From: an uncultured Pelagibacteraceae bacterium | Lineage (GTDB): Bacteria > Pseudomonadota > Alphaproteobacteria > Pelagibacterales > Pelagibacteraceae | Reading direction: 5' to 3' | Assembly (NCBI GenBank): GCA_902590395.1 | Contig: CACIWQ010000004.1 | Location: 5,001 to 69,000 of the forward strand | Length of the DNA: 64,000 nucleotides | Part shown: positions 1-64,000 of the stretch, in pieces | How positions within the stretch are numbered: the stretch's first letter is position 1 | How the letters are laid out: every line of letters starts with the position of its first letter | The notes under the pieces: generated by a model | The model's database searches: none | What the model saw: the letters and a program-made list of their open reading frames with translations, nothing else | Told to the model about the DNA's origin: nothing | Program-made: the position numbers and the translations under genes

Positions 1-57
1 TTTTCCTTGTAATCTTGAAGATTTATATCTGGCCGGAATAACAACAATATAATTCAT
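1..57 (-). CDS. KdsB-type cytidylyltransferase, N-terminus only (window edge)
   Basis: The minus strand opens with ATG at 57-55 and reads MNYIVVIPARYKSSRLQGK before the window ends. This is the nucleotide-binding start of the KdsB/NeuA cytidylyltransferase superfamily. The 'IPARYxSxRLxGK' spelling is closer to KdsB (CMP-Kdo synthetase) than to NeuA/PseF, which usually read 'IPARGGSKRIPRKN'. It would activate a 2-keto-3-deoxy sugar acid with CTP. It diverges from the next gene across an operator palindrome at 96-112. Only 19 residues are visible, so the exact substrate cannot be assigned. Confidence 0.75.
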   Translation of the reverse strand, partial: MNYIVVIPARYKSSRLQGK

Positions 58-95
58 TAAATTTATAATCTAAATATATACGTTTTTTGATAATA

Positions 96-112
96 TGTTC
101 AAATTTTGAACA
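96..112. promoter_or_regulatory. 17-bp operator palindrome, site 1
   Basis: TGTTCAAATTTTGAACA is a near-perfect inverted repeat between the divergent starts at 57 (minus) and 208 (plus). An AT-rich -10-like TATAAT follows it on the plus strand. The same palindrome recurs four more times beside envelope genes, including upstream of the MarR-type regulator at 8550. Its use as that regulator's operator is inferred. Confidence 0.7.
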
Positions 113-207
113 TAATATAATATACAGTGATTAGGATTTCTGTAAAGTGTAATTTTCTGCTAGTTTGCTTTTTGCATTAATTTAGTAAAAAAGCGGAAAT
201 CATGTAA

Positions 208-1977
208 ATGAAAATATTAGTAACAACAAGTTTAGAAGAAACACACGGGAAAGCAGAAGAGATTCTTTTTGCTGGAGACTGGGTAAAATCTAGCTTAAAT
301 TTTGAAAAAGATTTTAGTAACAGAAAATTTAGTTTTTTCGACTCAATTTGGAAAAATGAAGAAGATATCAAAAAATTTCATTACTACTTAAGCGAACTAA
401 GGGACGGATTAGTAGAAAAATTATCTTTTAATTTAAATAAAATTCACAAAACAAATTATCCTAATAGATTTTGGAAAATATTAATTAATCCTTGGCTACA
501 TTATTATTTAGAAGGAACTTATACAAGATTTGAAACTATAAATAGAATTTTAGATAAAAAAGAATATTTTAATTTTATTTATCTTAATAATTTAAAAAGT
601 TTAGACGCTCCATTTGATGTAAGAGATTATAGCGATTATAATAGAGATTCAGATATTTATAATCAGTTTATTTTTCAAAAAATAATTAGTTATTTTAATG
701 ATATTAAAAAAAATAAATTTTTAAAGTTAATTTATTCAAATAAAGAAATAGCAAGAAAAGAAAATCTAAATTATTTAAACCAAAATGAAAAACAAAATTT
801 ATTGAGAAAATCTTTAAATTTTTTTTTAAAGAGATTATCAAAAAATAACAGATTTTTTATTGAGCTTAATTCAATGGGATCCTATTTTGTGCTTTTGAAT
901 CTTAAATTAGGACAAATACCATTTAAAGATTATGAGTTTTTTAATTATAAAAATTATTATCAATTATTAAAAAATAAAAGTAAATCAGATTTTAAACTTA
1001 GAAAAAAAATTTTAATTGATTTTAACAAAAATAATGAATTTGAAAATTATTTAAATGAAAACTTTTTTCAAGACATTCCAACTTTTTTATTAGAGGATTT
1101 TTCTTCTTTCCAAAAATTTACAAAAAAAATTCCATATAAATCAGAAGTAATTGTTTCTGATATAAAGCATGAGCATGACACAATATTTAAATTTTGGATG
1201 GCAAATAGTGTAGTTAATGGTTCAAAATTAATAACATCTGATCACGGCGGAAACTATGGTGGAATATTTTGGCATTCAATAATGCACGAGGATATTTCTG
1301 ACTTTACAATTAGATGGTTTAAACCCATCAAAAAAAATAATATTCAATTGCCGGTTCTGCATCTTCTGAGCAAGCAAAGAAAAAATAAAAATAATAGAAA
1401 ATATTTATTGACTATAGGCTTCGGGGGAACAAAATATCCCAAAGATATCTTCATCGGACCTATTTCTGGACAAATCTTATACCAAGTAGATCAATTAGAT
1501 AGTTTTTATAAAAACTTGAATATTGAATTAAAAAATAGTTTTTTTTATAGACCAAATAGATATGACCATGATTGGAACTTTCAAAAAAGGCTAGAGCCAT
1601 TATTTAAAAATAAAATAATACCCTCTACAAAAAAATATTTACATTATTTTAAAATGTCTAAAGTTATAGTTTGCACTCAACCAAAAACGGCTTTTTGTGA
1701 GTCAATGGTAACGGGACCTACCGTCTTACTCACAAAAGAAAAATATCATAAAAATAGAGACGAGTTTAAAGAATTGCACGAAAGTTTACGCAAAGCAAAA
1801 ATTTTGTTTGAAGATCCAATTGAGGCATCAAAGCATTTAAACAATGTGTGGAAAAATGTAGATGATTGGTGGGAAAGCGAAGTTGTGGTAGATGCTAGAA
1901 AAAAATTTATGAAAGAAGCTGCTCTTATAGAAACAAATGCTTTAGAAAAATGGAAAAATTTTTTTCAAAGTTTATAA
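208..1977 (+). CDS. LIC12162-family putative transferase
   Basis: The 589-residue protein begins 'MKILVTTSLEET', the hallmark opening of the LIC12162 family. These are putative transferases usually found in LPS O-antigen or flagellin-glycosylation loci and often next to nonulosonate genes. No transmembrane segment is obvious. The C-terminal third ('CTQPKTAFCESMVTGPTV') looks like the nucleotide-sugar-binding half of a GT-B-type fold. The ATG at 208 is chosen because an ATG six bases upstream runs straight into a stop. It sits downstream of operator site 1 and converges on pseC/pseI-like genes, which suggests transfer of a nonulosonic acid or related sugar. The molecular activity of the family is not established. 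Confidence 0.65.
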   Translation: MKILVTTSLEETHGKAEEILFAGDWVKSSLNFEKDFSNRKFSFFDSIWKNEEDIKKFHYYLSELRDGLVEKLSFNLNKIHKTNYPNRFWKILINPWLHYYLEGTYTRFETINRILDKKEYFNFIYLNNLKSLDAPFDVRDYSDYNRDSDIYNQFIFQKIISYFNDIKKNKFLKLIYSNKEIARKENLNYLNQNEKQNLLRKSLNFFLKRLSKNNRFFIELNSMGSYFVLLNLKLGQIPFKDYEFFNYKNYYQLLKNKSKSDFKLRKKILIDFNKNNEFENYLNENFFQDIPTFLLEDFSSFQKFTKKIPYKSEVIVSDIKHEHDTIFKFWMANSVVNGSKLITSDHGGNYGGIFWHSIMHEDISDFTIRWFKPIKKNNIQLPVLHLLSKQRKNKNNRKYLLTIGFGGTKYPKDIFIGPISGQILYQVDQLDSFYKNLNIELKNSFFYRPNRYDHDWNFQKRLEPLFKNKIIPSTKKYLHYFKMSKVIVCTQPKTAFCESMVTGPTVLLTKEKYHKNRDEFKELHESLRKAKILFEDPIEASKHLNNVWKNVDDWWESEVVVDARKKFMKEAALIETNALEKWKNFFQSL

Positions 1978-1980
1978 ATT

Positions 1981-3177
1981 TTATTTTGTTGAGATAATCG
2001 AATTTACCTTATTTATCACATAGTTTACTTCGTTTTTTTTCAAATTTGCAAAAATTGGTAAACTTAAACATCTATCATAATATTTTTCTGCAAAAGGAAA
2101 TTGCCCCCTTTTAAAACCATATTTTTTTAAGTAATAAGGCTGTAAATGAACCGGTATGTACAATACTTGCGTTCCAATATTATTTTTCTTTAAAACTTTC
2201 ATGATTTCATTTCTACTTTTACCCAATTTTTTAAAATTTATTAATATTGTGTATAAATGATAAGCATGTTTTACATCAGAATTTTCAATTGGTGTTTCAA
2301 TCAAATCATTTTTAGCAAAACCTTCGTTGTATATTTTTGCAACTTTTCTTCTTAAGTTTATAAATTTATTGATTTTTTTAAGCTGACTTTCTCCTAGCGC
2401 GGATTGTATATCTGTAATTCGATAATTATAGCCCAATTCATTCATTTCATAATACCACATGTTTGGATTACCTTTTTTGTCAAAAGCTATTTTTTTGTTA
2501 TAAAAATCGTTTGTATTTTTGTGTATGCCATGACTTCTTAAATTTAATAATTTTTTATAAGTATTTTTATTATTTGTTGTTATCATTCCTCCCTCACCCG
2601 TTGTTATTGATTTTATGGGGTGAAAACTAAAAGTAGATAAATCGGAATATTTACAAGATCCAATTTTAGTATTTTTGTAGAAACCACCTAAAGCGTGACA
2701 AGCGTCTTCAATAACATGAAAATCGTATTTTTTTTTTAATTTGTAAATTTCTTGTAAGTTTGCTGGATGGCCTGACATATGAACAACAACAACAGCATCA
2801 ACCTTTTTTTTTATAAGAATTTTCTTTAGAGATTCAATCGAAATACAAAAAGTTGAAGGATCTATATCTGCAAAAAGAGTTTCAGCTCCTACATACTGAG
2901 CGCAATTTGCTGAAGCAACAAATGTAATTGTTGAAGTAAGTAATTTTTTTCCGGGGCCTAAATTCAATGCCAAACATGATAGATGTAAGGCCGCTGTTCC
3001 ATTGGAACATGCAACTGCATATTTGGCACCGACATATTTTGCAAATTTTATTTCAAAATTTTTAACATTTGGTCCTTGGGTAATAAAATCATTCTTTAAC
3101 ACCCTAGATACTTTTTTTATATCACTTTGATCTATTGATTGACGGCCATATGGTAAAAATCTTTTACTTTTTTTCAT
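1981..3177 (-). CDS. DegT/DnrJ/EryC1/StrS aminotransferase, PseC-like
   Basis: This is a PLP-dependent sugar aminotransferase of 398 residues, the usual length for the family. It has the 'TAALHLSCLAL' cofactor pocket, 'VIEDACHALGG' for the PLP-binding Asp, and the Schiff-base lysine in 'FSFHPIKSITTGEGG'. PseC-type enzymes aminate C4 of a UDP-4-keto-6-deoxy-N-acetylhexosamine during pseudaminic acid synthesis. The start codon overlaps the stop of the upstream NeuB/PseI-like gene by 4 bases, so the two are translationally coupled. Assignment to PseC rather than another StrS aminotransferase rests on similarity and on the neighbouring PseI-like gene; pseB, pseG and pseF are not visible in the window. 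Confidence 0.75.
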   Translation of the reverse strand: MKKSKRFLPYGRQSIDQSDIKKVSRVLKNDFITQGPNVKNFEIKFAKYVGAKYAVACSNGTAALHLSCLALNLGPGKKLLTSTITFVASANCAQYVGAETLFADIDPSTFCISIESLKKILIKKKVDAVVVVHMSGHPANLQEIYKLKKKYDFHVIEDACHALGGFYKNTKIGSCKYSDLSTFSFHPIKSITTGEGGMITTNNKNTYKKLLNLRSHGIHKNTNDFYNKKIAFDKKGNPNMWYYEMNELGYNYRITDIQSALGESQLKKINKFINLRRKVAKIYNEGFAKNDLIETPIENSDVKHAYHLYTILINFKKLGKSRNEIMKVLKKNNIGTQVLYIPVHLQPYYLKKYGFKRGQFPFAEKYYDRCLSLPIFANLKKNEVNYVINKVNSIISTK

Positions 3178-4187
3178 TTGTCATTAAAAACGTTTTTTTT
3201 AATTGGGTTTCCATAACTAATATTTATAGGAGATTTTTTATTTAGTAATTTTTCATAATAGATAGGAGGCAGACCATAACCTGGCCTAATTCTTCTCACG
3301 TTTTTCTTGGTAAATTTTTCTCCTTTTCTAATATTTTTTGATGCAAAAATTGAACGTCTAAAAACTTTGCTTTTATTCTCAGATTTATTTCTATAAAAAT
3401 ATTTTTTACCCATCAGTTTATAAACTTCATTTATTTTAGATCTAAATTTTTTAATTTCTTTACCTTTTAACGAAAAAGCTATATCGATTCCTTTTTTCTG
3501 ATTATCAAGAGCTATGTGTTTTTCAATTATTTCTGCTCCAGCCGCAACAGCAGCGACCGCAACCTTATCATCTTTTGAATGATCAGAAAGACCAATTCTA
3601 CATTTAAATCTTTCTTTTAATATTTTTATATTATTTAAATTGAAATCTTCGTTACTAGATGGATAATTACTAACACAGTATAATAACGTAATATCTTTGG
3701 CCCCGTATTTTTTGGCTATTTTAACGGTTCTATCTATATCGTGAAGACTTGCCATTCCAGTAGAAATAATCATTGGCTTTTTTGTTTTAGCAATTTTTTT
3801 AATTAAAGGAATGTCGGTCATTTCAAATGAAGCAACTTTATATATTGGGCATTTTAATTTTTCTAAAAAATCTACCGCAGTTTCATCGAATGGAGTGCTA
3901 AATATTTTTATCTTAATTTTTTTTGCATATCGAAAAAGTTTTTTATGCCAAGCTAAAGGCGTTTTTGCTTTATTGTACAAATCCCACAAATTATAACCCT
4001 TCCACAGACCGTGTTTTATTTTAAAATATTTTTTGTTTGATCTTAAAGTCATAGTATCTGCAGTGTAGGTTTGCAATTTTACGGCGTCCGCTCCATTAAT
4101 CTTTGCGCATTTAATCAATTTAATGGCTTTCTTTAAGCTTCCGTTATGGTTTGCTGATATTTCTGCTACTAAAAGGGGTTTTTGCAT
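3174..4187 (-). CDS. pseI: NeuB-family nonulosonate synthase, PseI-like
   Basis: The 337-residue protein has an N-terminal NeuB TIM barrel (about residues 5-245) and a C-terminal SAF/antifreeze-like domain (about 275-335). It condenses phosphoenolpyruvate with a 6-carbon amino sugar to make a 9-carbon sialic-acid-like sugar. 'AEISANHNGSL', 'DAVKLQTYTADTMT' and 'KTPLAWHKKLF' resemble pseudaminic acid synthase (PseI) more than NeuB proper. It is the first gene of a two-gene minus-strand operon with the PseC-like aminotransferase. Its start lies 53 bases from operator site 2, so it is a likely regulon member. PseI versus LegI cannot be settled by eye. Confidence 0.75.
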   Translation of the reverse strand: MQKPLLVAEISANHNGSLKKAIKLIKCAKINGADAVKLQTYTADTMTLRSNKKYFKIKHGLWKGYNLWDLYNKAKTPLAWHKKLFRYAKKIKIKIFSTPFDETAVDFLEKLKCPIYKVASFEMTDIPLIKKIAKTKKPMIISTGMASLHDIDRTVKIAKKYGAKDITLLYCVSNYPSSNEDFNLNNIKILKERFKCRIGLSDHSKDDKVAVAAVAAGAEIIEKHIALDNQKKGIDIAFSLKGKEIKKFRSKINEVYKLMGKKYFYRNKSENKSKVFRRSIFASKNIRKGEKFTKKNVRRIRPGYGLPPIYYEKLLNKKSPINISYGNPIKKNVFNDK

Positions 4188-4233
4188 ATTACTAGATAAA
4201 AGTTCTAAAAACTCTACACTTTTGTTAAATTCT

Positions 4234-4279
4234 TTAGTATGTTCATTATTTGAACATTAAATTAATTATATAGATATAA
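4234..4279 (+). repeat. 46-bp promoter/operator block, copy A
   Basis: This block matches 11518-11563 with only two mismatches over 46 bases. It contains operator site 2 followed by a TATATAGATATAA -10-like element, and ends 42 bases before the GNAT start. Such identity between non-coding segments 7 kb apart in otherwise diverged AT-rich DNA points to a duplicated or strongly conserved promoter unit. Confidence 0.7.
4240..4256. promoter_or_regulatory. 17-bp operator palindrome, site 2
   Basis: TGTTCATTATTTGAACA lies between the divergent pseI-like gene (start 4187) and the GNAT-pepM-ppd-adh operon (start 4322). Outer half-sites TGTTCA/TGAACA are perfect and only the centre is asymmetric. It lies just upstream of the plus-strand -10-like element, where a bound MarR-type dimer could block RNA polymerase in both directions. 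Confidence 0.7.
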
Positions 4280-4321
4280 CAATAAGAATCTTAAATAATA
4301 TAGCTGAGATTAGTCATTTAA

Positions 4322-4963
4322 ATGGAACTAAAAATTAGAAATGCTCGATTAAAGGATACTAGATTTATATACAATCTTAGGAACGACATTATTTCCAGAA
4401 AACATTCTTTAAATAAAAAAAAGATAAAATATAAAGACCATTTTTTTTGGTTGAAAAAAAAAATAAATAAAAAAAGAGATAAAATTTTCATAATTTGCAA
4501 CAAAACAGCAAACAAAAATATTGCTTATGTAAGATTCGACAAAATGGATTTATTTACGAGAGTATCAATAGCTATAGACAAAAAGTTTAGAGGAAGGGGT
4601 TTTTCCAAAAACATTTTAAGTATGGCAGAAAACCAATTAAATAAAGTTTCAATTTTGTTTGCGGAAGTAAACAAAAAAAATATAGCATCTTATAAATTGT
4701 TTGAAAAAAATAATTACGTTCTTTTAAATAAGAAAAAAAATTTTTTCCAATTTATTAAAATATTAAACAAAGACCATCAGAATAAAATTTTTATGGAGAC
4801 CATCGACAGAATCCAAAATACTAGAAAAAAGAACAACGTTAACTGGATGGATATTTTGAGAATTGCTTTCACAAATTCACCCAAGGCAACATCTATAATT
4901 TTTAAAAGAATAACATCTTGTGACAATGAAATTAACAATTTATCAAAAAAATTATCAAAATAA
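4322..4963 (+). CDS. GNAT acetyltransferase with C-terminal extension
   Basis: Residues 1-150 form a GNAT fold: 'IRNARLKDTRFIYNLRND' at the N-terminus and the acetyl-CoA loop 'DKKFRGRGFSKNIL' near residue 95. These resemble PseH-like sugar N-acetyltransferases. A roughly 55-residue tail follows, containing 'NNVNWMDILRIAF' and ending in a predicted helix; I do not recognise it as a standard domain. The gene leads a tight operon (3-4 base gaps) into PEP mutase, phosphonopyruvate decarboxylase and an alcohol dehydrogenase, and shares operator site 2 with the pseI-like gene. It may acetylate an amino sugar (nonulosonate precursor) or an aminophosphonate; context does not decide. Confidence 0.65.
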   Translation: MELKIRNARLKDTRFIYNLRNDIISRKHSLNKKKIKYKDHFFWLKKKINKKRDKIFIICNKTANKNIAYVRFDKMDLFTRVSIAIDKKFRGRGFSKNILSMAENQLNKVSILFAEVNKKNIASYKLFEKNNYVLLNKKKNFFQFIKILNKDHQNKIFMETIDRIQNTRKKNNVNWMDILRIAFTNSPKATSIIFKRITSCDNEINNLSKKLSK

Positions 4964-4966
4964 TAA

Positions 4967-6265
4967 ATGAAAAAAAATAGAAAAAAAGTTTACGTAGGTT
5001 TATCCGCAGATATATTACATAATGGTCACATAAATATTTTAAAAGTTGCCAATAAACTTGGCGACGTAACTGTGGGTTTGTTAACCGATACAGCTATTTC
5101 AGAATATAAAAAATTCCCTCATTTAAACTACAAACAAAGATTGACAGTACTCAAAAGTGTAAAATATATTAAAAAAATTATTCCGCAAGAAACTCTAGAT
5201 TATTCAAAAAATTTAATAAAATTAAAACCAGATTTTCTAGTTCATGGTGATGATTGGAAAAAAGGAATCCAAAAATTAACAAGAACAAAAGCAATAGCTT
5301 GTCTTAAAAAATGGAGAGGTAAATTAATTGAACCTAAATATACTAAAAATATTTCATCATCCTTAATCAAAAAAAAATTATCTGATTTAGGAACTACGCC
5401 GGATGTTAGACGAGCTAAGCTAAAAAGATTAATTCATGCCAAAGATATAGTAAGAATTATAGAAACACATAGTGCCCTATCTGGTTTGATAATTGAGAAA
5501 TTAAATTATAATAAAAGAAATAAGTATATTGAATTTGACGGTTTTTGGTCATCAAGCTTAACTGATTCAGCCTTACGAGGAAAACCTGATAATCAATCAG
5601 TAGATTACTCAACAAGAATGTTAGGCTTAAATGAAATTTTTGAAGTAACAACTAAACCATTAATTTTTGATGCAGATAATGGAGGTAGAGTAGAGCATCT
5701 ACCTTATTTAGTTAAATCACTAGAAAGGATAGGTGTTTCAGCAATAGTTTTAGAAGATAAAATAGGTCTTAAAAGAAACTCTTTATTTCAAGACCAACAA
5801 AAAACAAAGCAGGATACAGTCAAAGGATTTTGTAAGAAAATTGAAATTTCAAAAAAATCTAAAGTAACAGATGATCTTATGATAGTTGCTAGAATCGAAA
5901 GTTTTATACTAGGAAAAACACTTAATGACGCTTTAAAAAGAGCAGAAGCTTATTCTAGAGCTGGTGCAGATGCGATTTTAATTCACAGTAAAGAAAAAAA
6001 TGCCAATCAAATATTTACATTTTCCAAAAAATTTTTGAAAAGCAAATATTACAAACCCCTAATAGCCGTTCCCTCTACATATTCAAAAACATATGAACGT
6101 GACTTAATAAACAACGGATTTAAGGTTGTTATTTATGCCAATCATCTTTTGAGAGCGTCTTACCCAGCAATGCTAGATGCTGCTAAAAAAATCTTAATAA
6201 AGCAAAGATCTTTTGAGGCCGAAAGAAAAATAAGCCCAATAAACAAAGTACTAAATCTTATTTAG
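4967..6265 (+). CDS. pepM: Cytidylyltransferase-PEP mutase fusion
   Basis: Two domains are fused in 432 residues. Residues 5-135 are a nucleotidyltransferase with the HxGH motif 'HNGH' near residue 18 and 'SSSLIKKKL' near the end of the domain. Residues 150-430 are phosphoenolpyruvate mutase of the isocitrate-lyase superfamily, with 'DADNGG' and the diagnostic EDK-X5-NS motif 'EDKIGLKRNS' at about residue 263. That motif separates true PEP mutases from lyase relatives. The mutase forms phosphonopyruvate, the first C-P bond step. Fusion with a CTP-transferring domain is known and implies that the final phosphonate is activated as a CMP derivative for transfer to a lipid or glycan. The next gene (ppd) starts 2 bases after the stop. 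Confidence 0.92.
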   Translation: MKKNRKKVYVGLSADILHNGHINILKVANKLGDVTVGLLTDTAISEYKKFPHLNYKQRLTVLKSVKYIKKIIPQETLDYSKNLIKLKPDFLVHGDDWKKGIQKLTRTKAIACLKKWRGKLIEPKYTKNISSSLIKKKLSDLGTTPDVRRAKLKRLIHAKDIVRIIETHSALSGLIIEKLNYNKRNKYIEFDGFWSSSLTDSALRGKPDNQSVDYSTRMLGLNEIFEVTTKPLIFDADNGGRVEHLPYLVKSLERIGVSAIVLEDKIGLKRNSLFQDQQKTKQDTVKGFCKKIEISKKSKVTDDLMIVARIESFILGKTLNDALKRAEAYSRAGADAILIHSKEKNANQIFTFSKKFLKSKYYKPLIAVPSTYSKTYERDLINNGFKVVIYANHLLRASYPAMLDAAKKILIKQRSFEAERKISPINKVLNLI

Positions 6266-6267
6266 CT

Positions 6268-7371
6268 ATGATTTTTGTTAAAGAACTATTAGCTACATTG
6301 AAAAAAAATAAAGTTAATTTTTATGCCGGTGTTCCTGATAGTGTTTTAAAAAATTTATCAATTTATTTCAATAAGTTGGGTAAAAACAAACATATTATAG
6401 CGGCAAATGAGGGGTCAGCCGTTTCCCTAGGCATAGGTCATTATTTGGCTACAAAAAAAATTCCTTGTGTGTATTTACAAAACTCCGGTTTAGGAAATGC
6501 AATAAATCCAATAATTTCTATAGCACACAAAAAAGTTTACTCAATTCCATTGCTACTTATGATTGGGTGGAGGGGATCTTATGGTCAAAAAGATGAACCA
6601 CAGCACGAAGCAAAAGGTAAAATTACCCCAAGCCTGCTAAAATTACTGGGTATAAAATATTGTGTATTACAGAAAAAAAAGGATTTAACCAAGCTTAATA
6701 AATTAATAAAAGGGGCATATAAAACTAAAAAAATTGTTGCATGCTTAATTGAGAGAAATATTCTTAAAACAGATTTAAAAGAAAATATATCAAAAAAAAC
6801 TAAAAGTTCTTTTTTAAGAAAAGATTTTATAACTGAACTTTTAAAACAAATTTCAGTAAATTCAAAAATAATTTCTACAACAGGGTATACATCTAGAGAA
6901 CTAATGCAAATTAGAAAAGAAAAAAAATTATTCAAAGGACAGGATTTTTATATGGTAGGTGGTATGGGACATGCCTCAATGGTTAGTTTAGGATTTTCAA
7001 TGAATTCAAAAAAACAAACTATTTGTTTAGATGGAGACGGTTCAATCCTTATGCACCTAGGATCTCTAAGAACTTTAGGATATTTAGGTAATTCTAATTT
7101 AAAACACATATTACTAAATAATAATTCACACGAATCTGTAGGAGGCCAGCCTACTACAGCAAAAGGAATTGATTTTAAAAAATTATCAAAAACTTTTGGT
7201 TATAAAAAATATTATAAAATTTTAAAAAGAGAAAATGTTAAGCGAGAAATTAAAAATTTTCTTAAATCTGAAGGTCCAAGTTTTCTAGAGGTAATAATTT
7301 CTACCGGCACCTTAAAAAATTTATCCAGACCAAATAATTTAATTAAAATAAAAAAAAAATTTATGGAGTAA
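6268..7371 (+). CDS. ppd: Phosphonopyruvate decarboxylase
   Basis: This is a thiamine-diphosphate enzyme of 367 residues that decarboxylates phosphonopyruvate to phosphonoacetaldehyde and so drives the unfavourable PEP mutase step. N-terminal features are 'FYAGVPDSVLKNL' and the activating-Glu segment 'AANEGSAVSLGIGHYLA'. The ThDP/Mg motif starts at 'DGDGSILMHLGSL' near residue 255, followed by 'LNNNSHESVGGQPT', typical of Ppd and its sulfopyruvate decarboxylase relatives. Placement directly after pepM and before the Fe-ADH makes Ppd much the better call. Confidence 0.92.
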   Translation: MIFVKELLATLKKNKVNFYAGVPDSVLKNLSIYFNKLGKNKHIIAANEGSAVSLGIGHYLATKKIPCVYLQNSGLGNAINPIISIAHKKVYSIPLLLMIGWRGSYGQKDEPQHEAKGKITPSLLKLLGIKYCVLQKKKDLTKLNKLIKGAYKTKKIVACLIERNILKTDLKENISKKTKSSFLRKDFITELLKQISVNSKIISTTGYTSRELMQIRKEKKLFKGQDFYMVGGMGHASMVSLGFSMNSKKQTICLDGDGSILMHLGSLRTLGYLGNSNLKHILLNNNSHESVGGQPTTAKGIDFKKLSKTFGYKKYYKILKRENVKREIKNFLKSEGPSFLEVIISTGTLKNLSRPNNLIKIKKKFME

Positions 7372-7374
7372 AAT

Positions 7375-8490
7375 TTGAAAAATTTAACATTATCAACTGA
7401 AAATGATCTAGAAAATTTTATTAAAAGCAAAAAATATATGAAAGTTTTTGTTATATCAGGAAAGAAATCTTATACAATTTCTGGAGCAAGTCATCTTTTA
7501 AAAAAAATTTTAAAAAAAAAAATAGTAAAATTTTACTTAAAAAATTCCTCATATCCTGAAATTTCTGAACTTAAAAAAATAGTTTTTTCAATAAAAGATT
7601 TTTTGCCTGATTTGATATTAGCTGTCGGAGGAGGCTCGGTTATTGATTATGGAAAAATAGCAAATGTAGTGCAAAATATTACAAATTTAGAAAAACATAT
7701 AATTAATTCGAGCTTTAAATTTAAAAAAAAATATACCCAATTAGTTGCAATTCCAACAACTGCTGGCTCAGGCGCCGAAGTAACATCAAATGCTGTTATT
7801 TATATTGATAAAATAAAATATTCTTTAGAAAACAAATTAATAAAACCTGATCGTTTTTTTTTAATACCTGAGCTGGTAGTTAACTCTTCAAAAAAAATAA
7901 AAGCGGCAGCGGGTTTTGATGCTATTGCTCAAGCAGTTGAGTCCCTTATTTCAAAAAAATCAAATTATCAAAGTGCTTACTATGCAAAAAAATCTTTAAA
8001 TATTTCACTTAAGTATTATCTAGAGTATTTAAAAAGGCCAAATATTGAAAATTCAACGGCAATGTGTCTGGCTGCTAACTTAGCAGGTAAAGCAATCAAT
8101 ATTTCAAAAACTACAGCTCCTCATGCGGTCTCCTATCCTTTTGCATCTTTATATGGCTTAAGTCATGGACACGCTGTTTCTCTTACAATTGAGAAATTTC
8201 TTAAGTTTAATTACGTCAACCATAACTCCGCGAAATGCAATTTTGATTTACAATCAAGATATAAAAATATTTTCGAAATATTTAAAGTTAAAAATATTCT
8301 TGAATTGGAAAAATTATTTATAGATATGAAAAGTAAAGCTAATTTAATAGATGATTTCAAAAAGCTTAAAATTAATTTGAATACTCAATTAGATAAAATA
8401 ATCGATGGTGTAAATTTACAAAGATTAAGAAATAATCCTGTAGATTTGAACAAAAAGGACGTAAAAACAATATTGCTTGGATTTAATTAA
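7375..8490 (+). CDS. Iron-containing alcohol dehydrogenase, probable phosphonoacetaldehyde reductase
   Basis: A group III Fe-alcohol dehydrogenase of 371 residues. It has the NAD(P)-binding 'AVGGGSVIDYGK' near residue 85, 'IPTTAGSGAEVTSNAV' near 128, and metal-site histidines in 'APHAVSYPFASLYGLSHGHAVS'. After pepM and ppd, the known route for this family is reduction of phosphonoacetaldehyde to 2-hydroxyethylphosphonate (PhpC-type). The start is TTG, 3 bases after the ppd stop; no better in-frame ATG precedes the conserved region. A phosphonate-specific role is inferred from operon context. Confidence 0.8.
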   Translation: MKNLTLSTENDLENFIKSKKYMKVFVISGKKSYTISGASHLLKKILKKKIVKFYLKNSSYPEISELKKIVFSIKDFLPDLILAVGGGSVIDYGKIANVVQNITNLEKHIINSSFKFKKKYTQLVAIPTTAGSGAEVTSNAVIYIDKIKYSLENKLIKPDRFFLIPELVVNSSKKIKAAAGFDAIAQAVESLISKKSNYQSAYYAKKSLNISLKYYLEYLKRPNIENSTAMCLAANLAGKAINISKTTAPHAVSYPFASLYGLSHGHAVSLTIEKFLKFNYVNHNSAKCNFDLQSRYKNIFEIFKVKNILELEKLFIDMKSKANLIDDFKKLKINLNTQLDKIIDGVNLQRLRNNPVDLNKKDVKTILLGFN

Positions 8491-8520
8491 ATTGTTGCCT
8501 ATAGGGCTTTTAAATGCTAG

Positions 8521-8537
8521 TGTTCAAATATTGAACA
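8521..8537. promoter_or_regulatory. 17-bp operator palindrome, site 3 (autoregulatory)
   Basis: TGTTCAAATATTGAACA is an inverted repeat symmetric about one central base. It ends 12 bases before the ATG of the MarR-type regulator, a position expected for negative autoregulation. Read on the opposite strand, it is identical to site 5 at 42201. This placement is the main reason to assign the palindrome family to this regulator. Confidence 0.75.
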
Positions 8538-8549
8538 TTAAATAATAAT

Positions 8550-8876
8550 ATGGAAAACGATAAAGATAAAGACGGTTTTAATATATTAAGGAAGATACAT
8601 AAAAAACCTCACTACTCTCAAAGAGATATAGCTAATGATCTCGGTTTGAGTTTGGGAAAAATAAACTATTGTTTAAAAGAATTAAAGAAAAAGGGACTAA
8701 TCAAAATTAATAATTTTAAAAAAAATAAAAAAAAAATTAATTATATTTATTTACTTACACCTAAAGGCATAGCCTTTAAAACAAAAACTACAGTAAATTT
8801 TATGAAGTTAAAAATGAAAGAGTATGACGAGCTTAAAAAAGAAATAAAGACTGACAAAAAAAACTTATCAAATTAA
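8550..8876 (+). CDS. MarR-family EPS-associated transcriptional regulator
   Basis: A 108-residue winged-helix protein. 'HYSQRDIANDLGLSLGKINYCLKELKKKGLI' (about residues 21-51) is the helix-turn-helix, followed by a Lys-rich wing and 'YLLTPKGIAFKT', a typical MarR-type ending. It matches the short MarR-type regulators found in exopolysaccharide and LPS clusters. Its start lies 12 bases downstream of a perfect palindrome that recurs upstream of four other envelope operons here, so it is the probable local regulator. Whether it represses or activates, and its effector, are unknown. Confidence 0.8.
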   Translation: MENDKDKDGFNILRKIHKKPHYSQRDIANDLGLSLGKINYCLKELKKKGLIKINNFKKNKKKINYIYLLTPKGIAFKTKTTVNFMKLKMKEYDELKKEIKTDKKNLSN

Positions 8877-8905
8877 AAAACTTAGAAAATTAGTTTTCTT
8901 AAATT

Positions 8906-10645
8906 ATGCAAAAAATTTATAAAGCTTGGGGAATACTTTCATCAAGTGAAAGGAAAATATTTATATTTTTGGTTATAATGAAAATTATAGGCATGTGCTT
9001 AGAAGTATTTGGTATTGCACTTATTATTCCCTTAATTTCAATTATATTAAAAGAAGATACAGAATTTTTTAACATAGATTTTTTTGATTTTTTTGAATCA
9101 TTTGGCTTTGCAGGCCAGGACAATCTTACAACTTCAATAATTTTTTTTATAGTATTTGTTTATTTAATCAAAAATTTATTTTTAATGTTTTTGGCTTGGA
9201 CAGATTCTAAATTTGCTTATGGAGTTGCAGCAAGACTTTCTAGAGATCTTTTTAAAGGTTATATAAATCTGCCTTATAATTTTTATCTTAAAAGAAATAC
9301 ATCTAAGTTTGTTTATAACGCCACATCAGCAGTTGATTTATACAAATATGCCCTGACTCATTTAGCTACACTTGTATCAGAATTATTTATTTTAATTGGT
9401 TTATCTACTTTTTTAATAATTATAGAACCTTTCGGTTTTGTATGCGCTTCGTTACTAATCGGATTAATTTCTGTAATTTATTACAAGATTCACAAGAAAA
9501 AGGTTGCTGATTGGGGTGAAAAAACTCAATTTCACCAAAAATCGAGAATAAAAAATTTGATGCAAGGTTTCGGTGCTATTAAGGATATAATTATATTAGG
9601 TCTTCAAGATTTTTTTACAAAAATGTACGATATCCATAATATTGGGACCGCTAAAATGACTCAAAAAAATCACGTAATAAGTGCTTATCCAAAATACATC
9701 TTAGAAGTTTTTGGCGTTATAGGAATTTTGTCTTTACTTATGATACTTCAAGCTAAAACAGAAAATGTTGAAAATATAATTATCATACTTGGAGTTTTTG
9801 CAGCTGCATCATTTAGACTTATGCCTTCAGCAAATAGGATATTATACGCATTACAAGGATTTCGTTTTTCTATTGCAACGGTAGATAATTTAAGTAATGA
9901 ATTAAATTTATTTAATAAATATAATTTAAATAAAAAAAACAATATAAAATTAAACGATTTTAATAAACGTTTATCAAATTTTCAAAAATTTGAAATAAAT
10001 AATGTAAGTTACAAATATCCCGACACAGAAAAAAAAATTTTAACTAATATTTCTCTAACAATGAACAAAGGAGAAATACTAGGCATATCGGGAAAAACAG
10101 GATCAGGAAAGAGCACCTTGGTAGATATTATCACGGGCCTGTTAGAAGATTACGATGGTCAAATAACGATAGATAAAAAAACTTATGATAAAGTTCCAAT
10201 CTTTTGGCAAAGAAATATTGGTTACGTTCCGCAAAATATATATTTATTGGATGATTCTTTAAAAAAAAATATAGCACTTGGTATTGATGATAAAGATATA
10301 GACAATCTTAAAATAAACGAAATAATAAATTTATCTGAACTCAATACGCTTGTAGAAAGTTTACCTCAAGGATTAAATACAGAAGTAGGGGAAAGAGGCA
10401 CAAGATTATCAGGGGGAGAAAAACAAAGAATTGGAATTGCACGAGCGTTATACAATAATCCAAAAGTACTTATATTTGATGAAGCAACAAATGCTTTAGA
10501 TATTAAAACTGAGGAATCAATAATGTCGTCGATATGTAAAATAAAAAAAGAAAAAGCTATACTTTTTATTTCACATAAAAAAGTAACATTAAGTTTTTGT
10601 GATAGAGTAGTGGAGTTAAAAAATGGACTACTTCAAAATAATTAA
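8906..10645 (+). CDS. ABC transporter, fused permease-ATPase (PglK/MsbA-type flippase)
   Basis: This 579-residue protein has about six N-terminal membrane helices (residues 15-310) and a C-terminal ATPase. Walker A is 'GKTGSGKST' near residue 397, the signature 'LSGGEKQR', Walker B 'VLIFDEATNALD', and the H-loop 'LFISHK'. It is a homodimeric exporter half like PglK or MsbA, which flip lipid-linked oligosaccharides or lipid A. It follows the regulator by 29 bases and is probably in the same transcript under operator site 3. The cargo is presumably the glycan made by this cluster. Confidence 0.85.
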   Translation: MQKIYKAWGILSSSERKIFIFLVIMKIIGMCLEVFGIALIIPLISIILKEDTEFFNIDFFDFFESFGFAGQDNLTTSIIFFIVFVYLIKNLFLMFLAWTDSKFAYGVAARLSRDLFKGYINLPYNFYLKRNTSKFVYNATSAVDLYKYALTHLATLVSELFILIGLSTFLIIIEPFGFVCASLLIGLISVIYYKIHKKKVADWGEKTQFHQKSRIKNLMQGFGAIKDIIILGLQDFFTKMYDIHNIGTAKMTQKNHVISAYPKYILEVFGVIGILSLLMILQAKTENVENIIIILGVFAAASFRLMPSANRILYALQGFRFSIATVDNLSNELNLFNKYNLNKKNNIKLNDFNKRLSNFQKFEINNVSYKYPDTEKKILTNISLTMNKGEILGISGKTGSGKSTLVDIITGLLEDYDGQITIDKKTYDKVPIFWQRNIGYVPQNIYLLDDSLKKNIALGIDDKDIDNLKINEIINLSELNTLVESLPQGLNTEVGERGTRLSGGEKQRIGIARALYNNPKVLIFDEATNALDIKTEESIMSSICKIKKEKAILFISHKKVTLSFCDRVVELKNGLLQNN

Positions 10646-10646
10646 G

Positions 10647-11477
10647 TTATTTGATTTTTAAAACTAATTTTTCGATAAATTTTTTAAAGTACACTAAATA
10701 AAAACCACCCAAGAAAATCATAATTAATCTAAAAAGTATTAAATAGTATATAAAGTTTGAAAGAATAATTTTATCATAACCAATTTCTATTAAAATTATC
10801 AATCCGATGAAATCTACTGTTCTAGCTCTATCATCAAGGAAACTTTGAAAAAAATTTTTTAAAAAAATTAAAAAACCTGAAATTTCATTTTCTTTATTGC
10901 TAATTTTATTTTTTATATTTTTAGATTTTACAATGGATTTTTTATTTTTATAAAATTTATACATTAAGTGATGGTAAGTATAATCTTTTATATCAAGAGC
11001 TTTAGTTGTGATTATCAATATCATGCAATATACAAAATGAATTTCTTGTGTAGAATTATACAAATACATTCCTAAACCGATTAAAAAACTAAACGACCCT
11101 ACAAGTCCACCCCACGAATCTAAAACATCACCCAACTCAGAAGTTTGTTTTTTTAATCTTGCTAAGAGTCCATCACTCCAATCAAATATTCCTTTAAAAA
11201 AAAATACAATTACACCAGTTACAATCATAATTTTTGATTCTGAACTTAATAAAATACCACCGATGACTCCTGACAAGGCGTAAGACAAAGAAATCCAATT
11301 TGGTTTTATTGGAGTATGTTGTATAAAAAACACAAAAAGAGCAGAAAGTTCAATTATGATTCTCGACTTGAGCGCGTTATAAGGAGAATGTAACCAGTCA
11401 TCAATATCTGCATTAGCTTCCCTGGTCAGTTTTCTTTGGGTTTTATAGTGAGCTTTTCTAATATTAATATAATTCAT
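10647..11477 (-). CDS. CDP-alcohol phosphatidyltransferase-family protein, variant active site
   Basis: The 276-residue membrane protein carries most of the CDP-alcohol phosphotransferase signature: D99-x2-D102-G103-x2-A106-R107, then G116-x3-D120. The final catalytic Asp (expected at 124) is Gly ('GDVLDSWGG'). Hydrophobic helices flank the motif and continue to the C-terminus. Family members transfer a phospho-headgroup from a CDP-alcohol to a lipid or polyol. Here a CDP-activated phosphonate would be a natural donor, given pepM 4 kb away. Its start lies 47 bases from operator site 4. The missing Asp means it may be inactive or may use altered chemistry. Confidence 0.75.
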   Translation of the reverse strand: MNYINIRKAHYKTQRKLTREANADIDDWLHSPYNALKSRIIIELSALFVFFIQHTPIKPNWISLSYALSGVIGGILLSSESKIMIVTGVIVFFFKGIFDWSDGLLARLKKQTSELGDVLDSWGGLVGSFSFLIGLGMYLYNSTQEIHFVYCMILIITTKALDIKDYTYHHLMYKFYKNKKSIVKSKNIKNKISNKENEISGFLIFLKNFFQSFLDDRARTVDFIGLIILIEIGYDKIILSNFIYYLILFRLIMIFLGGFYLVYFKKFIEKLVLKIK

Positions 11478-11517
11478 TGCAAATGTTTTTTTAACTTTAA
11501 CTATTTTAATAAATCCC

Positions 11518-11563
11518 TTAGTATGTTCATTATTTGAACATTAAATGAACTATATAGATATAA
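11518..11563 (+). repeat. 46-bp promoter/operator block, copy B
   Basis: Second copy of the block at 4234-4279, with two mismatches. It contains operator site 4 and the same TATATAGATATAA -10-like element, and ends 36 bases before the TTG start of rfbG. The shared geometry suggests that the phosphonate operon and the CDP-hexose operon are driven by equivalent promoters. Confidence 0.7.
11524..11540. promoter_or_regulatory. 17-bp operator palindrome, site 4
   Basis: TGTTCATTATTTGAACA, identical to site 2, lies between the divergent CDP-alcohol phosphatidyltransferase-like gene (start 11477) and the rfbG operon (start 11600). Confidence 0.7.
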
Positions 11564-11599
11564 TAAAAAAATTCAATAATTTAGAAAAAGAAAAAAGCT

Positions 11600-12670
11600 T
11601 TGATAAAAACATTTAGGAATAAAAATGTTGTTGTAACTGGGCATACCGGATTTAAGGGATCATGGTTAGTGGCCTGGCTACACTTGTTGGGGGCAAATAT
11701 AATGGGCATATCACTAGATCCCACCTCTAAACCATCTCACTTTGAATCTTTAAAAATTTCAAAAAAAATAATTGATGTAAGACTAAATTTATTAAATTTA
11801 AAACAACTTAAGAAAAAAATTTCAAATTTTAAACCAGATTTCGTTTTTCATTTGGCAGCACAATCAATTGTAAGTAAATCTTATAAAGAACCCTTATTGA
11901 CCTGGCATACAAATTTAATTGGTACTTTAAATGTTTTGGAGGCTTTAAAAAGTTTAAATAAATTCTGCGTTGGCGTAATAATAACGAGCGATAAGTGCTA
12001 TAAAAATTTCGAAATTTCAAAAGGTTACAAAGAAACAGATATACTTGGTGGCGACGATCCCTATAGCGCATCAAAAGGAGCTGCTGAAATTGCAATTAAT
12101 TCATATATTAAATCTTTTTTATACAATAACAAAAAATTTAGAATCGCTAGCGCAAGAGCAGGAAATGTTATTGGCGGGGGAGACTGGAATTCAAGCAGAA
12201 TTATTCCCGATTGTATTAGAGCAGCAATAAAAAACGATACTGTAAAAATTCGCAATTTAAATGCAACCAGACCTTGGCAGCATGTAATAGAGTTAATTTA
12301 TGGATATCTTCTTTTAGCAAAAAAATTAAAAAATAATTCTAATATTCATGGAGAATCATTTAATTTTGGTCCACGCGAAAATTTAAATTATTCAGTTTTA
12401 GATGTTTTGAAAGAAATTAAAAAAAATTGGAAAAATTTTAAATGGAAAAAAATTAAATTTAAAAAAAATAAACTCAAAGAAGCTAAATTATTAAGTCTTA
12501 ATTGCAAAAAAGTTAATAAAATTTTAAAATGGAAACTATCTATGAATTTTTCTCAAACAATTAAAACTACAATAGAATGGTATAAAAATTACTACAATAA
12601 AAAAGAAAATGCTTTTTTAATTACATCTAAACAAATTAAAGAATATCAAAAAAAAATAGAAAAATTTTAA
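11600..12670 (+). CDS. rfbG: CDP-glucose 4,6-dehydratase
   Basis: A 356-residue extended short-chain dehydrogenase that converts CDP-D-glucose to CDP-4-keto-6-deoxyglucose. It has the NAD-binding 'VTGHTGFKGSWL' at residue 12, the RfbG-type 'SLDPTSKPSHFE', catalytic 'YSASKGAAE' near residue 155 and 'NVIGGGDW'. The start is TTG (TTGATAAAAACA); translation from it gives the conserved N-terminus and no ATG fits. RfbF, the enzyme making its substrate, is two genes downstream, so the pathway is coherent. Confidence 0.92.
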   Translation: MIKTFRNKNVVVTGHTGFKGSWLVAWLHLLGANIMGISLDPTSKPSHFESLKISKKIIDVRLNLLNLKQLKKKISNFKPDFVFHLAAQSIVSKSYKEPLLTWHTNLIGTLNVLEALKSLNKFCVGVIITSDKCYKNFEISKGYKETDILGGDDPYSASKGAAEIAINSYIKSFLYNNKKFRIASARAGNVIGGGDWNSSRIIPDCIRAAIKNDTVKIRNLNATRPWQHVIELIYGYLLLAKKLKNNSNIHGESFNFGPRENLNYSVLDVLKEIKKNWKNFKWKKIKFKKNKLKEAKLLSLNCKKVNKILKWKLSMNFSQTIKTTIEWYKNYYNKKENAFLITSKQIKEYQKKIEKF

Positions 12671-12683
12671 AAAATAGAAATAC

Positions 12684-13400
12684 ATGTTAAACGAAAAAAT
12701 TGCAGAAAAAAAAATAGATAATAACTTGGTATTAGCGGCTAATATTTTTTACAAACATAAAATAGATTATTGGTTTTGTCACGGAACACTTTTGGGTATT
12801 GTTAGGGACAAACAATTAATTGAGTGGGACCCAGACATTGACGTTGCTATTTGGGAAGAATCGGTTTCTAGAAGAAAAATCACAGAAATTATGACTATAA
12901 ATAATTTTAAACTTAAGACAGATTCTTTTTTTATTGGAGATAATTTATTAAGCTTTACTAAAGAAGGTGGAAGAAAAGTAGATATTCATTTCTATAAAAA
13001 AATGTATGATAAAATTAAGAATCAACATATGGCTGTTGTTTACATGTCATATTTACCGAAAAATATTTTTTTTAAAGTTTTGGATGTTCTTTCTATTGCT
13101 AAAACATATAGAGGAAAATATAAACTTTTTGTAAAAATATTTGGTATTTTTCAATCTTTCTTCTTATTTTTTAAAACAAAGCTAGTAAAAAAAAATATTT
13201 TTTACAAATCAGCTGGTTATTGTGAACCAATGGAACTTTTAAATGAATTCAAAGAAATTGAATTTTTTAATACTAAAGTAATTATACCTTCTAAATCCGA
13301 AGAGTGTTTGGAGTATATATATGGACAAGATTGGAAGATTCCAAAAAAAGACTTTTATTATGCGGAAGAGCGAAAAAATAGCCCAACAACAATAACTTGA
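12684..13400 (+). CDS. LicD/fukutin-family nucleotidyltransferase-like transferase
   Basis: A 238-residue protein with the LicD-type core 'WFCHGTLLGIVRDK' followed by 'WDPDIDVAIWEE' (about residues 31-57) and 'GRKVDIHFY'. The Asp pair in 'DPDIDVAI' is the metal site of this superfamily. LicD proteins transfer phosphocholine, and fukutin-like relatives ribitol phosphate, from a CDP donor onto a sugar. In this cluster, which encodes cytidylyltransferases fused to or co-regulated with phosphonate enzymes, a plausible donor is a CMP-phosphonate. It sits between rfbG and rfbF in a tight operon. The true donor and acceptor are not evident from sequence. Confidence 0.7.
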   Translation: MLNEKIAEKKIDNNLVLAANIFYKHKIDYWFCHGTLLGIVRDKQLIEWDPDIDVAIWEESVSRRKITEIMTINNFKLKTDSFFIGDNLLSFTKEGGRKVDIHFYKKMYDKIKNQHMAVVYMSYLPKNIFFKVLDVLSIAKTYRGKYKLFVKIFGIFQSFFLFFKTKLVKKNIFYKSAGYCEPMELLNEFKEIEFFNTKVIIPSKSEECLEYIYGQDWKIPKKDFYYAEERKNSPTTIT

Positions 13401-13401
13401 C

Positions 13402-14115
13402 ATGCAAAATAAATATAAAAATATGAAAGTTGTTATACTAGCAGGTGGTTTTGGCACCAGACTATCAGAATATACAAAAACAATTCCAAAACCCATGATT
13501 AATGTTGGTGGCAAGCCAATACTTTTACATATTATGAAAATGTATGCCAAATATGGCTTTAAAGACTTTTACATTGCATTGGGATACAAGGGAAAAATAA
13601 TCAGAAATTTTTTTAAGAAAAGTATTTATGACTGGAATATTAATCTTATAGATACTGGAAAAAACACCATGACTGGCGGAAGATTAAAAAAATTAAAAAA
13701 ATATATTGGGAAAGAAACTTTTTTTATGACCTACGGAGATGGATTGTCAAATATAAACTTAAAAAAATTATTGAAATTTCATAAGAAAAAGAAAAAGTTG
13801 GTAACGTTAACCGCTGTAAGACCACCAGCTAGATTTGGAGCTCTTAAACTTAAAGGTCAGAACGTAAGTTATTTTAAAGAAAAATCAAGGGTCGACGAAG
13901 GATGGATAAACGGTGGTTTTTTTGTCATGGAGCCTGAATTTTTAAAGTTTATTAAAAGTGATAGCACTTATCTTGAACGTGAACCTTTGGAAAAAGCAAC
14001 TAAAAAAAAGGAATTAGTTGCATATAGACATGAAGGATTTTGGCAGTGCATGGACACAAAAAGAGATATGGATAAGTTAAATCAAATTATAAAAAAAAAG
14101 AAAATTAAATTTTGA
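13402..14115 (+). CDS. rfbF: Glucose-1-phosphate cytidylyltransferase
   Basis: Makes CDP-glucose from CTP and glucose-1-phosphate, the substrate of RfbG upstream. 'MKVVILAGGFGTRLSEYTK' is the nucleotidyltransferase signature, followed by 'KPMINVGGKPILLHIMKMYA' and 'TYGDGLSNI' for the metal-binding Asp. ATG 13402 directly follows the licD-like stop. ATG 13423 is an alternative that begins exactly at the conserved MKVVILAGG, giving about 230 residues. The 3' end overlaps the next gene by 4 bases. Confidence 0.92.
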   Translation: MQNKYKNMKVVILAGGFGTRLSEYTKTIPKPMINVGGKPILLHIMKMYAKYGFKDFYIALGYKGKIIRNFFKKSIYDWNINLIDTGKNTMTGGRLKKLKKYIGKETFFMTYGDGLSNINLKKLLKFHKKKKKLVTLTAVRPPARFGALKLKGQNVSYFKEKSRVDEGWINGGFFVMEPEFLKFIKSDSTYLEREPLEKATKKKELVAYRHEGFWQCMDTKRDMDKLNQIIKKKKIKF

Positions 14116-15026
14116 ATCCAAAAAAAGAAATATTGATTGTAGGTGGTACTGGTTTTATTGGCTATCATTTAGCTAAAAAAGCTCTAAAAAAAGGGTGGAC
14201 AGTCACTAGCATATCATCAAAGAAACCAAAAAAAATAAGATACTTACCAAAAATTAAATATATAATTTGCGATATTACAAAAAAACAACTTTTAAAAAAA
14301 AAAATTAATAAAAATTTTGACTATGTGGTAAATCTCGGTGGTTATGTAGATCATAAGAATAAAAGTAAAACTTTCAAAAGTCATTATATAGGTTGTAAAA
14401 ATTTAGTACAAATCTTTTTAGAAAGACCACCAAAAAATTTTATTCAAATGGGTAGTAGTGTAGAATATGGAAACTTAAAGTCACCTCAAAGGGAAAATTT
14501 TAAATTTAATACGAAATCAATTAAGTCGACATATGGAAAAGCTAAATTATTATCATCTAAATATCTTACAGATTTAAACAAAAAAAAACTTTTCCCATCT
14601 ACAATTTTACGTTTGTATTTAGCCTATGGTCCCAGGCAAGACATAAATCGATTTCTTCCAATTATAATAGCTGGGTGTTTAAAAAATAAAAAATTTCCAT
14701 GCTCTAATGGAAATCAGTTAAGAGACTTTGTACACGTAGATGATGTTGTAGAAGCGATAATCAAATCATTAAATAGCAAAAAAGGGGTAGGGCAAATAAT
14801 TAATATAGGATCAGGAAAACCAAAAAAAATTAAAAATATAATTGAAAATATAAGAAAAATTTTAATGAGAGGGAGACCTCAATATGGAAAAATTAAATTA
14901 AGAAGAGATGAAATTTTAAAACTATACCCAAGCATAGCAAAAGCTAAGCAAAAGATTAACTGGAGGCCAAAAATTTCTTTTGAACAAGGCCTTAAATCAA
15001 CAATTAAATTTTATGCAAACCAATAA
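14112..15026 (+). CDS. NAD-dependent epimerase/dehydratase (CDP-sugar reductase/epimerase-like)
   Basis: A 304-residue extended SDR with 'IVGGTGFIGYHLAKKAL' at the N-terminus, catalytic 'STYGKAKLLSSKYL' (YxxxK) near residue 140 and 'RDFVHVDDVVEAI'. It probably acts on CDP-4-keto-6-deoxyhexose, reducing or epimerising it like RfbJ or paratose synthase. The TTG start overlaps the rfbF stop by 4 bases. No RfbH-type CDP-4-keto-6-deoxyglucose 3-dehydrase is visible in the cluster, so a 3-deoxy product is not indicated; a plain CDP-6-deoxyhexose is more likely. Confidence 0.75.
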   Translation: MNPKKEILIVGGTGFIGYHLAKKALKKGWTVTSISSKKPKKIRYLPKIKYIICDITKKQLLKKKINKNFDYVVNLGGYVDHKNKSKTFKSHYIGCKNLVQIFLERPPKNFIQMGSSVEYGNLKSPQRENFKFNTKSIKSTYGKAKLLSSKYLTDLNKKKLFPSTILRLYLAYGPRQDINRFLPIIIAGCLKNKKFPCSNGNQLRDFVHVDDVVEAIIKSLNSKKGVGQIINIGSGKPKKIKNIIENIRKILMRGRPQYGKIKLRRDEILKLYPSIAKAKQKINWRPKISFEQGLKSTIKFYANQ

Positions 15027-15924
15027 ATTTAAAGATCAAAGTTTAGTTAGCGTCATAATGAATTGTTATAATGGAGAAACTTACCTTACCGAAAGCATTA
15101 AAAGTGTCATAAATCAAACTTACAAAAATTGGGAGTTAATTTTTTGGGATAATAGATCAACAGATAAAAGCGCAGAAATATTTAAAAGTTTTGATGACCC
15201 AAGATTAAAATATTTTCAATCAGAAGAGCATACAACTTTATATTTAGCTCGAGATCTAGCCATAAAGAAAACCAAAGGAGAATTTATAGCTTTTCTAGAT
15301 ACTGATGATTGGTGGTATCATCAGAAATTAGAGAAACAATTAACTAGATTTAATAAAGATAATATAGGGTTAGTTTTTTCTAATTTATTTTTTTATTATC
15401 AAAAAAGTGGAAAAAAAAAAATTTTTTCAAAAAAAAAATTGTATACAGGATCTGTTAGAAATAAAATTATTAAAGATTATCAAGTTGGACTCCAAAGCGT
15501 GATAATAAGAAAAAAAGCTTACGTAAATGCCCCAAATGGTTTTGACAGTAAATATAATATTATAGGGGATTTTGATTTTTTTGTTAGGTTAAGCGAAAGC
15601 TGGAATTTTGATTGTGTCCAAGAACCTTTAGCATATTACCGCATTCATGATAAAAATTTTTCTGATAAGAATATTGATTTAGAAATTAATGAACTTAAAT
15701 ACTGGCACGATAAATATATTGCTAATAATTTTTTAAATAAATCTGAATCTAACTATTTGATATCTAATATTGAGTATCTAAAATGTAAAAAATTAATTTC
15801 AAAAGGCAAAAGATTAAATGCACTATTTGGCATTTTTTTAATGAAAAATATTTCTTTTAAAATAAAACTATTATTAAGAATTTTGTTGCCCAATTTCTTA
15901 ATTATATGGTTTCAGAAATTTTAA
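15013..15924 (+). CDS. Family 2 glycosyltransferase
   Basis: GT-A glycosyltransferase with 'VSVIMNCYNGETYLTESIKSVINQTYKNWELI' at the N-terminus and the metal-binding DxD-type 'FLDTDDWW' near residue 90. It adds a sugar to the surface glycan from a nucleotide donor. The ORF track opens at 14980, but the ATG at 15013 lies just before the conserved domain and reduces the overlap with the upstream SDR gene from 47 to 14 bases, so I prefer it (about 303 residues). It ends the rfbG operon and converges on the SIS gene. Confidence 0.85.
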   Translation: MQTNKFKDQSLVSVIMNCYNGETYLTESIKSVINQTYKNWELIFWDNRSTDKSAEIFKSFDDPRLKYFQSEEHTTLYLARDLAIKKTKGEFIAFLDTDDWWYHQKLEKQLTRFNKDNIGLVFSNLFFYYQKSGKKKIFSKKKLYTGSVRNKIIKDYQVGLQSVIIRKKAYVNAPNGFDSKYNIIGDFDFFVRLSESWNFDCVQEPLAYYRIHDKNFSDKNIDLEINELKYWHDKYIANNFLNKSESNYLISNIEYLKCKKLISKGKRLNALFGIFLMKNISFKIKLLLRILLPNFLIIWFQKF

Positions 15925-15929
15925 ATTTT

Positions 15930-16499
15930 TTAACTTGGCAAATATTCACGTTTTCCAATAATTAAATCGACAATTGTTAGCAGCCATATTTGATGGACAT
16001 TTTCAACGAAGTTATAAGCCTTGCTTTCTATCCAAAAATTTATATTACCAAGTTTTGAGAGCGGGTTATCTTTATCATGGCCAGTAAAAGTTATTATCTT
16101 TGACATTTTTTTATTTTTTGCAGCTTTGCAAGCATTAACCATATTTTGTGATTTACCACTTGATGAGATTAAAATTAATACGTCATCTGGATCGCCATAA
16201 AAATCTATTGCTTTTTCAACCCATCTTTCATAGCCGTAGTCATTTGAAAAACAGGTAATCAGGTCAGCCTCATTATAATTTACACATCTAATATTTGCAT
16301 TTTTGGTCAAGTCCACGCTCACGTGACTCGCGATTGCAGCACTACCTCCATTTCCAAATATCATAATTTTATTTTTTTTTTTTTGAGCATCAATCAATAT
16401 ATTTTTTGTCTGAATTATTTTTTCAATTATTTTTTTATCCGGTGTTATGATTGATGAAAGATCTTTTAAGTATTTTTCTACAAAATTAAATTCAGACAT
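15930..16499 (-). CDS. SIS-domain protein, GmhA-like
   Basis: A 189-residue sugar isomerase-fold protein: 'IMIFGNGGSAAIASHVSVDL' and 'DVLILISSSGKSQNMVNAC' are the phosphosugar-binding loops of the GmhA/DiaA group. It may isomerise a 7-carbon or similar phosphosugar for a nucleotide-activated heptose. It follows a small nucleotidyltransferase by 3 bases on the minus strand, so the pair may form and activate a sugar. A GmhA-specific activity is not proven. Confidence 0.75.
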   Translation of the reverse strand: MSEFNFVEKYLKDLSSIITPDKKIIEKIIQTKNILIDAQKKKNKIMIFGNGGSAAIASHVSVDLTKNANIRCVNYNEADLITCFSNDYGYERWVEKAIDFYGDPDDVLILISSSGKSQNMVNACKAAKNKKMSKIITFTGHDKDNPLSKLGNINFWIESKAYNFVENVHQIWLLTIVDLIIGKREYLPS

Positions 16500-16502
16500 A
16501 AT

Positions 16503-16877
16503 TTATTTTAATTTTCCTTCCTTTCGCATTTCTTTTCTAATTTTAGTCGCAGAAATTTTTTGAATATTATCTGGCAAAATTACCTCTTCTATCGTATAGC
16601 CGACGCCTCTTCCATAGCTAATATTGGTTATATTAGGAACCAGCATTACTTTAAATCTATTTTTATATTTTGGTTCCAATCTTTCTATGATCTTAGATTT
16701 AACATATTCAAAATCGAAAGGATTGTCATCTACGCCCTGAACATCTCTTACTTGAATGCACACTTGTCCTGTTTTTTTTATAATTTCTTCAAAAAGAGCG
16801 TAGTGCCCATCATGAAAAGGCTGCCATCTTCCTAACATTTGTGCAGTAGGTTTTTTGTTATCCCATTCGTACGACAT
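16503..16877 (-). CDS. Small cytidylyltransferase-like nucleotidyltransferase
   Basis: About 124 residues from ATG 16877 (MSYEWDN). The 'GRWQPFHDGHYALF' segment carries the HxGH nucleotidyltransferase motif, and 'KISATKIRKEM' is the ISxTxIR-like motif near the C-terminus. It activates a phosphorylated substrate with a nucleotide, possibly the product of the SIS protein. The ORF track extends to 16910, but the inner ATG overlaps the stop of the upstream fragment by one base (TAATG coupling) and starts just before the conserved core. Confidence 0.75.
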   Translation of the reverse strand: MSYEWDNKKPTAQMLGRWQPFHDGHYALFEEIIKKTGQVCIQVRDVQGVDDNPFDFEYVKSKIIERLEPKYKNRFKVMLVPNITNISYGRGVGYTIEEVILPDNIQKISATKIRKEMRKEGKLK

Positions 16878-17089
16878 TATTTTATTTTCTCCGCTATTTT
16901 TATTGCCCATTGTTTAGCATTTTGAGTTGTAACGTGGCAATCGAATTTTTCAGGTTTTACAAACATAGCATTAGTATCATCATACCGACCTTTCTTAATA
17001 GTATCTATCCAAACAATATAATACGGACTTAGTATACGCTTGACCTTATTCTTGTAAAAGTTAAATTTATACAATGCCAGTCCTTTCAA
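16877..17089 (-). pseudogene. Truncated adenylylsulfate-kinase-like fragment
   Basis: The 70-residue ORF resembles only the C-terminal part of APS-kinase-like proteins found beside such nucleotidyltransferases ('YIVWIDTIKKGRYDDTNAMFVKP'). The P-loop half (Walker A, GLSGSGKT-type) is absent. On the minus strand, sequence upstream of 17089 is occupied by the start of the oppositely oriented gene at 17074. I read this as the stump of a kinase cut at a recombination junction. A functional stand-alone small protein cannot be excluded, since the reading frame is clean and coupled to the next gene. Confidence 0.55.
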
Positions 17090-18708
17090 TTTTAAATAAA
17101 AAAATATTTATTTTCACATTTTTTTTAATTTTTTTCATATTAGGAGTCTATATTTTTCCTAATTATGGAATATCGATAGATGAAGATAATACTAGGGATA
17201 TTGGTTTTCTTTCTTTAGAAGCTATATTAAAAGTTTTTGCGCCCGAATATTTACCTAGTGTATTTGAGATTGCTGGTAAAAAATTAGAACATCCAGATTT
17301 AAGTATTGTTCCAAGTTCTGGAATAGTTTTTGATCTTCCAATGGCTTTCTTAGAATATATTTTTGAGATTAAAGATAGCAGAGATTATTATTTATTAAGA
17401 CACTTTTTTAATTTTTTATTTTTTTTTATATCATCGTATTTTTTTTATTTAATATTACAAAAAAGATATGATTCCTGGTTGATTGGAATTTTAGGTACCG
17501 CAATGTTGATTGCTAGTCCAAGAATATTTGCAAACAGCTTTTATAATAATAAAGATATAATTTTCATGTCTTTATTTATAATTAATCTTTATTACTCTAT
17601 AAACTTTTTAGAAAAGCAAAATTATCTAAGCGCACTTATATTAGCTGTTATATCAGCCCTTATGATTAATGTAAGAATTTTGGGATTGATTTTACCTATA
17701 TTAGTTTTATTTATTTATACAATAATTATTTTACGTGAAGAAAAGAATCAAATAAAGACACTCAAGCCATTAATAGTATTTATTTTTTTAATACCTTTAT
17801 TTTTATATTTATTTTGGCCTTTCATGTGGGTTAATCCTATAGAAAATTTTTTATATTTTTTTAAATATTTAAATAATCATTTACTAACAATTTATACATT
17901 TTATTTAGGTCAATATATTTTTCCAACTAATCCACCATGGCATTACCATATTGTTTGGATTTTAGTTAGCACACCAATTTTATATATTTTTTTATTTTTT
18001 GTAGGTTTTGTTCTAATTTTATTAAGATCTTCTAAAAGATTATTAAAAATAGAAAAAAATAATTCTTACACTGATCTATGGAGGGGAAATAAGGAGTTAT
18101 ACGATTTATTTTTCTTTTTAAGTTTTTCTATCCCACTATTAATTGCCATAAATTTTAAGTCAATTTCTTACGATAGCTGGAGACATCTTTTTTTTATTTA
18201 TCCAAGTTTTTTATTAATTTCTTTTTTGGGAGTTCATTTTATAAAAATTTCTTTTTTTAAAAAAAAAATTAAATTTTTTTACACTTCTATTTTATTACTA
18301 ATTTTGCCAACAGTTTTTTGGATGTTCAAAAACCATCCTAATGAAAATGTCTATTTTAATTTAATTGCTGGGAAAAATTTCAATGAAAAATTTGAAATGG
18401 ATTTTTCTGGTGTCTCAAACACACAAGCTTTGAAATATATAATCCAAAATGAAAATAAAAAAGTAAAAGTATTTAATCTTGGTACCACTGATCTAAAATT
18501 AAGTAAAAAAATGATCAAAAAAGAAAATAGAGATAAAATTACTGTTACACCTGATATAAATAGTGCCGACTATATCATAAATAATTATAGAGATTGGAGA
18601 GGAGAAACTTTACCAACAAATTTCATAACTCCCGAAGGCTTTAACGTATTATATGAAATAAAAGTTGACAATATTTCAATAAACACAATTTATAAAAAAA
18701 ACAAATGA
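17074..18708 (+). CDS. GT-C family membrane glycosyltransferase (PMT/ArnT-like)
   Basis: A 544-residue protein with about 10-11 membrane helices and a soluble C-terminal tail (about residues 450-544). After the first helix, the periplasmic loop has 'YGISIDEDNTRDIG', the acidic motif expected for GT-C enzymes that use polyprenyl-phosphate sugars. 'NSFYNNKDIIFMSLF' matches the PMT_2-type second loop. It probably glycosylates lipid A or a surface glycan from the periplasmic side. The start overlaps the adjacent kinase stump by 16 bases, marking a recent junction. Confidence 0.7.
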   Translation: MPVLSILNKKIFIFTFFLIFFILGVYIFPNYGISIDEDNTRDIGFLSLEAILKVFAPEYLPSVFEIAGKKLEHPDLSIVPSSGIVFDLPMAFLEYIFEIKDSRDYYLLRHFFNFLFFFISSYFFYLILQKRYDSWLIGILGTAMLIASPRIFANSFYNNKDIIFMSLFIINLYYSINFLEKQNYLSALILAVISALMINVRILGLILPILVLFIYTIIILREEKNQIKTLKPLIVFIFLIPLFLYLFWPFMWVNPIENFLYFFKYLNNHLLTIYTFYLGQYIFPTNPPWHYHIVWILVSTPILYIFLFFVGFVLILLRSSKRLLKIEKNNSYTDLWRGNKELYDLFFFLSFSIPLLIAINFKSISYDSWRHLFFIYPSFLLISFLGVHFIKISFFKKKIKFFYTSILLLILPTVFWMFKNHPNENVYFNLIAGKNFNEKFEMDFSGVSNTQALKYIIQNENKKVKVFNLGTTDLKLSKKMIKKENRDKITVTPDINSADYIINNYRDWRGETLPTNFITPEGFNVLYEIKVDNISINTIYKKNK

Positions 18709-18758
18709 GATTTGAATTAAATATAAATGTAATGTAGCTTGAGGCATTAGAAATTTTC

Positions 18759-19025
18759 ATGAAATTATTTATTTATAAAACCTTAATTGTGGCTGTTACG
18801 GCTTTTTTACTTTTTCAGTTTACTATAGGACAAAAAATAAGCAGTTATGAATCTAAAATAGAAAACATATTGCACAACAAACAAAAAAGAGAAGAAATTT
18901 TAAATAAAATTAAAGAAGAGATTAGATCGGCCAATCAAAAGGAAAAACTTTTTACTGAAGAAGAAAGAGATCTTTTATCCAATTTCATTAAAAAAATACA
19001 AAATGAGCTAGATGAGGCAAATTAA
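18759..19025 (+). CDS. Small membrane-anchored coiled-coil protein
   Basis: An 88-residue protein of unknown function. Residues 5-25 form one hydrophobic helix (signal anchor, 'TLIVAVTAFLLFQFTIG') and the rest is a charged, heptad-like helix rich in Lys and Glu ('NKIKEEIRSANQKEKLFTEEE'). It probably projects a short coiled coil into the periplasm. It lies 50 bases downstream of the GT-C gene, before a convergent O-antigen ligase. Confidence 0.6.
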   Translation: MKLFIYKTLIVAVTAFLLFQFTIGQKISSYESKIENILHNKQKREEILNKIKEEIRSANQKEKLFTEEERDLLSNFIKKIQNELDEAN

Positions 19026-19045
19026 AAACAGCAATTATTCTAGTT

Positions 19046-20443
19046 TTAATTAATTTTTTCTTTTCCTTTATTTGCCAGAAGTAAGGAAATGATCAGCCAT
19101 ATAAATGTTGCATTCCAGGTAGAAAAAAAACTTCCAGAAGATCTTAAAGGCCAAATTTCAAGAAAAATAGTAATTACAAGAGGTGCCAAAAAAAACATTT
19201 CAAAATTTGTCCTTCGACCATATCTCATAAAGTAGTAGAAAAAATCTTTCCAAAAGATTATAAAAAGAATCAATAATAAACCTCCACCAATAACTCCTGA
19301 CTCGGCCAAAAGTTCCAGATAATAATTGTGAGGATGGTTAGAACAAGCTAAGTATTTTTTGCTACTTTTCATAATATTATAGGTACCATCAGTTAAGTTG
19401 TGCCAACACTTAACTCTAAAAGATTTTAAACCAAATCCAAATAAAGGCTGGTCTTTCCAAACCAATACAGCATTACTAAAAATATAATAATGTCCACTGC
19501 CTCGCAGAAGCGAAAGTTTCTTTTTGCTTCTTGTTTTTTCTGACTGTTCCAACTCCTCTTGTTGTTGCTCTATTACTTTCTTGCTTATTTCTTCGCGTTC
19601 TATAAAATTAAACCTGACATTATCGTAAAAACTTCTGTAACTTTTTTTAATATGAGCATCATTTTGAGCAATAACAAAAGACACACCCACAAATCCAATC
19701 ATTCCCAAAATCATCGCAATTCTTAAATTTTTTATAAACAAAAATGTTAGACCACATCCAAACAAGAACAACAAAGTAGACATTCTATTACCCGCTAATA
19801 GCATAGCAACTGCATGAACTATTATTACCAAGATCAATAAAGGGTTTTTATATTTTTTATTTTCAAAAATAATTAAGAGTGAAAAAAAGGAAAAAAATGA
19901 AAATCTCTGTAAATATCCACCTGCAATAGTTTCCTCTCCAAATGGACCAGAATTTCTATTTCCAACACTTTTGAATCCGAACAAGTCAGTCCCGGTTATG
20001 TATTGTAATATGATGTCTAGGCTTACAAAAGTTGTAAAACACAGAGTAAATAAAAATAATTTTTTTAAATTAATTATTTTATTTAAAAATAAAGTATCAA
20101 CAATTAATATTAAAATTGGAAATCTAAATAAAAGAAAGGCTTTAAAAATTGGATTGTCCTCTAGTGAAGTTCCTTCATATTTATGGAATAATCCGGGACT
20201 TTGATAAAGCAAAGGTTTAAGTAAAATAATGTTTTGATATTGAATCGCAGTTATCAAAAAGAAATATAAAAAAAAGATAATTGCTATCCAAGAGGTAATT
20301 TTAAATCTTAAAGCTAATTTATCTTTTTTTATTAAAAATAAAGATAAAATTATAAAAAGTAATAAATGCGCACTTACAACTAAATTTCCAAGTATAAATG
20401 TAACAGGAAAGATGTAGAATAAAATTTCGACTATTTTACGCAT
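19046..20443 (-). CDS. O-antigen ligase (WaaL/Wzy-type)
   Basis: A 465-residue polytopic protein (about 11-12 helices). The Wzy_C-type large periplasmic loop lies at about residues 270-380 and ends in 'CSNHPHNYYLELLAESGVIGG', the H-x(2)-N-x(2)-L-type ligase motif. 'FGFGLKSFR' precedes it. It joins lipid-linked O-chain or sugars to lipid A core at the outer face of the inner membrane, or polymerises O-units. It is downstream of the transaldolase-like gene on the same strand. Confidence 0.8.
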   Translation of the reverse strand: MRKIVEILFYIFPVTFILGNLVVSAHLLLFIILSLFLIKKDKLALRFKITSWIAIIFFLYFFLITAIQYQNIILLKPLLYQSPGLFHKYEGTSLEDNPIFKAFLLFRFPILILIVDTLFLNKIINLKKLFLFTLCFTTFVSLDIILQYITGTDLFGFKSVGNRNSGPFGEETIAGGYLQRFSFFSFFSLLIIFENKKYKNPLLILVIIVHAVAMLLAGNRMSTLLFLFGCGLTFLFIKNLRIAMILGMIGFVGVSFVIAQNDAHIKKSYRSFYDNVRFNFIEREEISKKVIEQQQEELEQSEKTRSKKKLSLLRGSGHYYIFSNAVLVWKDQPLFGFGLKSFRVKCWHNLTDGTYNIMKSSKKYLACSNHPHNYYLELLAESGVIGGGLLLILFIIFWKDFFYYFMRYGRRTNFEMFFLAPLVITIFLEIWPLRSSGSFFSTWNATFIWLIISLLLANKGKEKIN

Positions 20444-20470
20444 TTGTTATTATTTTAAAAATCTTTATTT

Positions 20471-21169
20471 TTATATTTTAAAATTTGCTTTTTTACTATC
20501 TTTAAGGAACTTTTTAACGGTATCTAAGGACAAATCGTTTAACGATTTTCCAAACTTCGATATTTTTTCAATTATGGCGGGTGGCATAGTTATTATTGAA
20601 CATCCACAATTTTTTGCTTGTATATAATTATAAGGCTCTCTTGTGCTGGCCCAAAGTATTTCTATATTATTTCTTTTTTTGGTTAATCTCACACTTTTCC
20701 TAATTATCGGCAAGGGGTCTTTACCCGCATCACCCATTCTTCCTGAGAAAATTGAAATTATCACTTTAGTCTTTTTGTCTACGTTTTTAATTATTTTCCG
20801 AACTTGGGATACAGTATATACTGCAGTTATATTAAGTTTTACTCCATTGTTATTTAGTTTTCTAATTACCTTTCCTGTAAAAAGTCCCTTACTATTGATC
20901 ACAGGTATTTTGACATAAATATTTCTTCCCCAGGAATTTATAATGTCAGCCTGTTTTTTCATTTGAAGAAATTCGTCAGCAAAAACTTCAAAGGAAATAG
21001 GTTTTGAAGCACATGAACTTAAAAGTTTTAACGAATATTTTTTGTAATTTTTTGCATTAGACAATCTCATTAAACTCGGATTAGTTGTAAATCCTTTTAC
21101 CAATGAATTTTTAGAATATTTTTTGATTGTTTTAAAATCCGCGCTATCACAAAAAATTTTTATGCTCAT
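20471..21169 (-). CDS. Transaldolase-family protein
   Basis: A 232-residue TIM-barrel protein with the transaldolase/fructose-6-phosphate aldolase pattern: 'IFCDSADFKTIKKYSKN', 'GFTTNPSLMR', the Schiff-base lysine in 'IYVKIPVI' near residue 87, and 'ILWASTREPYN'. It is shorter than TalB (about 315), nearer the FSA/TalC subgroup. Within an LPS block it more likely makes an unusual sugar precursor than serves the pentose phosphate pathway, but this is inference. Confidence 0.8.
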   Translation of the reverse strand: MSIKIFCDSADFKTIKKYSKNSLVKGFTTNPSLMRLSNAKNYKKYSLKLLSSCASKPISFEVFADEFLQMKKQADIINSWGRNIYVKIPVINSKGLFTGKVIRKLNNNGVKLNITAVYTVSQVRKIIKNVDKKTKVIISIFSGRMGDAGKDPLPIIRKSVRLTKKRNNIEILWASTREPYNYIQAKNCGCSIITMPPAIIEKISKFGKSLNDLSLDTVKKFLKDSKKANFKI

Positions 21170-21188
21170 AATAATTTAATAAATTAAT

Positions 21189-22508
21189 TTACTGTACTTG
21201 ACAAGCGGCCTTCATGAAATATAAGGAACAAACGCTTCGATAATATACAGCCCCAATCAGCAAAAACAAATAGAACAGGAAATATGAGTAAATATATTTT
21301 TTGTTAATTATTTTGATTTCATCAATAAAATTAAAATAACAAAATATAAGTAAGAAAAATAAAGGATCGACATACTGTTGATACACTATGTATGTCCACA
21401 TAAAACCTAAACCATAAACAAGAAAAAAGACGTAATTTTTTATAGTTTTTTTAAATAAAATTAGCACCAGGAAAAGAAAAAATAAATTAAAGATATAATA
21501 AGTAGTTAAAATTAAATTCCAATTAATATCCAGTTTATCATTAGCCAAACTTAGAAATTTGAACACAATTCCAACTCCATTAAATTTCGGTTCATTTGGC
21601 AATGCAAAAAATAATGTTATGGCTAAAAATAAGAAAATAACTAAATCAATTATTTTTAAGTTTTTGAATAAACTTATAAATTTTTTTTCTATTATTAGGA
21701 CAACAAAGATTGGTAAGAGGTATATTCCTATTATAGAAAAAAAATAATTTATACCGCTTGGCGAGAAAATTAATCTAAATTGAGTATCAATTGGTACGAG
21801 GCCTCCCCAGATATAAAATAGGTAAAAAGCAGGTACGGCACATAATGTACAAATAACACTATATTTAATAAAAAATTTTAAATTATTTTCTAAGATCAGC
21901 GTTAAATAAATAAATAGTGATAAAAAAATATACTTTTGATCCGAATAAAAACTTAATGAACTTAAAATTATGGTTAATGTAGCAAAAAAATAATATTTTT
22001 TTAGATTAATTTCACAACTTAGTTTTGAGAGATAATTAAAAGATATTAGTGATAAAAGCAGAAAGAAAATAGCCAGTCCTTCTTGGTCTGCCCAGAAAGA
22101 CATAGTTCTAAAATATGGGCTCAACATTAATATAGACGATAAAAAAATTAAAATACCTACATTTTCATTATTAAATTTTTTCTTAAGGAACATAAAAAAA
22201 AGAATAGGTATTGTTATTGCAAAGGCAAAATAACTTCTTCTAAATTCTTCTATATCTGTCGTAAATGGATTAAATTTATTTAAAATTAAGTAAAGTGGTG
22301 TACGACCCGATCTAAACTCTAAGTCAGTTAGTGCGGACGAAAGTTTAGAATTTTTAAATAAATTTATATTTCCCCACTCGTGCTCATAAAAATCAATTTT
22401 TCCTCCGCCTGCAGAATTTTCATCTAAATAAAAACCAAAAAAATATGTAAATATAATTACCAGGGATATGAAAAGATAAATTAAATTATAATTGGATTCG
22501 TGTTTCAT
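21189..22508 (-). CDS. Polytopic membrane protein, GT-C-like
   Basis: 439 residues with about 11 membrane helices. After helix 1, the loop 'YLDENSAGGGKIDFYEHEW' is acidic, as in GT-C glycosyltransferases, and 'FRSGRTPLYLIL' resembles the position where these enzymes bind the lipid-phosphate donor. It has no soluble catalytic domain. It is probably a membrane glycosyltransferase of the surface-glycan block. It is the last accessory gene before the core pnt operon and shares its strand. Confidence 0.55.
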   Translation of the reverse strand: MKHESNYNLIYLFISLVIIFTYFFGFYLDENSAGGGKIDFYEHEWGNINLFKNSKLSSALTDLEFRSGRTPLYLILNKFNPFTTDIEEFRRSYFAFAITIPILFFMFLKKKFNNENVGILIFLSSILMLSPYFRTMSFWADQEGLAIFFLLLSLISFNYLSKLSCEINLKKYYFFATLTIILSSLSFYSDQKYIFLSLFIYLTLILENNLKFFIKYSVICTLCAVPAFYLFYIWGGLVPIDTQFRLIFSPSGINYFFSIIGIYLLPIFVVLIIEKKFISLFKNLKIIDLVIFLFLAITLFFALPNEPKFNGVGIVFKFLSLANDKLDINWNLILTTYYIFNLFFLFLVLILFKKTIKNYVFFLVYGLGFMWTYIVYQQYVDPLFFLLIFCYFNFIDEIKIINKKYIYSYFLFYLFLLIGAVYYRSVCSLYFMKAACQVQ

Positions 22509-22535
22509 TTACAAAAGTTTTATTAAGATAAATAT

Positions 22536-23930
22536 TTAACCTAAATTTTTCACTATTTCTTCAGTCATTTTTTTTGCATCAGCGAATAGCATTAAGGTAT
22601 TATCTCTATAAAATAATTCATTATCAATCCCAGCATAACCAGGAGACAAGCTTCTTTTGACAAAAAGAACTGATTTTGATTTTTCAACATCTAATATAGG
22701 CATTCCGTAAATTGGGCTTTTAGGATCTGTCTTAGCAACAGGATTTGTTACGTCATTTGCTCCAATTACAAATGCAACGTCTGTATTAGCAAAATCATTA
22801 TTTATGTTTTCTTGTTCAAAAACTTCGTCATAAGGAACGTTTGCTTCAGCTAATAAAACATTCATATGACCTGGCATTCTTCCTGCTACTGGATGAACAG
22901 CATAGGAAACTTTTACTCCATTTTTTTTTAAGTTATCTGCCATTTCTCTTACCACATGCTGAGCTTGAGCAACGGCCATTCCATAACCTGGAACAATTAT
23001 TACCGATGAAGCATTTTTCATTAAAAATGCGGCGTCTTCTGCATTTCCGCTCTTGACTGGTTTTTTATTTTGATTCTTATCTATTGACGAATTTGTTGTT
23101 CCAAACCCACCTAGAATAACACTAACAAATGAACGATTCATTCCTTTACACATAATGTAAGATAAAATGGCTCCTGAAGAACCTACAAGCGCACCAGTAA
23201 TTATTAATGCTGTATTTTCTAAAGTAAAACCAATTCCTGCAGCAGCCCATCCTGAATAAGAATTAAGCATAGAAATAACAACCGGCATATCCGCGCCTCC
23301 AATTGGTATAATTAATAAAAGCCCTAACAAAAAAGATATTTCAATTATTCTCCAAAAGATGCTGTCAGACTGTGTTCTACAAAGATAAAAAATTAATACT
23401 ATAATTGATATACCGAGTAATAAATTAATATAATGCTGCCCCTTAAAGGTAATTGGTGAGCCTGACATTATTCCTCGTAGTTTTAAAAAAGCTATTATTG
23501 ATCCTGAAAAAGTAATTGCACCTACAGCAGCGCCAATCGACATCTCAATTAAACTCGAAACTTTAATATCTCCTGGCGAACCAAGATTAAAAGCTAGTGG
23601 ATTTAAAAAAGCTGATATTGCCACGAAAACCGCAGCAAGACCCACAAGACTATGAAAGCCAGCGACTAGTTCTGGCATTGCCGTCATTGGTATTTTATAC
23701 GCTATGAAAGCTCCTATTGTTGCACCCACCAGCAAGAAAATTAACACGTAAATGAAACCAGTAGAAAAATTTCCTATAGACAAAAAAGTTACAGTTATAG
23801 CAATTATCATTCCTAAAATTCCAAATAAATTTCCTCTTCTAGAAGTTTCTGGTGATGATAGTCCTCTTAAGGCTAAAACAAATAATATGCCAGAAATCAG
23901 ATAAAATATTGCTAATAAATTTGCCGACAT
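22536..23930 (-). CDS. pntB: NAD(P) transhydrogenase subunit beta
   Basis: A 464-residue subunit: about nine N-terminal helices (residues 1-260) carry the proton channel, and the C-terminal domain III binds NADP(H) ('IIVPGYGMAVAQAQHVVREM', 'VHPVAGRMPGHMNVLLAEA', 'VIGANDVTNPVAKTDP'). Together with PntAA and PntAB it uses the proton gradient to transfer hydride from NADH to NADP+. It is the last gene of the pntAA-pntAB-pntB operon, with a 2-base gap. Confidence 0.96.
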   Translation of the reverse strand: MSANLLAIFYLISGILFVLALRGLSSPETSRRGNLFGILGMIIAITVTFLSIGNFSTGFIYVLIFLLVGATIGAFIAYKIPMTAMPELVAGFHSLVGLAAVFVAISAFLNPLAFNLGSPGDIKVSSLIEMSIGAAVGAITFSGSIIAFLKLRGIMSGSPITFKGQHYINLLLGISIIVLIFYLCRTQSDSIFWRIIEISFLLGLLLIIPIGGADMPVVISMLNSYSGWAAAGIGFTLENTALIITGALVGSSGAILSYIMCKGMNRSFVSVILGGFGTTNSSIDKNQNKKPVKSGNAEDAAFLMKNASSVIIVPGYGMAVAQAQHVVREMADNLKKNGVKVSYAVHPVAGRMPGHMNVLLAEANVPYDEVFEQENINNDFANTDVAFVIGANDVTNPVAKTDPKSPIYGMPILDVEKSKSVLFVKRSLSPGYAGIDNELFYRDNTLMLFADAKKMTEEIVKNLG

Positions 23931-23932
23931 AT

Positions 23933-24241
23933 TTATTTATTTTTTTTCTTCTTTTTATACATTTGAAGCATCCTTTGTGTTACCAAGAAGCCTCCAAAAA
24001 TATTTATCGCAGCTAAAAATATTGCCAGAAAGCCAAATATATTTGATGTATTAAAAATACTTTCTATATTACCTGACAATCCAGCAATTATAGCTCCCAC
24101 AATAATTACCGATGAAATTGCATTTGTCACAGACATCAAAGGAGTATGTAATGAAGGCGTAACACTCCAAACTACATAATAACCAATAAATATAGATAGT
24201 ACAAAAATGCTCAATCTAAATATAAATGGATCTATTTCCAT
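23933..24241 (-). CDS. pntAB: NAD(P) transhydrogenase subunit alpha part 2
   Basis: 102 residues with three membrane helices ('FRLSIFVLSIFIGYYVVWSV', 'TPLMSVTNAISSVIIVGAIIAG', 'AAINIFGGFLVTQRML'), matching the small membrane subunit of the three-polypeptide transhydrogenase of alphaproteobacteria such as Rhodospirillum. It starts 2 bases after the pntAA stop. Confidence 0.95.
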   Translation of the reverse strand: MEIDPFIFRLSIFVLSIFIGYYVVWSVTPSLHTPLMSVTNAISSVIIVGAIIAGLSGNIESIFNTSNIFGFLAIFLAAINIFGGFLVTQRMLQMYKKKKKNK

Positions 24242-24243
24242 AA

Positions 24244-25344
24244 TTACAACTCTTTATCGATTAATGTTTTTTTTATAATTTCATCTTCTTCATTAATGTA
24301 AATATCTTTTTTATCTTTGCTATAAAGATTATTTACAAAATTAAATAAATTTTTTGCATATAAACTTGACGCAGTTGATGCTAAACTATTTAAAATATTT
24401 TTCGAACCCATTATTTTTACACCACTTACTACTTTTATTTTATCTGGCTCAGAAAAAGCTGAATTTCCACCTTGAGATACTGCTAAATCATATATTATAG
24501 AACCAGGCTTCATACTTTTTACCATTTCCTCAGAAATAATTCTTGGGGCCTGTTTGCCCGGAATCAAAGCAGTACAAATAACTATATCGTTTTTTTTAAT
24601 AGAATTTTTTAATAATTCTTCCTGTTTTTTTTTAAAATCTTTTCCTGCTTCTTTAGCGTAACCACTACTTGTTTCTAGATTTTCAGAGCCCTCAACCATT
24701 AAAAATTTGCCTCCTAAACTTTCTACTTGTTCTTTAACTGCTGTTCTAACATCTGTAGCAGATACTATAGCACCTAATCTTTTTGCGGTAGCAATAGCTT
24801 GGAGTCCAGCTACACCGGCTCCTATTATTAATACTTTTGCAGGCGTAATAGTTCCAGCAGCTGTCATCATCATAGGAATAGCTTTTTCAAATTCTTTAAC
24901 AGATTCAATTACAGCCCTATAACCCGCTAAATTAGCTTGAGACGACAGAACATCCATAGATTGCGCTCTTGTAATTCTAGGCAATAGGCTAAGTGAAAAA
25001 ATTTTGATATTTTTTTTAATCAATTTATTAATAGATTCTTTGTCTAGCAAAGAGTCAAATTGCCCAATTAATATTGATTTTTCTTTAATTAAACTTATTT
25101 CATTAACACTAGGGCAGCTGACTCTTAAAATTATTTCAGATTTTTCTAAAATTTCTTTGGGGGAGCTGTAAAATTTTGCACCATTGTTTTCATAATCTTT
25201 ATCATCAAAACCTAGATGTTTTCCGTAATTTTTTTCTAAATAAACGTTAAATTTTAGATTAATAATTTTTTTTGTGGTTTCCGGGGTAATAGCAATTCTT
25301 TTCTCTGTATTAATAGTTTCACTTACAGATCCAATACCTTTCAT
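24244..25344 (-). CDS. pntAA: NAD(P) transhydrogenase subunit alpha part 1
   Basis: The 366-residue soluble NAD(H)-binding domain I, homologous to alanine dehydrogenase. It has 'RIAITPETTKKI' at the N-terminus, 'GYRAVIESVKEF' and the Rossmann loop 'VLIIGAGVAGLQAIATAKRLGA' near residue 170. It hands hydride to the NADP domain of PntB. Its start lies 5 bases downstream of rpmJ, so the two may be co-transcribed. Confidence 0.95.
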   Translation of the reverse strand: MKGIGSVSETINTEKRIAITPETTKKIINLKFNVYLEKNYGKHLGFDDKDYENNGAKFYSSPKEILEKSEIILRVSCPSVNEISLIKEKSILIGQFDSLLDKESINKLIKKNIKIFSLSLLPRITRAQSMDVLSSQANLAGYRAVIESVKEFEKAIPMMMTAAGTITPAKVLIIGAGVAGLQAIATAKRLGAIVSATDVRTAVKEQVESLGGKFLMVEGSENLETSSGYAKEAGKDFKKKQEELLKNSIKKNDIVICTALIPGKQAPRIISEEMVKSMKPGSIIYDLAVSQGGNSAFSEPDKIKVVSGVKIMGSKNILNSLASTASSLYAKNLFNFVNNLYSKDKKDIYINEEDEIIKKTLIDKEL

Positions 25345-25349
25345 TATTT

Positions 25350-25475
25350 TTATCTTTGTCTTGCTTTATATTTTGGATTTTTTTTGTTAATTATATAGAC
25401 ACGTCCTCTTCTTCGAACAAGTTTCGAATTTAGATCTCTTTTCTTATGTGACTTCAGGGAACTTACTACTTTCAT
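25350..25475 (-). CDS. rpmJ: 50S ribosomal protein L36
   Basis: A 41-codon gene too short for the ORF track. Translation gives '[20 protein letters not shown]' followed by [21 protein letters not shown], the alphaproteobacterial type of L36. That type has the basic '.[20 protein letters not shown]' end and lacks the Cys4 zinc ribbon of the canonical form. L36 stabilises 23S rRNA in the large subunit. It sits between the 5S rRNA gene and pntAA on the minus strand. Confidence 0.95.
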
Positions 25476-25497
25476 AATATAAAAAATTTGTGTTTAG

Positions 25498-25613
25498 CCT
25501 GGCAACGTCCTACTCTCCCATGCCTTAAGACAAAGTACCATCGGCGCTGAAGGGCTTGACTTCCGAGTTCGGAATGGGATCGGGTATTGCCCCTTCGCAA
25601 TAATCACCAGGCA
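25498..25613 (-). rRNA. rrf: 5S ribosomal RNA
   Basis: The minus strand reads GCCTGGTG...CCCGATCCCATTCCGAACTCGG...ATGGGAGAGTAGGACGTTGCCAGGC, with the conserved loop B/C segment and complementary 5' and 3' ends (helix I). Ends are placed by helix I pairing. No 16S or 23S gene is present in the window, so this 5S gene stands apart from the rest of the rRNA operon. Confidence 0.96.
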
Positions 25614-25687
25614 GAATAGGGTATATATTTATTAAAGTTTTTTGTAAATAGTTAAATTGTTCAAATAATTACCAAAACTAATATTTT

Positions 25688-25762
25688 TGGTGGGTGCGAT
25701 AAGAATTGAACTTATGACCTCTACGATGTCAACGTAGCGTTCTACCACTGAACTACGCACCC
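25688..25762 (-). tRNA. tRNA-Val (GAC)
   Basis: The minus strand folds as a cloverleaf: acceptor GGGTGCG/CGCACCC, D stem GTTC/GAAC, anticodon stem CTACG/CGTAG around loop TTGACAT (anticodon GAC, Val), and T stem ATAAG/CTTAT around TTCAATT. Discriminator A and an encoded CCA follow. It lies about 75 bases upstream of the 5S gene on the same strand. Confidence 0.94.
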
Positions 25763-25784
25763 AATTAAAATTCACAAAGTAATT

Positions 25785-26843
25785 TTAAAATATCTTCTTT
25801 AGAAACATTCTATATAAGTAAATATATATTACTAAAAGTAATAAAAAATAATATCTACAAAATACACCATCATCCATGAAAAAAATCCCGGGTATTATTA
25901 ATAGTAAATAAATTAAATTTATGTAAATCGAAGACATATAATTAGAATTTAATTTTATTTTACTTTTTTTTAACAATATATTGTAAATCAACATATGCAG
26001 GTGTTTATTGTCAGGTAAAAGTGGGTTTTTTTTAGTTACCAATAATTTTCTAAAAAAAGAAAAAAATACCTCAAAAAATATATAAAATAATAAAATACAA
26101 AAAAAGAATGGACTGATATAAGGATTTAGAATACTTGTTTTTATTGCTGAAATCGCAATTAATGTTCCTACAAGGTAAGCTCCACTGTCACCTAAAAAAA
26201 TTTGCGCTTTAGGAAAATTAAACTTAAGAAAAATTAAAGTTAATAATCCGAAATAAAATAATGTATATGCAAAATCACTATTGTTGTTAGTTAAATTAAT
26301 TATAAATAGGACAGTAAAAATAATTAATGCGTGGATACCCAATAAACCATTAAATCCATCAATTAGATTCGATCCATTGATAGTAAATAAAAAACATAAA
26401 ACAATAAAAGATATAGACCAAAATTTTATTTGTAATAAATTATTTAAAAATTCTAAGCCAGTTTTTTCTATATAAAAATTATTTGATATTATTAGAGTTA
26501 TAAGAAATATAAACATAAGCAAAAGCCTAATATTTGGCTTAATATTTATTTTTAAATCATCTACTAAACCAAGTAGAAAAAATAATATACAAAACGAAAC
26601 ATATTCCGGATAAAAAATATTTTCTGATAAAAACAAATATATAAAAGAAATAACCAATAAAACGAAAATTATTAGACCTCCAATTCTATAAGTAGAATTT
26701 TCATGAAATGCTTGAGGTTTTTCAAATTGGTTGTCAATTAATTGATTTAATTTGATTTTTTTAAAAATTACTAAAATATATTTGCTAAAAAAATAACTAA
26801 AAATTAATAATAAAACGGGAAATATGATTTTACTTGATTCCAT
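25785..26843 (-). CDS. WecA/MraY-family polyprenyl-phosphate sugar-1-phosphate transferase
   Basis: A 352-residue protein with about 10-11 helices. It has the family motifs 'YRIGGLIIF', 'FLLGLVDDLKINI' (Mg-binding Asp pair), 'GSNLIDGFNGLLG', 'FLGDSGAYLVG' and 'LLPDNKHLHMLIYN' (the sugar-recognition HxH loop of WecA-like enzymes). It starts glycan assembly by loading a HexNAc-1-phosphate on undecaprenyl phosphate. Its start overlaps the upstream GT2 gene by 14 bases. Confidence 0.88.
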   Translation of the reverse strand: MESSKIIFPVLLLIFSYFFSKYILVIFKKIKLNQLIDNQFEKPQAFHENSTYRIGGLIIFVLLVISFIYLFLSENIFYPEYVSFCILFFLLGLVDDLKINIKPNIRLLLMFIFLITLIISNNFYIEKTGLEFLNNLLQIKFWSISFIVLCFLFTINGSNLIDGFNGLLGIHALIIFTVLFIINLTNNNSDFAYTLFYFGLLTLIFLKFNFPKAQIFLGDSGAYLVGTLIAISAIKTSILNPYISPFFFCILLFYIFFEVFFSFFRKLLVTKKNPLLPDNKHLHMLIYNILLKKSKIKLNSNYMSSIYINLIYLLLIIPGIFFMDDGVFCRYYFLLLLVIYIYLYRMFLKKIF

Positions 26844-27606
26844 ATTTTTTTATCGAATTTATTGCAATAAAAAGAATCGAGATAACATTGTGGTAAAAAT
26901 TCAATTTATTATAATGTTTATTAATATGCCAAAGCCAATAAATATTTTTTAATCTTTGGCTTGAACGAGATTTGCTCAAAACTCTGTAAGAAGCTAAATT
27001 TTCATCAAGCTTTTTTGCAACATTGTTATTTTTTAACAACTGACATTTAAACAAATAGTCTTCACACAGCTTAATTTTTCGAAATTTATGGTTACCTAAA
27101 ATAGATCTTGCAATTATCATGGTAGTGGTATTAATAGACGAATTTTTTATAAATGTATCATAATTAAAATGATCGCTAAGAAATGTTCTTCTTTTGGTTT
27201 TTCTTTTCCCATTTTTTTCGAAAAATGTCGTATAATCTGTATAAGTGAAACTTAAATTATTTTTTTCCATAAAATCTATTTGTTTTTCTAATTTGTCGTC
27301 TGACCAACAATCATCAGAATCTATAAAGGATATATATTTTGATTTTGATATTCTCATTGCGTAATTTCTACAAAATGACGGACCTTTGTTTTTATCTAAT
27401 TTAATGATGGTTATCTTTTTCAAATTTGTTAATTTATCAATTATTTTACAGGAATCATCAGAAGAATGATCGTCTACAATGTATAGATGCCAATTTTTGT
27501 ATGTTTGATTAATTACAGAATTAATAGCCTCTTCCAAAAATTTATCCTTATTATAATTTGGTAAAATTATATCAACACTAGGTTTTTCTCTAACAAATGT
27601 TTCCAT
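26830..27606 (-). CDS. Family 2 glycosyltransferase
   Basis: A 258-residue GT-A enzyme: 'VDIILPNYNKDKFLEEAINSV' at the N-terminus, 'IVDDHSSDDSC', and the DxD-like 'FIDSDDCWSDDKLE' near residue 97. It is co-transcribed with the WecA-like gene (14-base overlap), so it plausibly adds the second sugar to the lipid-linked primer. Divergent from the deacetylase-like gene at 27660. Confidence 0.86.
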   Translation of the reverse strand: METFVREKPSVDIILPNYNKDKFLEEAINSVINQTYKNWHLYIVDDHSSDDSCKIIDKLTNLKKITIIKLDKNKGPSFCRNYAMRISKSKYISFIDSDDCWSDDKLEKQIDFMEKNNLSFTYTDYTTFFEKNGKRKTKRRTFLSDHFNYDTFIKNSSINTTTMIIARSILGNHKFRKIKLCEDYLFKCQLLKNNNVAKKLDENLASYRVLSKSRSSQRLKNIYWLWHINKHYNKLNFYHNVISILFIAINSIKKYGIK

Positions 27607-27659
27607 TAATAAGTTGTTTTTTTATTATAAAATAAGTAATTTGTTTTTAAATTAAAAAA

Positions 27660-28625
27660 ATGTCCATTGCAATTACAACTAATAATATTGATAACGATAG
27701 AATACGCTGGCCAGATAAAAAAAGGTTCGCATTTACAATTTTTGATGATACAGACGGGGCAAATTTAAAAGACAATCAATTAGTATATGATTATTTAAAT
27801 GAATTAAATTTTAAAACAACCAAGTCTGTATGGATAAAAAATGGCAATCACAAAGAAAAAAAATATCCTGGAATTACTTGCGAAGATAAAGCTTACTTAA
27901 ATTGGTTGTTAGAGTTAAAAAATAAGGGATTCGAAATAGGTTATCATAATACAACTTATAGAAGTTCATATCGTGAACAAACCAAGCTGGGTTTAGAAAA
28001 ATTTAAAGAATTATTTAGCCAACTTCCGATTGTTATGGCCAATCATGATTCAAACAAAGAAAATATTTATTGGGGCTCTTATAGATTGTCTGAATTTCGA
28101 AGAACAATTTATAATACTCTTACCTTCTTCAAAAAAAATCAATATTATGAAGGCCATCAAGAAAAATCCCCTTATTTTTGGGGAGACTTATGCAAACAAT
28201 ATATTACTTATGTAAGAAATTTTGTTTTTTCAGACATTAATACACTTAAATATTGTCCCTACATGCCCTACCATGATCCTGCAAAACCTTTTGTGAATTA
28301 CTGGTTTGCTTCCTCAGATGGAAATAATGTTAAAAAATTTAACAAGTGTATTTCAGATAAAAATCAAGATCGATTAGAAGAAGAGGGAGGTGCCTGCATC
28401 ATGTATACTCACTTTTCAGATAGATTTTGTGATAATGGAAAACTTTCTGAACAATTCAAGGTTCAAATGGAACGTTTAAGTAAAAAAGATGGTTGGTTCG
28501 TGCCAGTATCTACATTATTAGAATTTTTAAAAAAGAAAAACAAAACACATATTATTAATGATGAGCAAAAAAAGGCACTTGAATGGAAATGGTTGCTTAA
28601 TAAAATAATTTCAGGCATACAGTAA
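27660..28625 (+). CDS. Polysaccharide deacetylase-like (NodB-type) protein
   Basis: 321 residues. 'RFAFTIFDDTDGANLKDNQL' near residue 22 resembles the NodB metal-binding Asp pair, and 'GFEIGYHNTTYRS' and 'VMANHDSNKENIYWG' supply His/Asn residues in the positions of further NodB motifs. No signal peptide is seen, so it may act in the cytoplasm on a lipid-linked or nucleotide-linked N-acetyl sugar. The match to NodB motifs is partial, with only one His in motif 2, so activity is uncertain. Confidence 0.55.
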   Translation: MSIAITTNNIDNDRIRWPDKKRFAFTIFDDTDGANLKDNQLVYDYLNELNFKTTKSVWIKNGNHKEKKYPGITCEDKAYLNWLLELKNKGFEIGYHNTTYRSSYREQTKLGLEKFKELFSQLPIVMANHDSNKENIYWGSYRLSEFRRTIYNTLTFFKKNQYYEGHQEKSPYFWGDLCKQYITYVRNFVFSDINTLKYCPYMPYHDPAKPFVNYWFASSDGNNVKKFNKCISDKNQDRLEEEGGACIMYTHFSDRFCDNGKLSEQFKVQMERLSKKDGWFVPVSTLLEFLKKKNKTHIINDEQKKALEWKWLLNKIISGIQ

Positions 28626-28644
28626 TATATTTTTTATTAAGAAC

Positions 28645-29928
28645 TTATTTGATTTCTGAGGAGCTAAATTTTTCTAATATATATTTAATAAAATAACCTA
28701 CGAATATAATTTGTACGGGAGTTATTATCAGTTTGTAACGTGGTAGTATAAAAAATATTGAAAAAATTATAATTGTTGAGATCAGATAAATTTTTAAATA
28801 TCCAATTTTAAATTCTTTTTCTCTTAAAATTAACATTAAACCAGGTAAAGAAAATACCCCAATTATTAAAGCGGGAATAAAGTAGAAAAAATTATAATAA
28901 TTTAAATAAGAAGAATTTAAATCAATGAAGTAAAAAGATAATATTTTTTTAAAAAAAAGAGTTAAATAATTTAGTGGGTCATCATTTAAGTTTTTTATAG
29001 CCTCTTTTAAAAAAATTTTATCTTTATTTAATTCGTAAAATTTATCCTTTTCTAAAGAGTCAATTTCATCATTTAAATTTTTGAAAATAGGATTTTCAAA
29101 ATTGGGATTTGTGGCATTTCTTACCACAGTAAATTTATAAAAATCTAAGTTAAAATCACCATAGCCTTCAACTTCGGACAACTGATTATTTCCTTTCCAT
29201 AGATTGAAGCCTAATGATTTAACTAAAATTATTTTGTTAAAGGTAGTGTAATTTCTAATCAAATAGGGAGATACAACTAAAAGAGTAAATAAAATTATTG
29301 TAATTATATTAAATACTTTTATTTTATTTTTTACCAAAAGATATAATAAAGTAATTATGTATATTAAAATAAACTCGCCCCTAGCCAGAATTAAGAGGCC
29401 AGAAATTAAGGAAAAAAGGAAAAATTTTTTGTTAGTTTGATATTTATTTAAATCAAATAGAAATAACAAGAATAATAAAGATAGGAAGATTTGTAGAGTA
29501 ATCGATGATGTCTGGCCAGCAGCATAAATATTCAGAGGAAAAAAAGAAAAAATAAATGAGTTAATCAAAGATATTTTGTTTGAAAATATTTTTTGATTTA
29601 TTTTAAAAAATATATAGACAGAGATTGTAGAAAGTATTATTTGAACGAATATTAAAGTGCTTAAAAAATTTATTTTATCAAAAGTCAAAATTTTTAAAAA
29701 ATATAAAAAAAAGGGATAAAGAGGTGGTAGTATTACACTAGGTATAGGCGGACCATAATATGAGTAAGTTTTGTTTTCGATCAGGTTGTCAAGCAGTATT
29801 CTCCATTCTTGGTCTAGTCGATTGTCATGATAAATATATATTATAACTACCCGAATTATAAAGGACAGTCCGATTAATAAAAAAATATAATTTTTTTTAT
29901 CTAAAATTTGATTAATATTTTTTTTCAT
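28645..29928 (-). CDS. GT-C family membrane glycosyltransferase (ArnT/PMT_2-like)
   Basis: A 427-residue protein with about 10 helices. The first periplasmic loop 'HDNRLDQEWRILLDNLIENKTY' followed by 'PSVILPPLYPFFLYFL' matches GT39/GT83-like enzymes that use polyprenyl-phosphate sugars. A soluble loop sits at about residues 255-320. It probably decorates the glycan on the periplasmic side. It converges with the deacetylase-like gene. Confidence 0.72.
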   Translation of the reverse strand: MKKNINQILDKKNYIFLLIGLSFIIRVVIIYIYHDNRLDQEWRILLDNLIENKTYSYYGPPIPSVILPPLYPFFLYFLKILTFDKINFLSTLIFVQIILSTISVYIFFKINQKIFSNKISLINSFIFSFFPLNIYAAGQTSSITLQIFLSLLFLLFLFDLNKYQTNKKFFLFSLISGLLILARGEFILIYIITLLYLLVKNKIKVFNIITIILFTLLVVSPYLIRNYTTFNKIILVKSLGFNLWKGNNQLSEVEGYGDFNLDFYKFTVVRNATNPNFENPIFKNLNDEIDSLEKDKFYELNKDKIFLKEAIKNLNDDPLNYLTLFFKKILSFYFIDLNSSYLNYYNFFYFIPALIIGVFSLPGLMLILREKEFKIGYLKIYLISTIIIFSIFFILPRYKLIITPVQIIFVGYFIKYILEKFSSSEIK

Positions 29929-29963
29929 GTAAATTCATAATAAACATTAATAATCAAGATTAA

Positions 29964-31208
29964 ATGATAAAGACATCATATTCTTCAAATATTATAAACA
30001 ACAAGCTTTGTATTTGTAAAAATAAACTAAAAAAAAAAATTAATTTTGGAAATTTACCATTAATTAATAATTATAAAAGTAAAATAAGTTTCAAAAAATA
30101 CCCCGTTATAATTTCACAATGTGAAAAATGTTTATTAATTCAACTAAAGTATTCAATTTCTGATAAGTTGTTATTTCCTAGCAATTATTCTTATTTAAGT
30201 GGAAATTCAAAAGAAAAGATAAATAATTTTGAGACAATACTTAAAAAAATACAAAAATTTTCAAAAAAAAAAAATATAAAGATTTTAGATATAGGCAGTA
30301 ATGATGGTTCTTTTTTAAATTTAGCTAAAAATAAATATTTAAATATATTAGGTATCGAACCAACTAATTCAGCTAATATTGCAATACGAAGGGGAGTAAA
30401 TACAATAAAAAAATCTCTAGATTTTCAACTTGCAAAGAAAATAGTTAAGAAATTTTCAAAATTTGATTTTATTGTGGCTACCAATATTTTTGCACAAACT
30501 AATAATTTGAATGAATTATTGAAATCAACAAAATTTCTTTTAGATGAAAAAGGAGTATTGATTGTTGAAGTTCAATATCTTTACGATTTACTGCAACAAA
30601 AAGGTTTTGATTCATTTCATCCTGAACATATTCAATATTATACTTTGTCTTCAATCATTAAAATTTTATCAAATTTTGGGTTGCACGTTTTTGATGCACA
30701 GAGACTGAGTGTTCATGGTGGGATATTAAGAGTATATATAAGTATAAATAAAAAATCTTTAAATAAAAGAGTTAAAAAAATGTTAAAAAAAGAAAACGAT
30801 AAAAAAATATTTAATAGACTAAGAAGTTTAAATACATTTAGAAAAAAATTTAATTTTGAATTTAATAAATATTTAACAAATTTAAAAAAAAAAGGAAAAA
30901 AGATTTATGGAATAGGTGCTGCTCCAAGATCTTGTGTTATGCTTAATTCATCTAACATAACTAATAAGGAAATCCAATTAGTTGGTGAAGTAGCACAATC
31001 ATTGAAATGCAATAAATACGTGCCAGGAACAAACATAATAGTCAGAAATGAAAACAGAATTATTAAAGATAAACCCGACTATTTAGTCATATTAGCATGG
31101 CATCTAGAAAAACAAATGGTAAAAATTTTTTCTCGCAAAGGTTACAAAGGTCATTTTATAATACCTTTGCCAAAGTTAAGAATATTAAAAGGAAAAAAAT
31201 CGTTATAA
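29964..31208 (+). CDS. Class I SAM-dependent sugar C-methyltransferase
   Basis: 414 residues in the three-part layout of NovU/TylC3-like C-methyltransferases. A Cys-rich zinc domain lies at about residues 13-55 ('CICKNKL', 'CEKCLLIQL'), a SAM Rossmann domain at about 100-210 ('ILDIGSNDGSFLNLA', 'LGIEPTNSANIA'), and a C-terminal domain with 'GIGAAPRSCVML'. This family methylates a carbon of nucleotide-linked 4-keto-6-deoxy sugars. The only such sugar route visible is the CDP-glucose route at 11.6-15 kb, so the two loci may cooperate. It leads a tight operon with a GT2 and an oxidoreductase. Confidence 0.85.
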   Translation: MIKTSYSSNIINNKLCICKNKLKKKINFGNLPLINNYKSKISFKKYPVIISQCEKCLLIQLKYSISDKLLFPSNYSYLSGNSKEKINNFETILKKIQKFSKKKNIKILDIGSNDGSFLNLAKNKYLNILGIEPTNSANIAIRRGVNTIKKSLDFQLAKKIVKKFSKFDFIVATNIFAQTNNLNELLKSTKFLLDEKGVLIVEVQYLYDLLQQKGFDSFHPEHIQYYTLSSIIKILSNFGLHVFDAQRLSVHGGILRVYISINKKSLNKRVKKMLKKENDKKIFNRLRSLNTFRKKFNFEFNKYLTNLKKKGKKIYGIGAAPRSCVMLNSSNITNKEIQLVGEVAQSLKCNKYVPGTNIIVRNENRIIKDKPDYLVILAWHLEKQMVKIFSRKGYKGHFIIPLPKLRILKGKKSL

Positions 31209-31214
31209 TATTTT

Positions 31215-31934
31215 ATGCAAAATAATGAGCTGGATATTTTAATTCCTGTTTTTAATGAAGATGAAATAATAATAGATACAATTAAAAATATTTCGTCCAC
31301 AGTAGTATCTGATTATAGAATTTTAATATGTTACGATTATGAGGAAGACCCTACTATAAAAATTGTAAAAGAAAATTTTCCAAATAATAAAAAAATAGTT
31401 TTTGTAAAAAATTTATCAAAAGGCTTTAATAAAGCTATAATATCCGGGTTCAAAAAATCTTCAGCTAAGGCTTTGATTATATTTATGGCAGATGATCATA
31501 TTAATCATAATTTGATTAATTTATGTTATAAAAAATTTACTGATGGTTATGATGTTGTATGCCCTAGCAGACTAATCGAAGAAGGAAAAATGATTGGCAA
31601 CCCTCTTTTAAAAGAATTATTAACAAAACTTGTTTCATTTTTTCTATTTAATTTTACTTCTTTCCCAATTAAAGATGCTACAAATTCTTTTAGATTATTT
31701 TCAAAAAAATTAATCGATAATATTCAAATAGAATCTGATAAAGGATTTACTTTAAGTTTAGAATTAACAGCAAAAGCACATCGCCTTGGATATAAAATTA
31801 CAGAAATTCCGTCAACATGGAAGGAAAGAGATAAAGGAAAAAGCAGATTTAAATTATTTTCATTTATTCCACCATATTTAAAGTGGTTTTTTTATATAAT
31901 AGAAACTTCTATTTTTAAGAAAAATGAAAAATAA
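31215..31934 (+). CDS. Family 2 glycosyltransferase (dolichol-phosphate-mannose-synthase-like)
   Basis: 239 residues with 'ELDILIPVFNEDEIIIDTIKN', the acidic 'MADDHINH' in the DxD position near residue 92, and a C-terminal segment 'WKERDKGKSRFKLF' typical of DPM1/GtrB-like enzymes. These load a sugar onto polyprenyl phosphate, supplying GT-C transferases such as those encoded nearby. No C-terminal membrane pair is present. It overlaps the next gene by 11 bases. Confidence 0.82.
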   Translation: MQNNELDILIPVFNEDEIIIDTIKNISSTVVSDYRILICYDYEEDPTIKIVKENFPNNKKIVFVKNLSKGFNKAIISGFKKSSAKALIIFMADDHINHNLINLCYKKFTDGYDVVCPSRLIEEGKMIGNPLLKELLTKLVSFFLFNFTSFPIKDATNSFRLFSKKLIDNIQIESDKGFTLSLELTAKAHRLGYKITEIPSTWKERDKGKSRFKLFSFIPPYLKWFFYIIETSIFKKNEK

Positions 31935-32919
31935 AATAAATATTGGCATTATAGGTAAAAATTTTGGTTATCAGGTAATATATAAATCTTTTTTAAAAAA
32001 TAAAAATTTCAAAATATCTGGATTTTCTTTTAAGTCGAAAAGAAATAAAAACTTAAAGATAGCAAAAGACATTAAAATATACCCTGATTGGAAAAAGTTA
32101 ATTTTAAATAAAAAAATAAATGCAATAGCGATTGCCACTCCACCCAAGCTCAATTTTAAGATAATTAAATTTGCAATAAAAAATAATAAACATATTTTCT
32201 GCGAAAAACCTTTTACAGTTTCAATAGAAGAAGCTAATTATATTTGCGATCTTATTGAGAAAAAAAAAATATCACATATGGTAAATTATGAATTTATTGA
32301 GATTGATGCGTTTCGTTTTTTTAAAAAAAATTTTTTAAATAAAAAGATAAAAATTGATCAAATTGATTTAAATTGGTTTGTTAAAGCTAGAAAAAGAAAT
32401 AAGTTGAGCTGGAAAGAAGATTTTTCTGCAGGAGGAAGCATAATGTTTAATTATGTTTGTCATGCAATATATTATTTAGAATTTCTTTTTGGTAAAATTA
32501 AATCAATCAAATCAAGTGTTTTTTTGGGAGATAAAAATAATTTTGATTCTGTTGTGAGTTTTGAATCAGGAACGTCAGCAAAAATAAAAGTAAGAACGCT
32601 TGCAAAAAATTCTATTATTAAACCAGTGCATCAATTAAAAGTAAAATCTGGAAAAAACACTTATTTTTTAGAAAGTAAAGTAGACAGTCTATTTAATCAA
32701 TTTGAATTAAAAAAAAATAATAAATTTTTATTTAAAAATAAAGTTAATAAACAAGATTTCAGAATTATGCCTACATACCATAATTCGAAAAAATTTTCTT
32801 CATGGATTTTAGGAAAAAAAATGCAAATACCAAATTTTTTTGATGGAAAAAGAGTTCATTTGATTATTTATAAAATGCTATTATCGTCAAAAAAAAGAAA
32901 AAAAATATTTATTAATTAG
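31924..32919 (+). CDS. Gfo/Idh/MocA-family oxidoreductase
   Basis: 331 residues. The N-terminal NAD(P)-binding Rossmann domain starts 'NIGIIGKNFGYQV', and the catalytic Lys lies in 'HIFCEKPFTVS' near residue 97. A C-terminal alpha/beta domain contains 'GGSIMFNYVCHAIYYLEFLFG'. Such enzymes oxidise or reduce sugars in nucleotide-sugar and glycan pathways. It belongs to the operon with the C-methyltransferase and GT2 and converges with the GT4 gene, overlapping it by 8 bases. Confidence 0.83.
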   Translation: MKNKINIGIIGKNFGYQVIYKSFLKNKNFKISGFSFKSKRNKNLKIAKDIKIYPDWKKLILNKKINAIAIATPPKLNFKIIKFAIKNNKHIFCEKPFTVSIEEANYICDLIEKKKISHMVNYEFIEIDAFRFFKKNFLNKKIKIDQIDLNWFVKARKRNKLSWKEDFSAGGSIMFNYVCHAIYYLEFLFGKIKSIKSSVFLGDKNNFDSVVSFESGTSAKIKVRTLAKNSIIKPVHQLKVKSGKNTYFLESKVDSLFNQFELKKNNKFLFKNKVNKQDFRIMPTYHNSKKFSSWILGKKMQIPNFFDGKRVHLIIYKMLLSSKKRKKIFIN

Positions 32920-33958
32920 AATTAATAATATTGGACATATCTTGCAGCATTCTTTTTTTAGTAGGAAGTTTATTTTTTTCCATATCTTTCTGAATTTCTC
33001 TGTAATTTTCGATTATATATTTCACAGTATCAGAAAGAGAATTAATATTTCTTTTTGAGACAAAAATTCCTTTTTTGCCTCTTACTATATAAGAAATGTC
33101 TTCAAATATAATGACTGGTCTTTTACGTGAAAGAGATTCATCGACCACATATGGATACGCTTCCGTAAAAGAAGGTAATATTGTTATATTATGATTATCG
33201 TAAGTATTAATTAAGGATTGCGCATCTGAAATATAACCAAGCAATTTAATATTCTTATTTGGAATTTTTTTGTTTCTTGTATCACCTGCTATCGAAAGTT
33301 CTGCATTCAATTCTATTTTATCAAGCATCTTGAAAAAATCGTAAATACCTTTTTCTTCACTTATTCTTCCAACATACAAAAATTTAATTTTATCAATATA
33401 AGCCTCTTTATGATTTTCAAACCATTCATCATCTAATCTGGAAATTGATATTAGATAAGGCTTTTTTTTATTAAACAATCTTTCGTGACAAACTATAACT
33501 TTTGAATATGAAGTTACTACGGTATACATTAAATGGTAAATCCAAACAGACCAACTTCCTAAAATGTGTTTATATTCTTCATGTCCAGAGCTGTATAAGT
33601 ATATGAAAATTCTTTTTCTAAACAAAAAAAGAAATAAAAAAGAACAAAAAGTGTAAGGTGATACGCTAATTAATAAATAAGTCATATTTGGAATTTTAAA
33701 AGTTTTAAATATATAAAAAATAAACTTAAAAATATTTGATGCTGACTTAATATCTTTTAAATTAATTTTTTGTCCACCTTTTTTCCTAGAACTTCTAACA
33801 ATATAATGTACATCATTATAATTATTTAAACCTTCGGGAATTACTTTTAAATCGAGATTGTCACAATAAAAATCATTGCCTTCTTTGAAAATTTTTTCGT
33901 TATTTATTATAACCAATGGGTTTTTATTCATTGCTAATTTCTTTCTACAAATGTCCAA
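32912..33958 (-). CDS. Family 4 (GT-B) glycosyltransferase
   Basis: 348 residues. The C-terminal half holds the donor-binding pattern of GT4: 'FLYVGRISEEKGIYDFF' near residue 198 and 'ITILPSFTEAYPYVVDESLSRKRPVI' with the EX7E-like region near 268. The N-terminal acceptor half is less conserved. The ATG at 33958 overlaps the upstream membrane protein gene by 25 bases; a start a few codons downstream (MNKNPLV) would remove the overlap and is possible. Confidence 0.82.
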   Translation of the reverse strand: MDICRKKLAMNKNPLVIINNEKIFKEGNDFYCDNLDLKVIPEGLNNYNDVHYIVRSSRKKGGQKINLKDIKSASNIFKFIFYIFKTFKIPNMTYLLISVSPYTFCSFLFLFLFRKRIFIYLYSSGHEEYKHILGSWSVWIYHLMYTVVTSYSKVIVCHERLFNKKKPYLISISRLDDEWFENHKEAYIDKIKFLYVGRISEEKGIYDFFKMLDKIELNAELSIAGDTRNKKIPNKNIKLLGYISDAQSLINTYDNHNITILPSFTEAYPYVVDESLSRKRPVIIFEDISYIVRGKKGIFVSKRNINSLSDTVKYIIENYREIQKDMEKNKLPTKKRMLQDMSNIINSN

Positions 33959-35778
33959 TGTTTAAATTTACTATGAAAAGAATAATTTTTATTTATATAT
34001 TCTATAATTCTGGGAGTACGCTCGAAAACATCGTTATACGGGTCAATTTCCGAGCTATATAAAATGATTTTAGGCTCCAATTTTCTTATTTTATTGATAA
34101 ATTTTTTTTGGTTTGGTCCACTATTCCACATTAAATAATACTTATTGCATGTTGGCATTCTTAGCAAATACGGCAGAGCCGCCTCGTTGGTTAAAATTTG
34201 AACGCATTTTTCTTTATAAATTAATTTTTTATAATATTTAACAAGTTCGTCATAATCTGAAGTTAGGTATTTTGTATCATTATAATTAATAAATTTAGAT
34301 ATTTGATTTGGTGCTGAAAATATATTTTTAAATATAATTGCTTCACTTTTAAATATACTAAAAAAAATTAAAATTAAAATTAAGTATAACTTTAAAAAAT
34401 TTTTTTCGAAAAAATTGAATAATTTATCAATAGGTATTTTTTTCATATTTTTGTTTAACAAAAACGTAAATAAAAAATATAATCCAAGTGAATAAATTAT
34501 AAACAACGTAAAGCCAGAAGCTGATTTAATGTGAGGAGTATCTGTACGTATTAATGCTGTATTAAAAGTTAACAATGCTGAAAAAAAAAGAAATATAAAA
34601 AAAGTTTTGCTATAATAATTTAATTTAATATTTCTATTAAAATTAATTGTAATTACCATTATACCGGCAGTGATTACAAGCAATAAGGCCCTAGTTGATC
34701 TCGCATCACCCGAAAGGAAAGGCGTGGGGTAAATCAAACCAATAATGTAGTCGTAAGTTGTGTATATTAGCAATGTATTATCAAAAAATTCTTTTAATTC
34801 ATCCGTGGGTAAAATAAATAAAAAGGTCGACCAACCAAATAAAATTCCTAAAAGAATGCTTAAAAATTTTTTAATTTCTCTTCTTATAAAGAAATAAATT
34901 ATTATCAATAAAAGCAGAGCATTAAGATAAGCGCCGACATCAATATACCAGATCATCGAAATATTTGAAAACATTCCAAGCAAGAAAAATAAAAAGGAAA
35001 ATTTATTTTTTTGAAAAAGAGAATGAAAGAAAATTAAGAAAAAGATAAGAAACAAAAATAATCTTGGACCAAATTCAGAAGCCATATCTTCATATCTTAC
35101 CAACGAGATTGATAATAGGGATAAAATTATAAAATAAGATAATCTTACTTTTTCACTAAATAATAAATTTTCAGAAATTTTTTTAGATAGAAAAATTAAT
35201 AAAGTTTTGTTCAACAGTAATATAAACAATCCAAAAAATCTTACTAAGCCAATTGATTTTACGTTAAACAGTTCCCATAAAAACAAAGGTCCAAAATTAC
35301 CAAATAAACCTAACTCAATATATGATGATGTCCATAAACCTCCCAAGATATCCAAATTATTAGATGGAGTTAAATAAGTACCCTCGTGAAAAAAATCTAA
35401 ACCAGCATTAGAAAAAATACTAAAATCCAAACTAAAGAATTCAAGTAGTAAAAAAATAATAAATATAATTAAAAAAAAATTATAATATGAATTATATTTT
35501 ATTTTGAAATCAGGATTCTCTTTATTAAATATTACCTGTTTTAATGAAAAAGTATTTTCTTTATTTAATTTTAAATAGCTAAATAAAAAAATCGATAATG
35601 GAAAAGATACAAAAAATAAAAATCTTAATATATCGTTGCTTGGATTATATTGATTAACAGCATATTCTCCGTAAATTTGATTATTTGAATCATAAGCAAG
35701 AATTATTTTTTCCCAAAAAAATGTAGCAATTACTACAGTTGCCAATGTTAAAATAAGCGGGATGTATTTTTTATTCAT
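33934..35778 (-). CDS. Large polytopic membrane protein, GT-C-like
   Basis: 614 residues with about 13-14 hydrophobic helices and a soluble C-terminal domain of about 120 residues ('YLTSDYDELVKYYKKLIYKEKCVQ'). The overall architecture suits GT-C glycosyltransferases, and 'GLDFFHEGTYLTPSNN' near residue 128 offers an acidic periplasmic loop. I do not recognise a specific family. It is in an operon with the GT4 gene, so a glycan-assembly role is the best reading. Confidence 0.55.
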   Translation of the reverse strand: MNKKYIPLILTLATVVIATFFWEKIILAYDSNNQIYGEYAVNQYNPSNDILRFLFFVSFPLSIFLFSYLKLNKENTFSLKQVIFNKENPDFKIKYNSYYNFFLIIFIIFLLLEFFSLDFSIFSNAGLDFFHEGTYLTPSNNLDILGGLWTSSYIELGLFGNFGPLFLWELFNVKSIGLVRFFGLFILLLNKTLLIFLSKKISENLLFSEKVRLSYFIILSLLSISLVRYEDMASEFGPRLFLFLIFFLIFFHSLFQKNKFSFLFFLLGMFSNISMIWYIDVGAYLNALLLLIIIYFFIRREIKKFLSILLGILFGWSTFLFILPTDELKEFFDNTLLIYTTYDYIIGLIYPTPFLSGDARSTRALLLVITAGIMVITINFNRNIKLNYYSKTFFIFLFFSALLTFNTALIRTDTPHIKSASGFTLFIIYSLGLYFLFTFLLNKNMKKIPIDKLFNFFEKNFLKLYLILILIFFSIFKSEAIIFKNIFSAPNQISKFINYNDTKYLTSDYDELVKYYKKLIYKEKCVQILTNEAALPYLLRMPTCNKYYLMWNSGPNQKKFINKIRKLEPKIILYSSEIDPYNDVFERTPRIIEYINKNYSFHSKFKHWTFVERN

Positions 35779-35831
35779 TTAAAAACACATTGAGAAAATT
35801 AATTTATAGTTTATTGTAATATCACACTATC

Positions 35832-36566
35832 ATGAAAAATTACAAAGAAATATTCGAAGATAAAGGTTATTTTATTTTAAAAAAAATCTTTGATGAAAAT
35901 ACAATAAAAAAAGTTTGTACAGAAATACTAGATTTAAACGATACCATTAAATACTTTGATAGAAACGGGTATCCACGAAGAATAGAAAAATTTTATGACA
36001 AAAATTCAACTTTCGAAAATTTAAATAAAAAATTATTGGAAGAGCTGGAGAAAATTTTTGGGGAAAAGTTTACTATTTTTAAAGACAAATACAATGCCAA
36101 GCCCCCCGGAGGCGAGGGTTACTATTCGCATTATGATGGAATTTTTAAATGGAAGGATAAAAATTTAAATTATCGAAAAGGATGGTACGACTATACTGAT
36201 TACTTTATCAATGCGTTGATAGCCCTAGATCCCAATACTAGTGAAAACGGCAGGTTTGAAATTGCGAAAATGCATAATGACACTTTTGAAAAATTGTTAA
36301 AAAACACTAAACAAGACGGAACACCCCATTTACTTCCTGAGATTGAAAATAAATGTGAGTTTGAAAAATTAGATTTAGAACCTGGTGATTTAATTATGTT
36401 CAGCCACAAATGTCCCCACAGATCAAGCAAAAATAAAAGCAAGAACTCTAGAAGAATTTTGATTTTTACCTATACTCGTGTAAGCGATGGTTCTTTTTAT
36501 GATAAATATTACGAAGATAAAAACACAAGCAAAAATACTGATAAAAGTTTGATTGGAGAATATTAA
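35832..36566 (+). CDS. Phytanoyl-CoA dioxygenase (PhyH)-like Fe/2-oxoglutarate oxygenase
   Basis: 244 residues. It has the facial triad HxD in 'YYSHYDGIF' near residue 105 and the distal His in 'FSHKCPHRSSKN' near 197, followed by Arg in 'SRRILIFTYTR' that would bind 2-oxoglutarate. It hydroxylates an unknown small molecule or sugar/lipid group. In bacteria, PhyH-like enzymes hydroxylate ectoine, lipids and phosphonates among others; a phosphonate-tailoring role here is speculation. It stands between divergent and co-directional genes with no clear operon partner. Confidence 0.75.
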   Translation: MKNYKEIFEDKGYFILKKIFDENTIKKVCTEILDLNDTIKYFDRNGYPRRIEKFYDKNSTFENLNKKLLEELEKIFGEKFTIFKDKYNAKPPGGEGYYSHYDGIFKWKDKNLNYRKGWYDYTDYFINALIALDPNTSENGRFEIAKMHNDTFEKLLKNTKQDGTPHLLPEIENKCEFEKLDLEPGDLIMFSHKCPHRSSKNKSKNSRRILIFTYTRVSDGSFYDKYYEDKNTSKNTDKSLIGEY

Positions 36567-36577
36567 TCTGCATTTAA

Positions 36578-37366
36578 ATGAAGAAAATTTTTATCGTACT
36601 TTTATTTATTTTAGCATTTCAAATTAAAACATCAGCTGAATCTTATTATTTTAAAAAATGCAAAATTGATGAAAATTATTCAGCAAATTATATTATAGAT
36701 ATAAACAATAAAAAAATTAATAGAACTTTTGTAAATGAAAAAACAAAATCGGTACGCGAAAAAACAGACAATATAAAAATAGTTAAAAAAGATCAAATTG
36801 TTAGTGAAATATTTCAAAGTGGGACTAACCCAAAACTATACCTGCAATATTATTTAAATGTAAAATCAAAAACAGTATCTATACAAAAATATAACAGAAA
36901 TGAAAATATTAACTTTTTTGCACCGGATGGTCCTAAATACAGAAGTTTTTGTGCCGATGTTAAAGCAGATTGGGATAAGAGCGGAGAGAAAAGTGCTGAA
37001 GAAAAAAAACAAGCAGAATTTAAGGCTAAACAAGATAGAAAAAAACTTGAGGAAAAAAAGAACAGAGCAGAAGAGCTAAGAAAGCAAAAACTCAAAAAAG
37101 AAAAAGAAGAAGAAAATAAACATGAAATTTTAATTAGCGGAGAATTATTTGCAGCAAAAAAACCTAAAAAAAGAATGGAGTCCGAGGAACAGCTAAAAAT
37201 TGATTTTAGGAAGAAAGCCTTTGAAATTTGCTCCAATTCTAAAAACTACAAAATATTGGAACAAAATATAAAGGTAATGGATGTAGGAGAAGTAACTGCA
37301 TTTCCTAAGAAGGGATTTTTGGCGGCAATTAAATTAGGAATTCAAGGAATTATAAAATGCGAGTAG
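36578..37366 (+). CDS. Secreted protein of unknown function with charged helical linker
   Basis: 262 residues with a signal peptide ('MKKIFIVLLFILAFQIKTSA'). A beta-rich N-terminal part runs to about residue 130. A long Lys/Glu helix follows (about 140-185, 'ADWDKSGEKSAEEKKQAEFK' and onward), then a short C-terminal domain with one Cys pair candidate ('FEICSNSK', 'IIKCE'). It is probably periplasmic. The fold is unknown. It follows the PhyH gene by 11 bases and may be co-transcribed. Confidence 0.6.
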   Translation: MKKIFIVLLFILAFQIKTSAESYYFKKCKIDENYSANYIIDINNKKINRTFVNEKTKSVREKTDNIKIVKKDQIVSEIFQSGTNPKLYLQYYLNVKSKTVSIQKYNRNENINFFAPDGPKYRSFCADVKADWDKSGEKSAEEKKQAEFKAKQDRKKLEEKKNRAEELRKQKLKKEKEEENKHEILISGELFAAKKPKKRMESEEQLKIDFRKKAFEICSNSKNYKILEQNIKVMDVGEVTAFPKKGFLAAIKLGIQGIIKCE

Positions 37367-37379
37367 TTTTATTATTAAG

Positions 37380-37502
37380 CTAACTAGATAAATTAACTAT
37401 AAGACCAATTAATCCTATAAAAAATACTCCACCAAATATTGCAGCTAAAGTAATTCCTAATACCAATTTGTCTTTTTCAGTCATTTTATGATCATCGCTC
37501 AT
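37380..37502 (-). CDS. 40-residue single-pass membrane protein
   Basis: A small minus-strand ORF below the ORF-track limit, beginning 'MSDDHKMTEKDKLVLG' and continuing as one hydrophobic helix ('ITLAAIFGGVFFIGLIGLIV') before a TAG stop. The charged N-terminus followed by one membrane helix resembles small inner-membrane proteins often left unannotated. It ends 14 bases from the convergent gene at 36578-37366 and starts 14 bases upstream of nothing on its strand but the O-methyltransferase stop, so it could be the last gene of that transcript. Confidence 0.5.
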   Translation of the reverse strand: MSDDHKMTEKDKLVLGITLAAIFGGVFFIGLIGLIVNLSS

Positions 37503-37515
37503 AGCTATACTTATA

Positions 37516-38661
37516 CTAATTTTTAAACTCATATCCTACTTCAAATTGATTAGAAGGGATAATACATCTATCTTTAAAATGTTCTATCCAGCTATCTTTA
37601 ATGCAATAATCTGATCTTTTGTGAACAGAATAGTATTTATAGAAAGAGTAGGGAAGTCCTGAATTTTCCCAAACTCTAAAGTACAAAAAGTCTGAAACCT
37701 TTTCAAAGATTTTCATGTAATTTGATATTTGATTTTTTTCCATCTCACATAGACATCCAATAGCTAAAGAAATATCAAAAGTTTTTTCTTTAAATAAGTT
37801 TATTTGATGAGGGAAAATGAACAAAACATCATTTTTTTCATATATTTTCATCATTTCATGCTTGTCATTAATTTCAAAAGCCGATGCAATTTTTTTGTTC
37901 GGAAAATAATCTGATAAATTTTTTTTTGAAAAAAATACAGCAGGTGGCAAATCGGCTATAACATATTTAACATCCTTTGATAGAGATAAGACCATGTTTG
38001 CAGTTCTTCCATACCCAGCTCCTAGTTCTAAAACATTTAATGGTTTTTTTATTTTTTTTGTTAAAAGCTTTATTTTTTCGTATTCTAATAATGAAGTTAG
38101 CATATATTGAGTAATGATTTTATCTTCTACTTCTAACGAAGGATTGTATTTAAGATATAATTTTTTTTCTATTTCATTATAACTTTTAAAAATATTTTTA
38201 GATTTAATATTTTCATAAAGAATAAGCAAAACCAAATTGTGATTAATGGATTTAGTTAAAGAAAGTTGAGGATGTTTTTTAAATAAATTTAAGTTTAACT
38301 GAATTTTATCACTAAGTTTTTCACAACTTTTTTCTATTGAATATTCGTCCATAAATGAGTAGCCAGCATAGTCCGACCATGAAATTGCATTTAGAGCATC
38401 TTCAGATGGAGAGGTTCTGATTATATGATTATAGTGATTCATAATGTTATGTCTCCAGAATTTTGAAGTCCATTTGTAACTTTCGGATTTAACAAAGAGG
38501 TCAGTTATATTTACAATTTCTTGTGGTAAGTTTTTTTTATCTAATTTGTACCAAAATTTTTTTAAATTTTTTCTTCTTAAGTAAGCATTTTTGAAAGTGC
38601 TCCAGACAGATCTGGGTTGGTGAATTTCTGTTTTATTAATATTTAATAATTTAGACAACAT
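37516..38661 (-). CDS. Putative sugar O-methyltransferase
   Basis: 381 residues matching the 'putative sugar O-methyltransferase' family of glycan clusters. A helical N-terminal region is followed by a SAM-binding domain starting 'LNVLELGAGYGRTANMVLS' near residue 214, then 'YVIADLPPAVFFSKKNL' and the distal 'FDISLAIGCLCEMEKNQISNY'. It probably caps or decorates the O-chain with methyl groups. It is the last clear accessory gene before the tmRNA/thyX core region. Confidence 0.8.
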   Translation of the reverse strand: MLSKLLNINKTEIHQPRSVWSTFKNAYLRRKNLKKFWYKLDKKNLPQEIVNITDLFVKSESYKWTSKFWRHNIMNHYNHIIRTSPSEDALNAISWSDYAGYSFMDEYSIEKSCEKLSDKIQLNLNLFKKHPQLSLTKSINHNLVLLILYENIKSKNIFKSYNEIEKKLYLKYNPSLEVEDKIITQYMLTSLLEYEKIKLLTKKIKKPLNVLELGAGYGRTANMVLSLSKDVKYVIADLPPAVFFSKKNLSDYFPNKKIASAFEINDKHEMMKIYEKNDVLFIFPHQINLFKEKTFDISLAIGCLCEMEKNQISNYMKIFEKVSDFLYFRVWENSGLPYSFYKYYSVHKRSDYCIKDSWIEHFKDRCIIPSNQFEVGYEFKN

Positions 38662-38811
38662 TTTAGTAAGAATTTAAATTTAAAGATAAAAAATCCAACT
38701 TGTTTTTAACCTGAATTACCTGCTGTTTCAATAAAATTAAAATAACAAAAAACTCAATTTTTTACTTTGGCTAGTTTTGAAGTAAATTATAATATAATAT
38801 AAAGCAATTGA

Positions 38812-39540
38812 ATGAAAAAAATCATTAAATTATTTATTTTTCTTGCAATACTATTTTCGATTTTTAATAAACAAATTGTTTCATATGCCGCCTTACATTT
38901 TTTTTCTAAATGGATTGATAGAGAAGTTATAGTAGATAAGTTTAAAATAAATTATACCGACAGTTTAATTGTACTTGATAAAGTGCAAATAAAAAATTCA
39001 AAAGAATTTTACTATAATAATTTTGTGGAAATAGATAAAATAATTTTAAATTATAATTTTAAATCATTATTCACAAATTTAATTATTATTAATAATTTAA
39101 TTTTTGAAAACCCTACTTTTTTTCTTGAACTAGTAGAAAAACCTTCAGTAGAACTATCACCTTTCAATACTCAAAAAATGTATGACGATAATGTTGGGGG
39201 TGTTAAAAAGATAGTTAAAACTGGACATGATAAAATTTGGCCTAAAAAAAAAAGAGATGTGAATTTTATAATATCAGAAGTTAAAATAAACGGCACAAAA
39301 GTTTTTTTAAAAACCTTTCTATCTAAAGTTCCTACAGAAATTAAACTTCCAGAAATATTTTATACAAAAGTAGGCAATGGTGCGACCGACGGCAATTATA
39401 TGCATCATAAAGATGCTCTTAAGTTAATTTATTATGATCTAATAAAAATAATACCAGATTTAGAATTAAAAAATTTTTTAAAAAAAATATATAATTATAA
39501 AAGCCTATTAGGTGAGCTCAGCGAAAGTGGTGCTTATTAA
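38812..39540 (+). CDS. AsmA-like membrane-anchored protein
   Basis: 242 residues with one N-terminal membrane helix ('IIKLFIFLAILFSIFNKQIVSYA') and a periplasmic beta-rich part reminiscent of AsmA/DUF748 proteins: 'VIVDKFKINYTDSLIVLDKVQIKN' and 'INNLIFENPTFFLEL' show the repeated beta-strand pattern. AsmA-like proteins are linked to lipid transport between membranes. It is much shorter than classic AsmA. It is preceded by an AT-rich promoter-like region (TATAATATAAT) and converges on the tmRNA gene. Confidence 0.5.
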   Translation: MKKIIKLFIFLAILFSIFNKQIVSYAALHFFSKWIDREVIVDKFKINYTDSLIVLDKVQIKNSKEFYYNNFVEIDKIILNYNFKSLFTNLIIINNLIFENPTFFLELVEKPSVELSPFNTQKMYDDNVGGVKKIVKTGHDKIWPKKKRDVNFIISEVKINGTKVFLKTFLSKVPTEIKLPEIFYTKVGNGATDGNYMHHKDALKLIYYDLIKIIPDLELKNFLKKIYNYKSLLGELSESGAY

Positions 39541-39547
39541 TTTTTCA

Positions 39548-39795
39548 ACAAGGGGCGTTCTGTTGCCCGGTGCCCCAGACCGCGCTTTCTTAATAAAAAT
39601 TAAGCAGCGAGAGCAAATTTATCATTTGCAATTATAATTTAGCCCGATAACGACGGAACAATCCCGAACGAAAGAATAGCTTTTAGACATCCGTCGAATC
39701 TGATTCACCCCCATTAGTTGTATATGGTGGAGGTGGTGGGTAATGCTCCCACGTCCGCAATGTTTATTACGAAATTCGTTTATCGTTATAGTTGG
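39548..39795 (-). ncRNA. ssrA: tmRNA, circularly permuted two-piece type
   Basis: This fills the 311-base gap between genes. On the minus strand the acceptor piece comes first and ends CACCTCCACCA at 39725. A 12-base intervening loop follows, and the coding piece then begins GGGGGTGAATCAG at 39712. CACCTCC pairs with GGGGGTG to close a 7-bp acceptor stem with discriminator A and encoded CCA. The tag reading frame GCA...TAA (39629-39600) encodes ANDKFALAA, a typical proteolysis tag end. Acceptor-before-coding order is the alphaproteobacterial two-piece arrangement. Outer ends are approximate. Confidence 0.9.
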
Positions 39796-39851
39796 AAAAC
39801 CAACATTTATAATATAAAACTTTATTTTTAAGATTCAATATTATATTAGCC

Positions 39852-40799
39852 ATGACGCTTTCAGATCAACAAAAGAAAGAAATATTAGAACAACAAAATC
39901 AAAAAAATACCACAAAAAGAGTCACATCACCTGAACTTGAAAAAATTCTTTACGAAGCTTTACCAGTTCTCGATCATGGATTTGTGAGAGTAGTAGATTA
40001 TATGGGTGATGATAGTTCTATTGTCCAGGCCGCTAGGGTTTCCTATGGAAAAGGTACAAAAAAAGTTTCAACAGATAGTGGTTTGATAAAATATTTAATG
40101 AGACATAGGCATAGCACTCCATTTGAAATGTGTGAAATAAAATTTCATGTCAAATTACCAATTTTTGTTGCAAGACAATGGATTAGGCACAGAACAGCAA
40201 ATGTTAATGAATATTCTGCCAGATATTCGATTTTGGACAAAGAATTTTATCTGCCTTCCAAAGAAAACCTTGCGGCGCAGTCTACAAGCAACAGACAGGG
40301 TAGAGGAGATTTAATAAATGGAAAACAAGCAGATAATATTTTAAAAATTTTGAAAAAAGATGCAGAACAAACTTATGCAGACTATGAGATTTTGTTAAAT
40401 GAAAAATATGACGGAAGCACAATCGATAAAAATAATAAAGGTTTGGCTAGAGAATTAGCTAGAATGAATTTGACTTTAAATACTTATACTCAATGGTATT
40501 GGAAAACAGATTTATTAAATTTATTAAATTTTTTATCTTTAAGAGCCGACAGCCATGCCCAATATGAAATAAGGGCATATGCGGATGTTATGATTGATTC
40601 TTTAAAAAGATGGGTGCCTATAACTTTTGATGCTTTTATGGATTATAGGATAGGAGGAATGGAATTATCAGCAAAAGGCAAAGCGGTAATCGTTAAAATG
40701 ATGAAAGGACAAAATTGTGATTTTAAATCCTCCAATCTTTCAAAAAGAGAATGGAATGAACTGATGGAGTCTTTCGGTTTTAAAGAAAAGATTTGCTAA
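39852..40799 (+). CDS. thyX: FAD-dependent thymidylate synthase
   Basis: 315 residues. It has the ThyX motif RHRxxSxxxxSxR-like '[14 protein letters not shown]' near residue 112, preceded by '[20 protein letters not shown]'. It makes dTMP from dUMP using methylene-tetrahydrofolate and FADH2, replacing ThyA. Its end overlaps the convergent cytidylyltransferase gene by 4 bases. Confidence 0.95.
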
Positions 40800-41194
40800 A
40801 TTAATTTAAAACCACTTCGTGATTTTTTTCTCAATAAACTAGCGCTAACATTTTTTGTTCTCTTTAAAATTTTTACATACTTTTTATCAAGTGAATTTTT
40901 ATTATCCGAGCCGTGTATCATTAGATCAAATTTGTGTTTTTTAAAAAATTTATTGTCTATATTGAAGTTACATTTTATTACGCCAGAGACATATTTAATT
41001 GATGATATAATTTCCTTTCTACTTTTAAAGTTTAACAAAGGGCCATATTTTTTATATTTTTTGATTTCCTTATCTGAGGTAAGCCCAACGTAAACTTTTC
41101 CGTGTGCAGAAGCTTTTTTAAGCAATCTAATATGACCGTGATGTAGAATAGATACAGACATATCTACTAATATTTTTTTTTTCTTTTTTTTCAT
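40796..41194 (-). CDS. Stand-alone cytidylyltransferase (TagD/LicC-like)
   Basis: 132 residues of a single CTP-transferase domain: '[21 protein letters not shown]' with HxGH, '[20 protein letters not shown]', '[10 protein letters not shown]' and the C-terminal '[12 protein letters not shown]'. It resembles the N-terminal domain of the pepM fusion in order and spacing. It is coupled (TAATG) to the class V aminotransferase and lies downstream of operator site 5. By analogy with AEP cytidylyltransferases paired with AEP transaminase, it may form CMP-2-aminoethylphosphonate; that is inference. Confidence 0.8.
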
Positions 41195-42177
41195 TATTTA
41201 ATAGAAATTTTTTTTAATATTTCAGCTTTTGCGGCTTTACCCAAATGCGCTTCACCTAAATGACAAACCACGCTACCCGGTAAAGTATTTCTAGCTTTAT
41301 AAAAAATTACTCTTTTATCTTTCGCTTTTAATTTGCAAGTCGTATACGTACAAAGCAAGGGTTGATTTTTTTTGCCAAATATTAATTTACTATCAAAAAT
41401 TTTCATAAATTTATTTTTATTAATCCTAACAGAGTAAGCAAAATTATTATGGTTTGCCAAAATTTTTTCTAATGATTGAATGGAGTGATAAGGTCCTGTC
41501 ATTCTTTTTTGGATATGCGAGTTTATATCTAAATTAAAAGAAGAAACCTCATTTTCAGGATTATGGTTATATGAAACAAAACAAGCTCCAGTTAATCCAA
41601 ATAATCCCTTACAAGAACTAAAAGAAATAACATCAGCTAATTCATGCGACGATTCTAATCCTATTGAAGCAGTTGCATCTAAAGCCAATTTAGCTTTCAC
41701 TTTTTTTGAAAATTTTTTAAGTTCTACAATTGGTATTTTTAAACCGCAACTAGTTTCAGTAGGACATGCCCAGACCCAATCAAATTTCCCAGAAAAATTC
41801 TCTAAATCTTTCCAATGTACTTTTGAGATTTTGCGTATTTTTTTTAAATTTTTTTTAGCATTTAAACACATTTTAAAAAGTCTATCGGAGTAATAACCTG
41901 TAGATACAATTAAAATTTTGCCGTATAAGAAATTTAAGGAAACAACTTCTAAAGCAAAGCTGCCAGAACCCTGCATGCGTACCACTTTTTTTTGTCCACT
42001 AATTTTTTTTAATTTTGAAAGAACTTTTTCCTCGACTTTTATGTACTCTGAATCATTTCGACCAAAACAAGGACCAAGACCTGATAAATTTTCTGCCACT
42101 AGACTGGAGGGTCCAGCAGTAAACAGAAACTTTTTACTGTTTTTATTACTTACAAAATCTTTTAATTTTTTTTCCAC
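41194..42177 (-). CDS. Class V aminotransferase, 2-aminoethylphosphonate transaminase-like
   Basis: 327 residues of fold-type I PLP enzyme: 'FLFTAGPSSLVAENLSGLGP' start, 'GSGSFALEVVSLNFL', 'LALDATASIGLESSHELAD' (PLP Asp) and Schiff-base Lys in 'ISFSSCKGLFGLTGACF' near residue 198. Layout matches the PhnW/serine-glyoxylate/AEP transaminase group. With phosphonoacetaldehyde made by Ppd, it could form 2-aminoethylphosphonate. The start is GTG at 42177, 23 bases downstream of operator site 5. It forms a two-gene unit with the cytidylyltransferase, inserted between thyX and mrp. Substrate is inferred from regulation and partner. Confidence 0.72.
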   Translation of the reverse strand: MEKKLKDFVSNKNSKKFLFTAGPSSLVAENLSGLGPCFGRNDSEYIKVEEKVLSKLKKISGQKKVVRMQGSGSFALEVVSLNFLYGKILIVSTGYYSDRLFKMCLNAKKNLKKIRKISKVHWKDLENFSGKFDWVWACPTETSCGLKIPIVELKKFSKKVKAKLALDATASIGLESSHELADVISFSSCKGLFGLTGACFVSYNHNPENEVSSFNLDINSHIQKRMTGPYHSIQSLEKILANHNNFAYSVRINKNKFMKIFDSKLIFGKKNQPLLCTYTTCKLKAKDKRVIFYKARNTLPGSVVCHLGEAHLGKAAKAEILKKISIK

Positions 42178-42200
42178 TTAAACTTTTGTTAGTTATTAAA

Positions 42201-42217
42201 TGTTCAATATTTGAACA
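42201..42217. promoter_or_regulatory. 17-bp operator palindrome, site 5
   Basis: TGTTCAATATTTGAACA; on the minus strand it reads exactly as site 3 upstream of the regulator, and the match extends into the following TT-AATAA. It lies 23 bases before the GTG start of the aminotransferase gene and just downstream of a minus-strand TATAAAAT -10-like element, a repressor-type position. It is 34 kb from the regulator gene. Confidence 0.72.
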
Positions 42218-42258
42218 CTATCACTAATTTTATATTTGATCAACATATATATTGATAT

Positions 42259-43095
42259 TCACTTAAAAGATTCTTTAATTTTTTCAGCCATATTTATAAA
42301 AATTTTTGATATTTTGTGATTGGGATTTGATTCTACTAAAGGAACACCAGAGTCTGCTGCAATTCTTAAATCAATATTTATAGGTATTTTACCCCAAAAT
42401 TTTTTTTGGTATTCTGTAGCAACTTTTTCTACACCTCCTTGTCCAAAAATATTATGTTTTTCTCCATCGTTGCTTTCAAAAAAACTCATATTGTCTACAA
42501 GGCCTAGAACGGGAACGTTTAGTTTATCAAACATCTTGATTCCTCTTTTTACATCCAACAAGGCAATTTCTTGAGGAGTAGAAATAATTATTGCACCGTC
42601 GAGTTTTATTTCTTGTGCAAAAGTCAATTGTGTATCACCAGTGCCTGGAGGCATGTCTACTACTATAAAATCTAAATTTTTCCATAAAACTTTTTGTGTA
42701 AAAGTTTTGATCGCACTTGTTACCATTGGACCTCTCCAAATCATTGGTGTAGTTTCGTCTACCAAAAATCCTATAGACATACATTGAATTCCATATTTTT
42801 CTATTGGTATTAAATTTTTACCATTATCACTTTTTGGTTTTTCATTTATAGAAATCATTTTTGGTATCGAGGGGCCATATATATCTGCATCAAGTATGCC
42901 TGCTTTAAAGCCTATAGACTTTAAAGATAGTGCCAAGTTTATTGCAAATGTGGATTTGCCAACCCCTCCCTTAGCGCTTGATACTGCTATAGCATGCTTT
43001 GTTCCATTTATTGGATTTTTAATAAATCTTTTTGGAGTCATTTTTTCCTTAAAACCACTGCTTAAATCCTCGGTCTTTTTGTCCATACCATACAT
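42259..43095 (-). CDS. mrp: Mrp/ApbC-like P-loop ATPase lacking CXXC
   Basis: 278 residues with the deviant Walker A 'SSAKGGVGKSTFAINLAL' near residue 40, 'GILDADIYGPSIPKM', and 'DFIVVDMPPGTGDTQLTFAQ'. Mrp/ApbC proteins carry Fe-S clusters to target enzymes as homodimers. Two features differ from most relatives: the N-terminal MIP18/DUF59 domain (about 80-100 residues) is absent, and the CXXC cluster ligand region reads 'NMSFFESNDGEKHNIFG' with no cysteine. Only one Cys occurs in the protein. It diverges from hflK. Confidence 0.88.
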   Translation of the reverse strand: MYGMDKKTEDLSSGFKEKMTPKRFIKNPINGTKHAIAVSSAKGGVGKSTFAINLALSLKSIGFKAGILDADIYGPSIPKMISINEKPKSDNGKNLIPIEKYGIQCMSIGFLVDETTPMIWRGPMVTSAIKTFTQKVLWKNLDFIVVDMPPGTGDTQLTFAQEIKLDGAIIISTPQEIALLDVKRGIKMFDKLNVPVLGLVDNMSFFESNDGEKHNIFGQGGVEKVATEYQKKFWGKIPINIDLRIAADSGVPLVESNPNHKISKIFINMAEKIKESFK

Positions 43096-43136
43096 CTTAG
43101 CTTGTTTTTATCTGTAAAGTAACTATATAGAGTGTC

Positions 43137-44234
43137 ATGGCAAATGGTAATGATTTTAGAGGTGGAGAAAGTCCTTGGGGAAAACCCCCTGGAGGAAATG
43201 GTTCTGGCCGTGGCGGTCAAAGACCACCAAACATTGATGAAGTTATAGAAAAAATTCAAAAAATAATAAATAAATTTATGCCAGGTGGAAAATCTGGAGG
43301 AATCAGACCAGTTATATTTGGACTTATTTTATTAATTGTTGTTTGGGCTTTTAGCGGTTTATACAGAGTGTTGCCAGACGAACAAGGTGTAGTTTTAAGA
43401 TTTGGAAAATTTGTATCTACAACTCAACCAGGTTTAAATTATCATATTCCTTATCCAGTCGAAACTGTTCTTACTCCAAAAGTTACAAAAGTGAATAGGA
43501 TTGATATTGGATTTAGATCAGCAAGTGATTCCGGCAGAACTTCGGGGATAGATGATGTTTCGGAAGAAAGTTTAATGTTAACAGGCGATGAAAATATTGT
43601 TAACATCGATTTTTCAGTTTTTTGGGTAATTAAAGACGCAGGTAAGTTTTTATTTAAAATACAAAGTCCAGTTGAAACAGTCAAAGCCGCAGGGGAAACG
43701 GCAATGAGAGAAGTTATAGCAAAAAGCAATCTCCAGCCAATATTAACAGCGGGAAGATCTAAAATCGAAATAGAAGTACAAGATATTATCCAAAGACTTT
43801 TGGATGAGTACGAATCTGGAATACAAATTACACAAGTACAAACGCAAAAAGCCGACCCGCCAGATCAGGTAATTGATGCTTTTAGAGACGTGCAAGCCGC
43901 AAGAGCAGACATGGTACGTTCCAAGAATGAGGCCGAAGCATATGCTAATGATGTAATACCGAGAGCGCGAGGAGACGCAGCTAAAATTTTACAAGAAGCT
44001 GAAGCTTATAAGAAACAAGTTGTAGCAGCAGCAGAAGGTGAAGCGAGTAGATTTATTGCAATATATAATGAGTATGCAAAAGCTAAACAAGTTACACAAG
44101 AAAGAATGTATCTTGAAACAATGGAAAAGGTTTTGGCAGATATAGACAAGGTAATCATTGATAGAAAGGCTGGAGGTGTGGTTCCTTATTTGCCTCTGCC
44201 CGAATTATCAAAAAAGAAAGGATCTGACTCATAA
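43137..44234 (+). CDS. hflK: FtsH protease modulator HflK
   Basis: 365 residues: a Gly-rich N-terminus ('GGESPWGKPPGGNGSGRGG'), one membrane helix at about residues 60-80 ('PVIFGLILLIVVWAFSGLY'), then the SPFH/band-7 domain ('EQGVVLRFGKFV', 'GLNYHIPYPVE') and a long helical C-terminus. HflK and HflC form a periplasmic cage around FtsH and restrain membrane-protein degradation. It overlaps hflC by one base. Confidence 0.95.
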   Translation: MANGNDFRGGESPWGKPPGGNGSGRGGQRPPNIDEVIEKIQKIINKFMPGGKSGGIRPVIFGLILLIVVWAFSGLYRVLPDEQGVVLRFGKFVSTTQPGLNYHIPYPVETVLTPKVTKVNRIDIGFRSASDSGRTSGIDDVSEESLMLTGDENIVNIDFSVFWVIKDAGKFLFKIQSPVETVKAAGETAMREVIAKSNLQPILTAGRSKIEIEVQDIIQRLLDEYESGIQITQVQTQKADPPDQVIDAFRDVQAARADMVRSKNEAEAYANDVIPRARGDAAKILQEAEAYKKQVVAAAEGEASRFIAIYNEYAKAKQVTQERMYLETMEKVLADIDKVIIDRKAGGVVPYLPLPELSKKKGSDS

Positions 44235-45106
44235 TGAAAATGAATAGATTTTTACTTCCCGTCATGGTTGTTGTGGGACTTGCTATTTACTTGTCGCTTT
44301 TTACAGTAAAGGAAATTAACCAGGCAATAGTATTACAATTTGGTGACCCTAAAAAAATAATTTCTCAACCTGGTCTTCAGGTCAAAATTCCTTTTATTCA
44401 AAATGTCATATTTATAGATCGTAGGATATTAAGTTTAGATCCAGCGCCAGAAGAAGTTATTGCATCAGATCAGAAAAGATTAATTGTTGATGCTTATGCT
44501 AGATTTAAAATTGTAGATCCATTAAAATTTTACATTTCTGTGGGTGACGAAAGAGTAGCAAGATCAAGGTTAGCTACCATCATTAATTCAAGATTAAGAG
44601 GTGTTTTGGGTAAACAAAGTTTAGCAACTTTATTATCTGAAGATAGATCAAAACAAATGGATATTATCCAGAACGACGTTAATGCCGAAGCAGAGAATTT
44701 TGGTATAGAAATTATCGACGTAAGAATTAAAAGAGCAGATCTTCCACAAGCAAATAGCGAAGCCATATTTAAAAGAATGCAAACTGAAAGAGAAAGAGAA
44801 GCTAAAGAATTTAGAGCAAAAGGGGCTGAGATGGCAGTTACAATTACATCTACAGCAGATAAAGAAGTTACAGTGCTGTTAGCAAATGCAAAAAAACAAT
44901 CAGAGATTATGAAAGGTGAAGGAGACGGACAAAGAAATAAAATATTTGCGACCGCATTTGGTAAAGATCCAGAATTTTTTGCTTTCTATAGAGCAATGCA
45001 AGCATACGAAAAAGCTTTAATTGGAGGAGACACCTCTTTAATTTTGTCTCCTGATAGTGATTTTTTTAAGTTTTTTGGTGATACTGGAATTATTAAAAAA
45101 CAATAG
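44234..45106 (+). CDS. hflC: FtsH protease modulator HflC
   Basis: 290 residues: an N-terminal membrane helix ('FLLPVMVVVGLAIYLSLFTV'), the band-7 domain with 'EINQAIVLQFGDP' and 'GLQVKIPFIQNVIFIDRRIL', and the characteristic 'FRAKGAEMAVTITSTADKE' helix. Partner of HflK in the FtsH complex. The stop/start overlap with hflK (TAATG) gives coupled synthesis. Confidence 0.95.
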   Translation: MKMNRFLLPVMVVVGLAIYLSLFTVKEINQAIVLQFGDPKKIISQPGLQVKIPFIQNVIFIDRRILSLDPAPEEVIASDQKRLIVDAYARFKIVDPLKFYISVGDERVARSRLATIINSRLRGVLGKQSLATLLSEDRSKQMDIIQNDVNAEAENFGIEIIDVRIKRADLPQANSEAIFKRMQTEREREAKEFRAKGAEMAVTITSTADKEVTVLLANAKKQSEIMKGEGDGQRNKIFATAFGKDPEFFAFYRAMQAYEKALIGGDTSLILSPDSDFFKFFGDTGIIKKQ

Positions 45107-45114
45107 TTAATTTA

Positions 45115-45300
45115 ATGAAAGAGCTCATCATTGCGATTGGTCTCTTGTTGTTCATAGAGGGCACGCTATATGCCTTATTTCCATCAAAAATGAAAAATAT
45201 GCTTAAGGCGATCGAAAAGTGGCCAGTTAGCCAGCTTAGAATAAGCGGTTTTATATTTGCCATAATTGGTTTTGCGATTATTTGGTATTTTAAAAGGTAA
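45115..45300 (+). CDS. DUF2065 (YjeT-like) membrane protein
   Basis: 61 residues with two membrane helices ('LIIAIGLLLFIEGTLYALFP' and 'ISGFIFAIIGFAIIWYF'). It matches the small DUF2065/YjeT proteins that commonly follow hflC in proteobacteria. Function unknown. The gene lies 8 bases after hflC and 5 bases before the DegP-like protease gene. Confidence 0.85.
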   Translation: MKELIIAIGLLLFIEGTLYALFPSKMKNMLKAIEKWPVSQLRISGFIFAIIGFAIIWYFKR

Positions 45301-45305
45301 AATTA

Positions 45306-46730
45306 ATGAAAGCTTATAAAAAATTTATTAATTTCAGCTTAATACTTATTTTGATAAGTTGTCCAATTTCTTTTTCACACAGCAAAACTATACCAAGCTC
45401 TTTTGCTGATCTTGCGGAAAAATTAATGCCCTCGGTTGTTAACATATCGAGCACACAAACAATTAAATCAACTTCTAATCCATTTCCTTTTCAGTTTCCA
45501 CCCGGATCGCCATTTGAAGACATGTTTAAAGAGTTCAATAGACCAACTGAAAGAAAAGCAACAGCTTTGGGTTCTGGTTTTATTATAGATAAAAAAGGAA
45601 TAGTAGTTACAAATAGTCATGTTATTCAAGAAGCGGAAGATATTATTGTTAGTGTAAACGGTTCTACAGAATATAAAGCAAAAGTTTTAGGTAAAGATCC
45701 TTATATGGATCTAGCAGTTTTACAAATAGAGTCTGATGAAGAATTTAAACCAGTTAGTTTTGGAGATTCAGATAAAGCTAGAGTAGGCGATTGGGTCATA
45801 GCAATTGGAAATCCTTTTGGTTTTGGTGGAACAGTAACCACAGGAATTATTTCATCAAGAAATAGAGATATTGGTCTAACTCGTTATGATGATTTTATTC
45901 AAACCGACGCCTCTATAAATGTCGGAAACTCTGGAGGTCCTCTTTTTAATTTAGACGGTAAAGTTATTGGAATAAATACCGCTATAATTGCTCCCGGTTC
46001 ATCTGGCTCGATCGGAATTGGTTTTGCTATACCTTCTAATCCTGCTTCAAACGTAATTGAACAATTAATTAAATTTGGAGAAACAAAAAGAGGATGGTTG
46101 GGTGTAAGAATTCAAGAAGTTACAAAAGAGATTGCTGAAGTAGAAAAATTGAAAAAGGCCGAAGGAGCTTTAGTAGCAAGTGTTGCAGAAAATAGCCCAG
46201 CTTCCAAAGCAGGAATAAAAGCCGGAGATATTATTTTAGAGTTTGATGGAAAAAGAGTCGATACGATGAGAAAATTACCAAAACTAGTTGCACAAACCGC
46301 GGTTGGAAAAAGAGTTGGGCTTAAAATTTGGAGAAATCAAAAACTAATTTCAAAAAAAGTTTTATTAGGAAGATTGGAATCTTCAAAAGAATTCAAAGCA
46401 GAAAATAAAACAGAATCTGAAAAGTTTCAAGATGTTGAAATAACAGATCTAAAAATCTTTGTTAGAAATTTAAATCAGGATGATATTAGTAAACGAGAAT
46501 TGCCAAAAAATACTACCGGGGTAGTTGTAACCAAAATACTAGAAGATAGTCCTTTAAGATTTTTATCAATCAATGATGTAATAGTTGAACTTCAAAAGCA
46601 AAAAATTATGAACGCAAAACAATTTTCTAAATTAGTTACAGATATTATAAATAAAGGTGAAAAGACTTTGTTATTTGCAACTTATAACGAGATAAATCAA
46701 AGAGGCTATTTAACTATAAAGCTTAATTAA
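45306..46730 (+). CDS. degP: Periplasmic serine protease DegP/Do-type
   Basis: 474 residues. It has an N-terminal export signal ('FSLILILISCPISFSHS', where LISC could also act as a loose lipobox). The trypsin-like domain has His in 'VVTNSHVIQEA', Asp in 'DPYMDLAVLQI' and Ser in 'NVGNSGGPLFN'. Two PDZ domains follow (about residues 260-350 and 385-470). It degrades or refolds damaged periplasmic proteins. Grouping with hflKC and DUF2065 makes a membrane/periplasm quality-control operon. Confidence 0.92.
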   Translation: MKAYKKFINFSLILILISCPISFSHSKTIPSSFADLAEKLMPSVVNISSTQTIKSTSNPFPFQFPPGSPFEDMFKEFNRPTERKATALGSGFIIDKKGIVVTNSHVIQEAEDIIVSVNGSTEYKAKVLGKDPYMDLAVLQIESDEEFKPVSFGDSDKARVGDWVIAIGNPFGFGGTVTTGIISSRNRDIGLTRYDDFIQTDASINVGNSGGPLFNLDGKVIGINTAIIAPGSSGSIGIGFAIPSNPASNVIEQLIKFGETKRGWLGVRIQEVTKEIAEVEKLKKAEGALVASVAENSPASKAGIKAGDIILEFDGKRVDTMRKLPKLVAQTAVGKRVGLKIWRNQKLISKKVLLGRLESSKEFKAENKTESEKFQDVEITDLKIFVRNLNQDDISKRELPKNTTGVVVTKILEDSPLRFLSINDVIVELQKQKIMNAKQFSKLVTDIINKGEKTLLFATYNEINQRGYLTIKLN

Positions 46731-46750
46731 TTTTTCGTTTATATCTTCAG

Positions 46751-47665
46751 ATGAAGTATAAAAAAGTAATTCTTATATTCGGTCCAACTGCATCAGGCAA
46801 ATCCAGACTATCAACTGATATTGCAAAAGAGTTTAACGGGGAAATAATAAATGCTGATAGCATGCAAGTTTATAAAGAAATTAAGGTTTTATCAGCAAGA
46901 CCTAATGACAAAAGCATAAAACATCACTTATACGGATTCGTTTCAGCTCGAGAGAATTTCTCGGTCGGTTCTTGGTATAAATTAGCCGCTGCAAAGATTA
47001 AAGAAATTAATAATAAGGGTAAAATTGCAATTATTACTGGTGGTACAGGTTTATATTTCAAGGTTTTAATTGATGGATTAGCTGATATTCCAGATGTTCC
47101 AAAAATAGATTACAGCTATTTGAATCCTATAGGCAGATCGATGATGAAAAATCATTATGTTAAAATATACCCAAAAATTTTTGAAGGAATAAACATGAAT
47201 GATATACAAAGAGTTTCTCGAGCTATTTCTGTTTATAATGCCACAGGAATAACCTTGAACAATTGGCAAAAAAAGAAAAATAAAAAATATTTTAATTCAA
47301 AAGAATTTGACAAAATATGTCTTATTCCACCCAAACCAGAACTAGAAGAAAGAATTAAAAAAAGATTTACAGAAATGTTAAAAAACGGTGCAATAGAAGA
47401 AACACAAAAATATAGAGAGCTAGATCTATCGTTACGCACATTGCATACTTCAAATTCTATAATAGGACTTAAAGAAATAGGTTTATTTTTAGATAAAAAA
47501 ATTTCAATGAAAGAGCTAAAAGAGCGCGTACTTATAAAAACAAGGCAATACGCTAAGAGACAATTTACTTGGCAAAGAGGCCAGATGAAGAATTGGAAGG
47601 GTTTTACTGATATAAATTATCTTGATTTACGAAAGAAAGTTCTAGGTTATTTATCTAAAACTTGA
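46751..47665 (+). CDS. miaA: tRNA dimethylallyltransferase
   Basis: 304 residues. It has the P-loop 'FGPTASGKSRLSTDIA', the active-site 'IINADSMQVYKEI', 'TGGTGLYFKVLIDGL' and 'RQYAKRQFTWQRGQ'. It transfers a dimethylallyl group to A37 of tRNAs reading UNN codons. Slightly shorter than many homologs, but all key motifs are present. Confidence 0.95.
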   Translation: MKYKKVILIFGPTASGKSRLSTDIAKEFNGEIINADSMQVYKEIKVLSARPNDKSIKHHLYGFVSARENFSVGSWYKLAAAKIKEINNKGKIAIITGGTGLYFKVLIDGLADIPDVPKIDYSYLNPIGRSMMKNHYVKIYPKIFEGINMNDIQRVSRAISVYNATGITLNNWQKKKNKKYFNSKEFDKICLIPPKPELEERIKKRFTEMLKNGAIEETQKYRELDLSLRTLHTSNSIIGLKEIGLFLDKKISMKELKERVLIKTRQYAKRQFTWQRGQMKNWKGFTDINYLDLRKKVLGYLSKT

Positions 47666-47697
47666 CCATCATTAAAACTCAGTTAGATTAGTCTTTA

Positions 47698-49467
47698 ATG
47701 GCAAATTTAATGACCGGAGCTCAAATGGTTTTCCAAGCTCTTGAAGATCAAGGGGTTAAGCATATTTTTGGATATCCTGGTGGAGCGGTTTTACCTATAT
47801 ATGATGAGCTTAAAAATCACAAAAAAATAAAACATATTTTAGTTAGACATGAGCAAGGTGCTGGACATGCAGCCGAAGGATATGCGCGATCTTCTGGTAA
47901 ACCAGGAGTGATACTTGTAACTTCAGGTCCAGGAGCCACTAATACAGTAACTGCTCTAACTGATGCATACATGGATTCTATACCTTTGGTTTGCATTACC
48001 GGACAAGTGCCTACACATCTTATAGGTACAGATGCATTTCAAGAATGTGATACAACTGGGATAACAAGACCATGCACAAAACATAACTGGCTCGTAAAAG
48101 ATATAAATAAACTTTCAACAATTTTACATAAAGCTTTCGAAGTTGCTACAAGCGGAAGACCAGGTCCGGTTTTAGTGGATATACCAAAAGATATTCAATT
48201 TAAAAAAGGAAAATATGTTAAGCCTAAAACACAAAACGAGAATAATAAGAAAAATAATATCAGCTTTAATGGGCAAGATAAAAATATCGATGCCGCTGTA
48301 GAATTATTTAAAAAGTCTTCAAAACCTATTTTATACACTGGAGGAGGAGTCATTAACTCTGGACCCAAAGCTACCCAATTACTTCGAGAGCTAGTTACAT
48401 TAACTGGATTTCCAATTACATCAACTCTACAGGGTCTTGGAGCTTATCCTGGATATGATCAACAATTTTTAGGAATGTTAGGTATGCATGGTACTTATGA
48501 AGCTAATAATGCAATGCACTCTTGTGACTTAATGATAAACATTGGAGCTCGTTTCGATGATAGGATTACAGGAAAAATTGATGAGTTTTCGCCCAAATCA
48601 AAAAAAATACATATTGATATTGATCCCTCATCGATTAACAAAAATATTAAAGTTGACCTTGCCCTAGTTGGTGACGTTAAAGTTGTACTTGAGAAATTAG
48701 TTTCAGTTTTTAAAACACGTGATCCTGATTTTGTAAATTCAAATAAACAAAGAATATCAGCTTGGTGGAGTCAAATTGAAACTTGGAGAAAAAAGAATTC
48801 TCTCGGCTTTGTTAATAGTAAAGATGTTATAAAACCACAATATGCAGTTCAAAGACTGTACGAATTAACAAAAGCGCAAGATACTTTTATAACTACTGAA
48901 GTAGGACAACACCAAATGTGGGCTGCGCAACACTATAAATTTGATAAGCCTAATAGATGGATGACTTCAGGTGGACTAGGAACAATGGGTTATGGTTTAC
49001 CAGCAGCGATAGGAGTACAAGTAGCCAATCCTGATAAATTAGTTATAGATATTGCAGGCGAGGCATCTGTTTTAATGACAATGCAAGAAATGTCGACGGC
49101 AGCACAATATAAATTGCCAATAAAAATATTTATACTTAACAATCAATACATGGGAATGGTAAGGCAATGGCAAGAACTTTTACATGAAAAAAATTATTCA
49201 GAAAGCTATACTGCGGCACTTCCAGATTTTGTAAAATTGGCAGAAGCATATGGCTGCGTTGGAATAAGAGCAAACAAACCGGAAGAGCTAGATAGTAAAA
49301 TTGAACAAATGCTTTCAGTTGATAAACCAGTTATTTTTGACTGTGTTGTTGATAAAATTGAAAATTGCTATCCAATGATACCTTCGGGAAAACCACACAA
49401 TCATATGTTATTAGGTGAACAGGATGAAGATGATGAGGTCTCAGAAGAAGGAAAGGTTTTAGTTTAA
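47698..49467 (+). CDS. ilvB: Acetolactate synthase large subunit
   Basis: 589 residues in three ThDP-enzyme domains. The activating Glu lies in 'VRHEQGAGHAAEGYAR' near residue 52, the FAD/central domain has 'TSTLQGLGAYPGYD', and the ThDP/Mg motif is 'DIAGEASVLMTMQE' near residue 450. The usual GDG is GEA here: 'AGEASVLM', with Glu in place of the Asp and Ala in place of the second Gly. It condenses pyruvate (or pyruvate and 2-ketobutyrate) for branched-chain amino acids. A promoter-like TTGACC-N16-TAGATT ends only 8 bases before the ATG, suggesting a very short or absent leader. Followed by ilvH after 2 bases. Confidence 0.93.
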   Translation: MANLMTGAQMVFQALEDQGVKHIFGYPGGAVLPIYDELKNHKKIKHILVRHEQGAGHAAEGYARSSGKPGVILVTSGPGATNTVTALTDAYMDSIPLVCITGQVPTHLIGTDAFQECDTTGITRPCTKHNWLVKDINKLSTILHKAFEVATSGRPGPVLVDIPKDIQFKKGKYVKPKTQNENNKKNNISFNGQDKNIDAAVELFKKSSKPILYTGGGVINSGPKATQLLRELVTLTGFPITSTLQGLGAYPGYDQQFLGMLGMHGTYEANNAMHSCDLMINIGARFDDRITGKIDEFSPKSKKIHIDIDPSSINKNIKVDLALVGDVKVVLEKLVSVFKTRDPDFVNSNKQRISAWWSQIETWRKKNSLGFVNSKDVIKPQYAVQRLYELTKAQDTFITTEVGQHQMWAAQHYKFDKPNRWMTSGGLGTMGYGLPAAIGVQVANPDKLVIDIAGEASVLMTMQEMSTAAQYKLPIKIFILNNQYMGMVRQWQELLHEKNYSESYTAALPDFVKLAEAYGCVGIRANKPEELDSKIEQMLSVDKPVIFDCVVDKIENCYPMIPSGKPHNHMLLGEQDEDDEVSEEGKVLV

Positions 49468-49469
49468 TT

Positions 49470-51045
<1,576 letters not shown>

Positions 51046-51147
51046 TAAAATCTGTTAATTTTTTGTTGCCAAAATTAAAAATCTTTTGCATAAAGCGCGC
51101 TTAGGTTGTAGATTAGATCTTAACATAATTTCAAATTTTGAGGGATA

Positions 51148-53771
<2,624 letters not shown>

Positions 53772-53787
53772 TCGTGATTGATGAATT

Positions 53788-54627
53788 ATGCAGACTAGTC
53801 GTGAAGATGTTGGTATAGCGATACGTTCAGCCTTTTTAAGAAAAGGCACACAACAAAGATTTTCATTATTTGCTCTTATTGTATTTTCAATCATACTTAT
53901 ATATTTTGAAACAATAGAGACTAAACCTCTAAATTATGTAAGGTATTTTGTTAAAGACTCAATTTATCGAGGCTCAGTTATTGTTTCTTCACCAGCAAAG
54001 GGATTCAATTTAGTTATAAGATCAATCCAAGATCACCTAAATGTAAAAGATCAAAATGAAAAATTAAAAAGAGAAAATGCCAAGCTTAAAGAAAAGATAT
54101 TTGATCCAGGTTTTTTAATACTTGAGAATACACAATTAAGAAAATTACTTGACGAACAAGTAACAGCTTCTGGCAAATTGATTAGTGCTAGAGTTATACT
54201 TGATAAACAAAGTCCATACTTAAATTCATTCATCCTTAATAGCGGTAGCAATAGAAAAATAAAAAATAGCATGGAAGTACTAGATGGAATAAATTTTATT
54301 GGAAGGATTGTTGATGTTAATTTTTTTTCATCAAGAGTATTACTTGTTACAGACTTAAATAGTAAAATTCCAGTTTTAATAGAACCTTTAGGTTATCACG
54401 CTATAATGAGCGGTCGAGGTGAAAACGAACCTATTTTAGAATATTTACCTGAAAAAAACAAAGTTATAGCAGGTAATAAGGTTTACACTTCAGGAAAGGA
54501 AGGAATATTTGATCCCGGAATTCCTATAGGAGTAGTAAAAATAAATGAAGGAAAAATTCTTGTATCATTATATTCAGACGTCTCGCAAATAATGTTTGTG
54601 AATATTAATTTGGGAGGAAATGATTAA
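53788..54627 (+). CDS. mreC: Rod shape-determining protein MreC
   Basis: 279 residues: an N-terminal membrane helix ('FSLFALIVFSIILIYFETI'), a coiled coil at about residues 85-110 ('DQNEKLKRENAKLKEKI'), and a beta-domain ('ISARVILDKQSPYLNSFILNSGSN', 'IPIGVVKI'). It activates PBP2 in the periplasm. It follows mreB by 16 bases. Confidence 0.93.
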   Translation: MQTSREDVGIAIRSAFLRKGTQQRFSLFALIVFSIILIYFETIETKPLNYVRYFVKDSIYRGSVIVSSPAKGFNLVIRSIQDHLNVKDQNEKLKRENAKLKEKIFDPGFLILENTQLRKLLDEQVTASGKLISARVILDKQSPYLNSFILNSGSNRKIKNSMEVLDGINFIGRIVDVNFFSSRVLLVTDLNSKIPVLIEPLGYHAIMSGRGENEPILEYLPEKNKVIAGNKVYTSGKEGIFDPGIPIGVVKINEGKILVSLYSDVSQIMFVNINLGGND

Positions 54628-54632
54628 ACTTT

Positions 54633-55139
54633 ATGTCTTACTCAATAAAAGATATTAAATTAAAAATTTTAAATTCAATACCTTTACTATTATTAATTTT
54701 TATTTCTTTAAATGGCAATTCAATAATAAATTTTAAGTTTTTTACAATAAATTTACATTATATTTTAATTTACTATTGGGTTCTAAGAAGACCGCAGGCC
54801 TTGGGATATGGTTTCATATTTTTATCTGGAATAATTACAGATGTAATTTTTGGCCTTCCAATAGGCGTCAATGCTTTAACTTTGTTGGTAATTGCATCAG
54901 TAGCAGCCTACGTTAGAGTTGTTACTGTAAGAATTTCGCTTTTTTACGACTGGATGACTTTTATTCCAGCACTATTATTTGCAAATTTTATTTATTTTAT
55001 AGTTTTATATTTTTCAGAATATTCTGTTGATTATTTATATTTATTTACAAATTCTATTTTCACTTTTATTTTTTATCCAGCATTATGGCTAATTTTTGGA
55101 TTATTAATAAATATTAGCAAGCAGGGGACTCATGTTTAG
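54633..55139 (+). CDS. mreD: Rod shape-determining protein MreD
   Basis: 168 residues with five or six membrane helices. 'RRPQALGYGFIFLSGIITDVIFGLPIGVNAL' is the conserved core of MreD. It is the membrane partner of MreC in the elongasome. The stop overlaps the mrdA start by 8 bases. Confidence 0.9.
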   Translation: MSYSIKDIKLKILNSIPLLLLIFISLNGNSIINFKFFTINLHYILIYYWVLRRPQALGYGFIFLSGIITDVIFGLPIGVNALTLLVIASVAAYVRVVTVRISLFYDWMTFIPALLFANFIYFIVLYFSEYSVDYLYLFTNSIFTFIFYPALWLIFGLLINISKQGTHV

Positions 55140-57081
55140 AAGTAGCGATAATGTGCAAAGCAAAACAACACTAATTAGTAGACGAATGTTTATGTTAGTA
55201 GGTATAAAATTAGCTGTTTTTTTAGCAATTATTAGCCGTTTGTTTTATTTGCAGATTTCTGAAAATATTAAATATAGATCCTTATCTGACAAAAACCGTT
55301 TAAGAGAATGGAAAGTTCCTCCACAAAGAGGCGTAATAGAAGACTTTTTTGGTAAAAAAATTGCAAGTAATACACAAGTATTCCAACTTCATATGATACC
55401 GGAAGATGTCCCAAACCTTGAAGAACTATTCTTTAAATTATCAAGATTAATTGAATTTAATCAAGCCGAACGAAGAAATTTGTATAAAAAAATAAAGAGA
55501 AGAAAACCTTGGGAACCAGTTATAATCTCAGATAATTTAAGTTGGTCTGAATTTTCTAAACTCAATCTTTTTTTACACGATACGCAGGGAATTAAACCAG
55601 TAGTCGCAGTGGCTAGAAAATATATAAAAGACGGTTCTTTTTCTCATTTAATTGGATATGTTTCAGATATAAGTAAATCTGATTTAGAAAATAGTGAGTT
55701 TTTAAGAAAAGTTCATGTCCCAGGACTAAAAACAGGTAAAACAGGTTTAGAAAAATCTTTAAACCATGAAATGATTGGCGAAGTTGGATACCAACGATTT
55801 GAAGTTAATGCATACGGTAAAAGAGTAAAAGAACTAAAATTTATCCAAGGAACATCGGGAAAAAACTTTAGGACGACTTTAGATATAGAAGTGCAAAAGT
55901 ATGCCAATCAATTGCTTAAGGACAAAAGTGGATCAATATGTGTAATGGATATTTTTACTGGCGACATCATTGCAATGACCTCAAGCCCAACATTTGATGC
56001 AAACAAATTTGTTCATGGAATTAATAATGAAGATTGGCAAGATCTAATTAATAATTCCAAAAAACCATTACTAAATAAATCTTTAGCAGGTCTATATCCA
56101 CCAGGATCAACAATAAAACCAATTGTAGCACTTTCTGCATTAGAAAATGATGTTGTGAGTCCAAACACAACGGTTGAGTGTACAGGATCAATTGAGCTCT
56201 ATGGTCACAAGTACCATTGCTGGAAAGAAAAAGGTCATGGATTTACAAGATTAAGAAAAGCAATTAAACAATCTTGCGATATTTACTTTTATGAAGCCGC
56301 AAGAAGATTAGGCGTTGATCGTTTAGCAGTTACAGCTAAAAAATTTGGATTAGGTAATAAAGTTTTTGATATTTTCAACGAAGAAAAAGAAGGTCTTGTT
56401 CCAACGACTAAATGGAAATTAAGAAATATTGGAAGAGGATGGGTATTAGGAGAAACATTACTAACTGGTATTGGTCAGGGCTATTTTCAGACATCGCCCA
56501 TGCAGCTTTGTCTAATGACGGCGCAATTGGCGAATGGTGGTTATAAAATAAAACCAAGAATAATTGATGATAAAGACACTTTAGAACCAATAGTTAAATC
56601 TTGGCGTGAAGTTTTGGTTGCAAAGAACGAAGAAAAAGAAATTAATACAGGTTTTTTACCTGTGCACGAAAGTTCTAACTTAATAAAATTATATCGAAAT
56701 CAAGAAAATATTAAGTTCGTATTAGACGCCCAATTTGGAGCGACCAATGAGCCGATGGGAACATCTTATCGATCAAGACATGTCAAGCCAGAATATGTTT
56801 ATGCTGGTAAAACTGGAACATCCCAGGTAAGACGTGTTACAGCTGAAGAAAGAGAACTAAAATTAAAAGATAAAGATCGTCCTTATGAACAAAGGGATCA
56901 CGCACTCTTCACTGCATTTGCTCCTTACAAAAATCCAAGATATGCATTGAGTATTGTAATTGAACATGGAGGAACGGGAAGTTCAGGTGCGGCTCCGCTC
57001 GGAAAAAAATTAATAAAAAAAATTATTGATCGTCACGAACTAAGAAAAGAATATCAACAAGATTTATACAAGGAGATTTGA
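55132..57081 (+). CDS. mrdA: Penicillin-binding protein 2
   Basis: 649 residues: an N-terminal membrane helix ('LVGIKLAVFLAIISRLFYLQ'), the PBP dimerisation domain, and the transpeptidase domain with catalytic 'YPPGSTIKP' (SxxK) near residue 325, 'KQSCDIYFYEAARRLGV' (SxN-type) and 'YAGKTGTSQV' (KTG) near 557. It cross-links peptidoglycan during elongation together with RodA, encoded next. Confidence 0.96.
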   Translation: MFRSSDNVQSKTTLISRRMFMLVGIKLAVFLAIISRLFYLQISENIKYRSLSDKNRLREWKVPPQRGVIEDFFGKKIASNTQVFQLHMIPEDVPNLEELFFKLSRLIEFNQAERRNLYKKIKRRKPWEPVIISDNLSWSEFSKLNLFLHDTQGIKPVVAVARKYIKDGSFSHLIGYVSDISKSDLENSEFLRKVHVPGLKTGKTGLEKSLNHEMIGEVGYQRFEVNAYGKRVKELKFIQGTSGKNFRTTLDIEVQKYANQLLKDKSGSICVMDIFTGDIIAMTSSPTFDANKFVHGINNEDWQDLINNSKKPLLNKSLAGLYPPGSTIKPIVALSALENDVVSPNTTVECTGSIELYGHKYHCWKEKGHGFTRLRKAIKQSCDIYFYEAARRLGVDRLAVTAKKFGLGNKVFDIFNEEKEGLVPTTKWKLRNIGRGWVLGETLLTGIGQGYFQTSPMQLCLMTAQLANGGYKIKPRIIDDKDTLEPIVKSWREVLVAKNEEKEINTGFLPVHESSNLIKLYRNQENIKFVLDAQFGATNEPMGTSYRSRHVKPEYVYAGKTGTSQVRRVTAEERELKLKDKDRPYEQRDHALFTAFAPYKNPRYALSIVIEHGGTGSSGAAPLGKKLIKKIIDRHELRKEYQQDLYKEI

Positions 57082-57083
57082 TA

Positions 57084-58211
57084 ATGATAAATAACTATTT
57101 TCATAAAGGTAATTTAAATTTTAGGGATAAATTTTTATCTTTGGACTTCGCATTAATTATTCTTGTTTTATTGTTAGGAATTATAAGTTTTTTTGCCATG
57201 TATTCTACAGCGAGGGGCAACTTTGACTATTACACAAAAAATCATATTTATAGATTTTGTATTTTCTTTGCAGTCTTTATTTCAATTTCATTTATAAATA
57301 TTCAGCTTTGGCATAAATCAGCTTATTTTTTTTATGTCATAGTACTTTTATTGCTGGTAGGAGTTATTTTATTTGGTGTTACTGCGTCAGGATCAACTCG
57401 CTGGATTAGTTTATTTGTTATAAATTTACAACCTTCAGAACTTATGAAGATTGGCATAATTTTGTTTTTGGCAAAGTATTATAATACGATTCCGTCCCGA
57501 GATGTAAATCGTATAAAATTTTTATTTCAACCTTTTTTTGCATTAGCTATCCCCTTTGCTTTAGTTATTATTCAACCCGATTTAGGTACGGCCATACTTA
57601 TAATGGTTAGCGGGCTTTCGGTGGTTTGGTTAGCAGGCTTAAAAATTAAGTATTTTTTATATTCCTTTTTTTTGCACTCGTTACTATGGCTCCTGTAGTA
57701 ATTGCTTTTTTAAAACCTTATCAGAAACTTAGAATTTTAACTTTTTTTAATCCAGAACGAGATCCTTTGGGTGCGGGCTATCAACTCATTCAATCAAAAA
57801 TTGCAATAGGTTCTGGCGGTTTTACAGGAAAAGGTTTTTTTAAAAGGCAGTCAAAGTTATCTAGACTATTTACCAGAAAAACATACAGATTTCATTTTCA
57901 CTTTATTTTCAGAAGAATTTGGATTTTTGGGCTCTGTAAGCTTATTGATAATTTATGGGCTTATTATTCAAAGAATCATTCATATTGGAAACCAATCCAA
58001 AAATAATTTTTCAAAATTATATTGTTTTGGGTTTGCAGCAGCTTTTTTCATTTATGTAGCAGTAAATATGTCGATGGTTTTAGGACTACTCCCGATAGTT
58101 GGAGCCCCACTTCCAATTATGTCTTATGGTGGTTCTGCTATGCTTGCAATGATGTTAGGTTTAGGAATAACGATGAGTTGCAAAGTCCACAGGCAGCACC
58201 AAGCAATGTAA
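57084..58211 (+). CDS. rodA: Peptidoglycan glycosyltransferase RodA, frameshifted in this sequence
   Basis: A SEDS protein split over three ORF-track lines by two single-base indels. One T is missing in the T8 run at 57666-57673, and one base is extra in the T7A4 run at 57835-57845. With both corrected the protein has about 375 residues, the normal RodA length. It then reads '[20 protein letters not shown]', '[20 protein letters not shown]', '[21 protein letters not shown]' and '[17 protein letters not shown]'. It polymerises glycan strands with PBP2. AGGAG at 57071-57075 is 8 bases before ATG 57084 but only 2 before the TTG at 57078, so ATG 57084 is the start. Confidence 0.9.
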
Positions 58212-58312
58212 AAAAAAGATTTTCTAGAAACAACCCACGATTGTATTTTAGGGCTTAAAATTATTAATTTTTTAATTGTGAGATGTTGCTACTTTGTGGT
58301 TTAATAAATTAA

Positions 58313-58778
58313 TGTTTAAAACTCTTAGAGCTGTTGAAACAAAAACTCTTAATCATAGTGGCAGATCATATGTTGGTGAAACTCTCCAATTAGAGGGAGA
58401 CTTAAGATCCGCGGGGGAGCATAGATATAGCAGGTTTAATTAATGGAAATGTTTTTGTTTCTGAATTAACAATAAAAGAAACTGGATCAATAAGAGGATC
58501 CCTTGAGGCAACAAACGTTGAAGTTAACGGACATGTGGAAGGTAAAATTACAGCTGACACGATAGTGATAGGAAAAAATGCTGTTATAAAGGGTGACATT
58601 TTTTTTTAAAAATACACTCAAGACGGAAGAGGGAGCGGATATAGACGGCTACATTAAGAGAGTAAACAAAGGCAAATCAAATACTGAGGAAGATATTGCT
58701 ATAGAAGAAATTGTAGAAAGAGAAGAGCATAGAAAACCAGAAATCATTCCAGTAACAACACATAAAGAGGCAGTATAA
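58313..58778 (+). CDS. Bactofilin, frameshifted in this sequence
   Basis: A bactofilin beta-helix protein recovered by joining three frames: 'GETLQLEGDLRSAGE', then 'IDIAGLINGNVFVSELTIKE' and 'GSLEATNVEVNGHVEGKI', then 'NTLKTEEGADIDGYIKRVN'. Three single-base indels are needed: one A missing near 58319-58321 at the start, an extra C at 58420, and an extra T in the T9 run at 58599-58607. Corrected length is about 154 residues, usual for bactofilins. These polymerise into cytoskeletal filaments affecting cell shape, which suits its place after mreBCD-mrdA-rodA. The ORF track shows only the C-terminal 61 residues. Confidence 0.85.
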
Positions 58779-58826
58779 ACTGTCGCCTCACATTTAATCT
58801 TACGATAGTATATAATTAATTACGCT

Positions 58827-60081
58827 ATGAAAGAAGATCCTGGCCTTGAATCTTCAGTTGGAATTGTTGGCGCTGGCATACAAGGCGTTTGCACAGCACT
58901 TTGTCTTATTAAAAAAGGTTTTAAGGTAACATTATTAGACCGAGATGAACCAGGAAGCTCCGCTTCATATGGAAACGCTGGACACTTCTCTCCTTACGCT
59001 TCAGTACCAATGAACAGACCAGATATACTCGTAGATGTGCCAGCAATGTTATTAAAAACAACCGGACCACTTGCGCTTAAGTGGAATTATGTACCAAAAA
59101 TGATTCCATGGTTTATAAAATTTATAAAAAATTGCACTAAGAAAAAATGATATACACAGCTAAATACATGCATCAGATTTTAGATTTGGCATTACCGGCT
59201 TACGATGAGTTATTTCAAGATATAGATATTTCTAATTTAATTGAAAATAAGGGTATTATATATTTTTGGACTGATAAAGATTTAAAAAGTAGAGAACTAG
59301 AGATAAATATAAGGAAAGAGCTAGGAGTCGAACAACAGCTTTTAACACCACATGAAATACACGATTTGGAACCACATATTAATAAAATTTATCATGGAGG
59401 AGTTTTGTACCCTCAAGCTAGACATACAAGAAATCCTAAAAAAATTTTAATGAAATTATTTGATAAGTTTATAAAACTTGGAGGACAATTTTTAAAAGAA
59501 GATGTAAAGACAATTAATTTCTCCTCAGATAATAAACCCATAATTAAAACTGATTTAAAAACTTATAATTTTAATAAAGCAGTGATTGCTTGTGGAGCGT
59601 TTTCAAAAAAGTTGACAGATCAAGTTAATGAAAAAATTCCATTAGATACTGAACGTGGATATCATGTGCATTTCAAGAACTATGATCATCTGCTTTCAAG
59701 ACCAGTAATTTTTTTAAATAGAGGCTTTGGTATTACTCCAATGGAACAAGGATTAAGAGTTGTAGGTACAGTTGAATTTGGAGGTTTGAAAAACCCTATT
59801 AGCAAAAGAAGAATTCAGAACTTAGCAGACAATGCGAAATATCTTTTTCCAGAGCTCAGAAAACACGAAGATGAGTGGTTGGGGTTTAGACCAACCTTGC
59901 CTGATTTTTTGCCCGTTATAGGACCCTCAAAAAAAATTATAAAAATTTGTTTTATTCTTTTGGGCATCACCATCTTGGATGGACGTTGGGAGCAATATCA
60001 GGAAAAATTGTAGCAAGTATGATTGCAGAAGAGAAGACCAATTTAGATTTAACTCCCTATAGTTCAGCAAGATTTAGTTAG
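58827..60081 (+). CDS. dadA: D-amino-acid dehydrogenase (DadA-like), frameshifted in this sequence
   Basis: A FAD-dependent DAO-family oxidoreductase. The N-terminal dinucleotide fold reads 'VGIVGAGIQGVCTALCLIKKG', followed by 'GSSASYGNAGHFSPYA'. It continues in another frame ('TERGYHVHF', 'EDEWLGFRPTLPDFLPVIG') and ends in a third ('FGHHHLGWTLGAISGKIVA'). One A is missing in the A6 run at 59142-59147 and one in the A8 run at 59929-59936. Corrected length is about 418 residues, normal for DadA. It oxidises D-amino acids (or related amines) to keto acids, feeding electrons to the respiratory chain. Confidence 0.87.
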
Positions 60082-60089
60082 GATTTAAT

Positions 60090-60996
60090 TTGTTTTCAAA
60101 AAATAATAAAGCTTACATTTTTTTAATATTGGCAACTTTATTTTGGGCAGGAAATTTTGTTATTGGAAAATTTGCTTTTTTTGGAAGATATACCACCTTA
60201 TTCACTCACATTTTTTAGATGGTTAGCAGTTTGGTTAATTTTATTACCTTTTACCTATAAAGAAATTTTAAAAAATAAAAATGATATATTTAATTCGTTA
60301 CCTTTATTATTTTTTCTTGGTCTAATGACCATTGGTCTTTTTGTTCCTTTTGTTTATACAGCTTTACAATATACTCAGGTAATTAATGCTTCTTTATTTA
60401 ATACAGCAATACCAGCTGCTATTATTCTTTTTTGCTTCATATTTAAATTTGAAAAAACAAACTTTTTCCAGTTGTTAGGTCTTTTAGTTTCTACCCTTGG
60501 GGTTTTAGTTATTATAACTCGTTCAGATCTTAATGTTCTTCTTAATCTTGATTTTAATGTTGGTGACATATGGATGGTTGCAGCAGTTATATGTTGGGGG
60601 CTTTATTCTACTTTTTTAAAAAAATTAAAATTAAAAATATCTTTGTTTAGTACTGTTCAAGTTCTTTGCACATGTGGTTTATTTTTTGCATTTCCTCAAT
60701 TTTTATATGAGTATAGTCAAGGAGCTGTAGTAAATATAAATAAAAATTTTTTATACGTCATAATATACACAGCTATTTTTCCAAGCATTGTATCTTATTC
60801 TTGCTGGACGGGCGCCATATCAATTATTGGAGCAAATAGGGCTGGCATTTTTGTCTCTTTAATACCTTTGTTTAGTACAGGAATGGCAATATTTTTATTT
60901 GATGAGCAATTTAAATTATATCATCTTATAGCTTCTATTTTAATAATAATCGGATTATTCTTATCAAACAAAAAGATTCATAATGTCAAAAGTTGA
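60090..60996 (+). CDS. EamA/DMT-family transporter, frameshifted in this sequence
   Basis: A 10-helix drug/metabolite transporter of about 301 residues once one extra T in the T7 run at 60176-60182 is removed. The true N-terminus from TTG 60090 reads '(M)FSKNNKAYIFLILATLFW' then 'AGNFVIGKFAF' joined to 'LEDIPPYSLTFFRWLAVWLI'. The ORF track begins only at 60157, inside helix 1. The two EamA repeats include 'SLFNTAIPAAIILFCFIF' and 'FVSLIPLFSTGMAIFLFDEQF'. Substrate unknown. It overlaps msrB by 14 bases. Confidence 0.85.
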
Positions 60997-61360
60997 TAAA
61001 TCAAAACTCACATCTGAACAAAAATTAATTTTATTTGAAGAAGGAACAGAACCTCCTGGAAGTAGCCCGTTGAACTATGAAAAAAGGGAAGGCGATTATC
61101 TTTGTGCTGGATGTGGTGCAAAGCTTTTTGAGTCCAAGACAAAATATGAAAGCGGTAGCGGTTGGCCTTCTTTTTTTGAATCTTTGCCTGGTGCTTTTGA
61201 AACAAAAATTGATAATTTGATCGGATCACCCAGAATCGAGTATCATTGTAGAAAGTGTGGTGGACATCATGGGCATATTTTTGATGACGGACCCAAGCCT
61301 ACAGGCAAAAGATATTGTAACAATGGTATATGTTTAACTTTTGTTCCTAAAAAAAAATAA
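60983..61360 (+). CDS. msrB: Peptide-methionine (R)-S-oxide reductase
   Basis: 125 residues. Structural zinc is bound by 'CAGCGAKLF' and 'CRKCGGHHGHIF', with 'SGSGWPSFF' for substrate binding and the catalytic Cys region 'RYCNNGICLTF' at the C-terminus. It repairs oxidised methionine. It begins a run of sulfur/redox genes (rhodanese, peroxiredoxin, persulfide dioxygenase-like). Confidence 0.94.
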   Translation: MSKVDKSKLTSEQKLILFEEGTEPPGSSPLNYEKREGDYLCAGCGAKLFESKTKYESGSGWPSFFESLPGAFETKIDNLIGSPRIEYHCRKCGGHHGHIFDDGPKPTGKRYCNNGICLTFVPKKK

Positions 61361-61361
61361 A

Positions 61362-61736
61362 ATGATCAAGCAAATACCAAGCAAAGAAATAAAAGATTAT
61401 ATAAAAAATAATCCAAAATGTATTTTGCTCGACGTAAGAACGAAGGAAGAGTGGAATAAAGGTAAACCTGATGGTGATAAAATTGGATTAAAAACTTATT
61501 TTTTATCCCTGCAATTTGAAGGAAAAATTTTAAACCAAAATTTTTTAGAAGAATTTAAAAATTTAAAAATAGATCAGGATTATGAAATATTAACTTCATG
61601 CGGAACAGGAGGAAGGTCACAAAGAGCGGCCGAGATACTTACAATGCTAGGTTATAAATGTTCTAATATTTCAGATGGTTTTTTAGGAAATAGTGAAAAT
61701 ATTGGATGGAAGAAAAACAATCTACCCTGTAAGTGA
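61362..61736 (+). CDS. Rhodanese-domain sulfurtransferase
   Basis: About 124 residues from ATG 61362 (MIKQIPSKEI), which starts one base after the msrB stop; the ORF-track start at 61341 lies inside msrB and is less likely. It has 'CILLDVRTKEEWNKGK' (CH2A-type) and the active-site loop 'TSCGTGGRSQRAAEIL' with catalytic Cys. It moves sulfane sulfur between carriers. Converges with the methyltransferase gene, overlapping by 15 bases. Confidence 0.88.
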   Translation: MIKQIPSKEIKDYIKNNPKCILLDVRTKEEWNKGKPDGDKIGLKTYFLSLQFEGKILNQNFLEEFKNLKIDQDYEILTSCGTGGRSQRAAEILTMLGYKCSNISDGFLGNSENIGWKKNNLPCK

Positions 61737-62378
61737 TTTTTTTTTTAGAGTTGCTTTAAATAATTTTCTTGGAAATTTACCTTCTTCAAATTCTTCAATA
61801 TTTAAAATTTCAAATCCCTTTGAAAGTTGATTTATTTTATCTCTGGAAAAAAAATGAACAATAAAACCATCGTTTTCATAAAGATCTTCACCTATATGGG
61901 TTCCGTTTTTATAGTCGCCATCATTAGTATGACGAACTGTATATATATTAATTCCCTCAGGTTTTAAAATACGTAATATTTCCTTATTTAAATTTTCAAG
62001 ATCATAATTAGATAGCGCCATACAATAAAGCATATGTGAAAAACATCCATCAATGGTATTGTCATCAAAAGGTAATTTTTTTCTTACATCAAAAATTTTT
62101 GTTTTGATAAATTGAGTAAGATTTAATTTTTTAGATTTATTATTAATAATTTCAATTGCTTTTTGGCTATAATCCAAAGCTTCTACTTGAATGGAGTTTT
62201 GAGCGAAAAATATTGTATCCCTGCCAAGACCCGCACCTAGTTCAACAATTTTTTTACCTTTAAAAAAATCTAGCGATTTAACAGCTGCTACGCTTGGTTC
62301 GTTGCCAAACATCCCAGGCTTATTTGAGAAATTTTTTTCCCAATGCTGAGACTGTTGGTCTAATTTATTTTTATCCAA
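61722..62378 (-). CDS. Class I SAM-dependent methyltransferase
   Basis: 218 residues with motif I 'KIVELGAGLGRDTIFFAQNS' near residue 40, acidic loop 'VEALDYSQKAIEII', and 'LPFDDNTIDGCFSHMLYCMAL' (motif IV region), as in Methyltransf_11 proteins. It begins 1 base after the peroxiredoxin stop. Related thiol/tellurite-type methyltransferases exist, but the substrate cannot be read from sequence. Confidence 0.82.
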   Translation of the reverse strand: MDKNKLDQQSQHWEKNFSNKPGMFGNEPSVAAVKSLDFFKGKKIVELGAGLGRDTIFFAQNSIQVEALDYSQKAIEIINNKSKKLNLTQFIKTKIFDVRKKLPFDDNTIDGCFSHMLYCMALSNYDLENLNKEILRILKPEGINIYTVRHTNDGDYKNGTHIGEDLYENDGFIVHFFSRDKINQLSKGFEILNIEEFEEGKFPRKLFKATLKKKSLTG

Positions 62379-62379
62379 T

Positions 62380-63042
62380 CTATTTAGTCGGGTCTGGAAC
62401 TTTACGCAAATAAGGTTTTAAAGCCTTCCATCCTTTTGGATATAGCTTTTTAGCCTCTTCATCTTTAACAGCAGGAACAATAATCACATCTTCACCTTTT
62501 TTCCAATTTGCTGGAGTAGCAACCTTGTGCTTTGCTGTCATTTGCATCGAATCTATAGCTCTTAATATTTCTAAAAAATTTCTACCAGTTGCCATTGGGT
62601 AAGTTAAAAATAACCCAATTCTTTTGTCCGGCCTGATAACAAAAACAGTTCTAACGGTTTGATTGTCTACCGCTGTACGTCCCATTGAAGTAACTCCAGC
62701 ATCGCCTTCAAGCATATTATAAAGTTTTGCAACTTCAAGATTTTCGTCTGCGATAATAGGATAATCAGGTTTGATCCCAGTTACATCTTTAATATCGTCT
62801 AGCCATTTTTTATGATCAGAAACTGGATCAACACTTAGTCCAATAACTTTCACATCTCTTTGTTCAAATTGACCTTTCATGCCACCTAATGCTCCTAATT
62901 CAGTTGTGCAAACCGGTGTAAAATCTTTTGGATGTGAAAATAATACTCCCCAGCTAGTACCCAACCACTCGTGAAAAGATATATCTCCTACAGTAGTTTT
63001 CGCTTTAAAATCTGGTGCCAAACTATTTATTTTTAATGTCAT
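62380..63042 (-). CDS. 1-Cys peroxiredoxin (Prx6-type)
   Basis: 220 residues. Peroxidatic Cys lies in 'DFTPVCTTELGAL' near residue 46; there is no second conserved resolving Cys. The C-terminal arm 'VATPANWKKGEDVIIVPAV' is typical of the Prx6 subgroup. It reduces peroxides in the cytoplasm. It leads a two-gene minus-strand unit with the methyltransferase. Confidence 0.93.
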   Translation of the reverse strand: MTLKINSLAPDFKAKTTVGDISFHEWLGTSWGVLFSHPKDFTPVCTTELGALGGMKGQFEQRDVKVIGLSVDPVSDHKKWLDDIKDVTGIKPDYPIIADENLEVAKLYNMLEGDAGVTSMGRTAVDNQTVRTVFVIRPDKRIGLFLTYPMATGRNFLEILRAIDSMQMTAKHKVATPANWKKGEDVIIVPAVKDEEAKKLYPKGWKALKPYLRKVPDPTK

Positions 63043-63128
63043 AATTTTTCCCTCTTTTAATATTTTTAAAAAATACTTATAAGCAAGATTGATTTGCTAT
63101 GCAACTTTTTATAAATTTTTAAAGAAAT

Positions 63129-63830
63129 ATGATTTTTAAACAATTATTTGACAAAAAGTCTTCAACCTACACGTACATAATTTCGAGCGGAAAAGGTAGA
63201 GAAGCTCTAATAATCGATCCAGTAATTGAACATACAGAAAAATATTTAAATTTATTAAAAGAATTAGATTTAAAACTTGTAAAAGTTATAGACACGCATA
63301 TTCACGCTGATCATATTTCTGGTTTAAATGAACTAGCTAAACAAACAAGTTGTTCAAAAATTATGGGTGAGCGTTCAACTTCAGAAGTTTTGGATATTAA
63401 AGTAAAGGATAATGAAAAAATTAAAATTGAAAATATAGAATTAAAATCGATTTATACCCCAGGCCATACAGATTGCTCCTATAGTTTTTTTATGAACGAC
63501 AGAGTTTTTACTGGAGACACTTTGTTGATAAATGGTACTGGAAGAACTGATTTTCAGAATGGTAGTTCCTATGATGCGTATGATTCTTTATTTAAAAAAT
63601 TGCTAAAGTTACCGGAAAAAACTTTGGTATATCCCGCGCATGATTATAATGGAAAAACACATTCAACAATAGAAAATGAAAAAAATAATAACCCAAGACT
63701 TCAAGTTAAGTCAGCAGAAGAATATGCTGACGTAATGAGTAATTTAAAATTATCAAATCCAAAAATGATGGATATTGCAGTTCCTGCTAACAAAAAAGGA
63801 ATTACACTTCAAGATTTAGAAAATAGATGA
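63129..63830 (+). CDS. Persulfide dioxygenase-like MBL-fold hydrolase (ETHE1-like)
   Basis: 233-residue metallo-beta-lactamase protein: 'VIDTHIHADHISGLNELA' (HxHxDH) near residue 57, 'YTPGHTDCSYSFF' and 'VFTGDTLLINGTGRTDFQNG' (metal Asp and the ETHE1-type GRTDFQ), and the last His in 'LVYPAHDYNGKTHST'. ETHE1 enzymes oxidise glutathione persulfide to sulfite. The rhodanese gene nearby fits sulfide/persulfide handling. Glyoxalase II is the alternative, but the GRTDFQ motif favours ETHE1. Confidence 0.88.
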   Translation: MIFKQLFDKKSSTYTYIISSGKGREALIIDPVIEHTEKYLNLLKELDLKLVKVIDTHIHADHISGLNELAKQTSCSKIMGERSTSEVLDIKVKDNEKIKIENIELKSIYTPGHTDCSYSFFMNDRVFTGDTLLINGTGRTDFQNGSSYDAYDSLFKKLLKLPEKTLVYPAHDYNGKTHSTIENEKNNNPRLQVKSAEEYADVMSNLKLSNPKMMDIAVPANKKGITLQDLENR

Positions 63831-63831
63831 T

Positions 63832-64000
63832 TTAAGCTACAACTTTAATGTTACTTAAAAGTAAAAGTTCTTTTTTTAAAAATTCAGCTATTGATTTCAT
63901 CCCTTTAATTTTAGAATCTTTTTCTGCCACAGAATTGTAGTTTGTATTTGTATTTACGTCGTAAGTGTAAATCGTGCCTTTTTTATCTACAATGTATTCG
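63832..64000 (-). CDS. C-terminal part of an ATP-grasp-like protein (window edge)
   Basis: An open minus-strand frame enters from the right edge and ends at TAA 63834-63832. Visible are about 55 residues: 'EYIVDKKGTIYTYDVNTNTN', 'GMKSIAEFLKKELLLLS'. The 'YDVNTNTNY' stretch resembles the final metal-binding D-x-N-x-N of ATP-grasp ligases (RimK/D-Ala-D-Ala ligase-like). The start and catalytic core lie beyond the window, so the family is only likely. Confidence 0.5.
   Translation of the reverse strand, partial: EYIVDKKGTIYTYDVNTNTNYNSVAEKDSKIKGMKSIAEFLKKELLLLSNIKVVA

Follow-up and report, generated by a model that had tools for sequence, protein, structure and literature searches.

Does the locus described here attach phosphonates to the envelope of a SAR11 cell, or do its phosphonate and glycan genes only happen to lie side by side? 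Ocean phosphonate feeds marine methane production, and SAR11 possibly supplies most of the phosphonate of the sunlit ocean, according to an estimate (PMC8931226). The window, i.e. the whole analyzed stretch of 64,000 nt, comes from the hypervariable region of a SAR11 (Pelagibacteraceae) genome, belonging to an abundant ocean bacterium; this genome is 73% complete, and a single fused PepM was detected in it. We consider it fairly probable that the locus encodes SAR11's own form of the Pnt (phosphonyl-tailoring) pathway, directed at the cell envelope; CTP-activated phosphonates are probably attached to surface sugars of SAR11. The following features bear on this question:

1981-4187, strand opposite to the pepM operon: PseC and PseI, both above cut-off
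4322-4963, plus strand: GNAT acetyltransferase-like protein (PF00583, weak PseH similarity), heading the pepM operon with a 3-nt gap to pepM
4967-6265, plus strand: PEP mutase (PepM) with N-terminal Fom1-like cytidylyltransferase domain (PF01467 and PF13714, TIGR02320)
6268-7371, plus strand: phosphonopyruvate decarboxylase (Ppd; TIGR03297)
7375-8490, plus strand: iron-containing alcohol dehydrogenase (Fe-ADH; PF00465)
8550-8876, plus strand: MarR-family EPS-associated regulator (MarR_EPS; TIGR04176, above cut-off)
8906-10645, plus strand: PglK/MsbA-like ABC exporter (PF00005; best NCBIfam match PglK, E = 2.6e-83, under cut-off)
10647-11477, minus strand: CDP-alcohol phosphotransferase family protein (CDP-OHP; PF01066), D4 replaced by G
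11600-12670, plus strand: CDP-glucose 4,6-dehydratase (rfbG; TIGR02622, 446 bits, cut-off 278)
12684-13400, plus strand: LicD/FKRP-like phosphotransferase (PF04991; FKRP by profile and Foldseek)
13402-14115, plus strand: glucose-1-phosphate cytidylyltransferase-like protein (rfbF; TIGR02623, 297 bits, just below the cut-off of 300)
14112-15026, plus strand: SDR/epimerase-type sugar-nucleotide enzyme (PF01370), conserved beside rfbF and licD
15013-15924, plus strand: family 2 glycosyltransferase (GT2; PF00535), ending the rfbG-licD-rfbF operon
19046-20443, minus strand: Wzy_C O-antigen ligase/oligosaccharyltransferase-like protein (PF04932)
35832-36566, plus strand: PhyH-type 2OG dioxygenase, peripheral (PF05721)
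40796-41194, minus strand: stand-alone (solo) cytidylyltransferase, type B (PF01467; HHGH and VSA (ISS-type) motifs)
41194-42177, minus strand: class V aminotransferase, similar to AEP transaminase (PhnW/AepZ; PDB profile and NCBIfam matches)

All genes named in a previous sequence-only reading of this DNA were found and are consistent with their families. That reading had joined them in one regulon. We observed that 4322-8490 is a tight operon with intergenic gaps of 2-3 nt, followed by the MarR and ABC genes, the CDP-alcohol transferase gene on the minus strand and an operon at 11600-15924, and that the aminotransferase/cytidylyltransferase pair is 28 kb distant from the other parts. As both strands, at least three transcription units and this distance are involved, the locus is not one operon. 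An ABC flippase and nonulosonate genes had also been included in the system; the ABC protein is indeed PglK-like, whereas PseC and PseI are encoded on the opposite strand, outside the interval 4322-13400, and 129 of 160 family genomes contain NeuB-type genes, so that we treated the pseudaminate/nonulosonate genes as background. NeuB was rejected as a partner gene of the module because it is near-ubiquitous, and was for this reason taken as a control for variable-region capture. A homologue of the GNAT-like gene was not found among the compared loci. The GT2 gene has an alternative TTG start at 14980.

In the proposed pathway PepM would rearrange PEP to phosphonopyruvate and Ppd would decarboxylate the latter to phosphonoacetaldehyde, two steps for which family membership and the closest solved structures give good support. 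PepM scores 356.9 bits against the TIGR02320 cut-off of 319.6, its mutase motif EDKIGLKRNS is an intact EDKX5NS and the nearest structures of its C-domain form the 1pym group (PEP mutase), while Ppd reaches 391 bits (TIGR03297 cut-off 312.5). The earlier assignments of a PEP mutase with this motif and of Ppd as the pulling step were thereby borne out. Reduction by Fe-ADH and transamination by the 41194 gene had been assigned as well; families and nearest relatives agree with this, but Fe-ADH, the aminotransferase and the solo cytidylyltransferase score under the equivalog cut-offs and we therefore infer their substrates. Fe-ADH, which matches the PsrA-type family TIGR03405 with E = 5.7e-34 (under cut-off) and comes after pepM-ppd in most loci of PepM clade I (see below), is probably a phosphonoacetaldehyde reductase yielding 2-hydroxyethylphosphonate (HEP). 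In an alternative branch, the remote aminotransferase may form 2-aminoethylphosphonate (AEP). Its best PDB profile match is 7e7g, an AEP-pyruvate transaminase (E = 2.7e-17), and its best NCBIfam match, TIGR03301 (E = 1e-16), gives 61 bits against a cut-off of 361, so we class it only as an AEP transaminase relative; it stands beside ppd or pepM in seven genomes (G073, G099, G235, G266, G327, G346 and G432).

Activation by CTP would follow. The best PDB match of the PepM N-domain is the Fom1 cytidylyltransferase (CyTase) structure 5x3d (E = 3.5e-45) and its motifs HNGH, HGDDWK and ISSS are intact, from which we infer that it converts CTP and HEP to CMP-HEP. Fom1, the HEP cytidylyltransferase of fosfomycin biosynthesis (Cho 2017, as cited in PMC6697681), has the identical domain order of PF01467 CyTase and PEP mutase, and no other solved protein is closer to the N-domain; however, CMP-HEP leads to a small molecule in the fosfomycin pathway, whereas in the window pepM has glycan and transferase genes as neighbours. 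Some related loci contain a B12 radical-SAM protein, which is absent from the window cassette. The solo type B enzyme is a candidate AEP cytidylyltransferase that would provide CMP-AEP; its relatives adjoin the aminotransferase gene, pepM or ppd in other genomes. We observed type B enzymes at most 3 genes from the aminotransferase in 9 loci and near Fe-ADH in none, and type A enzymes near Fe-ADH in 4 loci and near the aminotransferase in none. This distribution points to HEP- and AEP-specific solo types as a new candidate distinction. The PhyH-type dioxygenase is possibly a phosphonate hydroxylase: its best NCBIfam match is methylphosphonate hydroxylase (NF052437, E = 9.6e-18, under cut-off), and relatives adjoin pepM in several loci.

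For the transfer step the candidate is LicD, which, FKRP-like and acting on a CMP/CDP donor, would move the phosphonyl group from the CMP-phosphonate onto a glycan. The PF04991 match covers residues 24-63 only; wider LicD/FKRP kinship rests on the FKRP profile and on Foldseek matches of the LicD model, including FKRP with CMP and FKRP with CDP-ribitol (6kam). The WDxDID metal motif (D-x-D) is invariant. The acceptor glycan would carry a 6-deoxyhexose, made by rfbF, rfbG and the SDR enzyme (a candidate CDP-4-keto-6-deoxyglucose reductase) and placed by GT2. The position of licD within an rfbG-rfbF operon had been called unusual, but licD lies beside rfbF/rfbG/SDR in 9 of the 12 SAR11 licD loci. 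The PglK-like protein, whose gene adjoins licD, a cytidylyltransferase or CDP-OHP in several loci, is a candidate flippase that would export the lipid-linked glycan, and the cluster of the Wzy_C gene is seen again near licD/pepM loci in three genomes (G028, G266 and G432).

The sequence-only reading had proposed co-occurrence of the pepM fusion, licD-like genes and 10647 orthologs as a check, and we analyzed it in 397 family genomes (Pelagibacteraceae). Fused PepM is present in 48 of the 397, but in 10 of the 12 LicD genomes (p = 1.5e-8) and 14 of the 17 CDP-OHP genomes (p = 1.2e-11), and CDP-OHP is present in 9 of the 12 LicD genomes (p = 8e-12). Both transferases are thus associated with PepM beyond chance, which confirms the earlier observation. 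When NeuB-positive genomes only were considered as a control for variable-region capture, the associations with PepM persisted for LicD (p = 3e-4) and CDP-OHP (p = 8e-9), and a mere island effect was rejected as the source of the licD-pepM link. In two loci (L161 and L162) CDP-OHP, ppd, solo cytidylyltransferase, Fe-ADH, pepM, licD, SDR, rfbF and rfbG are collinear in the same direction, and a third (L163) has a comparable gene set. Phosphonate genes occur at most 4 genes from LicD in 7 of 12 loci and from CDP-OHP in 11 of 16.

The fused PepM proteins themselves fall into two clades in the tree, each with different partner genes: LicD or CDP-OHP is present in the genome for 10 of 13 clade II proteins versus 6 of 37 in clade I. 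As the PepM of the window belongs to clade I (the Fe-ADH clade) and it is clade II with which LicD and CDP-OHP usually go together, this speaks against a Pnt-like pathway and for an alternative that we regard as doubtful, namely that a clade I HEP cassette serving another acceptor and a CDP-deoxyhexose O-antigen operon, whose LicD moves phosphoalditol, are independent neighbours co-located via the hypervariable region. Both are indeed separate transcription units, with LicD in the window 5 genes from the closest phosphonate gene; PepM is absent in two LicD genomes, LicD of G017 accompanies rfbF/rfbG without PepM, and the FKRP substrate is CDP-ribitol (6kam). However, independent neighbours would have to be reconciled with the association surviving the variable-region control and with the position of licD, which in the genomes G028, G279, G309 and G432 immediately adjoins one of the genes for PepM, Ppd and a solo cytidylyltransferase and in G104 and G266 lies two genes from one of these.

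The second transferase raises a question of its own. CDP-OHP belongs to its family by sequence (PF01066, 48.2 bits, cut-off 22; top profile match AF2299, E = 4.7e-10) and by fold (top match 4o6m, AF2299, E = 1.8e-3, probability 1.00), and it shares the D1xxD2G1xxA...G2xxxD3 motif with AF2299, PgsA1 and CHPT1. Unlike these, the entire SAR11 family deviates from the complete motif D1xxD2G1xxAR...G2xxxD3xxxD4: all 16 members have G, A or S at the D4 position, and we regard the protein as homologous but non-canonical. Of the two CDP-dependent transferase types claimed earlier, both thus have the expected family matches, but the 10647 protein lacks D4. The two other family members of the same genome, used as controls, retain it. 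A profile of a 6-member CDP-OHP alignment, searched against genome contigs, matched six Pelagibacteraceae single-cell genomes as well as five distant canonical proteins in which D4 is present. D4 is the presumed catalytic base of CDP-alcohol phosphotransferases (PMC6506517), and in xlCHPT1 alanine in place of any of the four aspartates leaves less than 20% activity (PMC10182977), which counts against a role of CDP-OHP in transfer. The loss of this residue across a whole family, a new finding, is a mechanistic puzzle.

Because the canonical base is missing, we propose altered catalysis for CDP-OHP, which would perform a second, membrane-side CMP-phosphonate step. Tentatively, the D4-less family may be a new phosphonate-specific membrane transferase using CMP-HEP or CMP-AEP, with D222 perhaps as the base or with an acceptor needing none, that acts one after the other with LicD in the assembly of phosphonoglycans in SAR11, which is itself a likely major source of ocean phosphonate. 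That CDP-OHP is instead a catalytically dead scaffold or regulator, leaving phosphonate transfer to LicD only, we consider unlikely: it would fit the family-wide replacement of D4 and the variable motif R, but D1, D2, G1, A, G2, D3 and the C-terminal D222 are invariant, and this favours a conserved active site. A phosphonolipid route, in which CDP-OHP would load HEP or AEP onto a lipid such as diacylglycerol in a Kennedy-like manner and LicD would use a different donor, is very unlikely: although the link of CDP-OHP to PepM is no weaker than that of LicD, its gene immediately adjoins ppd or pepM in six genomes (G028, G279, G309, G320, G429 and G432) and its eukaryotic homologues use CDP-choline to put phosphocholine onto diacylglycerol (PMC10182977), the protein lacks D4, glycan genes are conserved companions and most LicD genomes carry both transferases.

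The Pnt-like pathway can be compared with known systems. Rice et al. (2019) proposed CMP-phosphonate tailoring with LicD-like genes as neighbours (PMC6697681), and the SAR11 locus resembles it in the PEP mutase-nucleotidyltransferase fusion, the expected CMP-phosphonate donor, nearby LicD-like genes and the proposed surface glycan target; rfbF/G, GT2 and ABC genes complete the neighbourhood of a Pnt cluster. However, characterised PntCs are LicC-like (PF12804 type) whereas the SAR11 enzymes are of the PF01467 type, fused and solo, and SAR11 adds the CDP-alcohol transferase family, CDP-deoxyhexose genes and two PepM clades. Acker et al. (2022) described glycan-associated pepM in SAR11 (PMC8931226); their SAR11/Prochlorococcus islands, from the same organism group and largely from single-cell genomes, hold pepM beside glycan assembly and O-oligosaccharyltransferase genes, for which a surface glycoprotein role was proposed, but the main text mentions neither LicD nor cytidylyltransferases and leaves the transfer step unresolved. 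The Lic phosphocholine pathway (licC/licD) likewise combines cytidylyl activation with a LicD-family transferase, though on phosphocholine, whereas a phosphonate is the expected donor in SAR11; no choline kinase or uptake genes were seen in the cassette. The earlier idea of a new glycan-phosphonylation route is therefore to be narrowed: CMP-phosphonate with LicD and glycan-associated pepM in SAR11 were already known, and the recurring module and the two PepM clades with different partners are new. Likewise, the pathway logic agrees with families, nearest structures and comparative genomics, while one regulon and a unique combination were not upheld. The recurrent pepM-linked pair of CMP/CDP-dependent transferases provides candidates for phosphonate transfer, a step that is testable in vitro. 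A viral scan gave one distant match for LicD and two fused PepM genes, the latter in large viral contigs.

The window is AT-rich and stems from a source genome of 0.93 Mb that is 73% complete. We infer that the host is a SAR11 bacterium and that the region belongs to a hypervariable glycan island of its genome. The following genes are central to our analysis:

4967..6265 (+), PEP mutase with a fused N-terminal cytidylyltransferase domain (PepM)
10647..11477 (-), CDP-alcohol phosphotransferase homologue (CDP-OHP)
12684..13400 (+), LicD/FKRP-like protein (LicD)
40796..41194 (-), solo cytidylyltransferase
41194..42177 (-), class V aminotransferase

The first operon comprises four genes with gaps of 2-3 nt, which encode a GNAT-type protein, the PEP mutase fused to a PF01467 domain, phosphonopyruvate decarboxylase (Ppd) and an iron alcohol dehydrogenase (Fe-ADH). 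Downstream lie a MarR_EPS regulator and then a PglK-like ABC exporter; the CDP-OHP homologue is encoded on the opposite strand, and a second operon holds rfbG, licD, rfbF, SDR and GT2. The gene identities named in the sequence-only reading were correct, but the analysis did not demonstrate the single regulon that it proposed, and the transaminase/cytidylyltransferase pair is located 28 kb off. We also observed PseC and PseI (pseudaminic acid, 1981-4187) and a LIC12162-family transferase (208-1977), all above cut-off; relatives of the latter recur in licD/CDP-OHP loci.

PepM and Ppd score above the curated equivalog cut-offs. The window PepM carries the mutase motif EDKIGLKRNS and the N-domain motifs HNGH, HGDDWK and ISSS, and the nearest solved structures are the Fom1 cytidylyltransferase 5x3d for the N-domain (E=3.5e-45) and a PEP mutase of the 1pym group for the C-domain. 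Conversion of HEP (2-hydroxyethylphosphonate) to CMP-HEP is the Fom1 activity as cited in PMC6697681. We hold with high confidence that the locus encodes C-P bond formation, decarboxylation and, as a class, cytidylyl activation, and with moderate confidence what the substrate of the activation is.

Gene sets for both HEP and AEP (2-aminoethylphosphonate) are present in the window. The 41194 gene encodes a divergent member of the class V aminotransferases; among solved structures the AEP-pyruvate transaminase 7e7g comes closest to it (E=2.7e-17), and its top NCBIfam models are PhnW/AepZ, every one below cut-off. Two types of solo cytidylyltransferase adjoin different enzymes: type B, to which the 40796 protein belongs, lies no more than three genes from the aminotransferase in 9 loci but beside Fe-ADH in none, while type A, which resembles the PepM N-domain more closely, was found beside Fe-ADH in 4 loci and beside the aminotransferase in none. 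This supports a pairing of the AEP route with type B and of the HEP route with the Fom1-like type. PhyH-type dioxygenases (window 35832-36566; L141:9667-10419, in a compared genome) also recur by pepM; methylphosphonate hydroxylase is their nearest NCBIfam model, and they possibly hydroxylate the phosphonate.

An 11-member LicD profile recovered FKRP, beyond the PF04991 match, and the LicD model (mean pLDDT 78.6) matches LnuA as well as FKRP, the latter with Mg, CMP and CDP-ribitol. As the WDxDID motif is moreover invariant in the family, LicD is probably a metal-dependent transferase with a CMP or CDP donor. Judging from the neighbour genes, the donor would be a CMP-phosphonate and the acceptor a glycan with a CDP-6-deoxyhexose-derived residue. 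We hold with moderate confidence that LicD acts as a phosphonyltransferase onto glycan. The LicD of genome G017 (L084:2241-3512) carries a fused N-terminal methyltransferase-like domain resembling a separate neighbour gene (c25) elsewhere.

The strangest element of the locus is CDP-OHP, which matches AF2299 by profile and by fold (model mean pLDDT 73.5). Its family motif reads D1xxD2G1xxA...G2xxxD3xxx followed by G, A or S, so that the fourth Asp (D4) is missing in all 16 members; D4 is retained in the genome's two other CDP-alcohol transferases, in SAR11 paralogues and in distant matches. D4 is the presumed catalytic base of PgsA1 (PMC6506517), and xlCHPT1 kept <20% activity when any one of the motif Asp residues was mutated (PMC10182977). 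The invariant residues outside the motif, including D222, argue for a candidate active site that is altered but working. In some loci the neighbours of CDP-OHP include a TauD dioxygenase and an NTP_transf_3 protein resembling LicC (L082:15705-17356 in G028; L149), which suggests that nucleotidyl activation may also take a third form.

Next to these features we analyzed 397 genomes of the family, counting LicD at E<1e-30, CDP-OHP at E<1e-10 and PepM if fused and full-length. PepM was present in 48 genomes, LicD in 12 and CDP-OHP in 17, and nine genomes contained all three. The association of these genes, which the sequence-only reading had proposed as a check on its phosphonate-decorated envelope, was found: PepM occurred in 10 of the 12 LicD genomes (p=1.5e-8) and in 14 of the 17 CDP-OHP genomes (p=1.2e-11), and LicD occurred with CDP-OHP (p=8e-12), by Fisher tests that assume independent genomes although the genomes are related. 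Because incomplete genomes often are without the island, we repeated the test in genomes marked by NeuB as a sign of a captured island (129 of 160 genomes), where the association persisted (LicD and PepM, p=3e-4; CDP-OHP and PepM, p=8e-9; LicD and CDP-OHP, p=3e-6).

Since the tests treat related genomes as independent, physical linkage outweighs these p-values. A phosphonate gene was observed at most four genes from LicD in 7 of 12 loci and from CDP-OHP in 11 of 16, and rfbF, rfbG or SDR at most three genes from LicD in 9 of 12. AG-920-I07 (L161) and AG-904-I05 (L162) show the single-strand order CDP-OHP, ppd, solo cytidylyltransferase, Fe-ADH, pepM, licD, SDR, rfbF, rfbG; AG-345-F21 (L163, the same locus as L141) shows ABC, licD, GT2, CDP-OHP, solo cytidylyltransferase, ppd, B12 radical-SAM, aminotransferase, PhyH, methyltransferase, pepM. 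As gene orders vary, one set has been assembled repeatedly rather than inherited as a single block. The B12-binding radical-SAM protein (L141:7166-8680; relatives in G017, G028, G346 and G441 loci) adjoins, in several SAR11 phosphonate loci, the pair of aminotransferase and cytidylyltransferase or another gene of the module; P-methyltransferases (NF038361, PhpK family) are among its top NCBIfam models, though below cut-off, and P-methylation in SAR11 would be unexpected, if true of this protein.

A tree of 50 PepM sequences splits into two groups of 37 (clade I) and 13 rows (clade II), with support 100/99 each. LicD or CDP-OHP is present for 10 of 13 clade II rows versus 6 of 37 in clade I (p=1.4e-4). 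The window PepM, the only fused one found in its 73% complete genome, falls in clade I, the pepM-ppd-FeADH type; here, therefore, a HEP cassette of the clade I kind stands alongside tailoring genes which in other genomes go with clade II.

Rice et al. 2019 (PMC6697681) had already established that phosphonates are activated with CMP, that about 60% of Ppm enzymes carry PF01467 or PF12804 fusions, and that genes resembling LicD occur close to ppm; Acker et al. 2022 (PMC8931226) reported SAR11 pepM, in 18% of tropical cells, within glycan islands and proposed phosphonylated glycoproteins. The locus is thus a variation on a known theme. In the literature searched we found no mention of the recurring set of LicD and D4-less CDP-OHP, nor of the PepM clade split or the solo-cytidylyltransferase pairing.

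Very large ORFs of 1975 and 1740 aa adjoin pepM in G034 and G060 (L071:11107-17034 and L076:3823-9045, respectively). Two large viral contigs from IMG/VR (138 and 145 kb; L198:6602-9269, L199:6605-9281) also carry a fused PepM, 50-52% identical to SAR11 PepM, which follows two half-ORFs resembling Ppd and a short ORF resembling Fe-ADH; this may be a phosphonate cassette encoded by phage.

Follow-up and report, generated by a model that had tools for sequence, protein, structure and literature searches.

The window, by which we mean the whole stretch of 64,000 nucleotides analysed here (contig C4, positions 5001-69000), belongs to a 0.93-Mb assembly of 28% GC that is 73% complete and closely related to Pelagibacteraceae single-cell genomes. 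At positions 12684-13400 of the plus strand lies a gene with an ATG start encoding a LicD-family phosphotransferase of 238 amino acids. In a profile search the protein scored 47.6 bits against the Pfam LicD family (PF04991), exceeding the cut-off of 22.6; the match covers the N-terminal core alone (residues 24-63). This core carries the motif GTLLG-x2-R-x6-WDPDID, whose residues R41, W48, D49, D51 and D53 are invariant in all 21 LicD relatives aligned. Among NCBIfam models the top match was the Mycoplasma cholinephosphotransferase Mf1 (NF045866), at 62.6 bits, under its equivalog cut-off of 225.

LicD is the second gene of a run of five on the plus strand. It is preceded by a CDP-glucose 4,6-dehydratase gene (11600-12670; TIGR02622, 446.5 bits against a cut-off of 278.45) and followed by the gene for an RfbF-like glucose-1-phosphate cytidylyltransferase (13402-14115; TIGR02623, 297.4 bits, just under the cut-off of 300.25). 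Next come an NAD-dependent epimerase/dehydratase that probably finishes the CDP-deoxyhexose (14112-15026; PF01370, 151.5 bits) and a family 2 glycosyltransferase (GT2) that presumably transfers the CDP-hexose (14980-15924; PF00535, 108.5 bits). The spacings between the genes as called are 13, 1, -4 and -47 bp. The original prediction of a LicD-like transferase embedded in a CDP-hexose operon is thus borne out by five tightly packed genes of one strand, with the dehydratase and the cytidylyltransferase on either side of LicD. A further gene, on the minus strand (10647-11477; PF01066, 48.2 bits), encodes a membrane protein of the CDP-alcohol phosphotransferase family. Such enzymes let an alcohol displace CMP, which is the same type of chemistry as that of LicD.

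The window's pepM gene and LicD belong to separate operons. The former (4967-6265, plus strand) encodes a cytidylyltransferase fused to phosphoenolpyruvate mutase (TIGR02320, 356.9 bits against a cut-off of 319.55; PF01467, 55.3 bits). Its sequence includes the motif EDKIGLKRNS, and the fusion is predicted to form the C-P bond and probably also a CMP-phosphonate. On the same strand lie the genes for a phosphonopyruvate decarboxylase (Ppd; 6268-7371; TIGR03297, 391.2 bits against 312.5) and an iron-containing alcohol dehydrogenase (Fe-ADH; 7375-8490; PF00465, 89.2 bits; TIGR03405, 117.5 bits, below cut-off). The latter is a probable phosphonoacetaldehyde reductase of the HEP arm, an assignment based in part on its position after ppd. 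About 35 kb from pepM, on the minus strand, a stand-alone cytidylyltransferase (CyT132; 40796-41194) is paired with a PhnW-like aminotransferase (41194-42177; TIGR03301, 61.3 bits, below cut-off), the probable AEP arm. CyT132 scores 46.8 bits with TIGR01518, so far under the cut-off of 165.4 that by this model it is not a glycerol-3-phosphate cytidylyltransferase. Neighbour maps of other SAR11 genomes show a CyT132 homologue adjoining PhnW-like, PepM and LicD genes; the PhnW-like gene is operonic with PepM/PPD at loci L044, L105 and L111, and the pair is so at these three and at L171. Since homologues of both genes neighbour PepM and LicD in other SAR11, the window appears to hold parts of both the HEP and the AEP arm. 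Two cytidylyltransferases are also present in many LicD-bearing SAR11 clusters.

Other genes near the left end of the window deserve mention. A 589-residue protein encoded at 208-1977 (plus strand) gave no Pfam match; relatives with 22-34% identity recur across many of the pepM/LicD clusters fetched. PseC (492 bits) and PseI (444 bits), each above cut-off, are encoded at 1981-4187 on the minus strand. With this pseudaminic acid pathway adjoining the phosphonate genes, some of the CMP-linked chemistry at the locus may have nothing to do with phosphonates. A MarR_EPS regulator is encoded at 8550-8876 (plus strand; TIGR04176, 128.2 bits against 88), copies of which, 57-73% identical, are found near several phosphonate/LicD clusters.

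Co-occurrence and linkage of LicD with pepM

Orthologues of LicD (E <= 1e-6) were found in 10 of 247 genomes of the same family, spread over five genera. Eight of these ten contain pepM, against 32 of the 247 genomes overall (31 PEP mutases above cut-off and one truncated match; Fisher p = 1.3e-6, with no correction for shared ancestry). A contig scan added seven SAR11 single-cell genomes with LicD, every one of them carrying a PEP mutase above cut-off, which brings the SAR11 LicD genomes with pepM to 15 of 17, a count likewise uncorrected for shared ancestry. One cluster is common to genomes G200 and G230, and another to G187, G095, AG-905-M18 and AH-287-F17. The original prediction had left it to such a survey to show whether the orthologues track pepM or choline kinase genes; they follow pepM and not choline kinase (see below). 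LicD was found without pepM in G210 (80% complete) and G119 (55% complete). At the G210 locus (L045, 9068-16457) LicD lies near a methyltransferase, a GT2, an extra AroB-like enzyme and a PseF-like CMP transferase (53.9 bits, below cut-off).

Among the 32 SAR11 genomes with pepM, 24 gave no LicD orthologue, indicating that phosphonate use does not depend on LicD. Three loci (L097, L098 and L099) carry divergent SAR11 pepM genes scoring 173-237 bits with the PepM profile. A ppd gene accompanies two of these, and a profile search detected no fused PF01467-type cytidylyltransferase in the three genes.

It seemed conceivable that LicD and pepM merely belong to the same surface-polysaccharide islands. 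This explanation was rejected. The CDP-glucose dehydratase, an island gene present in 112 of the 247 genomes, is weakly linked to LicD (p = 0.026) and shows no significant tie to pepM (p = 0.065), and only one of 12 genomes with distant PF04991 members (SAR11 plus a class-wide sample) has a genuine pepM. As the dehydratase does not track pepM significantly and the distant LicDs do not track it either, the link is not simply one of island membership. The class-wide sample, 337 genomes, contained distant LicDs and no close one beyond the host itself.

Physical linkage is frequent. In 11 of the 17 SAR11 LicD genomes pepM lies within 10 kb of LicD on one contig, and in SAG-MED11 the distance is 18.6 kb, the contig being taken as the same because of its equal length of 240,570. 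G255 and G261 have the two genes at contig ends that seemingly belong together; G154 has them on different contigs. Several LicD orthologues share an operon with pepM, ppd or a cytidylyltransferase, at spacings of -4 to 26 bp: LicD starts 6-9 bp past the end of PepM at L107 and L110, overlaps ppd by 4 bp at L114, and follows the PhnW-like and CyT132 genes at L111 (spacings -4 and 26 bp). The pairing of LicD with pepM recurs in five SAR11 genera, in Balneolota and in a gammaproteobacterium (L128). In Balneolales the PPD, FeADH and LicD genes are consecutive, with PepM 10 kb off, and in the gammaproteobacterium HKST-UBA179 LicD adjoins PepM-PPD.

Fold and phylogeny

An AlphaFold2 model of LicD, built from the 21 relatives, reached a mean pLDDT of 87.8. 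The top matches among solved folds were structures of the fukutin-related protein FKRP, a ribitol-phosphate transferase (Foldseek E 1.8e-5, probability 1.00, TMq 0.49, 13% identity), several of which contain CMP or CDP-ribitol; the lincosamide adenylyltransferase LnuA came next. FKRP was also the top PDB profile match (E 1.8e-7). The predicted nucleotidyltransferase-like fold and the putative Asp metal-binding motif thus place the protein in the LicD family as far as model and sequence go. Together with the invariant residues, the modelled fold supports a CMP-releasing phosphotransferase, the head group of which is not distinguishable from these features. Inspection of the LicD alignment by eye gave no consistent AEP- or HEP-specific residue difference.

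In a 40-row PepM tree, 13 of the 15 LicD-linked PepMs fell within one group of 16 (support 100/99). The window's PepM lies in the other group, nearest to that of L054, within a mostly LicD-less clade; the window therefore presents an unusual combination, a LicD with a PepM from outside the usual LicD-linked clade. The idea that LicD is tied to a single PepM lineage was discarded, both the window's PepM and that of L125 standing outside the clade that holds the 13. In the LicD gene tree the pepM-linked copies did not stand apart from the unlinked ones (7 changes, close to the mean after shuffling).

A putative CMP-phosphonate:glycan transferase

To our knowledge, no enzyme has yet been proven to attach phosphonate to a cell-surface glycan. 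LicD is a strong candidate for such a transferase, and we consider it probable that its donor is a putative CMP-AEP and/or CMP-HEP rather than CDP-choline. PepM and Ppd would yield phosphonoacetaldehyde, to be converted to HEP by Fe-ADH or to AEP by the PhnW-like aminotransferase. The PepM-fused or the stand-alone cytidylyltransferase would then make the CMP-phosphonate, from which LicD would hand the phosphonate to a sugar hydroxyl with release of CMP. We infer that the CDP-derived deoxyhexose, presumably built and transferred by the operon partners, is the acceptor or a neighbour of it; the link to CDP-hexose genes is best read in this way, with the sugar of the operon receiving the phosphonate. 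As head group, AEP is weakly favoured over HEP, because the nearest LicD relatives on long enough contigs sit with PhnW-like and CyT132 genes.

The closest named model being a cholinephosphotransferase, albeit matched below cut-off, one might take LicD for an ordinary phosphocholine transferase with CDP-choline as donor. This is very improbable. The original prediction had noted that no choline kinase gene is visible nearby, and the observation holds for the host assembly at large (73% complete), where PF01633 and PF01636 gave no match. Five LicD genomes do match PF01633, which might have counted against a phosphonate donor. This objection was dropped once the match in G200 was typed with NCBIfam models as the homoserine kinase ThrB (348 bits against 271). 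The APH match in G007 is likewise ThrB, and that in G119 is AmgK-like, below cut-off. The remaining choline-kinase-like matches resemble the three that were typed in length and score. No choline kinase was thus recognised among the ten LicD genomes, the typed matches being homoserine kinase or AmgK-like.

Alternatively, LicD might draw on the CDP-hexose of its own operon, moving hexose-1-phosphate, or on a donor such as CDP-glycerol, the linkage to pepM being secondary. CDP-hexose genes do accompany LicD at about 15 of the 17 SAR11 loci, and the same pairing, in the absence of pepM, is seen in a Rhodobacteraceae SAG and in Campylobacter concisus. However, LicD and pepM stand together without CDP-hexose genes in G156, Balneolales and HKST-UBA179, the common dehydratase is linked to LicD only weakly, and the GT2 of the operon already fits the transfer of CDP-hexose. 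As for CDP-glycerol, the gammaproteobacterial relative at L117 (35% identity) has, at a distance of 20 bp, a genuine glycerol-3-phosphate cytidylyltransferase gene (TIGR01518, 180.5 bits against 165.4), whereas the window's cytidylyltransferases fail this model. Altogether, such a donor seems improbable in the window. At L117 (8082-11376, a gammaproteobacterial SAG), genes for APS kinase, a sulfotransferase, the glycerol-3-phosphate cytidylyltransferase and the LicD relative are consecutive. The contexts at L117, in C. concisus and in the Rhodobacteraceae SAG suggest that the donor may vary with the neighbours, so that the LicD subfamily may accept whichever CMP-linked head group these make. 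In SAR11 the head-group-making neighbour is the phosphonate pathway.

A more serious competitor is encoded at 10647-11477. If the CDP-alcohol phosphotransferase were the phosphonate transferase, yielding a phosphonolipid or loading a lipid-linked glycan, LicD would use another donor or act in a second step. Orthologues of this enzyme were found in 13 of the 247 genomes, 12 of which have pepM (p = 3e-11), a tighter association than that of LicD. They occur in each of the eight sampled genomes with both LicD and pepM (LicD versus the 10647 enzyme, p = 2e-10), as well as in four that have pepM but no LicD orthologue. In G200, G230, G156, G007 and AG-325-A21 the enzyme shares a cluster with PepM/PPD and LicD. 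Against this, clusters of the G187/AG-905-M18 type have no 10647-type enzyme within 10 kb, while LicD is some 1 kb away from PepM and nearer still to CyT132; in G187 and G095 a separate contig carries the enzyme, next to genes for PhyH and a TylF methyltransferase, LicD staying by PepM. That the 10647 enzyme is the phosphonate transferase, with LicD in another role, appears rather unlikely. Both associations with pepM would be accounted for if each transferase served an acceptor of its own, and it is likely that LicD and the 10647 enzyme both use CMP-phosphonate with different acceptors, a matter that the genomic data do not decide.

The original prediction had called LicD the best candidate for the transferase that puts a phosphonate on the glycan. 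Its candidacy stands, given the tracking of pepM and the failure to recognise a choline kinase. The claim to be the best, or sole, candidate was too strong, since an enzyme of the same chemistry tracks pepM more tightly (12 of 13) and none of the eight LicD+pepM genomes lacks it; that the window's PepM belongs to a mostly LicD-less clade also weighs on it. We tentatively propose, at somewhat less than even chances, that a SAR11-centred LicD subfamily consists of CMP-phosphonate:glycan transferases whose acceptor is a CDP-derived deoxyhexose, and that a CDP-alcohol phosphotransferase works alongside them, drawing on a donor of this kind for a second acceptor. If so, this subfamily would be the missing last step in placing phosphonate on marine surface glycans. 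For the attachment step the analysis singles out two small, clonable candidates, marked by a clear genomic signature, in a bacterium common in the ocean.

Comparison with known systems

With the LicD phosphocholine transferases and Mf1 the window's protein has in common PF04991, the Asp-rich core and, by prediction, the CMP-releasing transfer of a head group to a sugar. It differs in that LicD-bearing SAR11 lack a recognised choline kinase, that phosphonate and CDP-hexose genes are the neighbours, and that the Mf1 score is under the equivalog cut-off. Mf1, a LicD relative, accepts both CDP-choline and CDP-ethanolamine (PMC11982090), and the use of more than one CDP head group counts in favour of a phosphonate donor. 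FKRP is the best fold match, but identity is about 13%, its donor is CDP-ribitol, and its length is almost double (solved chains of about 440-455 residues).

Phosphonates in the sea sustain the production of methane and the recycling of phosphorus, and SAR11 possesses genes for their synthesis (PMC8931226). According to a proposal by Acker et al. (2022; PMC8931226), SAR11 and Prochlorococcus have phosphonoglycoproteins. Their loci come from the same kind of organism and have pepM beside glycan and O-oligosaccharyltransferase-like genes, to which the Wzy_C gene at 19046 in the window is comparable. Their main text, however, names neither LicD, nor a CDP-hexose operon, nor a CDP-alcohol phosphotransferase as the phosphonate-attaching step. 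A literature search outside most subscription journals and supplements found no paper naming LicD and SAR11 together.

The Ppm/PntC clusters of Rice et al. (2019; PMC6697681) are alike in their PepM-cytidylyltransferase fusion, nearby LicD-like phosphotransferases and glycan genes. There, the characterised activating enzymes are LicC-like PF12804 proteins, whereas here PF01467 domains would serve for activation and LicD has its place in a CDP-hexose operon. Rice et al. called the steps past C-P bond formation enigmatic and did not settle the transfer step; in the AEP neighbourhoods of their three study organisms they noted LicD-like phosphotransferases or glycosyltransferases (PMC6697681). That LicD-like genes occur near pepM has thus been on record since 2019. 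What is seen here is that SAR11 LicD has the linkage to PepM and cytidylyltransferase that marks a phosphonyl-tailoring (Pnt) component, in 8 of 10 genomes of the family sample and 15 of 17 SAR11 genomes, and operonically in several.
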